IMG/VR virus record: IMGVR_UViG_3300012954_000057
Coordinates: 1-27,141 of that record
Direction: 5' to 3' (one strand)
Length of the DNA stretch: 27,141 bases
DNA from: a virus
Shown: one piece after another, positions 1 through 27,141 of the stretch
How the letters are laid out: each line of letters begins with the position of its first letter
Position numbering within the stretch: the stretch's first letter is position 1
Made by a program: the position numbers and the translations under genes
Notes under the pieces: generated by a model
What the model saw: the letters and a program-made list of their open reading frames with translations, nothing else
The model's database searches: none
Told to the model about the DNA's origin: nothing

Positions 1-345
1 CACTTGCCTGTCCATCAAACACTCCTGATTGTGTTGTAAATTTTTCTGTGTGAATATTGTTTAACTTTTTACTAGAACTACCAATATCATGTTGACCATC
101 TGTGTCAGGTTCTAAGTTTGCTGTTACTATAATTTTACCTGAGCCATTTGGATCTAATGTTAAATCCAAGTTGCTTATGACAGTTGATATTGTATTACCT
201 GTTAGGTCAATGTTAGAATCAACAGCACCTTGATCCCATAAGTTTTCAAAGTTAGTGTTAACTTTGGCAAGAGCATCTCTTAGATAATCGCCTGAGCCAT
301 CATCTGCTGTTGTTCCTAAATTTATGATTTGTCTAGTATATGCCA

Positions 346-346
<1 letters not shown>
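1..346 (-). CDS. Tail-fibre/baseplate-like virion protein, partial (runs off left edge)
   Basis: The reading frame starts at an ATG (344-346) and stays open to the left edge, giving about 115 residues. The first residues, MAYTRQIINLGTTADDGSGD, closely match the start of the next gene ([20 protein letters not shown]), and both continue with a segment rich in KVN.NF and then Asn/Thr/Gly/Ser beta-type sequence with DPNGSGKI-like repeats. This N-terminal motif is common in marine T4-like phage virion proteins annotated as tail-fibre or baseplate components, probably an attachment domain. Its ATG overlaps the stop of the upstream gene (TAATG), so the two are translationally coupled. The C-terminal part is outside the window. 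Confidence 0.8.
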
Positions 347-1023
<677 letters not shown>

Positions 1024-1041
1024 CTATATAATATTATAATG

Positions 1042-1049
1042 TATTTATA
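1042..1049 (-). promoter_or_regulatory. T4-type late promoter
   Basis: The minus strand reads TATAAATA, the exact T4-like late promoter octamer, in the 38-base gap before the virion gene that starts at 1014. T4-like phages use this box with a phage-encoded late sigma factor and sliding clamp. No other exact copy in a gene-upstream position was found in the window, in line with the accessory region using TTGACA promoters. Confidence 0.75.
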
Positions 1050-1052
1050 CTT

Positions 1053-1373
1053 TTATACAGCAAATGATTCGCCACAACCACAGGACGCTGTAGCCATAGG
1101 ATTCTTTACAGTAAGGTATGATCCGCCTAATTCAGTTATATAATCAATGGTACTTCCCATAATATACATTTCTGCTATTGGCTCTATTAGTAGTTGCTTT
1201 CCTTCTGTAAGGTCTACTTCTATAAAATCACCCTCTTTTGTGTCCAAGAAATCCCATTCATATTTGAATCCACTACAGCCACCACCTTTAACACTGAACT
1301 TTACATAGTTCTTGTTGTTATTAGTTGTTGCTTCTAGTAAGTAGTTTTTTGCTTTGTCTGTTACTTGTATCAT
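1053..1373 (-). CDS. A-type Fe-S cluster carrier (IscA/HesB/SufA family)
   Basis: This 106-residue protein matches the usual length of A-type carriers, which bind and transfer Fe-S clusters to target proteins. The three ligand cysteines are present: C33 in VKGGGCSGFKYEW, and C98 and C100 in the C-terminal SCGCGESF motif. The ATG at 1371-1373 overlaps the stop of the SufT-like gene by four bases, and a TTG start 12 bases upstream is less likely. It lies next to SufT-like and ferredoxin genes and near a radical SAM gene, so it probably supports maturation of phage or host Fe-S enzymes late in infection. HesB-like genes are known as auxiliary genes in marine phages. Confidence 0.93.
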   Translation of the reverse strand: MIQVTDKAKNYLLEATTNNNKNYVKFSVKGGGCSGFKYEWDFLDTKEGDFIEVDLTEGKQLLIEPIAEMYIMGSTIDYITELGGSYLTVKNPMATASCGCGESFAV

Positions 1374-1780
1374 CTCGGGTTCCAATTATCGTAATCAGGC
1401 TCAGGAGCACTGAAAAAGCCTAAGTCCATTTGTGCCAATTCGCTGGCATACTCAGGCGTAAATGTAGGAGTAAACGTCATCTCTACTGTAACTGTATTTA
1501 CTCCTTCTGCGGCCTCAATGGCCTCTTTTACCCATATAGGCATTTCTCCTGCTACAGGGCAAAATGGAGATGTAAGTGTTAGTTTACATTTTACACTATC
1601 ATCTTCTAATATATCTAATTCGTATATTAATCCTAGATCAAATATGTTAATACTAATCTCAGGATCGTATACCTTCCTAAGATTTGCTATGATTTCATCT
1701 AGCATTTTAGGGTTTTGTTTAGTTGTTTTAAATTCGAATGTTCCGTCTTTACTCGGATACCTATTATAAATTTGAGTCAT
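1370..1780 (-). CDS. SufT/PaaD-type Fe-S assembly factor (MIP18, DUF59)
   Basis: A MIP18-family protein of 136 residues. The family signature VYDPEISINIFDLGLIYEL is at about residues 37-55, followed by a strand and the conserved cysteine C74 in LTSPFCPVAGEMP. Family members (SufT, PaaD, eukaryotic CIA2) help to insert Fe-S clusters into client proteins. The C-terminal tail (about 110-136) is acidic and aromatic and not part of the core domain. The gene overlaps the A-type carrier by four bases and follows the ferredoxin gene with a one-base gap, so the three form a single Fe-S cassette. Confidence 0.9.
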   Translation of the reverse strand: MTQIYNRYPSKDGTFEFKTTKQNPKMLDEIIANLRKVYDPEISINIFDLGLIYELDILEDDSVKCKLTLTSPFCPVAGEMPIWVKEAIEAAEGVNTVTVEMTFTPTFTPEYASELAQMDLGFFSAPEPDYDNWNPR

Positions 1781-1781
1781 G

Positions 1782-2093
1782 TTAATTAATGTGTGGTACC
1801 TTTATTTTTAGACTGTTATCAGGAACACCGTCTAGGTCACACTGACAGCCAAGTCTACTGTTATCTTGTTTATTGAAAGTGTATGCCAATTGATCTTCTT
1901 CCTCTTCATTTGGTGTTATTGGATACCCTTTTTCTATCTGTATATGACAGGTGGCACATATACATGATCCTCCACAGTCGCCCCAAGGCTCTCCTCTAAA
2001 GTGATCGTACAGTGCCACCATAATATTATCAGAGTCGCTATACTCAACATCAAATTCTCTTCCGCTTCGTGTAGTAACTCTAAACTTTTTCAT
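1782..2093 (-). CDS. 2Fe-2S ferredoxin, adrenodoxin type
   Basis: A 103-residue ferredoxin fold with the adrenodoxin-type ligand pattern C40-X5-C46-X2-C49 (GDCGGSCICATCHIQ) and the fourth ligand C83 in SRLGCQC. The additional C44 and C85 are extra. The protein is acidic in the middle (NEEEEDQ, about 62-67), as in electron-transfer ferredoxins. It heads the Fe-S cassette. Possible roles are supplying electrons for cluster assembly or reducing the [4Fe-4S] clusters of the radical SAM enzymes in this genome; the second role is inference. Confidence 0.93.
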   Translation of the reverse strand: MKKFRVTTRSGREFDVEYSDSDNIMVALYDHFRGEPWGDCGGSCICATCHIQIEKGYPITPNEEEEDQLAYTFNKQDNSRLGCQCDLDGVPDNSLKIKVPHIN

Positions 2094-2095
2094 GA

Positions 2096-2254
2096 TTAGC
2101 CTTTTTTAATCATACCAGCGATTCCCCAAATGATTGCCGCGTAAGCAACCCATTTAAGAAGACCACCGCCTACTAAAATTAGAATACCAACTGCCAGTAA
2201 AGCACCAGCGTTCCAAGTTGATAATTCTTTTACTCTGTCTTTTAACCAATTCAT
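2096..2254 (-). CDS. Small membrane protein, 52 aa
   Basis: The frame begins at ATG 2252-2254 after a Shine-Dalgarno AAGGAG and encodes MNWLKDRVKELSTW followed by a long hydrophobic stretch (about residues 16-47) that could form two short membrane segments separated by GGGLLKW, ending in MIKKG. Similar small proteins starting NWLKDRxKExSTW occur in T4-like marine phages. Its size, membrane character and position two genes from the peptidoglycan hydrolase make it a holin candidate, which is inference only. Two bases separate it from the ferredoxin gene. Confidence 0.8.
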   Translation of the reverse strand: MNWLKDRVKELSTWNAGALLAVGILILVGGGLLKWVAYAAIIWGIAGMIKKG

Positions 2255-2269
2255 AGTATTATATACTCC

Positions 2270-3502
2270 TTATAATTTTTGGACCTCAAAAACCTGAATG
2301 CTTGATGTGGCTTCTCCACAATTATCAATACAGGCATTCAATTTTGGATTGTTTAGGTCTTTGGTTGTGTTTTTCCAACTATCGTATAGGTCCTTTGTGT
2401 AGAAATCATGAGATAGAATTTCATCAATAGTGTGATGATACAAGTTGTTAAAGTTATCCTCATACTTACTTGTCAATACCTCATATTCCTTACCATGAAA
2501 CAAAGTTGACTCCCACTGTGATCGCCAATCGTTCATGTAATGGTTTAGGTGGCAACAAGGATGAACTAGACCGTTGAACTCAACATTGATCTTTTTCATC
2601 TTCCCCCACCTACACGAAACATAAGTTTTGTCTCTATACTCATTCTCGCTAGAATATTTAGAAACCTTTTCCTGAACATTATCAGACATTATTTGGTTGC
2701 CGACATCGTAAACTAATGATCTTTTTTGTTCTTCTTTGTATTTTAACCTTTTTTCTTGCTTTTTACTTGTTGGTGTTTCAATAACTGCTCTGTTAACTAC
2801 ATCATTATCATTTTGTAAATTTTGTACTACTTTTTGTGCTACCAACTTCTTACCTCTGTTTCCCCTTGCTAGAAACTGAGAGAATCCTAAATCTTTTGCC
2901 ATCTGTCTTGCTGTTTCTGTTTGATGAGCATTGTGTTTAAATTCTAACCACTGCCATGCCGCTCTACCTCCAGCATCTATAAAGGCTTTGGCATTACGAA
3001 TAAGTTTATCAAAGTTAACACCTCTTCTATAAAGTTGGTGTGTTTGGTCATCTATTCCGTCAATACCAAATATAAATCTACTGTGTGGTCTATAGAATTG
3101 TTTTTGATATTCTGCTTGTTGTCTCCACCAGTCTTCGTTGTGTAATCCACCATTGGTTGCTACTTCCCAACCTGTGTGTTCTCCTTTAACTTTAATAAGA
3201 TATTCGGTTAAATTGTTTACATCTGGGTGTAACATAAAGTCTCCCCAGGTTCCATTGTATTCTACTACATTTAATCTTGGTGTAAAATCTTTTGTAAAGA
3301 GATTAGCAAAGGCCTCCATTTTCATGTGGCCTTTACTACCTTGGAAAGGTGCTATGGTAGGGTTGATAGCACCTTCTTCCAAACCTTTTAATTCTGCTTG
3401 TTTCTTATCGACCCACCTATCGCAGGCAGGACACATGGCGTTACAATTTGCTGTAAGTTCTACCTGGACATGGCGTATATTGTCATAATCATATGGATTC
3501 AT
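2270..3502 (-). CDS. Radical SAM protein with C-terminal cysteine (SPASM/twitch-like) region
   Basis: A 410-residue protein. The radical SAM motif CX3CX2C is at C20, C24 and C27 (ELTANCNAMCPACDRW) and would hold the [4Fe-4S] cluster that cleaves SAM. The usual GGEP is replaced by a diverged NGTWGDF stretch, and the barrel continues through FIFGIDGIDD. The C-terminal third has further cysteines (SCRWGK, PCCHLNH, CIDNCGE) typical of an auxiliary-cluster domain. A charged insert rich in Lys/Gln lies at about 230-275. It is a relative of the enzyme at 21273-22277 rather than of the twitch enzymes at 23-27 kb. The start overlaps the hydrolase gene by 14 bases. The substrate is unknown. Confidence 0.88.
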   Translation of the reverse strand: MNPYDYDNIRHVQVELTANCNAMCPACDRWVDKKQAELKGLEEGAINPTIAPFQGSKGHMKMEAFANLFTKDFTPRLNVVEYNGTWGDFMLHPDVNNLTEYLIKVKGEHTGWEVATNGGLHNEDWWRQQAEYQKQFYRPHSRFIFGIDGIDDQTHQLYRRGVNFDKLIRNAKAFIDAGGRAAWQWLEFKHNAHQTETARQMAKDLGFSQFLARGNRGKKLVAQKVVQNLQNDNDVVNRAVIETPTSKKQEKRLKYKEEQKRSLVYDVGNQIMSDNVQEKVSKYSSENEYRDKTYVSCRWGKMKKINVEFNGLVHPCCHLNHYMNDWRSQWESTLFHGKEYEVLTSKYEDNFNNLYHHTIDEILSHDFYTKDLYDSWKNTTKDLNNPKLNACIDNCGEATSSIQVFEVQKL

Positions 3503-4145
3503 TACTGCTCTTGAGAATCCTTGTTATATCTTTTACTTTAGATTTAACAAGATCTACATACTTTTCGTTTGTACTCCATTTGTGGAGTTCTTCTATAAGT
3601 CTATCAATATTCACACTGTGACCTTGTTTGGTTCTTTCTTTACGATAACCTTCGTAAGCATGATGAGTATTTACAGTATATATCATATCCATTACACTAT
3701 CACATTTAGTTTCATATGATTTTACACCCCATTCAGCGTCTGGATTACCCTTGGCTTTTAGTTGTGGTGTATCAGGATCCCATGTTCTAATACCAAATAA
3801 GTTGTTGCCTTCTAAAGCAAATCTGCTTGTACCATAACCAGTTTCAAGTACAGCCATAGCAATAATAATCTCACGTGGTATACGTTTATTAGGTTCTAAA
3901 CTTAGGTTGTGCCATTGAATACATCTGTTGACTTCTGTTACAAATTCGTTGTTGTTACTGTACTCAATGCTTGGTTTTTCTAATCCTAGACTGTTATAGT
4001 CTTTTACCATTTGTGCTGAAGCCTCTGCTTTTAATTCTTCAAGCACCATCCAGTTAGGTTGAAATGTTCCAATACAATAAGATACGACAAGACTCGTAAT
4101 GAATCCCAAACTAATGGCAATCCATCTCTTCACTGATTTTTTCAT
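3489..4145 (-). CDS. Membrane-anchored glucosaminidase (Bax/GH73-like), probable endolysin
   Basis: A 218-residue protein with one N-terminal membrane segment (about residues 8-26) and a GH73/Bax-type glucosaminidase domain. The catalytic glutamate is E101 in AVLETGYGTSRFALEGNNLFGI, a near-consensus motif for this family, which cleaves N-acetylglucosamine linkages in peptidoglycan. The uncleaved-looking hydrophobic N-terminus suggests a signal-anchor (SAR-type) endolysin that reaches the periplasm by the host Sec system. The usual downstream YxS region is represented by GVKSYETKCDSVMDMI. Overlap with the radical SAM gene puts both in one transcript. Confidence 0.85.
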   Translation of the reverse strand: MKKSVKRWIAISLGFITSLVVSYCIGTFQPNWMVLEELKAEASAQMVKDYNSLGLEKPSIEYSNNNEFVTEVNRCIQWHNLSLEPNKRIPREIIIAMAVLETGYGTSRFALEGNNLFGIRTWDPDTPQLKAKGNPDAEWGVKSYETKCDSVMDMIYTVNTHHAYEGYRKERTKQGHSVNIDRLIEELHKWSTNEKYVDLVKSKVKDITRILKSSNESI

Positions 4146-4149
4146 ATGT

Positions 4150-4611
4150 TTAGTTACGCCTCATTTGGGCAATTTCTGTAGCCTGTTTAGATCCGTTCTT
4201 GTCGTCATCATCAGCAAACACAGGAACCATATTTGATTTGTGTAGTGTAGCGATGCCTACAAGTTTACGTTCACCAGTATACTTCATTGCTTCTTTTTTT
4301 GTAGCAGGAGCAAAACTGTATTCACTGTTATGGCTAGGAACATATTGAGTTTGGCGTGTGAAGCCTTCTTGTTTCCAAGATGTTTGAATAACAGTTGGCT
4401 TAGTCTTAGACTTGTAATTGCCATTTACATAATCAATATATTCTTCAAAGGTCATAACGTTATTATGACAACCTAGTTGTTTCATATGTTTGTTATGTTG
4501 CCTCCAGTTTACTTTCAACTTCAATAGTTGATTATCTGTATACTTCTTTTTCTTCTTCTTACGTTTAGAAGTATTCAATGTGGTTAGACCACGTGCCAGA
4601 CTCATTGTCAT
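4150..4611 (-). CDS. Conserved phage protein, basic N-terminus, unknown function
   Basis: A 153-residue protein. It begins MTMSLARGLTTLNTSKRKKKKKK, continues with WRQHNKHMKQLGCHN and FEEYIDYVNG, and ends with GIATLHKSNMVPVFADDDD. This architecture is one I recognise from hypothetical proteins of T4-like marine phages, but no function is known to me. The lysine tract (17-23) could bind nucleic acid. The first ATG is preferred because AAGGA lies six bases before it; it overlaps the stop of the previous gene (ATGA). Confidence 0.8.
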   Translation of the reverse strand: MTMSLARGLTTLNTSKRKKKKKKYTDNQLLKLKVNWRQHNKHMKQLGCHNNVMTFEEYIDYVNGNYKSKTKPTVIQTSWKQEGFTRQTQYVPSHNSEYSFAPATKKEAMKYTGERKLVGIATLHKSNMVPVFADDDDKNGSKQATEIAQMRRN

Positions 4612-4784
4612 GGTAGATCCTTTTTTGTTTGGAGTTCTTCTATTCTACGATTCATCCATTCAGTAACAGTTTGGATTTCCTGAGGCTCCATATCCCAACG
4701 TTCTTGAGGATCGACCCATTCAAGTTCGTTCCTCTCGTTGAGTAGTGTATGGAGCACTGCCCATTCAACGCCGTTAAGCGACAC
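4608..4784 (-). CDS. Small acidic protein, 58 aa, GTG start
   Basis: The frame opens at GTG 4782-4784, seven bases after GGAGG, and encodes a Trp- and Glu-rich helical protein (VEWAVLHTLLNERNELEWVD ... EWMNRRIEELQTKKDLP). It ends with TGA overlapping the ATG of the next gene (ATGA), which supports a real coupled gene. I do not recognise a family. Confidence 0.7.
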   Translation of the reverse strand: MSLNGVEWAVLHTLLNERNELEWVDPQERWDMEPQEIQTVTEWMNRRIEELQTKKDLP

Positions 4785-4794
4785 AGGCTCCTCC

Positions 4795-5238
4795 CTATTT
4801 TACAAATTGAACTGTGTACATTTTACCTTGATATTCAAATGTAAATGTACTGTGAGAATAAGTTGTTCTCTGAGACTCTTTGTATCTAGTCTGCCATTGA
4901 CATTGATCATGAGTAGTCGTAGTCGAACCATTCTCTCTAGATTTTTCATTAGTAATAATTGTACCAATTACTGCTCCAGCGGCCGCTCCGCCATCATCTT
5001 TAGTAATTGCTTTACCTAGAATACCACCAATGATAGCACCCGAAAGTAAATCACCTGTATTAGTACTACCAGGCGTTTTAGTTGTTACCTTCTGGCATAC
5101 TTCTACCTTGTATGGTTCTCTGTCAATAACAGTTTTGAAGTGATCAATAACTTCACCCCTAACTCTTACGTTCTCAGCATTAGCCACACCAGCGAACATC
5201 ATAGTTCCTAGTGCCACTGTTGTTAATAGTTTCTTCAT
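4795..5238 (-). CDS. Secreted glycine-zipper protein
   Basis: A 147-residue protein with a clear signal peptide (MKKLLTTVALGTMMFAGVANA, predicted cut after residue 21) and a glycine-zipper hairpin at about 66-97 (LLSGAIIGGILGKAITK ... GGAAAGAVIGTIITNE). Such 2TM glycine zippers occur in outer-membrane lipoproteins of the SlyB/17-kDa antigen type, and here there is no lipobox. C48 and C113 could form a disulfide. Expected location is periplasm or outer membrane, where it might alter the envelope during infection or help lysis. The Shine-Dalgarno is AAAGGTAGGG. Confidence 0.8.
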   Translation of the reverse strand: MKKLLTTVALGTMMFAGVANAENVRVRGEVIDHFKTVIDREPYKVEVCQKVTTKTPGSTNTGDLLSGAIIGGILGKAITKDDGGAAAGAVIGTIITNEKSRENGSTTTTHDQCQWQTRYKESQRTTYSHSTFTFEYQGKMYTVQFVK

Positions 5239-5252
5239 ATTTCCCTACCTTT

Positions 5253-5423
5253 CTATTTGAGACCTGCTTTTTGTAAAGACAAATCTCGCTCAAGTTGACG
5301 GATCCAAATAGCAGACCATGTCTGTACCCATTCGTTATCCTTGTTAAACTCACGCCAAACTTTTAAGTTCAGCAACCTATCCAATGTGGAAGGTGTACCA
5401 ATTGAATTTCTATACGGACTCAT
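5253..5423 (-). CDS. Small protein, 56 aa, unknown
   Basis: The chosen start (5421-5423) encodes MSPYRNSIGTPSTLDRLLNL and overlaps the end of the previous gene by 14 bases; GGAG is 8-9 bases upstream. A longer in-frame reading would run through the neighbouring gene and is rejected. The protein is Trp-rich (VWREFNKDNEWVQTWSAIWIRQLERD) and probably helical. No family recognised. Confidence 0.65.
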   Translation of the reverse strand: MSPYRNSIGTPSTLDRLLNLKVWREFNKDNEWVQTWSAIWIRQLERDLSLQKAGLK

Positions 5424-5607
5424 ACATAAACTCCATTTCAAATTGATAACCTGGTGCTTGACTTTCAAACTCACGAAGAACATTCTTCTTACGTTGTAGC
5501 AAGTTTTCAAGCGAACTAATAGCCATTCGCTTTTCATCACTAGCACCTTCTTCAAAACAGATTAAAGCATTTTCAAGCACTTCAATATCTTGAACTACAT
5601 CAATCAT
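5410..5607 (-). CDS. Small acidic helical protein, 65 aa, unknown
   Basis: The ATG follows a strong Shine-Dalgarno (TTTGGAGGTTTAA) and the sigma70-like promoter at 5641-5668. The sequence is acidic with heptad-like leucines (VLENALICFEEGASDEKRMA, SLENLLQRKKNVLREFE), suggesting a helical hairpin. It is the first gene of a short leftward unit. No family recognised. Confidence 0.75.
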   Translation of the reverse strand: MIDVVQDIEVLENALICFEEGASDEKRMAISSLENLLQRKKNVLREFESQAPGYQFEMEFMYESV

Positions 5608-5640
5608 TTAAACCTCCAAATTGTTTCAACGTCATATACT

Positions 5641-5668
5641 ATATTAACATATCTACTAGATATGTCAA
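5641..5668 (-). promoter_or_regulatory. Sigma70-like promoter, leftward
   Basis: The minus strand has TTGACA (5663-5668), a 16-base spacer ending in TGT, and TAATAT (5641-5646). It sits immediately after the stop of the gene at 5672 and drives the small genes at 5607-5253. Confidence 0.65.
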
Positions 5669-5671
5669 CCA

Positions 5672-6451
5672 CTATTTTTGGATATTTTTGGCTCTTTGAT
5701 ACCACCAATAATTTGGAGCATCTTCGTCATTTGGAACTGTGCCGTTTTGGAAATACTGCTCCAAATCTCTCCAAGTTTGGTCTTCAAAGTGATCATATTC
5801 CATATAAAGATATTCTTTTGAATCTCTCACTGCTTGATTGAAACTTTCAAATTGTACATCATATTTGAAACCCTCATTGATAAGCAGGCTCCCGCCGTGT
5901 TGCTTTAAGTCTGTAATAGGTTCAGCATCTGGATTATTCTTTACCCACCACGGAGTGTAATTGTCATGATGATTACCCTCACTTCTAAAGAACCCATTCA
6001 AAGGTAAATGATCTAGACCCGATGGCCTGTAGCCTGGAAAAACTTGATCATCAACTATGGCTAAATGGTTTCTAAGTTCTACTAGGTTTATAAAGTAACA
6101 AGAATTAAACAAACGTAAATACCAACCTTGGAATGTTCTATCTAAAACGTGTCCAATGGCCCACCAAAACTTATGTGATGTTTGCTCCATTACTAGTTTT
6201 AATGTTTGTTCTTGTTCTAAAAATATATTACCACTGCTAATTACAATGGCTGTATCATAATCGTTTTTGTGTTTGTAAATGTTTTTCCAAACAAGATGTT
6301 GTCTGTAATCCTCTGCTGGATCAGAATAAACATCACAGTTTGGATACATCTTTTTAGCATTGTCAACTGTGTGTTGATATAATTTTAGAGCCAGTCCTTT
6401 TGAATCTTGTATGTTGTATGGCTGATTGATGAAAATTGCTGTTCGACTCAA
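5672..6451 (-). CDS. Unknown 259-aa protein, TTG start
   Basis: The protein starts with a Rossmann-like strand (SRTAIFINQPY) and has DTAIVISSGNIFLEQ and FWWAIGHVLDR at about 67-105, followed by NGFFRSEGNHHDNY and several Trp/Tyr-rich stretches. The alternation of hydrophobic strands and helices suggests an alpha/beta domain, possibly of nucleotide-sugar or hydrolase type, but no motif is decisive. The start is a TTG that overlaps the stop of the upstream gene (TTGA), and the next ATG is 34 codons in. Its size and style resemble the unknown proteins of the 17-25 kb cluster. Confidence 0.65.
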   Translation of the reverse strand: MSRTAIFINQPYNIQDSKGLALKLYQHTVDNAKKMYPNCDVYSDPAEDYRQHLVWKNIYKHKNDYDTAIVISSGNIFLEQEQTLKLVMEQTSHKFWWAIGHVLDRTFQGWYLRLFNSCYFINLVELRNHLAIVDDQVFPGYRPSGLDHLPLNGFFRSEGNHHDNYTPWWVKNNPDAEPITDLKQHGGSLLINEGFKYDVQFESFNQAVRDSKEYLYMEYDHFEDQTWRDLEQYFQNGTVPNDEDAPNYWWYQRAKNIQK

Positions 6452-6927
6452 TGTATTGTACTCTTCTTTTTTTCTTCTTCTTGTGGTAAAGTCAAAGGTT
6501 CTATCATTCCTCTGCTTTCATAAACGTGCCAAAGTATATCATCATACTCTTCATCTGGCAATACACTTTTATAAATCCTTAGAGCATGGGCCATCAATGG
6601 ACCTGCTACTGTCAAAGCACTTTTCTTTTCTAAATGGAAAGCCACCATCGCTGTCATATCTTGGTAAAACTCTTTCATGTCAAGTTCGCCCTTCAACTCG
6701 CCACGTTCTGAAAAGTCATGGTCTATTGATGTACGAACGTTTAGTTGAGAGTTAACAGGATTAGGTGTTCTAATTTCTTTTGGTTGTTTTGGTTGTTTTG
6801 GTTTATCTGGATCAATATGAGCGGGTCGTTCTTTGGCTAACATTGATTCGGCTACCCTGAGTGCCTTGTTTGCTATCCAAAGTTTTACACGTTCTGAGAT
6901 AGTCTTCTTATTTTCTTTTTTTGACAT
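6448..6927 (-). CDS. Unknown 159-aa charged protein
   Basis: The N-terminus is basic (MSKKENKKTISERVKLWIANKAL), followed by a proline/lysine linker (PDKPKQPKQPKE, about 41-52) and a helical acidic C-terminal domain (MKEFYQDMTAMVAFHLEKKS ... YDDILWHVYESRG). It ends in a Glu/Lys-rich tail. It overlaps the upstream DUF2061-like gene by 20 bases and the downstream gene by four. No family recognised. Confidence 0.7.
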   Translation of the reverse strand: MSKKENKKTISERVKLWIANKALRVAESMLAKERPAHIDPDKPKQPKQPKEIRTPNPVNSQLNVRTSIDHDFSERGELKGELDMKEFYQDMTAMVAFHLEKKSALTVAGPLMAHALRIYKSVLPDEEYDDILWHVYESRGMIEPLTLPQEEEKKKSTIH

Positions 6928-7147
6928 TTCGTGTCCACCATTTATCTAGTAGAAAATACCAAATTGAATTGGCAATTGGTTCAACGATAGCATCTGTCAT
7001 CGCTTCTCGTAAACTCACATCTGCTATCAACATTAAACAAGTTATAGCAATAACAAAGTGACCTAATGTGTAAATTACAGTTCTCGCTAAAGAGCCTTTG
7101 TTTGCTCTCCATATACCTAACATACTATCTGTAAATTCTGTAATCAA
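6908..7147 (-). CDS. DUF2061-like membrane protein
   Basis: A 79-residue protein with two membrane segments: about 25-44 (YTLGHFVIAITCLMLIADVS) and 53-67 (IVEPIANSIWYFLLDKWW). The pattern SLARTVIYTLGHF ... EPIANSIWYFLLDKWW matches DUF2061, a small two-helix membrane family found in bacteria and in T4-like phages with no settled function. It starts at a TTG that shares bases with the upstream stop codon (TTGA), the second such overlap within 700 bases. The tail is basic. Confidence 0.7.
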   Translation of the reverse strand: MITEFTDSMLGIWRANKGSLARTVIYTLGHFVIAITCLMLIADVSLREAMTDAIVEPIANSIWYFLLDKWWTRNVKKRK

Positions 7148-7287
7148 CGTCCTTGTCCTCTATATTTTTTATAACTACGTCTTTTGTTTTTGTTCATTGA
7201 ACTAAAGTTTATTCTACTATGGTTTCTGCCGATTGTCGTCTTCTTCTTAACGTGTTCGATGTTTGATACTCCGACTTGCTTTGCCAT
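7144..7287 (-). CDS. Small basic protein ending in KKYRGQGR, 47 aa
   Basis: The ATG at 7285-7287 follows AAAGGAAAT. The protein is strongly basic (HVKKKTTIGRNHSRINFSS ... KNKRRSYKKYRGQGR). Small proteins with this TxIGxxxxxR...KNKxxRxYKxYRGQGR layout recur in T4-like marine phages; the composition suggests nucleic-acid binding, but function is unknown. It is the first full gene after the structured leader and its promoter. Confidence 0.8.
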   Translation of the reverse strand: MAKQVGVSNIEHVKKKTTIGRNHSRINFSSMNKNKRRSYKKYRGQGR

Positions 7288-7304
7288 ATTTCCTTTCTTT
7301 AGTG

Positions 7305-7445
7305 TACGATAACGGCCCCCTTATATAAGCACCTCAGCACTTCTCCGCCTTACCGTCGACAGTTCCTGCCAGCCTTATCGCTTTTACGATCTGTTCAGCC
7401 CACAAAACATTAGCGAACATCAACTGTCTTAGCCAATACTATATT
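7305..7445 (-). ncRNA. Structured 5' leader with alternative stems; possible 28-codon leader peptide
   Basis: A GC-rich stretch of about 140 bases between the promoter at 7447-7476 and the gene starting at 7287. On the transcript, GACAGTT (7422-7428) pairs perfectly with AACTGTC (7358-7364), enclosing TGTTC/GAACA (7415-7419 with 7392-7396) and ATCG/CGAT (7387-7390 with 7377-7380), a three-way-junction-like fold. An alternative stem pairs CGATAAGGC (7372-7380) with GCCGTTATCG (7307-7316), with one bulged G, and uses bases of the first fold. This is a switch-like layout upstream of the ribosome binding site. A short frame (7420-7334, 28 codons, beginning MFANVLWAEQ) overlaps it but has no good Shine-Dalgarno. 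No known riboswitch class was recognised. Confidence 0.5.
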
Positions 7446-7446
7446 T

Positions 7447-7476
7447 ATTATATAGCCTTATTATCACCTTTGTCAA
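7447..7476 (-). promoter_or_regulatory. Sigma70-like promoter, leftward
   Basis: TTGACA at 7471-7476 with TATATA at 7449-7454 (16-base spacer) or TATAAT at 7447-7452 (18 bases). The -35 overlaps the end of the upstream gene. Just downstream is AATAAATA (7/8 match to the T4 late box), so late expression may also be possible. It drives the structured leader and the genes from 7287 leftward. Confidence 0.65.
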
Positions 7477-7673
7477 GTTTTTTCATACAAAGGTTCTTCG
7501 TTTTTATAAGAAGTACAAGCATACTCAAGAGCCTTCCGAGCCTGCTTGACATTCGAATTTTTTACGTTACGAAGAATAAAACGAATCGCTTTATCCTTAC
7601 TCAACTGAAGTCCAAATACTGCCTCAGTGGCGGCATCATATAAGTCATTTGCTATTTTTGGATCAGTTACCAT
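7473..7673 (-). CDS. Small protein, 66 aa, unknown
   Basis: A helical, mixed-charge protein (DPKIANDLYDAATEAVFGLQ ... NVKQARKALEYACTSYKNEE). It lies four bases downstream of the preceding gene, and the next promoter overlaps its 3' end. No family recognised. Confidence 0.7.
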   Translation of the reverse strand: MVTDPKIANDLYDAATEAVFGLQLSKDKAIRFILRNVKNSNVKQARKALEYACTSYKNEEPLYEKT

Positions 7674-7677
7674 TTTT

Positions 7678-7851
7678 CTATACCTCTTTGGTCGTTACAG
7701 TTAAAATTTGCTCTGGCTTCATAATCTCCAAAGCCTTCTTCATAGCAAGGTCAACACTCTGTTTTTCTGTTGAACCTTCCCAAGCCTCGGTAGTCTCAAC
7801 ATGAGTACCGAAATTTGTTGTCTTCTCATAATCTACTGTCGTAATAAACAT
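7678..7851 (-). CDS. Small protein, 57 aa, unknown
   Basis: ATG 7849-7851 follows GAGGAAGAACGAT, about 30 bases downstream of a strong promoter. The protein reads MFITTVDYEKTTNFGTHVET at the start, then a helix (SVDLAMKKALEIMKPEQI) and a beta strand (LTVTTKE), a compact alpha/beta fold. No family recognised. Confidence 0.75.
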   Translation of the reverse strand: MFITTVDYEKTTNFGTHVETTEAWEGSTEKQSVDLAMKKALEIMKPEQILTVTTKEV

Positions 7852-7880
7852 ATCGTTCTTCCTCGTTTAGTTAAGTTAAC

Positions 7881-7908
7881 AATATAACATCTTTATGTGT
7901 ATTGTCAA
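7881..7908 (-). promoter_or_regulatory. Sigma70-like promoter, leftward
   Basis: TTGACA (7903-7908), 16-base spacer ending TGT, TATATT (7881-7886). It lies directly after the stop of the alginate-lyase-like gene and in front of the small gene starting at 7851. Confidence 0.7.
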
Positions 7909-7911
7909 CCA

Positions 7912-9222
7912 TTAATTTGAATTTAATGCTCCAGCATCAGCAATACCAAACATCCACATACCTCTGGCTTCATATGGTACTTCTTTAGCATGATCTGTAT
8001 CAAATACAGTGTCATACAAGTACATCCAACCTACAGTGTTGTATCTATTTGGGTCGTTAGTCATAAACCTTATATTGTTGTTACCTCCACCAATCTTAGG
8101 TTTGTCGTATAGTTTGGCAGAGTATTTCACAAGTCTTTCAATGCCTGGAAAGTCTTTTTGTATATCATATCCTTGATTATGTAATACTACAGACATCACT
8201 ATCAAACCCTGTGCTACTTTATTACCACTGTTTATACCGTAGTTCTCACCACTACCGCTTTTGTGTTCACCTCTTAGACTTCCATTCTTTCTAATAGTAT
8301 TATGGAAATCTTTGAAACCATTTAAACCTGCTGTGAAATAATCTTCGTTTTGATCAGCAATTCCCCACAGTAAGTAAGCGACCTTTTTGTAAATTGTTTC
8401 ATGGTTACCTGATTCAAAGAATGGTCTCCATTTCCATCTACTTGAAAGTAAACCATCCATAGGACCTTGTTCAAGAGCCCACACTCTTTTTTCTAACCAA
8501 TTATGAACTAATTCATATTCTTCTTTTGTGTAAGCATTGTTTCTTTGTAGAACAATATGTGATTCAATTAAAGGAATAATAGTTGGGTAAAACCAATTCA
8601 AAGCATTACCATATAGTTGAAAGTCTTTGGCATTACTGCTTTTATACAGATACTTGTCTGCTTCTAATATCTTAATCCAATCACCTTTGGCGCCTTCTAG
8701 CATACCATTCTTAAGTTTATCTAGGTTACCCTTCTGTAGATAATAAGAAATAGGAACCGAGTGTCTAAAAAATTTAGAGTAACTGGCATCAAGCATTTGC
8801 TTTTTAAATTCTTTGTTAAGGAAAATTTCTCTACCATCATCTGTGCCGTGTGACCTAAGCATGGTATCAAGTTTCTCTGTCCATTCAAAGTTTGTACATT
8901 CACGTGGTCCACAATGTGGTTCAAATTTAAATTGATCATTAGTTAGATCACCCCATACACCAATCATATCATTAGGACTAATCTTAGGTCCATCGTCTGC
9001 TATGTTGACAACATTGTTGTTGGATTGGAAATGACTCTTACCAATAAACAAATATGGTTGTTCTGTTAGGCTTGTAATATCTAAATCACAACCTCCATTC
9101 TTAACACAATCGTAGGCAAACTTTTTGCCTGTTGGCCACGGATATTCCTTAGCCATAACCATACCTGCCCATGCTAGGGTCAACAATACAGCCATTACTA
9201 CCATTATTACATTTCTAACCAT
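7912..9222 (-). CDS. Secreted alginate-lyase-like polysaccharide lyase
   Basis: A 436-residue protein with a signal peptide (MVRNVIMVVMAVLLTLAWAGMVMA, about 1-24). The C-terminal half has the layout of the alginate lyase (PL5-like) alpha/alpha-toroid family: WKWRPFFESGNHETIYKKVA (about 263-282), where SGNHE corresponds to the family NNH motif, then a helical repeat and GEHKSGSGENYGINSGNKVA (about 318-337) ending in a hydrophobic helix. The N-terminal 130 residues hold extra cysteines (CVKNGGC, CGPREC). It may degrade an exopolysaccharide or envelope polymer, but the uronic-acid substrate is inferred. It overlaps the phosphoesterase gene by eight bases. Confidence 0.65.
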   Translation of the reverse strand: MVRNVIMVVMAVLLTLAWAGMVMAKEYPWPTGKKFAYDCVKNGGCDLDITSLTEQPYLFIGKSHFQSNNNVVNIADDGPKISPNDMIGVWGDLTNDQFKFEPHCGPRECTNFEWTEKLDTMLRSHGTDDGREIFLNKEFKKQMLDASYSKFFRHSVPISYYLQKGNLDKLKNGMLEGAKGDWIKILEADKYLYKSSNAKDFQLYGNALNWFYPTIIPLIESHIVLQRNNAYTKEEYELVHNWLEKRVWALEQGPMDGLLSSRWKWRPFFESGNHETIYKKVAYLLWGIADQNEDYFTAGLNGFKDFHNTIRKNGSLRGEHKSGSGENYGINSGNKVAQGLIVMSVVLHNQGYDIQKDFPGIERLVKYSAKLYDKPKIGGGNNNIRFMTNDPNRYNTVGWMYLYDTVFDTDHAKEVPYEARGMWMFGIADAGALNSN

Positions 9223-9721
9223 TTTCCCTCCTATATAATACTTCGTCTAATGAAATTGGTGTATAATTAATTTGCTCTACACTAACATTGACATACCTTT
9301 TGTCATCTATCTTCCTATCGTGTATGTGTCCATGTATATTGGCATCAAACCTTCCCAACTGCTCAGGGTGGATAGGAATATGTGTCATCATCATTTTATA
9401 AAGTTCATGAGCACCTCTGATATCAATGAAGTACTTTGTATAATCTTTTAGATCAAATATATCATGATTACCTTTGATAAGAATCTTTTTACCATTCAAT
9501 TCATCTAACAGAGCAAGTTTACGTCTTGGAAAGGCCACATCACCTAAATGATATACTTTATCGTGAGGTTGAACAACAGAGTTCCACCTTTGAACCATGA
9601 TAGCATCTCCGTCATGAGAATTATCTGCTACATCTCTAACCCTAGAACCATCTTTGTTCTTAAAGCCATAGACAGCATCATGACCAAAATGTGTATCACT
9701 TATAAAAAATCTTTCTGACAT
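9215..9721 (-). CDS. Calcineurin-like metallophosphoesterase
   Basis: A 168-residue phosphoesterase with all core metal-binding motifs: SDTHFGH (8-14), HLGDVAF (59-65), KGNHDIF and the C-terminal THIPIHP and HGHIHDRK. The short, single-domain form is common in phages and bacteria (COG4186-like). The fold hydrolyses phosphomono- or diesters; in phages, candidates include cyclic nucleotides and 2',3' ends, which the sequence does not settle. The start overlaps the stop of a 27-codon upstream frame (TAATG). Confidence 0.9.
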   Translation of the reverse strand: MSERFFISDTHFGHDAVYGFKNKDGSRVRDVADNSHDGDAIMVQRWNSVVQPHDKVYHLGDVAFPRRKLALLDELNGKKILIKGNHDIFDLKDYTKYFIDIRGAHELYKMMMTHIPIHPEQLGRFDANIHGHIHDRKIDDKRYVNVSVEQINYTPISLDEVLYRRENG

Positions 9722-9804
9722 TACTGTACCATCATCTGTACGGCACCAATTACATAATTGGCAACAACCATACCTTTCATAAAAATTAAATAACTCTCTA
9801 TCAT
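9721..9804 (-). CDS. Possible 27-aa membrane peptide
   Basis: The frame MIESYLIFMKGMVVANYVIG... begins with an ATGA overlap of the upstream stop and ends with TAATG overlapping the phosphoesterase start, so it fills the gap exactly. AAGGAG lies 12 bases before the ATG. It would form one membrane helix. The arrangement supports translation, but the frame is short and could be fortuitous. Confidence 0.45.
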   Translation of the reverse strand: MIESYLIFMKGMVVANYVIGAVQMMVQ

Positions 9805-10031
9805 AAGTTCATTGCTCCTTCCACTTGTTTCAAAACCTTTTTACTGTGTTTACAGTATCCATGATAACTAAAACCTCGGCAATCACATTCGAACCCTTTA
9901 TCTGTAAGTTCCACAGAATAATTATTACCTGTAGATCCAACTACAGGCCAAACAACTCCTGACATCCAATGACCCTTAGGATCAAAAAAATTAGGCATCA
10001 AATATTTTTTAATGTATTTTTTATTTGCCAT
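9801..10031 (-). CDS. SWIM-like zinc-finger protein, 76 aa
   Basis: Residues 38-66 have the SWIM pattern: a strand (YSVELTDKGFECDC) followed by C49-X-C51 and C60-X-H62 (GYCKHSKKV), expected to bind zinc. SWIM domains mediate DNA or protein contacts. The N-terminus is basic (MANKKYIKKYLMP) and the middle has a Trp/Gly-rich loop. The start overlaps the small membrane gene upstream by 11 bases. Confidence 0.7.
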   Translation of the reverse strand: MANKKYIKKYLMPNFFDPKGHWMSGVVWPVVGSTGNNYSVELTDKGFECDCRGFSYHGYCKHSKKVLKQVEGAMNL

Positions 10032-10122
10032 GTCTATCCTCGTTGTTCCACATAATAAAAATTGCTACGACGAAAGCATATATCAAACCTATATACACAA
10101 TCGCCGTAAATAATTCTCCCAT
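10021..10122 (-). CDS. Small single-span membrane protein, 33 aa
   Basis: The frame starts at ATG 10120-10122, one base after the upstream stop, and encodes MGELFTAIVYIGLIYAFVVA, continuing hydrophobic before a polar tail (MWNNEDRHGK). One membrane helix, C-terminus probably cytoplasmic. The Shine-Dalgarno is weak, so translation may depend on coupling. Confidence 0.55.
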   Translation of the reverse strand: MGELFTAIVYIGLIYAFVVAIFIMWNNEDRHGK

Positions 10123-10123
10123 A

Positions 10124-10483
10124 TTATTTCAGGTAGTGTGGACCTGTCCAAGCCACCGAATAATCATCAGCAAAGATGTTTCCCCTTGCTTGGTTCAAAG
10201 CAGGTGCCTGCCAACCAGCCGCCTTAAGGATATCACCTTTGTTAAAAACTTTACCTTTGCTAACAAAATCTTCATTAGCAATAAAACCCCAAACACCATT
10301 TTCTCTAATGATCTTTGTGTACTTCTTACCAACCTTAACAGTAAAACTGTCGTCGAACTTTTCAACAGATTCTTTAAAGTAACCTGTCAGTTCTTTTTTA
10401 CCACCTTGTGTTGTCCAGTTGATGTAGTCTTGTTTGATTGCTACTTTCAACTTCTCAATCGCTTGATTAAATGTGTTGTCCAT
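10124..10483 (-). CDS. Unknown 119-aa protein
   Basis: The start MDNTFNQAIEKLKVAIKQDY is chosen because AAGGAGG lies nine bases upstream; a longer frame would run over the neighbouring gene. The protein has a helical N-terminus and a beta-rich C-terminal part (FTVKVGKKYTKIIRENGVWG ... VFNKGDILKAAGWQAPALNQ), possibly an SH3-like or DUF-type domain. The WGFIA...GDIL...AWTGPHYL pattern suggests a compact beta barrel. No family recognised. Confidence 0.75.
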   Translation of the reverse strand: MDNTFNQAIEKLKVAIKQDYINWTTQGGKKELTGYFKESVEKFDDSFTVKVGKKYTKIIRENGVWGFIANEDFVSKGKVFNKGDILKAAGWQAPALNQARGNIFADDYSVAWTGPHYLK

Positions 10484-10484
10484 A

Positions 10485-10721
10485 TTATTTGCCCTCCTTA
10501 AAAGCAAAGTTGATTTGAGTATCAACGGGTTGTTTGGCCTCCCATTTGTCAGCCAAATCATTAAAGTGTTCATAGAACACTGTAGCATCTTTAAACAACT
10601 TACCTACTGCCATAAAGCAATCAGCATCAACAAAGTTCCAGTTGATTGACCCATCATCATTGATGTTTTCTGGGTTATTAACTGCTTCGTTAAACTGTGA
10701 CTCTAAAAGCGAATGTATCAT
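10485..10721 (-). CDS. Unknown 78-aa acidic protein
   Basis: An acidic protein (SQFNEAVNNPENINDDGSIN, WNFVDADCFMAVG) with a helical C-terminal part and the tail NFAFKEGK. It is the first gene downstream of the repeated promoter at 10751-10778. An AAGAAGGAGC Shine-Dalgarno precedes the ATG. No family recognised. Confidence 0.75.
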   Translation of the reverse strand: MIHSLLESQFNEAVNNPENINDDGSINWNFVDADCFMAVGKLFKDATVFYEHFNDLADKWEAKQPVDTQINFAFKEGK

Positions 10722-10750
10722 AAATGCTCCTTCTTTCTAACTATACTATT

Positions 10751-10778
10751 ATAATAACACAGATACGGATATTGTCAA
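10751..10778 (-). promoter_or_regulatory. Sigma70-like promoter, repeated copy 1
   Basis: TTGACA (10773-10778), 16-base spacer ending TGT, TATTAT (10751-10756), with an overlapping TATAAT. About 40 bases here are identical except for one position to the promoter at 16442-16469, including the spacer, so the two units are likely expressed together. Confidence 0.75.
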
Positions 10779-10830
10779 CCAGAAAATACCAGAAAAAAGT
10801 CGCTATTTTTGGGGGTTTTTTAGTGGTTGA

Positions 10831-11022
10831 TCACCCAAAATGAGGGTGATCTTTACCTTTTGTAACTACGAACCTGAAGATAAAAGGATCTTCCTTCTTC
10901 TTCTTTTCGTTTACAGGCTTGTTAAGTTCATTCCTAACAGCCTTGGCATCTTGTTTCTTGTCGAAACCTGCCTTTTCAATCTTACCAGTTTTGGTATCGA
11001 TTATAGAATATATGTCAGCCAT
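10831..11022 (-). CDS. Small basic protein, 63 aa, unknown
   Basis: A highly charged protein: IYSIIDTKTGKIEKAGFDKK, a helix, a lysine-rich loop (NEKKKKEDPFIFRFVV) and the tail KGKDHPHFG. A strong Shine-Dalgarno (AGGAGGTAAT) precedes the ATG. A perfect 8-bp inverted repeat (10829-10836 / 10844-10851) covers its last codons and stop; no T-run follows on this strand. Confidence 0.75.
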   Translation of the reverse strand: MADIYSIIDTKTGKIEKAGFDKKQDAKAVRNELNKPVNEKKKKEDPFIFRFVVTKGKDHPHFG

Positions 11023-11030
11023 ATTACCTC

Positions 11031-11156
11031 CTAATAACTTGCTACTATTACAAAAACTAATGCTCCTATGAACCCTGCTATCAATACATGGTTACCTAAG
11101 TTTAAAAAACTCTTACCAACTGTATGAGGGTTCTTAGGATCTATCCATTTGCTCAT
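11031..11156 (-). CDS. Small single-span membrane protein, 41 aa
   Basis: ATG 11154-11156 follows AGGAGGATGTTC and overlaps the stop of the upstream small gene. The sequence starts MSKWIDPKNPHTVGKSFLNL and continues into a C-terminal membrane helix (HVLIAGFIGALVFVIVASY). N-terminus cytoplasmic is likely. Unknown function. Confidence 0.75.
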   Translation of the reverse strand: MSKWIDPKNPHTVGKSFLNLGNHVLIAGFIGALVFVIVASY

Positions 11157-11293
11157 GAACATCCTCCTCCTATTGCTCCTGTACACTCTAGTCCATGAAA
11201 GAACCATGCTTCAGGATAGGGTGAGTAAACCGTGCCAAGCACCACCATACTTGCTAGAATAATTGCTACTAAAAGTGGTCCCCAATTACCCAT
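11153..11293 (-). CDS. Small membrane protein with C-terminal CxxxxxxxC, 46 aa
   Basis: The frame starts at ATG 11291-11293 (TAATG overlap with the PsiE-like gene; GAGGA upstream). Residues 6-22 form a membrane helix (PLLVAIILASMVVLGTV), followed by YSPYPEAWFFHGLECTGAIG and an end with a second cysteine (GGGCS). The two cysteines (37 and 45) would lie outside the cytoplasm and could form a disulfide. Unknown family. Confidence 0.7.
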   Translation of the reverse strand: MGNWGPLLVAIILASMVVLGTVYSPYPEAWFFHGLECTGAIGGGCS

Positions 11294-11694
11294 TACTCAT
11301 CCTCTGATTGATATTTGTATGTCCACGGTGGCTTAAATCTTATAACCAAACACGCCAAAGCAATAATCAAAATGGCACCTGCTTCATATAATAATGTTAT
11401 AGGTTCCATTTCCTTACCTTGTAGAATAATTAATCTTGCTAGAGCCGTCATAGCAATAAACAGAGGCAATGTAATTGGTATTCTACTACTAGCATAGAAC
11501 ACTCCTATCATTCCAAGTACCTCTGTATAGATAAACAACAACAATAGGTCAGCAAGTTTAATTGTGCCTACGTCATATATGTGTAATATCTCTTGCCCTG
11601 TAGCAATTAGTGTCAGTAATGCTATAATACCTAATAAGGCTTTTTCAATCGCCTTAATTAGTTCAGTGGCATTTGATTTTGTAAATTTACTCAT
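11293..11694 (-). CDS. PsiE-like phosphate-starvation membrane protein
   Basis: A 133-residue protein with about four membrane helices. The central segment LLLFIYTEVLGMIGVFYASS, followed by RIPITLPLFIAMTALARLII, matches the PsiE family (phosphate-starvation-inducible). The ATG at 11694 is chosen since GGGGGAGA precedes it by five bases; an upstream ATG would be inside the previous gene. The C-terminus is cytoplasmic (FKPPWTYKYQSEDE). PsiE function is poorly known. Its presence fits a phage of phosphate-poor seawater, but no pho box was seen. Confidence 0.75.
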   Translation of the reverse strand: MSKFTKSNATELIKAIEKALLGIIALLTLIATGQEILHIYDVGTIKLADLLLLFIYTEVLGMIGVFYASSRIPITLPLFIAMTALARLIILQGKEMEPITLLYEAGAILIIALACLVIRFKPPWTYKYQSEDE

Positions 11695-12058
11695 GTTCTC
11701 CCCCAGGATCTTTATCATCCAAAGGCACCTTATAGGGATTGCCTTTCTTATCCCTGTAGATCACATATCCTCTACTTCTACCATATGAGTGATATGATCC
11801 AAACCTCCATGGTTGATGTTCAGCAACTTTAAAAGTTCCTACAGTAACCACGACAGCACCTACTAGTAAAACGTGTAAGAAAGCACTTATACCAAATGCC
11901 ATTACACTTTCAGCAATATATAAAGCAAAGACAGCCGACCACATAAAAGCCAGTATCTGCATTATCATATGTCTAACCTGTAAATCTGGAATATGTCTTA
12001 ATGGATTAACTTCAGCATCCATAACATGGTTCCAGCAACTAACAACAAATTTTCTCAT
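11687..12058 (-). CDS. Membrane protein, 123 aa, unknown
   Basis: An N-terminal soluble stretch with His/Asp (SCWNHVMDAEVNPLRHIPDL) is followed by two membrane helices (about 30-50, MIMQILAFMWSAVFALYIAE; and 56-78, ISAFLHVLLVGAVVVTVGTF), then a polar C-terminal domain (VAEHQPWRFGSYHSYGRSRG, VPLDDKDPGGEHE). It overlaps the PsiE-like gene and touches the next upstream gene by one base. No family recognised. Confidence 0.7.
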   Translation of the reverse strand: MRKFVVSCWNHVMDAEVNPLRHIPDLQVRHMIMQILAFMWSAVFALYIAESVMAFGISAFLHVLLVGAVVVTVGTFKVAEHQPWRFGSYHSYGRSRGYVIYRDKKGNPYKVPLDDKDPGGEHE

Positions 12059-12756
12059 TATGCTACCTCCTGATAGTACTCATCTAAATCAGCCACAAAC
12101 GTTGCCGGATCATCATGCCACTTTTTATTCATATAACCTACACTGGCATAATATCCTTTTCCGGTTGTGTCATTATAATCGAAGTTGGCATCAACTTCTT
12201 TCTTGTCATACCAGACATTTTCTAGTATGTCACCTAAATATGTTTCTACACTGCTGAACGTAAGTTTCTTAGGATCAAAGTCCTCTCCATCTGTTTCAAT
12301 AAAGTAACTTGAGAAGCCACCTTTTTCAGCACTGTGAAAACAAAGAACTGGATCATATAATTCTAGATCAACTTCTTCGAAATCCCATTCATCTATATCT
12401 GTATGGTATGCTTCTCTACCATACAAATGTTGGCCTGGCTTAAATTCTTTTTCTGTGTCGTTCCAAGTCCAATCATCTTCTTCATTTGTAATTTCTGTAA
12501 CACGCCAATCTCCATCGGCATAAGCATTATTCAAATGCTCCTTGTCATCACACTCGTGCCAAGCATTAAAGCCTTCACAAGGTAATGGACAGTTTTGATC
12601 CTCAGGTGGATCACCCCAATCAAGAGAAGTAACAAAATCAATCAAATCTGCTTCTTCTTTACCTCTCCAGTATTCCACAAATTCTTTGTCGACTTTACCG
12701 ATACAGAGTTCACCTCCGTATCTACCTGTGTCAACCCGAAACTTTCTCTTTGGCAT
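12058..12756 (-). CDS. Large acidic unknown protein, 232 aa
   Basis: A very acidic, Trp- and Tyr-rich soluble protein (DWGDPPEDQNCPLPCEGFNAWH, WHDDPATFVADLDEYYQEVA). The ATG 12754-12756 is preferred over a TTG two codons upstream; AAGGA lies eight bases away. Its charge pattern (long runs of Asp/Glu around residues 60-150) resembles DNA-mimic or inhibitor proteins, but this is only a guess. No family recognised. Confidence 0.7.
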   Translation of the reverse strand: MPKRKFRVDTGRYGGELCIGKVDKEFVEYWRGKEEADLIDFVTSLDWGDPPEDQNCPLPCEGFNAWHECDDKEHLNNAYADGDWRVTEITNEEDDWTWNDTEKEFKPGQHLYGREAYHTDIDEWDFEEVDLELYDPVLCFHSAEKGGFSSYFIETDGEDFDPKKLTFSSVETYLGDILENVWYDKKEVDANFDYNDTTGKGYYASVGYMNKKWHDDPATFVADLDEYYQEVA

Positions 12757-12907
12757 TTTCAATATCCTTTGTCAAGTTTTGATAAAGACCACTTTGTAAG
12801 AGCCTATCTCTTTTTTGTTTTGCTTTAGAAGACAATCTTCTTTGAGCCTTTTTTCTATCAAGTTTTACTTTGATAGCCTTCTGTTTGTGTGACATCTTCT
12901 TAGACAT
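12731..12907 (-). CDS. Small very basic protein, 58 aa
   Basis: ATG 12905-12907 follows AAGGAGATATA. Nearly every third residue is Lys/Arg (MSKKMSHKQKAIKVKLDRKK, RLSSKAKQKRDRLLQSGLYQ). It is probably a helical nucleic-acid-binding peptide. It overlaps the start of the acidic protein gene by 26 bases, so a basic and an acidic protein are translated as a pair. Confidence 0.7.
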   Translation of the reverse strand: MSKKMSHKQKAIKVKLDRKKAQRRLSSKAKQKRDRLLQSGLYQNLTKDIENAKEKVSG

Positions 12908-12916
12908 TATATCTCC

Positions 12917-13174
12917 TTAATCATAATAGATAGCGAAAGTATCAGCATAACCTTTATGGACAAAATCTCTTGGTCTTGTGTAATGTCCTTTGCTTTTACC
13001 CCTAAATCTAATACGCCTTTTCTTCTTTGGTAACATTTTCATAAACTGACCATATAACTTCATAGGCACTCCTTTGAAACTGCTACATTCAACATCAGGA
13101 CTTATATACTTGTTCAATAAGTCTTGTTCTTCTGGCTTGTAACAGGCAAAAATAGTAAACTTATCTATTTTCAT
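12917..13174 (-). CDS. Unknown 85-aa basic protein
   Basis: The start MKIDKFTIFACYKPEEQDLL (13172-13174) gives a 14-base overlap with the upstream gene; a start 10 codons earlier is possible but would read through most of that gene's end. It has a basic middle (MKMLPKKKRRIRFRGKSKGH) and ends with GYADTFAIYYD. Unknown. Confidence 0.6.
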   Translation of the reverse strand: MKIDKFTIFACYKPEEQDLLNKYISPDVECSSFKGVPMKLYGQFMKMLPKKKRRIRFRGKSKGHYTRPRDFVHKGYADTFAIYYD

Positions 13175-13334
13175 CTTGTTGCTTTCGCCATTTCCAATAA
13201 CCATCTAACCACTCTTTATGTGATGTAGATTTCTTAGAAACTTTAGTGACTTTATTATATACCTTATAATCTTGCTCGTCCATCATAGTTCCGTCATCAG
13301 CAAGATAATATTTTACAGGTTTGTTTTTAGCCAT
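13161..13334 (-). CDS. Small protein, 57 aa, unknown
   Basis: ATG 13332-13334 follows AAAGGAGTTT. The protein reads MAKNKPVKYYLADDGTMMDE and ends in a basic, Trp-rich helix (HKEWLDGYWKWRKQQDENR). It lies eight bases after the previous gene. No family recognised. Confidence 0.7.
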   Translation of the reverse strand: MAKNKPVKYYLADDGTMMDEQDYKVYNKVTKVSKKSTSHKEWLDGYWKWRKQQDENR

Positions 13335-13342
13335 AAACTCCT

Positions 13343-13549
13343 TTACTTTACACTTCTTTTATTTGACTCAATGTTGTTTACAAATACTCTTACAAGCCTT
13401 GACACATCAACTTCTTCTCTTTGAAGTGTTTTAGGGTTTGTAAAAATCACTTTACTCTTGTTTGCTTCTAATTGAATACCAATATTTGAAGCAACTACGA
13501 TAGCGTCATCTGTATTCTTACGCCAATCATGTGAACTATACTGAGTCAT
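13343..13549 (-). CDS. Small protein, 68 aa, unknown
   Basis: The start MTQYSSHDWRKNTDDAIVVA (13547-13549) has AAAGGAG upstream and overlaps the preceding stop (TAATG). The sequence has alternating strands (VIFTNPKTLQREEVDVSRLV) and a basic tail. No family recognised. Confidence 0.7.
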   Translation of the reverse strand: MTQYSSHDWRKNTDDAIVVASNIGIQLEANKSKVIFTNPKTLQREEVDVSRLVRVFVNNIESNKRSVK

Positions 13550-13899
13550 TATGCTGGCTCCTTTTGCCATTCAAAGTCATTAGTAGACCAATCTGGATCA
13601 GCATAATCAATACTGTCTGAATCTTCGTATGGAATACATTCAGCAACTTTCTTTGTATCTCCCATATCGTTGTAGTTCCAATCAGCGGCATAAACTTCTA
13701 CAGGCTCGTCTTTGTGATAGCCTTCTTGCCAGTCTATACTTTCAATGCCTCCGTGTTCTATTGTGGCATTCTCTGCCTCATCTTTTGAATCAGCAACTAC
13801 ATCGTACTCAACCCAAACGTTGTAATATTTCTTAACTCTAAACTTTTGCTTTCCGATATCCTTGTGAGGATTATCAAAAGAAAATGTTTGCTTCGTCAT
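13549..13899 (-). CDS. Acidic unknown protein, 116 aa
   Basis: The N-terminal half has a strand-rich segment (FRVKKYYNVWVEYDVVADSK) then a helix (DEAENATI), a pattern seen in small DpnD/PcfM-like phage proteins; the C-terminal half is extremely acidic (YEDSDSIDYADPDWSTNDFE). It overlaps the upstream small gene by four bases (ATGA). Function unknown. Confidence 0.7.
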   Translation of the reverse strand: MTKQTFSFDNPHKDIGKQKFRVKKYYNVWVEYDVVADSKDEAENATIEHGGIESIDWQEGYHKDEPVEVYAADWNYNDMGDTKKVAECIPYEDSDSIDYADPDWSTNDFEWQKEPA

Positions 13900-14039
13900 T
13901 TGCTACCGCCTAACGGTATCATACAAGTAGGACAATCATTTACGACTTCCTTGTGTATGTCATTCACTTGTGTGGCAATAAAAATCAATAGCACAAGAAT
14001 TGCTAAATTTATAGCCATGTTAATATAATTCGGTTTCAT
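13896..14039 (-). CDS. Small membrane protein with CxxC, 47 aa
   Basis: ATG 14037-14039 follows the strong AAGGAGGATAT. One membrane helix (MAINLAILVLLIFIA, about 8-22) is followed by TQVNDIHKEVVNDCPTCMIP with a CPTC pair (36-39). The CxxC could bind metal or act in disulfide exchange. Unknown function. Confidence 0.75.
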   Translation of the reverse strand: MKPNYINMAINLAILVLLIFIATQVNDIHKEVVNDCPTCMIPLGGSK

Positions 14040-14048
14040 ATATCCTCC

Positions 14049-14240
14049 TTAGTTACCGTTTACTTCTGCCCAATCTTTTTCATCATCTCTTTGGGTCTGT
14101 TTGTCTTTCATCTTTTTAATAAAAGACATATCTCCACTACCAATAGCATCAATAAACTTACCAATAGTGCCTGTCTTTTCTTTAACAGTACCACAACCAG
14201 TAAGCATCAATACAAGTAGAATTAATGTTAATGTCTTCAT
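14049..14240 (-). CDS. Small lipoprotein, 63 aa
   Basis: The start MKTLTLILLVLMLTGCGTVK (14238-14240) has GGAGG upstream; an ATG 21 bases earlier lies before this Shine-Dalgarno and is rejected. The lipobox LTGC (13-16) predicts lipidation at C16 and a mature polar peptide of 48 residues ending KDWAEVNGN. It could be an Rz1-like spanin component or an envelope lipoprotein; there is no proline-rich region to support a spanin. Confidence 0.75.
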   Translation of the reverse strand: MKTLTLILLVLMLTGCGTVKEKTGTIGKFIDAIGSGDMSFIKKMKDKQTQRDDEKDWAEVNGN

Positions 14241-14344
14241 AAACCTCCGTAAAATTGACATTGGTTACAATTTGTTAATAATACTATGATAACTGTAATT
14301 AACAGTAGTATCACAAATAATATTTGACTATTGTTTCCATTCAT
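14237..14344 (-). CDS. Small membrane protein with CxxC, 35 aa
   Basis: ATG 14342-14344 follows AAGGAATATAAT. A membrane helix (ILFVILLLITVIIVLL, 8-23) is followed by TNCNQCQFYGGL with C26-X2-C29. It ends with an ATGA overlap of the lipoprotein start. Topology and CxxC position resemble the neighbour at 13896-14039. Confidence 0.7.
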   Translation of the reverse strand: MNGNNSQILFVILLLITVIIVLLTNCNQCQFYGGL

Positions 14345-14345
14345 A

Positions 14346-14477
14346 TTATATTCCTTCTTCAACATTCTGTAGGCCTGCCACGACAACTAGTACTGGAGGC
14401 TGTATCAATATCTCACCTGTGTATCCAGTCTTAAAATTTTCATCCGTTGACGTTAGGGCAATACCTACAAAATTCAT
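14346..14477 (-). CDS. Small protein, 43 aa, unknown
   Basis: The frame starts at ATG 14475-14477 (TAATG overlap with the ligase stop) and runs MNFVGIALTSTDENFKTGYT, then strands (EILIQPPVLVVVAGLQNVEE). It fills the gap between the ligase and the next small gene, where its last codons carry the next Shine-Dalgarno. No family recognised. Confidence 0.65.
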   Translation of the reverse strand: MNFVGIALTSTDENFKTGYTGEILIQPPVLVVVAGLQNVEEGI

Positions 14478-15787
14478 TAAATCTTTTCTCCTACTTCAAA
14501 ACCTCTAAATGTTTTAAATCTTGGAAACCTCAAACTGTAAGTTCCATCTTGATTCTGTGTGACAGCATCTGCTCTTACTTCTGCTACCATACCTAAAAGT
14601 CTATCTTTAGTGTCCCAAAATGTTTCTCTCTGTACATCACTTAGGCCACTACCAACATTTACTAAAATGTCTTTGCCATCATCTGTACCTTGACAAACAA
14701 GAGCACCAAGTTTACCAACATTTCTGCCAGTACCTTCTTCTGTTGCTACAACTTTCAAACTAACTTCTATAAAAGGTTTTGCTTTCAACATATGATGTGA
14801 TCTCTTACATTCATATGGAGCATCAATGTCTTTAATCATGATACCTTCATAACCTTCAGCAACTGCTTTCTTGTTAAGGTCTGTGTACGTTTTTTGTCCT
14901 TCGTCTGTATCTAAATCAACTTGTATTTTTTCTAATACAAACATACTTGAATCTTCTTTTAGATTATTACCAAGTTCAACTAATTGCTTGTGTCTATCAG
15001 CACAACCAAGTTTACTTTTACCTGATTGAAACTCTTTTAGTGTAAGCATATCAAACAGAGCCAACCTAGCATCTGTGGCATTCACGTTTGACTTTCTGTG
15101 TACCTGTTTCATCAAGTCTTGGAAAGTATCACTAACAACTTCTCCATCAAGCACCATTGACTCTTTGAAAGTACTTGCTACTGTGTTAAGAATCTCTTCA
15201 GCGATGTGTCCAAAATTATGTAACTCTTTACCATTTCTACTGTACATAGAAACAGTGTCGTTGTCAGCATTGTAAATTGTTACAACTCTAACACCATCTA
15301 GTTTTGTGTCTAAAAACTTTTTACCAACCATCTTCTTTTCATGATTAGCAGAATCGTGTGCCAACATACAAGTAAACACAGGTATCATATAATCTTTCTT
15401 ACCTAGTTTCTTAGTCACGTTGTTGATAGTCTTTTCACTAACACCACACTTTAAATCTTTTATAAGAATTCGTCTATACCAATAGTTCCATTCATCAGCG
15501 GTACTTTTGTTCATCGCTTCAATGATAGCATCTCTGGCATTATGTCCTGTAAGTTCTCTTTCATTTAACTTTGTTGCCAATTTAGTAAACTCATCAAAGT
15601 CTAATCCAACACCATCTGCTTCTGCTTGTGGTACTTGTTTAACACCAAAAGTATACAGAGGATCCAAAGCCATTCTACAGCCAGTGAAGAAGTTTGTGTG
15701 ATCACTTTCTGCTTGTTGTTTAATTACGTCTTCCTTGTACAACCTACTGTTGTCAGACTCTAACAACTTAATGACTATTGAACTCAT
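14477..15787 (-). CDS. ATP-dependent DNA ligase
   Basis: A 436-residue enzyme that seals DNA nicks using ATP. The adenylated lysine is K162 in motif I (DTKLDGVRVV). Also visible are motif Ia/III elements (SMYSRNGKEL, MVLDGEVV), motif IV (EGYEGIMIKD) and motif V (HHMLKAKPF). The N-terminal 140 residues form a helical domain with GVSEKTINNV as in T4-type ligases. The C-terminal OB-fold region (VSLKVVATEEGTGRNVGKLG) is complete. The length is close to T4 gp30. Needed for replication and repair of phage DNA. Confidence 0.95.
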   Translation of the reverse strand: MSSIVIKLLESDNSRLYKEDVIKQQAESDHTNFFTGCRMALDPLYTFGVKQVPQAEADGVGLDFDEFTKLATKLNERELTGHNARDAIIEAMNKSTADEWNYWYRRILIKDLKCGVSEKTINNVTKKLGKKDYMIPVFTCMLAHDSANHEKKMVGKKFLDTKLDGVRVVTIYNADNDTVSMYSRNGKELHNFGHIAEEILNTVASTFKESMVLDGEVVSDTFQDLMKQVHRKSNVNATDARLALFDMLTLKEFQSGKSKLGCADRHKQLVELGNNLKEDSSMFVLEKIQVDLDTDEGQKTYTDLNKKAVAEGYEGIMIKDIDAPYECKRSHHMLKAKPFIEVSLKVVATEEGTGRNVGKLGALVCQGTDDGKDILVNVGSGLSDVQRETFWDTKDRLLGMVAEVRADAVTQNQDGTYSLRFPRFKTFRGFEVGEKI

Positions 15788-15930
15788 ATACTCAACTCCT
15801 CCAATTTATCATAAGCATATTTCTCGGCGAAGTCTTCTGCTTCATCGCCTTTTAAACCTTTTGCTTCTGCTAGTTCTAAACCATCAGCGAAAGCATTTTC
15901 TAATATCATATCATTGATTGGGTGACTCAT
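15784..15930 (-). CDS. Small acidic protein, 48 aa
   Basis: ATG 15928-15930 follows AGGAGGATAA, and the stop overlaps the ligase start (ATGA). The acidic, Ala-rich helix (ENAFADGLELAEAKGLKGDE, AEDFAEKYAYDKLEEL) looks like a small helical bundle. Unknown. Confidence 0.75.
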   Translation of the reverse strand: MSHPINDMILENAFADGLELAEAKGLKGDEAEDFAEKYAYDKLEELSI

Positions 15931-15938
15931 TTATCCTC

Positions 15939-16010
15939 CTATACTATTCCCGTTAGTTTCATATAAATTAAACCTGCTATGGCAATCCAAATTATTTCTT
16001 TATAATTCAC
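15939..16010 (-). CDS. Possible 23-aa membrane peptide, GTG start
   Basis: A GTG overlaps the upstream TGA (GTGA), with GAGG seven bases before it. The frame (MNYKEIIWIAIAGLIYMKLT) forms one short membrane helix and ends just before the Shine-Dalgarno of the next gene. Short, so translation is only suggested by position. Confidence 0.45.
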   Translation of the reverse strand: MNYKEIIWIAIAGLIYMKLTGIV

Positions 16011-16411
16011 GCCGCCTCTTTGTTGTTTGATATCCATTTTTTAGATTCTTCTTCAATACATTTGTTGAAGTTTTCTAGTGTAGCCTTTACGCCATACTGT
16101 TTACACAACTTCTTTGCTTGTGGAGTCATAAAGCCTTTTGACTCAAGCATATCTAATGGCGACTCACCATTTTTATACCTTGTAGCATATTCTTCAACTG
16201 TGAAGTTTTTACACAGGAAGTTCTTAAAACTACCTTGAAACTTTTGATACTTAAACCTAGCAATGAACAGTTCTACTGGCATACCAATACGTGAAGGATG
16301 AATTTTATCCTTACCATAGTATTCATCATATGTAGGCTGACCTTCATATGTGCCATGATACATTAAATAACCACCGTGATAGGTGAATTTGCTCTTGTCA
16401 AACTGTGTCAT
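16007..16411 (-). CDS. Unknown 134-aa protein
   Basis: The start MTQFDKSKFTYHGGYLMYHG (16409-16411) follows AAAAGGAGCAGAAA. An ATG 24 bases upstream would lie at the transcription start and is rejected. Strands with repeated YHG..MYHGTYEG..T, then RIGMPVELFIARFKYQKF and two helices. It is the first gene behind repeated promoter copy 2. No family recognised. Confidence 0.75.
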   Translation of the reverse strand: MTQFDKSKFTYHGGYLMYHGTYEGQPTYDEYYGKDKIHPSRIGMPVELFIARFKYQKFQGSFKNFLCKNFTVEEYATRYKNGESPLDMLESKGFMTPQAKKLCKQYGVKATLENFNKCIEEESKKWISNNKEAA

Positions 16412-16441
16412 TTTCTGCTCCTTTTGTTTAATCATACTATT

Positions 16442-16469
16442 ATAATAACACAGATACAGATATTGTCAA
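16442..16469 (-). promoter_or_regulatory. Sigma70-like promoter, repeated copy 2
   Basis: TTGACA (16464-16469), 16-base spacer ending TGT, TATTAT (16442-16447), overlapping TATAAT. Nearly identical to the copy at 10751-10778. It lies directly downstream of the terminator at 16475-16502. Confidence 0.75.
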
Positions 16470-16474
16470 CCATA

Positions 16475-16502
16475 AAAAAACCCCCAAAAACGGGGGTTTT
16501 TT
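16475..16502 (-). terminator. Rho-independent terminator
   Basis: A perfect hairpin: AAAAAACCCCC (16475-16485), six-base loop, GGGGGTTTTTT (16492-16502). On the minus strand the GC stem is followed by a T-run, ending the gene at 16519-16782. The A/T arms make it potentially bidirectional, but no rightward gene lies next to it. Confidence 0.9.
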
Positions 16503-16518
16503 CCAATATATTTGGAGA

Positions 16519-16782
16519 TTACGCCTCAAATTCATCCGTAATTGCTACAAGATACACCCTAAGAGGATATCCATTTTGTTTGGCATTTTCAACAAGTTCT
16601 ATCCTGTTTTTACTGCCCCAATTTTTGTAGCCTTCACCTGCTACACTTCGCTTTATCATTTCAAAGCGTTCTTTTGCTTTTTCTTCTGTTTCCGATATAG
16701 AAGCAAAACTGTCGTTTGGTCTTCCATCTTTTCCAAAACTTACAACCATTGTTGCTAATTTTGACATACTTAGATTACTCAT
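16519..16782 (-). CDS. Unknown 87-aa protein
   Basis: The start MSNLSMSKLATMVVSFGKDG (16780-16782) has GAAAGGAAA upstream. It continues with a helical charged segment (SETEEKAKERFEMIKRSVAG) and ends with strands (YPLRVYLVAITDEFEA). It is monocistronic, between its own promoter (16857-16884) and the terminator at 16475-16502. No family recognised. Confidence 0.75.
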   Translation of the reverse strand: MSNLSMSKLATMVVSFGKDGRPNDSFASISETEEKAKERFEMIKRSVAGEGYKNWGSKNRIELVENAKQNGYPLRVYLVAITDEFEA

Positions 16783-16811
16783 AAATGTTTCCTTTCTACA
16801 AAGTTTATAAG

Positions 16812-16829
16812 TGTAGGTATTCACCTACA
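16812..16829 (-). promoter_or_regulatory. 5'-leader hairpin
   Basis: TGTAGGT (16812-16818) and ACCTACA (16823-16829) form a 7-bp stem with a four-base loop in the leader of the gene at 16782, about 25 bases downstream of the expected transcription start. It may stabilise the mRNA 5' end or regulate translation. Confidence 0.45.
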
Positions 16830-16856
16830 GACACTGCTAATCAATGTCATAGTACT

Positions 16857-16884
16857 AATATAGCACAGATTGTTATTTTGTCAA
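16857..16884 (-). promoter_or_regulatory. Sigma70-like promoter, leftward
   Basis: TTGACA (16879-16884), 16-base spacer ending TGC, TATATT (16857-16862). It begins five bases after the end of the radical SAM cluster and drives the 87-aa gene. Confidence 0.7.
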
Positions 16885-16889
16885 GTGGT

Positions 16890-17948
16890 TTATGTTTGGT
16901 ATTGGAGATTTTCCCATTTTGGGCATATAATTTCGCCGTCTATCAATTTATCATTACGGCTAACGTATTCATCTATGAGATTCAAAGCATAATTCAAGTT
17001 ATGCTCTTTTGGAATATCAAATTCGGGTATTGTGGTTTCAAAGAAGCGTAGTATTTCATTTACATCACGGTCAAAGAAGATTTTATCATATGAAAAACTG
17101 TGTTGTTTTGGAACATAGGTTTTGAATAACTTGTAGTGTCTCCAATATCTCAACAGGTCTATCTTATTTGTTCTAAATGTATTCCAATAGTCTTCGTCGT
17201 TTACATTTTCTATCTGATTTCTTACTTCACCTGAGTCGTGTTTATATTGAGCAAGAAAATAGGTATAGGCAAACACTTGGAAATCCAAATCAATATAAAA
17301 CCTATTTGTTACATTTGGACATAAGAATTCTAAACCAAACGGCCAATCGTGTACAACTAATTCTATTCTTTCCATTTCTCTATCTGTTCTATAAAGGAAT
17401 AATACTAGTTCTTTGTATTTGGCGAACACTTTGTCCCAAGTAATCAATCCATGTGTTGCTTGTTTGGCTAGTTCTTCAGCATCTACTACCATATTAGAAA
17501 AGTCTCCTTGTACACTGTCTTCTAAATGATTGCCTCTCCATCTTACACCATATTGGTCGTCCCATAAGTTATCTTTTCTATTTGCTGTTTCGTTGGCATA
17601 GTCAACACCTGGATAATCAACCGTAGCACCATTTGTTTCTAACCACCAGTTCTGTAGCACACCTAGATAACTGCTACCAGAGCCATAAGGAACAACTGCT
17701 ATATCAATTGATAAGTTTTGTATAAAATGTAATATGTCTTTATCTTGAATATGTAATTCAGTTAGACATGATTTAGGAATCACTATACCAGTGGCACTTA
17801 CTTTTTCTACACTGTTTCTTACTAACCAAGTAAGGTCTTCTGCTGTTAATCCTTCAAGTTCTCTCAAACCTATATCTCTAAGATATTGTTTGACATCACT
17901 TCTATTAATTGCTTTGTAGATTATATCACCTTGATTAACGTGTTCCAT
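16890..17948 (-). CDS. Sulfotransferase-like protein, long form (352 aa)
   Basis: Residues 83-100 have the family motif DIAVVPYGSGSSYLGVLQ, which resembles the 5'-phosphosulfate loop of sulfotransferases (P-x-G-[ST]-x-x-[FL]). Further elements shared with the three paralogues in this cluster are a strand followed by PFGLE (about 203-208) and a C-terminal IFFDRDVNEILRFFE with SRNDKLI. The N-terminal 80 residues are an extra helical domain not present in the others. It is the last gene of the cluster. No PAPS-binding arginine/serine pair can be assigned with certainty, so the activity is inference. Confidence 0.5.
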   Translation of the reverse strand: MEHVNQGDIIYKAINRSDVKQYLRDIGLRELEGLTAEDLTWLVRNSVEKVSATGIVIPKSCLTELHIQDKDILHFIQNLSIDIAVVPYGSGSSYLGVLQNWWLETNGATVDYPGVDYANETANRKDNLWDDQYGVRWRGNHLEDSVQGDFSNMVVDAEELAKQATHGLITWDKVFAKYKELVLFLYRTDREMERIELVVHDWPFGLEFLCPNVTNRFYIDLDFQVFAYTYFLAQYKHDSGEVRNQIENVNDEDYWNTFRTNKIDLLRYWRHYKLFKTYVPKQHSFSYDKIFFDRDVNEILRFFETTIPEFDIPKEHNLNYALNLIDEYVSRNDKLIDGEIICPKWENLQYQT

Positions 17949-18588
17949 ATTCTAATATCTCATTGTTTCTACTATTGTACTTAACCAATAAGTCAACTAT
18001 TTTATCTATATTGAAATCTCTTCCATTGGGTGTTGCTTTCAACAGCATTTGTATAACACCTTTATTGGGTTTGACAAAAACATCTTCATACTCTACATGA
18101 TAATCAAATGTACATTTTATTTTTGTTTCAACATGATTTTGCCATTCCTTATTACATTCTTCATACCATAGATCATCATTTTGTTCGCCACGACAGTCAA
18201 CAGGCAAATCATTGTTTTTGATAAGTCCTAATTTGTAGCACCAAAAGAATCTATCCTTTGTACAACTTAAAAAGAATCTATTGTTAAGTGTGATAAACTT
18301 ATCTAGTCCAAATGGGTAATAATGAAACAATAACTCTGCTCCATCTTCAATAGCATTAGCAAACTTTTTATAGTTTGACTCTGTGGCATTGTTTATATTA
18401 TTGATTGTTCTTTTAATTTCTTTTGCCGTAGGTGTAAGTGGTTCAAACTTTTTAAACTGTAGAACATAATCGTCCCAACAGTTATCTGCTTTTGTATCAC
18501 CTAGATTGGTAGTGATAATGTGTTGTAAGTATCCTAAAAAACTAGTACCTGCTCCCATAGGGCCAACAAGTATATCAATATGTTTCAT
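17935..18588 (-). CDS. Sulfotransferase-like protein, short form (217 aa)
   Basis: It begins with the motif DILVGPMGAGTSFLGYLQ at about residues 4-21, has the central HYYPFGLDKFI, then NRFFLSCTKDRFFW, the position where sulfotransferases bind the 3'-phosphate, and ends YEDVFVKPNKGVIQ ... YNSRNNEILEYG. This order of elements matches sulfotransferase topology, while GPMGAGTS also resembles a degenerate Walker A loop. The ATG at 18588 is preferred to a GTG four codons upstream. It overlaps both neighbours. Confidence 0.5.
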   Translation of the reverse strand: MKHIDILVGPMGAGTSFLGYLQHIITTNLGDTKADNCWDDYVLQFKKFEPLTPTAKEIKRTINNINNATESNYKKFANAIEDGAELLFHYYPFGLDKFITLNNRFFLSCTKDRFFWCYKLGLIKNNDLPVDCRGEQNDDLWYEECNKEWQNHVETKIKCTFDYHVEYEDVFVKPNKGVIQMLLKATPNGRDFNIDKIVDLLVKYNSRNNEILEYGTR

Positions 18589-19738
18589 AACTTTTGTCAC
18601 CTGGGAATAAAGGAAGTTTAGTGCCTGGTGCTCTCTTAGGTATTTTACTATCTGCTGAACTCACACAACTTCCACTAATACATTTCATAGGTTTAGAAAA
18701 CAGTTTAAATCCTGTTTCAATATTACCAAGTGGAGCATCACTACATGAATATGATCGCTTAACACTGCCGTCAGGCTCTCGTATGATAATACTACGGAAA
18801 CCACTGCTACACTCCCAACCATTAAATTTGTTAAAGTTGAAAGCATTAAATCTTTCTGCTTGATCCATATACCATTCTTTATGTTTACCATCTTTGAATT
18901 CTACTTGAAAGTGTTGTGGTACGTTTTCTACACCAAAGTTTTTGTATATAGGATCTGGTGCTCTCATAAAGTTTGGCTTAGGTCTTTCGACGTGTTTATT
19001 TTTTACTTCTGTAAATCCTCTTTGTGGCATACCATTGTGTAGCCTTGCTAACATATCTTCTGTGTATCCATGTACAACTTTACTTGCTGTTGGATCTGAC
19101 TGTGGCTTTAGTGTTACGTTGATACCTCTGTTGTGGAAGTATAAACTTTCTTCCCACAGTTCTTCAAACCATTCAGGCACCATAACTTGGTTAATTGTAA
19201 CTTGTACATCATGTTCTTGAACAAAGCAAAGTTTATCAGCAAACTGTTCACGCTTTTCTTGTGAGTTAACGTGTTCTCTATGATAACTTGCTGTTATACT
19301 TGCTCTATGAAACTTAGAGGCGTGTTCTACATACTGCTCAAACCATTTCATATTTCTACTACAGTTTGAAGTCATATGAACACTTGTATAATTTGTATTG
19401 TCTACATCATCTGCTAGATGCTTCATCATGTCTAAATATCCAGGATGAAAAGTAGGCTCACCACCACTAAGACTAAAATGAAAACTGTTAAAACCATTTT
19501 CTCTCGCTTGTCGTTTTATCTCATCGATTGTATGAAGACAGAGCTCTGTTGGCCTGTGATCTTTCTTATCTGATCTGGCGTATGGCCAGCAATAACTACA
19601 ACGATAGTTACAGAAGCGACCAAGAAGCCAACTAACAGTAAACATATCTCGATATAGCATCGTCCTTTGTCCCACACGGACAAGATCGTTGAAAGGAATT
19701 TGTGTAAAATCATATTCACTCCACTTTAAATCACTCAT
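18575..19738 (-). CDS. Radical SAM enzyme with C-terminal twitch/SPASM-like domain
   Basis: A 387-residue enzyme with CX3CX2C at C43, C47 and C50 (GRFCNYRCSYCWPYAR), the SAM-binding motif SLSGGEPTFHPG, and a C-terminal cysteine region (WECSSGFRS, SYSCSDAPLGN, KPMKCISGSC) of the auxiliary-cluster type, like peptide-modifying SPASM/twitch enzymes. It is the most canonical radical SAM protein of the window. It overlaps a sulfotransferase-like gene on both sides. Substrate unknown. Confidence 0.88.
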   Translation of the reverse strand: MSDLKWSEYDFTQIPFNDLVRVGQRTMLYRDMFTVSWLLGRFCNYRCSYCWPYARSDKKDHRPTELCLHTIDEIKRQARENGFNSFHFSLSGGEPTFHPGYLDMMKHLADDVDNTNYTSVHMTSNCSRNMKWFEQYVEHASKFHRASITASYHREHVNSQEKREQFADKLCFVQEHDVQVTINQVMVPEWFEELWEESLYFHNRGINVTLKPQSDPTASKVVHGYTEDMLARLHNGMPQRGFTEVKNKHVERPKPNFMRAPDPIYKNFGVENVPQHFQVEFKDGKHKEWYMDQAERFNAFNFNKFNGWECSSGFRSIIIREPDGSVKRSYSCSDAPLGNIETGFKLFSKPMKCISGSCVSSADSKIPKRAPGTKLPLFPGDKSYETY

Positions 19739-20589
19739 GTCGTTGCCTCCAGTAAGTGTTGAAAATCATCAGAGAAACTTATGTGTTTTTCTTTTGCTAA
19801 CATTATGTTCTTGTCTGTAACTGCTTTAATCATCTTCTTAACTGTTTCTAACTTACTGTCTTGTAATTCTCCAGGCACTGTGCCTAAGAAAAACTTCTTA
19901 ATTTCCTGTTCATCTCTATCAAAAAAGAATTTATTGTAGTCAATATTTGTTTCTGCTGGATACAAATCTAAAGCATCATTGTATCTTCTTAAAACTAATC
20001 TTGACTTTTCTAATAGTTCTCTTTCTGTAGGACTGTGTTTTGCCTTTTTAATATCCTTTAAACGTTCACACCAATATGCTGTGTCTAAGTTTGTTGGATT
20101 AACAGCGAGTAGATGTTTAACATTCCTAAAATATTTATTCACACCTTCAATACCAATTGGTAGATAGTGTGTGTAAATTATTGCTGATGTAACACCTTCT
20201 AATGTTTTGTATTTTTCCAAGTTCATTTCATTTAGTTTCTCAGCAAGATAGTGAACCCATTGTTTCCTCTGCTGATTGATACTGCTAGTGATACCATTTT
20301 GCTGTGTCCAAACTCTAGACCTTTTACCCCAAAGTCTTAACAATTCTTTTCCTAGATATTCATTATTCACCATTGGATTATTGAAACTTTGGCTTTCTAT
20401 TTTTGGTTCCCATTTGTTGTAAATGCTGATTCCTGTACCATAATTCCTTGACCAAGATATATTCTCTGTTATATCTATTGCTTGTTCTTCTCCTTTATAG
20501 TACTTCTGTAAGTAACCCATAAAAGCATTGTTGCCACCTTCAGGAAAAGTTACAAAATAAAGAGTTACATTTTCAAATATCTTATCCAT
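19735..20589 (-). CDS. Sulfotransferase-like protein (284 aa)
   Basis: The N-terminus has the family motif LYFVTFPEGGNNAFMGYLQ (10-28), with Gly-Gly-Asn-Asn in place of GAGxx, then an IYTHYLPIGIEGV segment (about 145-158), KHLLAVNPTNLDTAYW, and the C-terminal FFFDRDEQEIKKFF. The order of elements is as in its three paralogues. The ATG at 20589 leaves an eight-base overlap with the upstream gene; one at 20607 is also possible. The loop differs most from sulfotransferases here, so loss of cofactor binding is possible. Confidence 0.45.
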   Translation of the reverse strand: MDKIFENVTLYFVTFPEGGNNAFMGYLQKYYKGEEQAIDITENISWSRNYGTGISIYNKWEPKIESQSFNNPMVNNEYLGKELLRLWGKRSRVWTQQNGITSSINQQRKQWVHYLAEKLNEMNLEKYKTLEGVTSAIIYTHYLPIGIEGVNKYFRNVKHLLAVNPTNLDTAYWCERLKDIKKAKHSPTERELLEKSRLVLRRYNDALDLYPAETNIDYNKFFFDRDEQEIKKFFLGTVPGELQDSKLETVKKMIKAVTDKNIMLAKEKHISFSDDFQHLLEATT

Positions 20590-21280
20590 GCTGTTTGACC
20601 CAATCATTTATTTTATGTTGTATCTTTTCGTGATCTGCTGACGCTTCTGATGTGCTAACTGCTTTGTTGATTGTGTTGTTAGGAAACATATCCAACAGTT
20701 CTGGCCAGTCAGTAAGCATCACCCAATAAGGTGTAAGTTGATTTAATCTGATACACTGTGTAGCAAGACTGCCTACGTCTTGTCTACGTTTCAGTTTTGA
20801 ATTATGTGTTTCTTTGATATAAGCACTAAGTGAATCTATTATAGGTGGCGTTGTCTTTCTCAATGCTTTGTTAAGTCCTCTTCTGTGTTGAAACATTAGA
20901 ACGTTATGATGTGCTTCGCTTTGTAAAAGATTACTGCTGGTAAATGGCAATTCAGTTAATAAGTTTTCTGTATAGTCTTCATAGTTTAAATCTTCTATTG
21001 ACAAGTCATCAATTAAACAATCATCTCTCGGATCAATCCAACTGATTCTATCTTCCTGTGTTGTTGTGATAACATAAAGGCCTCTATCATCTACATTGTT
21101 TACAAACCAATCAATCATTAGACTAACAACAAAATTACAACTGCCAGGCCTACTTAAACTGACAACGTCAGCACCAAAGCCTTGTGCTAGTCTATAACTG
21201 TATGTGTTACTGTTTTCAGTTGATACGCCATTGCTACAACTAAATGGTTCGCCACCAGCATTGTAAACTGTTCTAAACAT
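20582..21280 (-). CDS. SGNH-hydrolase-like protein B (232 aa)
   Basis: The layout follows small phage SGNH/GDSL hydrolases: a first strand and Gly/Ser-rich loop (NAGGEPFSCSNGVS, 7-20, in place of GDSxxxG), a helix, and the strongly typical VVSLSRPGSCNFVV (39-52, block II). The end has DHEKIQHKINDW, recalling the block V Asp-His pair. Cysteines at 15 and 48 are unusual. The GDS motif is not intact, so the esterase activity of the family may be lost or altered. Confidence 0.5.
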   Translation of the reverse strand: MFRTVYNAGGEPFSCSNGVSTENSNTYSYRLAQGFGADVVSLSRPGSCNFVVSLMIDWFVNNVDDRGLYVITTTQEDRISWIDPRDDCLIDDLSIEDLNYEDYTENLLTELPFTSSNLLQSEAHHNVLMFQHRRGLNKALRKTTPPIIDSLSAYIKETHNSKLKRRQDVGSLATQCIRLNQLTPYWVMLTDWPELLDMFPNNTINKAVSTSEASADHEKIQHKINDWVKQHG

Positions 21281-22277
21281 TCATGTCCTTTTCATCTATT
21301 ACACTAACGGCATTGTGTTGTTTCCACTTGCCACCTTTACAGGTAGTCCAGCAAACTTTATATTCACAACTTTCTTTGTTTTTCCATTCGTTTTTCATAT
21401 GATCCCAAACTTCATGTTCAAGTATTGTTTGTAGATCGTGTTTACTAGCATTGTTAAAGTCATCTCTATAATGATAATAAAGGTATTCAAATTTCTCAAA
21501 TGCTGGCACGTTAAAATGACTCATTTGGTAGTGTTGACTTGTATAACAACAAGGCCATATTCTGCTTTCAGCGTTTATATAAAGTCTATTGATATCTAAA
21601 CTTTTACAACTGATATCATCTTGTATTTTATTCTGTGTTTGTCTAAGAGTATTTGAACTTGCTGTAGCAAAGTTTTTGTCTGTTTCTTTTGTACTGATCC
21701 TCATACTTGCTTCACTTCTAAAACGCCAAAAGCCTTCGTTCTTACTCCTTGTGTGTACCTCATCTAATTGGTGCTTGTTGTGATCAAACACTAAGAACTT
21801 CCATACTGCTTTTCCACCTGCTTTAATGTAAGTACGAAAGTTTCTCTGTAGTCTATCCCAATTAACATTTACTCTGTAGATATGATTGGTATCTTCTAGT
21901 CCATCAATACTAAATGTAACGTGTAGATTTTCTATCCTACCTATATTACGCCAAAAAGATTCATTCTGCATTCCCCCGTTAGTATCAACGTGTATGCTTT
22001 CTACTAAACTGCTCCACTCTAATAATCCTAAGTAGATATCAGGATTCATAAATGGATCACCTATATTACCCACAAGATGTAGTTCTAATTTTTCTTTAGC
22101 ATTTGGTATTTGTTCAATTACTTTTGTTACAGTATCAACTGACAGATGTTGTTCAACTAGATTAGGAAGTTTTTTACTTGTACCCCAATAGTGTCTAGCA
22201 CAACCTGGACAAGCGGCGTTACAGTATGTAGATAATTCTACTTCTAAACTTTTTATATTTTCCAACTTATTGAACAT
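21273..22277 (-). CDS. Radical SAM protein (334 aa) with cysteine-rich C-terminus
   Basis: The CX3CX2C motif is C19, C23 and C26 (ELSTYCNAACPGCARHYW). The GGEP position reads VGNIGDPFMNP, a diverged form shared with the enzyme at 2270-3502, and FSIDGLEDTNHIYR follows in the barrel. The C-terminal part has ISCKSLD, WPCCYTSQHY and CEYKVCWTTC, possible ligands for an auxiliary cluster. The start overlaps SGNH-like gene A by 11 bases and the stop overlaps gene B by eight. Confidence 0.86.
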   Translation of the reverse strand: MFNKLENIKSLEVELSTYCNAACPGCARHYWGTSKKLPNLVEQHLSVDTVTKVIEQIPNAKEKLELHLVGNIGDPFMNPDIYLGLLEWSSLVESIHVDTNGGMQNESFWRNIGRIENLHVTFSIDGLEDTNHIYRVNVNWDRLQRNFRTYIKAGGKAVWKFLVFDHNKHQLDEVHTRSKNEGFWRFRSEASMRISTKETDKNFATASSNTLRQTQNKIQDDISCKSLDINRLYINAESRIWPCCYTSQHYQMSHFNVPAFEKFEYLYYHYRDDFNNASKHDLQTILEHEVWDHMKNEWKNKESCEYKVCWTTCKGGKWKQHNAVSVIDEKDMNV

Positions 22278-22890
22278 ATTTCTTTAATAGTTTAAATACC
22301 TGGTGATGTCCTTCAGCACCAAGTTTCCTTTCTGGAGCATAAATTCTAAAAAAATCAGGAGCATGGGTAGTCAACTTTGATTCTTGTACAAGCCAATTCC
22401 ACATCCAATTAAATCCAGGATAATTTTTGTCAATTCTAACAACTTTTACTTCTTTAGTTCCTCTTTTTATTTCTCTTGAATTTTCATAAAAAATCTTTAC
22501 ATTCTTTTTGTGTGTTATTTTACATAATATATCAAAAACAAACTTGTTCTGCCATACTCTAAAGTCTTCTTCGTTGTGTATGCCAGTATCAATTGAAACT
22601 TTATGTTGAGGACCTTTTGAATTCCAACTTAAACTACGATCACAACTAGGAGCAAAACTAACAAACCTATCCTGTGGTTCCATTTTGTTTAATATTTCAC
22701 TTACTTGGCTCAAATAATACACAGGAGATATACCTATGTTGTCTAATACATTGCCTACATAAACAGGTTCCATATCCCAACGTTCTGCTAGAAGTTCCCA
22801 CCAGTGTTCACCTTTTTGTACGTTGAACCCATCATGAGCACCTGGTGATGCTATCAGTTGATCTCCGTATGTGTACAGTTTAGCAATCAT
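22267..22890 (-). CDS. SGNH-like protein A with GDQ in place of GDS (207 aa)
   Basis: The N-terminal LYTYGDQLIASPGAHDGF (5-22) aligns with block I of SGNH hydrolases (GDSxxxG), but the catalytic serine is replaced by glutamine (G9-D10-Q11). HWWELLAERW follows as in phage SGNH proteins, and the C-terminus has GAEGHHQVFKLLKKYV, a block V-like His region. With the nucleophile missing this is likely a binding protein, or uses another residue. It overlaps the next gene by 11 bases. Confidence 0.5.
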   Translation of the reverse strand: MIAKLYTYGDQLIASPGAHDGFNVQKGEHWWELLAERWDMEPVYVGNVLDNIGISPVYYLSQVSEILNKMEPQDRFVSFAPSCDRSLSWNSKGPQHKVSIDTGIHNEEDFRVWQNKFVFDILCKITHKKNVKIFYENSREIKRGTKEVKVVRIDKNYPGFNWMWNWLVQESKLTTHAPDFFRIYAPERKLGAEGHHQVFKLLKKYVQ

Positions 22891-23065
22891 ATTGATTCCT
22901 CATGACCCATTCTCTTGGTATTGACCATTCAGGTCCATCAGCACTATCCCATTCAGCCAATAATTGTAGTCCATCTTCAGGATAGTGTTCGTCCATTAGT
23001 AAATCTTCTTCGTATTCACTAGGTTCCTGTGGTTCTAAATAATTCTTCATACTGTGGTACGACAT
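22880..23065 (-). CDS. Small acidic protein ending in cysteine (up to 61 aa)
   Basis: The frame is rich in Glu/Asp/Trp (NYLEPQEPSEYEEDLLMDEH, LLAEWDSADGPEWSIPREWV) and ends NQYDC. The upstream start overlaps the twitch enzyme by 47 bases without a Shine-Dalgarno; a start at 22996 (MDEHYPEDGL, 38 aa) lies just beyond the upstream stop and may be correct. It sits between a twitch radical SAM and SGNH-like gene A, so a small substrate or recognition peptide is possible. Confidence 0.5.
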   Translation of the reverse strand: MSYHSMKNYLEPQEPSEYEEDLLMDEHYPEDGLQLLAEWDSADGPEWSIPREWVMRNQYDC

Positions 23066-24338
23066 CTAGTATATTCTGCTTTCTTGCTTTGTCCAAATAT
23101 GTTGTAAACTTGATAAATTCTTCTAATTTATCTGAATAATCATCTGCCATCATATATTTTTCTACACTGTCTAGAATTTTATTGAATTTATTTTTTATTT
23201 TTTCATTTATATTTGGATCTGTAGCAACTTTAAATTTATAATAATCATAATGATTGTGTACTTTTAATTTTAATTCAGGAGTTAATAATCTAATATTTGC
23301 TCTTTTAGGACCATGTGCCACGTGATGTGTAATAATTGGTTTTTGTGGCGATGAATTAATCTTTTTCCAATTAGATTCTTTTAATTTCCACAGCATGAAT
23401 TCAGGTAAATGAAATATATTATATGCTGTTACAGTGTAGGCAACCCAAGCAACTATATTATTAGGTAATTGATCTATTTTATTTAAATTATTAATTGCTG
23501 ATTTCCATTTAACAGGCCAGCGTTGATATTCTAATACTTCTCCCATGCCATCTATTGAACAGCCTACTCTTATTTGTTTGAATTCTCTCCACATTTCCAA
23601 CACTCGGGGTGGCAGGCTAGTCATGTTAGTATTATATTCTATTGTGATATTACCAGCATGACCAGAACCTATACACTTTTTAAGGAATTCATAGTGTCGT
23701 TCAATCATCATAGGTTCACCACCTGCCATATAAACGTGCTGAATGTATGGAATATTCTTTTCAATTTGATCCCAAAAAGTTTCTGAATTATGCCAATCGT
23801 AGTCTGTTGTGTACAGCCTACCTTTTTCATTACGTTTAAGTTCTACTTCACCGTGTGTGTCTTTGTATTTGGTTGAGCCGTGATATTCTGCCCATTGTTC
23901 GTACCATGTGTGTGAGTCTGTTGGACCACACATTCTACAGGCTAAATTACACAGATTGCCAAATCTCAAATCAAAGTAACTGCTACGAACAGTTATGGTG
24001 CCATCAGGTTGGGTGTCTTTTTTGGCATCAGCAAGGGTGTAGTCCCATGCTCGTAATTCATACATCCTACGGCTTTCGAGGCCGGCTTGTTCTTCCTGTT
24101 GACATCTTCCACATTCTTCTGACCATACTCCGTCAAGCATATTCTTTCTAATTGACTTCATTAAATCAGCATTTTTAGCCTCATTAAATGAATCTCTACC
24201 AGCATTGTAACTGGACCCATCAGGATGCCTTACAACGCCTTGATTGGGTGTGACGTTGGCTTGACAGCAAACACGGATGTCGCCGTTGTTTCTAACTGCT
24301 TGGAATATCCATGGAATTGGACAGAATGTTTTACTCAT
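23019..24338 (-). CDS. Radical SAM enzyme with N-terminal twitch-type cysteines (B)
   Basis: A 439-residue enzyme. N-terminal cysteines C7, C25-C26 (VCCQAN) and C77-X2-C80 precede the radical SAM motif C131-X3-C135-X2-C138 (NLCNLACRMCGPTDSHTWY). The motif VYMAGGEPMMIERHYE (203-218) binds SAM. Proteins of this layout in marine phages are usually annotated as twitch-domain radical SAM proteins. The C-terminal 120 residues are Lys-rich and helical. The ATG at 24338 is chosen over a GTG one codon earlier. It lies nine bases after the sulfotransferase-like gene. Confidence 0.9.
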   Translation of the reverse strand: MSKTFCPIPWIFQAVRNNGDIRVCCQANVTPNQGVVRHPDGSSYNAGRDSFNEAKNADLMKSIRKNMLDGVWSEECGRCQQEEQAGLESRRMYELRAWDYTLADAKKDTQPDGTITVRSSYFDLRFGNLCNLACRMCGPTDSHTWYEQWAEYHGSTKYKDTHGEVELKRNEKGRLYTTDYDWHNSETFWDQIEKNIPYIQHVYMAGGEPMMIERHYEFLKKCIGSGHAGNITIEYNTNMTSLPPRVLEMWREFKQIRVGCSIDGMGEVLEYQRWPVKWKSAINNLNKIDQLPNNIVAWVAYTVTAYNIFHLPEFMLWKLKESNWKKINSSPQKPIITHHVAHGPKRANIRLLTPELKLKVHNHYDYYKFKVATDPNINEKIKNKFNKILDSVEKYMMADDYSDKLEEFIKFTTYLDKARKQNILDVVPQYEELFRTTGT

Positions 24339-24347
24339 CACACTTAT

Positions 24348-25022
24348 TTAATCATATCTTTCTAATAATTCGTTGTTTTTAGCACTGTATAATTCAATCA
24401 ATTCCTGTAGATCTCGTGTCGTAACCAGTGTTTTAACACGTCTGCTTGTAACTGTTCTGTCTATAAATTCTGAAATAACTGCTCTATCTTTTACCAAAAA
24501 TAGGCTAGTATAGTCTATCGCCCATTCACTTCTGTAATTGGGTATGTTTTCTATTTCCCATTTAAACAGGCGCCTTGCTAGATCCTGTCTAATAGGGTCT
24601 GCTTCTGCTCCTTCTTTCTTCAGCATGGCTAGATCATCCAACCATATTCGCTGTATGGGATCGTCCGTGAACATCATAAATGAATACCTATTAACGTGTG
24701 GAATAGTGTAGCCAAAGCAGAATGATCCCTCGTGGCAACTGTTTACATTGTTACGGATCTGCTGTTCTGCTGTCTTGGGTTCTATACGTTTATATAGTAG
24801 TTTTTCTGTGATATCCTGGCACTCCAGCAACTGTTTATTCCAGTTGGTACGGGGCAGGAACTGTTCTACGAAGTGTACAGGCTGACTCCAACTGTCAAAC
24901 AGATTGTTTTCCTGTATCCGTGCTTCTATCTGTCGACGATCTAGTTCACCTACAACGTAACTCTGTAGAGCACCTAGAAAGTTCTTACCTGCTCCATGAG
25001 GTACTACACAAAACTCTCTCAT
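24348..25022 (-). CDS. Sulfotransferase-like protein (224 aa)
   Basis: It begins MREFCVVPHGAGKNFLGALQ, the clearest copy of the family motif, including a GAGK-type loop. The other family elements follow: FGYTIPHVNRYSFMMFTDDP (about 127-146), with DDPIQRIWLDD at the position of the sulfotransferase RDPxxxxxS, and at the end SLFLVKDRAVISEF and YSAKNNELLERYD. The ATG follows AAAGGAATTCATAA. This region is visibly richer in G+C than the genes to the left. A kinase-like P-loop fold is an alternative. Confidence 0.5.
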   Translation of the reverse strand: MREFCVVPHGAGKNFLGALQSYVVGELDRRQIEARIQENNLFDSWSQPVHFVEQFLPRTNWNKQLLECQDITEKLLYKRIEPKTAEQQIRNNVNSCHEGSFCFGYTIPHVNRYSFMMFTDDPIQRIWLDDLAMLKKEGAEADPIRQDLARRLFKWEIENIPNYRSEWAIDYTSLFLVKDRAVISEFIDRTVTSRRVKTLVTTRDLQELIELYSAKNNELLERYD

Positions 25023-25187
25023 TTATGAATTCCTTTATAACTGTATTTAATTTAGGTGGCCCAGGAGACCCCTAAAAACGGAGTTAAAAAATTTTTTTGC
25101 TCTGTACATAATCGCCTATAAACTACACATATTATAAGAGGGCGTGGCGGCGAACTATAGAAGCGGAGCGTAAAAATTTTTTACACC
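25023..25187. other. Intergenic 165 bp, palindromes, no gene
   Basis: Holds a perfect A/T palindrome (GTAAAAA/TTTTTAC type, about 25170-25184), a second A/T run (25086-25097), a TATAAT on the minus strand near 25130 without a good -35, and the Shine-Dalgarno of the next gene. No frame of note. A terminator after the 70-aa gene or a weak promoter could lie here. Confidence 0.5.
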
Positions 25188-25400
25188 TTATATTTCCTTG
25201 GGTGTTACTGTGGTAAACTCTAGGCCGTATGCTGTGGCTACCCATGTGTTGCCTGACAATCCTCCCGGCTTGAACGTGAGTTTTTGATTGGCTAACCATA
25301 CAGTAAGTGTATCTCTGGGTTTGAAGTATTCCACTTCCGCTTCATTGACTATCCCATTGTCTGTACACTTTACTGGTACTTTTTCGTATTGAACTGACAT
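25188..25400 (-). CDS. Small beta-rich conserved phage protein, 70 aa
   Basis: The protein (YEKVPVKCTDNGIVNEAEVEYF ... TWVATAYGLEFTTVTPKEI) is nearly all strands. Similar proteins with IPVKCTxTGxVNxAxVxYF and a GMEFTT-like end are found in T4-like marine phages, usually near early genes; function unknown. It has its own promoter (25426-25454) and an AAAGGAATTC Shine-Dalgarno. Confidence 0.8.
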   Translation of the reverse strand: MSVQYEKVPVKCTDNGIVNEAEVEYFKPRDTLTVWLANQKLTFKPGGLSGNTWVATAYGLEFTTVTPKEI

Positions 25401-25425
25401 TTGAATTCCTTTCGTTATGTCGTAT

Positions 25426-25454
25426 AATATACACTATAAGCACTGTGAAGTCAA
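25426..25454 (-). promoter_or_regulatory. Sigma70-like promoter, leftward
   Basis: TTGACT (25449-25454), 17-base spacer, TATATT (25426-25431). It would drive the 70-aa gene and, by read-through, the rest of the radical SAM cluster. Confidence 0.65.
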
Positions 25455-25485
25455 CCTAAATCCAAGCATTACCAAGAGGCGGAGA

Positions 25486-25554
25486 TACTATATGTAGTAC
25501 ACTGTACACAATAATAGCATAGTCTAAAGACTAGCGTATCGCTCTGCTCACGCT
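25486..25554. other. Run of three inverted repeats
   Basis: In the 174-base gap after the twitch gene A: TACTA/TAGTA (25486-25499), TAGTC/GACTA (25520-25533, extendable to GC..GC with a bulged A) and AGCGT/ACGCT (25533-25554). No T-run follows the stems, so they do not look like a plain terminator. They may mark a processed RNA or a protein binding site. Confidence 0.4.
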
Positions 25555-25574
25555 TATTAGATTAATTAAATCAA

Positions 25575-26711
25575 TTACTGTGTGTAGTCTGCTAGTGAAT
25601 CCCATAATAAAGGATTTAATTTAGAGAAGTCTGTGCCTCTGTGTGAGTCTAATTGACGTGTAATAGCCAAGAACTGTGGCACTTGCTGTGGGTCAAATGG
25701 TGTGTGGTCCAACCATTTTTTCAACTCTCCCCGTCTCTCCAAAATGTTTTTTTCTTGTATGCTAATACCATTCAACCATTGTCTACGGTATCTATCGGGC
25801 AGGATCGCTATGCTAAGCCATGGTTGATCCACTGTATTAACTGTTATCGCCTGTGGTTCGTACTGTTCTATCCACTGTATAGTTCTGAAATAGTCTTGAA
25901 AGTTCCACGCTTGTAAACAGAAATTGAAACCTATTACTGTGTTGTATTTCGCTAATTGATTATTATTTAAATAATTAACAGCGTTTTCGAACCTATCCCA
26001 ACGTGCTGGTGTCCTTATATATTCGTAATATTCTTCTGTACCGTCCACACTTATATTGAAATTAACCTGTGCTATCTGTTTAAACAGCGTTTCCCATTGT
26101 TTAAACTGTGTGACATTACTGGCATTTGTTGTTATATTTAGGTATGAATGTTCCTGCTTAACTAATTGTTTTAATTGTGTTTCTATTTCAGTCTGTAGTG
26201 TGGGTTCTCCCCCTAGTAATTTCAGATTGGTTACACGAGGTAGCGTGGGTAATTCGTGGTGCTTACGCTGTTTTAATACGCTGTCCACACTCCATCCTAG
26301 GTCACTGTATTCCCTGGCAACTTCTGTTGAGTTATCGGGAAAGCACATACGACACTTTAGGTTACATAGGTTTGAGGGCCTTATGTCCGCCCAGTAGGGT
26401 TCTGGCATATCTAACGCTGGCTCGGGCAGGCTAACGCTTGAATTACTATACCATTGATCATACATATCGCGATCATTGCCTAGGCCCAGGTCCTCACGCT
26501 TCTTACACTCGTGACAGGTGGGGTGATATTGGTCCCTCAGCATATACTCTCTCACTTCCTGTGCCAGGTCGTTGTTGAATATTTCTGACATTTCGTTTGA
26601 TTTTATCGGGTGGTGACCATTGGCCGTACAGCACACACGGCTCTCCCTAGAGGAGGCCCTGAGATACACGTTGTAGAAAGGGGCATAACATTTGACTTTT
26701 CTGGTTGACAT
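25575..26711 (-). CDS. Radical SAM enzyme with N-terminal twitch-type cysteines (A)
   Basis: A 378-residue enzyme. N-terminal C8, C27-C28 (RVCCTANG) and C66-X2-C69 correspond to the twitch-type auxiliary cluster ligands of the enzyme at 23019. The SAM motif is C116-X3-C120-X2-C123 (NLCNLKCRMCFPDNSTEVAR), and LKLLGGEPTLQTE (163-175) binds SAM. NISVDGTEEYYEYIR follows in the barrel. It is the first gene of the cluster in transcription order. Its codon use and G+C content are higher than most of the window. The start codon overlaps a rightward -35 element. Confidence 0.9.
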   Translation of the reverse strand: MSTRKVKCYAPFYNVYLRASSRESRVCCTANGHHPIKSNEMSEIFNNDLAQEVREYMLRDQYHPTCHECKKREDLGLGNDRDMYDQWYSNSSVSLPEPALDMPEPYWADIRPSNLCNLKCRMCFPDNSTEVAREYSDLGWSVDSVLKQRKHHELPTLPRVTNLKLLGGEPTLQTEIETQLKQLVKQEHSYLNITTNASNVTQFKQWETLFKQIAQVNFNISVDGTEEYYEYIRTPARWDRFENAVNYLNNNQLAKYNTVIGFNFCLQAWNFQDYFRTIQWIEQYEPQAITVNTVDQPWLSIAILPDRYRRQWLNGISIQEKNILERRGELKKWLDHTPFDPQQVPQFLAITRQLDSHRGTDFSKLNPLLWDSLADYTQ

Positions 26712-26733
26712 CTGGTGTATCCTGTGCTATTAT
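26705..26733 (+). promoter_or_regulatory. Sigma70-like promoter, rightward
   Basis: TTGACA (26705-26710), exactly 17 bases, TATTAT (26728-26733) on the plus strand, reading into the GC-rich region. The -35 overlaps the start codon of the leftward twitch gene. The -10 is inside a TGCTAT/ATAGCA hairpin (26725-26739). Confidence 0.6.
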
Positions 26734-26739
26734 ATAGCA

Positions 26740-27050
26740 TATTTAATGGCAAGAGGAGGACTCTAAAAGTGTTCTGACAACTATAGACACCCGCCTAACT
26801 CTCTGTGTGCCAGATGGGCCCTAGCGGGACGAACATCTTAGGATGGACTACTAGGGGCGGCCAAGCATACCGATCATGCTGGATAGGAGCACAGGGGGAC
26901 TGTTGTATTCTTGCAACATCTTATCAATCGGGGCCTATTAATCTGACTGGCCCCTACTACATATAGTCCTATCACCGTACGCTATCACTAGATATAGCGC
27001 CTCCTCCAGCGTGAATTCTCACAATAATTTCAGAAATATCTTTGGATTTT
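26740..27050. ncRNA. GC-rich hairpin-filled region, candidate structured RNA
   Basis: About 310 bases with no convincing gene. Stems on the plus strand: CCCGC/GCGGG (26790-26794, 26824-26828); GGACTA/TAGTCC (26845-26850, 26964-26969) continuing into TAGGGGC/GCCCCTA (26852-26858, 26950-26956); AGCAT/ATGCT (26864-26880); TGTTG/CAACA (26901-26918); CGCTAT/ATAGCG (26980-26999). A competing hairpin GGGGCC/GGCCCC (26930-26935, 26949-26954) would break the long stem. If transcribed rightward from 26705 it is a free RNA; if leftward it is the leader of the radical SAM operon. A minus-strand TATAAT at 27079-27084 allows the latter. Confidence 0.45.
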
Positions 27051-27053
27051 CGG

Positions 27054-27082
27054 TTGACAGATTGACTGTTTGAGTGTATTAT
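27054..27082 (+). promoter_or_regulatory. Sigma70-like promoter, rightward
   Basis: TTGACA (27054-27059), 17-base spacer, TATTAT (27077-27082). It has the same -35, spacer length and -10 as the promoter at 26705 and lies about 45 bases before the rightward gene at 27128. Confidence 0.75.
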
Positions 27083-27127
27083 ATACTTAACATTAACTAA
27101 TAAATCGGCGAAGGAGGCCTCATAGTT

Positions 27128-27141
27128 ATGAAAATTAAAGA
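27128..27141 (+). CDS. Start of a rightward gene, partial
   Basis: ATG at 27128-27130 follows AAGGAGG (27111-27117) by 10 bases and a strong promoter. Only four codons (MKIK) are in the window, so the product is unknown. It shows that the transcription direction changes here. Confidence 0.7.

Follow-up and report, generated by a model that had tools for sequence, protein, structure and literature searches.

A conserved radical SAM gene block in a T4-like phage and its possible role in a surface glycan pathway

In the T4-like lineage of the window (the whole viral stretch of 27,141 nucleotides analysed here), four radical SAM (rSAM) families, R18, R21, Twi0 and TwiX, form a conserved block; the sulfotransferase-like (ST) proteins of the same island diverge fast, and the SGNH-like genes are interchangeable. 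The best explanation, to which we give a probability of about 40%, is that the phage encodes in this island a cytosolic pathway of several steps for building or editing a glycan or glycoconjugate exposed at the surface. Arrays of rSAM genes rank with the largest metabolic investments of phages that still lack an explanation; now that a core set has been named and has a chromosomal counterpart, the presence of many such genes in a phage becomes a pathway that can be tested.

Layout of the island and its flanks

The minus strand from 16890 to 26711 holds twelve ORFs, namely four rSAM genes, four of the P-loop ST family, two SGNH-like genes and two small ones (Table 1; genes are called by their first coordinate). 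A preliminary description had reported the same ORFs and coordinates, in agreement with the ORF list, and overlaps of 4–47 bases, which hold for the ORFs between 16890 and 24341. True overlaps are often shorter, because several of the longest-ORF starts are probably wrong: 19735 and 17935 carry an ATG a few codons in, and 23019 probably starts at the ATG of codon 2. The single operon proposed in that description is well supported for ten genes, 24348 starting at a distance of 6 nt from 23019. For the first two genes the support is weaker, since gaps of 165 and 174 nt set 25188 and 25575 apart. No terminator-like site was found in these two gaps. Sigma-70-like sites and terminators were at chance level, T4 late-promoter motifs were not enriched, and Rfam gave nothing at the gathering threshold. 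Upstream of 25575, a GC-rich leader folds only a little better than its shuffles (z -1.5). Membrane segments were predicted in 0 of the 12 island proteins, and the chemistry of the island is therefore expected to be cytosolic.

Table 1. Features of the window, with the evidence for each
Coordinates	Strand	Feature	Evidence
25575..26711	-	TwiX family rSAM, N-terminal twitch-type cysteines, 378 aa	PF04055 45.8 bits, over cut-off; NF033640 234; orthologue 46-47% in L014, L199
25188..25400	-	Small conserved protein, 70 aa	Orthologues 38-44%, equivalent place in L014, L199
24348..25022	-	ST-family P-loop-fold protein, 224 aa	In alignment A2; orthologues 35-39% in L006, L014, L199
23019..24341	-	Twi0, N-terminal twitch rSAM, 440 aa	NF033640 384; 77-79% identity in three contigs
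22880..23065	-	Small acidic protein, 61 aa	ORF call
22267..22890	-	Degenerate SGNH-like, 207 aa, lineage-specific insertion	Motif only: YGDQL... GAEGHHQVFKLL
21273..22277	-	R21 family rSAM, C-terminal SPASM/twitch-like cysteines, 334 aa	PF04055 37 bits; orthologues 52-57%
20582..21280	-	Degenerate SGNH-like, 232 aa, lineage-specific insertion	Motif only: GGEPF... SRPGSCN
19735..20607	-	ST-family P-loop-fold protein, 290 aa	AF2 model; 44% orthologue in L014
18575..19738	-	R18 rSAM, 387 aa	PF04055 48 bits; 87-91% among four contigs
17935..18600	-	ST-family P-loop-fold protein, 221 aa	Self-BLAST and alignment A2; 25% orthologue in L014
16890..17948	-	ST-family P-loop-fold protein, N-terminal extension, 352 aa	Alignment A2; orthologues 24-28% in L014, L200
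14477..15787	-	ATP-dependent DNA ligase, syntenic flank and evolutionary yardstick	PHROG 114, 1.9e-89; 62-64% to other contigs
5672..6451	-	c19-family protein	c19 HMM 69.7 bits; 44-50% in G371, G372
2270..3502	-	Fifth rSAM, R21 family, 410 aa, outside island	PF04055 over cut-off; R21 HMM 330 bits; 49% syntenic orthologue in G372
1782..2093	-	2Fe-2S ferredoxin, possible electron donor	PF00111 4.3e-6; 60-72% in G371, G372
1370..1780	-	PaaD/SufT-type Fe-S assembly protein	PF01883 1.3e-15
1053..1385	-	A-type Fe-S carrier (IscA/SufA/ErpA-like)	PF01521 8.1e-15; 60-61% in G371, G372
346..1014	-	T4-type baseplate wedge/tail-fibre connector	PHROG 677 2.4e-19; T4_gp9_10_N just under cut-off

The fifth rSAM gene adjoins the genes for the A-type Fe-S carrier, the PaaD/SufT-type protein and the 2Fe-2S ferredoxin, and one relative of this lineage has an IscS-like gene. 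The baseplate wedge/tail-fibre connector indicates that the contig comes from a T4-like phage. Members of the c19 family recur beside viral rSAM arrays (13/80 and 19/80 array loci).

Protein families of the island

The four rSAM enzymes named in the preliminary description were borne out, PF04055 being over its cut-off in each, and all five rSAM genes of the window combine the CxxxCxxC motif of the 4Fe-4S cluster with a PF04055 score over the curated cut-off. The rSAM cysteines are invariant in alignments A4, A5 and A7. R18, which is the best-conserved island gene and the marker of a wider system, keeps Cys 43/47/50 and 310/332/353/358 in its alignment, and R21 keeps Cys 19/23/26, 243/244, 309 and 313; the extra cysteines (from 310 in R18, from 243 in R21) are candidate ligands of auxiliary Fe-S clusters outside the barrel, and the SPASM profile PF13186 is under its cut-off. 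By the cut-off of NF033640 (N_Twi_rSAM; 170 bits, full-length score), 25575 and 23019 belong to this family, while 21273 (51) and 18575 (41) do not. To our knowledge, no function has been assigned to it. PDB sequence searches with R18, R21 and Twi0 gave only partial, weak matches to unrelated rSAM enzymes, so no substrate can be transferred from them. The likeness of the rSAM genes to several peptide maturases in NCBIfam is weak and far under the cut-offs, as are the QueE-like matches.

The four related sulfotransferase-like proteins of the preliminary description do form one family by self-BLAST, but the name finds no Pfam, NCBIfam or PDB sequence match. In the AlphaFold2 model of 19735 (pLDDT 77), the three top PDB matches are sulfotransferases, with weak scores (best E 7e-3, probability 0.97; TM about 0.3–0.4), and lower-ranked matches are mostly other P-loop folds. 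The 5'-phosphosulfate loop P-[KR]-x-G is not kept in alignment A2, where the family consensus is PxG[AGS]GxxF[LMI]G and the basic position is occupied by E, H, Y, M, Q, T or V. Judged from this predicted fold, "sulfotransferase" is a weakly supported name. Profile comparison (hhalign) found no relation between the family and a PRSGS-motif protein adjoining in L199. A viral fold search with the ST model returned mostly unnamed phage proteins, and a viral-contig scan with the single protein 16890 found no relative. The family was seen only in the lineage of the window and, as a lone copy, in two contigs (L201, L202).

For the two proteins described earlier as degenerate SGNH-like, motifs resembling blocks I and V can be recognized by eye, but there is no database match and no catalytic Ser: block I reads GGEPF in 20582 and GDQL in 22267 instead of GDS, and Pfam gave no match, so neither has the sequence hallmarks of an SGNH hydrolase. 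The SGNH reading rests on these motifs and is putative for both. The model of 20582 (pLDDT 36) was unusable for want of relatives, and neither protein has a homologue in the viral-contig scans or in isolated phages.

Distribution in viruses and Bdellovibrionota

The order TwiX – Twi0 – R21 – R18 – ST – ligase is common to the window and three other contigs. Across these four, R18 is 87–91% and Twi0 77–92% identical, compared with 62–85% for the DNA ligase; the ST proteins are mostly at 24–44%, and ST24348 at 35–62%. For R18 and Twi0, codon third positions are only 50–72% identical; third positions near saturation (about 50–60%) despite the high protein identity in other contigs argue that the island is conserved beyond chance. 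Both SGNH-like genes and the 61-aa gene are missing from the three syntenic contigs, and one of the three has a different SGNH-like gene inside the cluster. Gene order is thus kept in four contigs, but the full set of twelve genes is not. The wider rSAM set was found again in the 160 viral loci sampled; the scan with Twi0 as seed gave a median of 9 rSAM genes per locus, and that with R18 a median of 7, for loci of up to ~21 kb. In both scans the rSAM families co-occur rather than lying mostly apart, and together with the gene order this supports the joint multistep modification pathway envisaged in the preliminary description. There are five rSAM genes in the 27-kb window, nine and seven in 82- and 93-kb relatives, and up to 14 in about 21 kb elsewhere; among isolated phages, no relative of R18 was found.

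T4-like phages with multiple rSAM genes, and rSAM genes together with Fe-S genes, are already published, and the phenomenon is not new. The earlier statement that no such pathway has been described is right as to function, but phages of this kind are on record (PMC5332604, PMC2853527, PMC7029224). For example, the 183-kb Tara genome TARA_ERS488813_N000010 comes, like the window, from a T4-like marine phage and is likewise rich in rSAM genes (12), besides which it has paaD and a gene for an A-type Fe-S carrier; in the accessible part of the source, it is presented as a gene count, without families, operon structure, core set, cellular counterpart or substrate (PMC5332604). Campylobacter phages CP220/CPt10 carry 11–12 rSAM genes, clustered as a swappable module in a large phage as in the window, and for CP220 a metabolic benefit, improved fitness at low oxygen, was argued (PMC2853527). 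Three rSAM proteins of this cassette (L012) score as R21-family by HMM, at about 25% identity to R21 of the window; however, it also has amidinotransferase-like and nucleotidyl-transferase-type genes, and its sole R18-like match is weak (72 bits). The window has no amidinotransferase and so does not hold a cassette of the CP220 type (~5 clustered rSAM plus amidinotransferase). In G371, a 370-aa gene about 3 kb beyond the island looks amidinotransferase-like by eye and has no Pfam match. In pelagimyophages, the host-recognition cluster contains rSAM cassettes that have been acquired or lost next to the tail-fibre region, with families not specified (PMC7029224). Vibrio phages K566 and KVP40 (L011, L013) have TwiX-type rSAM genes, several in tandem in K566, but at 22–24% identity, and R18, Twi0 and ST were not found in the regions fetched. 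In the searchable literature, we found no description of the core set, the cellular counterpart, or the pattern of conserved core and diverging ST.

The cellular counterpart is an R18-R21-R469 set on Bdellovibrionota MAG contigs, some of them hundreds of kb long. R18 is present in 22 of 369 Bdellovibrionota genomes, as one full-length copy in most of them, and is about 57–69% identical to that of the window. R21 and the c5/c6/c10 neighbours are shared with the viral arrays; a PDB sequence search with the GT-like c6/c10 family gave nothing. The set usually has few rSAM genes whereas the viral loci are arrays, and ST proteins were not found in it. In 6 of 14 bacterial genomes, a GT2 glycosyltransferase lies within 10 kb of R18, against about 8% expected (binomial estimate, p about 4e-4), an approximate rate taken from among the matches listed, as GT2 genes cluster. 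Besides GT2, L113 has a sugar epimerase and an acyltransferase-3/SGNH fusion near R18; neighbours of these three kinds belong to some Bdellovibrionota genomes. No phage structural genes were noticed near the chromosomal set. An R18 copy in a Rickettsiales MAG was rejected as a bacterial home, since its contig agrees with an IMG/VR virus contig in both length and coordinates (L093, L121).

Candidate products of the pathway

The glycan or glycoconjugate reading draws on the synteny in four contigs with R18 and Twi0 conserved against a diverging ST24348, on the co-occurrence of rSAM families in the two scans, and on GT2 near the Bdellovibrionota set with the additional genes of L113. Moreover, a sugar epimerase and a homologue of UDPG/GDP-mannose dehydrogenase are encoded in G372, a relative of this lineage. 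Two relatives (G371 and G372) have a tail-fibre-type gene some 10 kb away from the island, and the pelagimyophage cassettes sit in the host-recognition cluster (PMC7029224). The Fe-S supply genes and the lack of membrane segments in all twelve proteins are also in favour. Against this reading, no glycosyltransferase, flippase or polymerase gene was recognized by Pfam among the 12 island genes, so that the island is not a recognizable polysaccharide (capsule or O-antigen) locus. The weak ST fold match, the unconserved basic residue of the PAPS loop and the missing relation to the PRSGS-motif protein speak against it too, as do an SGNH reading from motifs and GT2 in just 6 of 14 genomes. Enzymes of the rSAM class with twitch/SPASM-type domains often act on peptides, and a protein substrate fits equally.

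In the proposed mechanism, the Fe-S proteins would charge and reduce the rSAM clusters, and R18, R21 and Twi0 would subject a shared building block to an invariant radical step, for which C-H activation, epimerisation, dehydration and C-C/C-S bond formation are candidates. The ST and SGNH proteins may then add or trim variable decorations, e.g. sulfate or acyl groups, and their faster divergence could be due to selection on these decorations by host receptors. The product might be displayed on the host envelope, where adsorption would be altered or superinfection excluded, or on the tail fibres of the virion. Were the product a surface glycan, phages would be shown to encode a hitherto unseen class of envelope or virion modification, from which new rSAM chemistry could be drawn.

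More tentatively, and with somewhat less confidence than in the glycan reading itself, we suggest that the R18-R21-Twi0/R469 core is an undescribed multi-rSAM system whose product is a radical-modified glycan or glycoconjugate of a new class. In marine tailed viruses the system would be widespread, in the form of swappable arrays of up to 14 rSAM genes, and Bdellovibrionota would have its cellular version. Phages, which bring Fe-S supply genes of their own and decorating enzymes that diverge, would use it to alter the surface of the infected cell or the virion.

It is rather unlikely, though the foremost alternative, that proteins of the tail fibres or baseplate are the cytoplasmic substrates of the rSAM and ST proteins and receive, for example, cross-links, hydroxylation or tyrosine sulfation. 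All twelve proteins appear cytosolic, the tail-fibre-type gene of G371 and G372 is near, tyrosylprotein sulfotransferase-2 is among the top fold matches of the ST model, and genes for Asp/Asn hydroxylases occur in array relatives. The lone ST gene of L201 and L202 sits among virion/replication-type genes, without rSAM in the fetched stretch. However, the R18-R21-R469 set resides on bacterial chromosomes with GT2 enriched and no phage structural genes noticed nearby. Such a modification of the virion by rSAM enzymes would be a rarity.

Biosynthesis of a small molecule (signal, cofactor or toxic metabolite) that benefits the infected cell, as proposed for CP220 (PMC2853527), is unlikely. Array relatives do recruit nitroreductase, aminotransferase, carbamoyltransferase, PP-loop ATPase, AMP-binding and B12-rSAM genes, and one relative has an acyl-carrier-like protein, but no transporter or complete known pathway was recognized, and fast-evolving ST beside fixed R18/Twi0 is easier to explain by host-facing variability.

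Very unlikely is a RiPP-like pathway, in which 22880 or 25188 would be the precursor of a cyclised peptide, matured by the rSAM enzymes, for signalling or against competitors. Twitch/SPASM-type cysteines, the small ORFs and the sub-cut-off likeness to peptide maturases are consistent with it; however, 22880 has no homologue among about 185 related loci, and 25188, which has no match in isolated phages, is conserved over its full length without leader or core character. None of the small proteins scanned matches a RiPP family. A 75-aa protein between c5 and R21 in many arrays, with no homologue seen in the window, was rejected as RiPP precursor or carrier, being conserved along its length.

Hypermodification of phage DNA or RNA bases by rSAM and QueC-like PP-loop enzymes is highly improbable, as the QueE-like matches are so weak, the island has no thymidylate-hydroxymethylase or base-kinase partners, and no known base modification involves ST or SGNH, although QueC-like PP-loop genes occur near relatives and, in KVP40, a QueC-like gene lies near the rSAM genes.

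Conserved and variable parts of the island

All twelve ORFs assigned to the island (16890-26711) are present on the minus strand, and four of them, 25575 (TwiX), 23019 (Twi0), 21273 (R21) and 18575 (R18), are radical SAM (rSAM) proteins, as the preliminary description had it; each scores above the Pfam cut-off. TwiX and Twi0 reach 234 and 384 bits with NF033640 (N_Twi_rSAM; cut-off 170), and no curated rSAM subfamily fits R21 and R18. With the longest ORFs, the claimed overlaps of 4-47 nt between neighbours were confirmed from 16890 to 24341; 24348 lies 6 nt from its neighbour in this block, and gaps of 165 and 174 nt, in which no terminator-like sites were found, separate 25188 and 25575 from their neighbours. 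Membrane-spanning stretches were found in none of the twelve proteins (0/12).

The window is a complete IMG/VR record of 27,141 bases, itself a fragment. The phage is T4-like, since a T4-type baseplate/tail-fibre connector and a DNA ligase are found in the window, and its syntenic relatives have a DNA polymerase, a clamp loader and tail-fibre-type genes.

The rSAM/sulfotransferase-like (ST) block recurs in the same order in three other contigs, L006 (22 kb), G372 (93 kb; L014, L118 and L198) and G371 (82 kb; L199 and L200), but the SGNH-like genes 22267 and 20582 and the small ORF 22880, included in the twelve-gene operon described before, are missing from all three. Across the four contigs, protein identity is 87-91% for R18, 77-92% for Twi0, 62-85% for DNA ligase, 53-76% for R21, 50-55% for TwiX and 35-62% for ST 24348, while the remaining ST proteins share 24-44% with those of the window (BLAST). 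Because codon third positions of R18 and Twi0 are just 50-72% identical, their protein conservation reflects selection, not recency. By eye, G371 has another SGNH-like gene (GCSY... HPG..SH motif) between TwiX and ST and, adjoining it, a protein whose PRSGS loop looks canonical; neither has a Pfam match, and profile comparison did not relate the latter to the ST family. Judged by the identity contrast and gene presence, the island is constant in its rSAM genes and varies in its ST/SGNH-type genes.

G372 also encodes an epimerase, a homologue of UDPG/GDP-mannose dehydrogenase and, directly downstream of a partial TwiX at the contig end, an acyl-carrier-like protein (PF00550; 521-856, L207). In G371, three consecutive PP-loop (QueC-like) ATPase genes (74951-79554, L206) adjoin a glycine-rich tail-fibre-like gene. 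About 430 nt of GC-rich non-coding DNA (26712-27141) lies upstream of 25575 in the window; it has no Rfam match, short stretches of it reappear between genes in G371 and G372, and it is perhaps a promoter or repeat element.

Outside the island, three Fe-S genes stand in a row adjoining a fifth rSAM gene, and they are probably the island's cofactor supply. The trio is common in part, as G371 and G372 both hold the A-type carrier and the ferredoxin. G371 has two further A-type carriers (three in total) and an IscS-like aminotransferase class V protein beside a DnaJ protein (L203:9865-11860). In total, nine rSAM genes were counted in G371 and seven in G372.

Fe-S and rSAM genes of the window outside the twelve-gene island
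Feature	Position	Match
A-type Fe-S carrier	1053-1385	PF01521
PaaD/SufT-type protein	1370-1780	PF01883
2Fe-2S ferredoxin	1782-2093	PF00111
Fifth rSAM, second R21	2270-3502	

ST family and SGNH-like proteins

As proposed, 16890, 17935, 19735 and 24348 form a single family, with the common motif PxG[AGS]GxxF[LMI]GxLQ and conservation in the C-terminal region. The term "sulfotransferase-like" fits the probable fold, through weak model matches, but not the sequence: no match was found in Pfam, NCBIfam or PDB sequences, and the PAPS-loop basic residue is variable. For the AlphaFold2 model of 19735 (pLDDT 77), the three best PDB matches are sulfotransferases (7r0o, probability 0.97 and 0.87; 3ap3, 0.87; best E value 7e-3) and later ones mostly other P-loop folds, which makes a P-loop, sulfotransferase-like fold likely. 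For 22267 and 20582, the SGNH-like motifs are visible by eye but the catalytic serine is lacking, and neither a Pfam match nor homologues were found; the model of 20582 was unusable.

Outside the four contigs of this lineage, ST-family genes turned up only as single copies in L201 (2940-3605) and L202 (3454-4116), with no rSAM seen in either; the 23-kb contig of L201 lacks any rSAM match. These lone genes lie upstream of a large gene that resembles, by eye, a baseplate-wedge gene of T4 (gp6-type).

rSAM arrays in viruses and R18 in Bdellovibrionota

A scan of viral contigs seeded with the twitch-type rSAM family found at least 585 relatives. In the 80 loci kept (each up to ~21 kb), Twi0 occurs in 75, R21 in 71, R469 (an rSAM family unseen in the window) in 68, TwiX in 64 and R18 in 63, with a median of 9 and a maximum of 14 rSAM genes. 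The R18-seeded scan gave at least 590 relatives, and its 80 kept loci, which partly overlap the first set through common contigs, contain TwiX (72), R21 (59), R469 (41) and Twi0 (34), with a median of 7 rSAM genes. Accessory genes differ between arrays, including PLP aminotransferase, nitroreductase, PP-loop/QueC-like ATPases, carbamoyltransferase, Asp/Asn hydroxylase, B12-rSAM and AMP-binding genes, and no Pfam family matches the constant partners c5, c6/c10 and c8. A 75-aa protein with strong conservation (LQKESARALSTMQATNNNI...HHNSQNWYKAVI...GDLPS..GPGKD) occurs in L018 (8604-8822) and ~28 other loci, in many arrays between the methyltransferase-like c5 gene and R21. The c6/c10 family (e.g. 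L105:5200-6159), common to viral arrays and Bdellovibrionota loci, has an invariant DGDN-type motif and appears glycosyltransferase-like by eye, with no PDB match either.

R18 was found in 25 loci of the genome collection, most from Bdellovibrionota MAGs, and in 22 of 369 Bdellovibrionota genomes searched. R21 (21 of 25) and R469 (20 of 25) lie near it, often directly adjoining. Viral R18, including that of the window, and Bdellovibrionota R18 form one well-supported assemblage apart from R18-like paralogues, within which their branching order is poorly resolved. The marine Rickettsiales copy was rejected as bacterial, as L093 equals the IMG/VR contig L121 in size and coordinates; other copies outside Bdellovibrionota cluster with viral ones and probably also come from viruses. 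Contigs L093, L095, L104, L111 and L117 were binned into marine MAGs labelled Rickettsiales, Gammaproteobacteria, Chloroflexi and Acidimicrobiaceae, probably by mistake for viral DNA.

Of 14 Bdellovibrionota genomes, 6 have a GT2 glycosyltransferase gene no more than 10 kb from R18, against ~8% expected from density (approximate p ~4e-4). In L113 the R18-R21-R469 set adjoins sugar epimerase, asparagine synthase and GT2 genes and an acyltransferase-3/SGNH fusion.

Phages with many rSAM genes are known already. T4-like phages have large numbers of them, accompanied by an A-type carrier and paaD (PMC5332604), CP220/CPt10 a swappable cassette of five (PMC2853527), and pelagimyophages rSAM cassettes in the host-recognition cluster (PMC7029224), while rSAM, glycosyltransferase and RmlD genes are enriched in Tasman Sea viruses (PMC7150976). 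Within the literature searched (excluding subscription papers and preprints), no description was found of the R18-R21-Twi0/R469 core, its Bdellovibrionota counterpart or this ST lineage.

Possible role of the island

Gene content, synteny, the conservation contrast, the Fe-S genes and a cellular counterpart accompanied in some genomes by glycan genes lead us to favour, tentatively (probability about 0.4), a pathway in the cytosol that serves a surface glycan or glycoconjugate. Modification of virion proteins is a serious rival though an unlikely one, followed by synthesis of a small molecule, also serious; a RiPP is less likely than both, and base modification is improbable. In the glycan pathway, R18, R21 and Twi0 would perform a fixed radical step supplied by the phage Fe-S proteins, and the ST and SGNH-like proteins would add variable decoration; its substrate, reactions and electron flow are what we infer, and the benefit might concern adsorption, superinfection or the virion.

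Elsewhere in the window, a signal-peptide protein (7912-9222) with weak alginate lyase likeness (below cut-off) is possibly a depolymerase, and it is 44-47% conserved in all three syntenic contigs.
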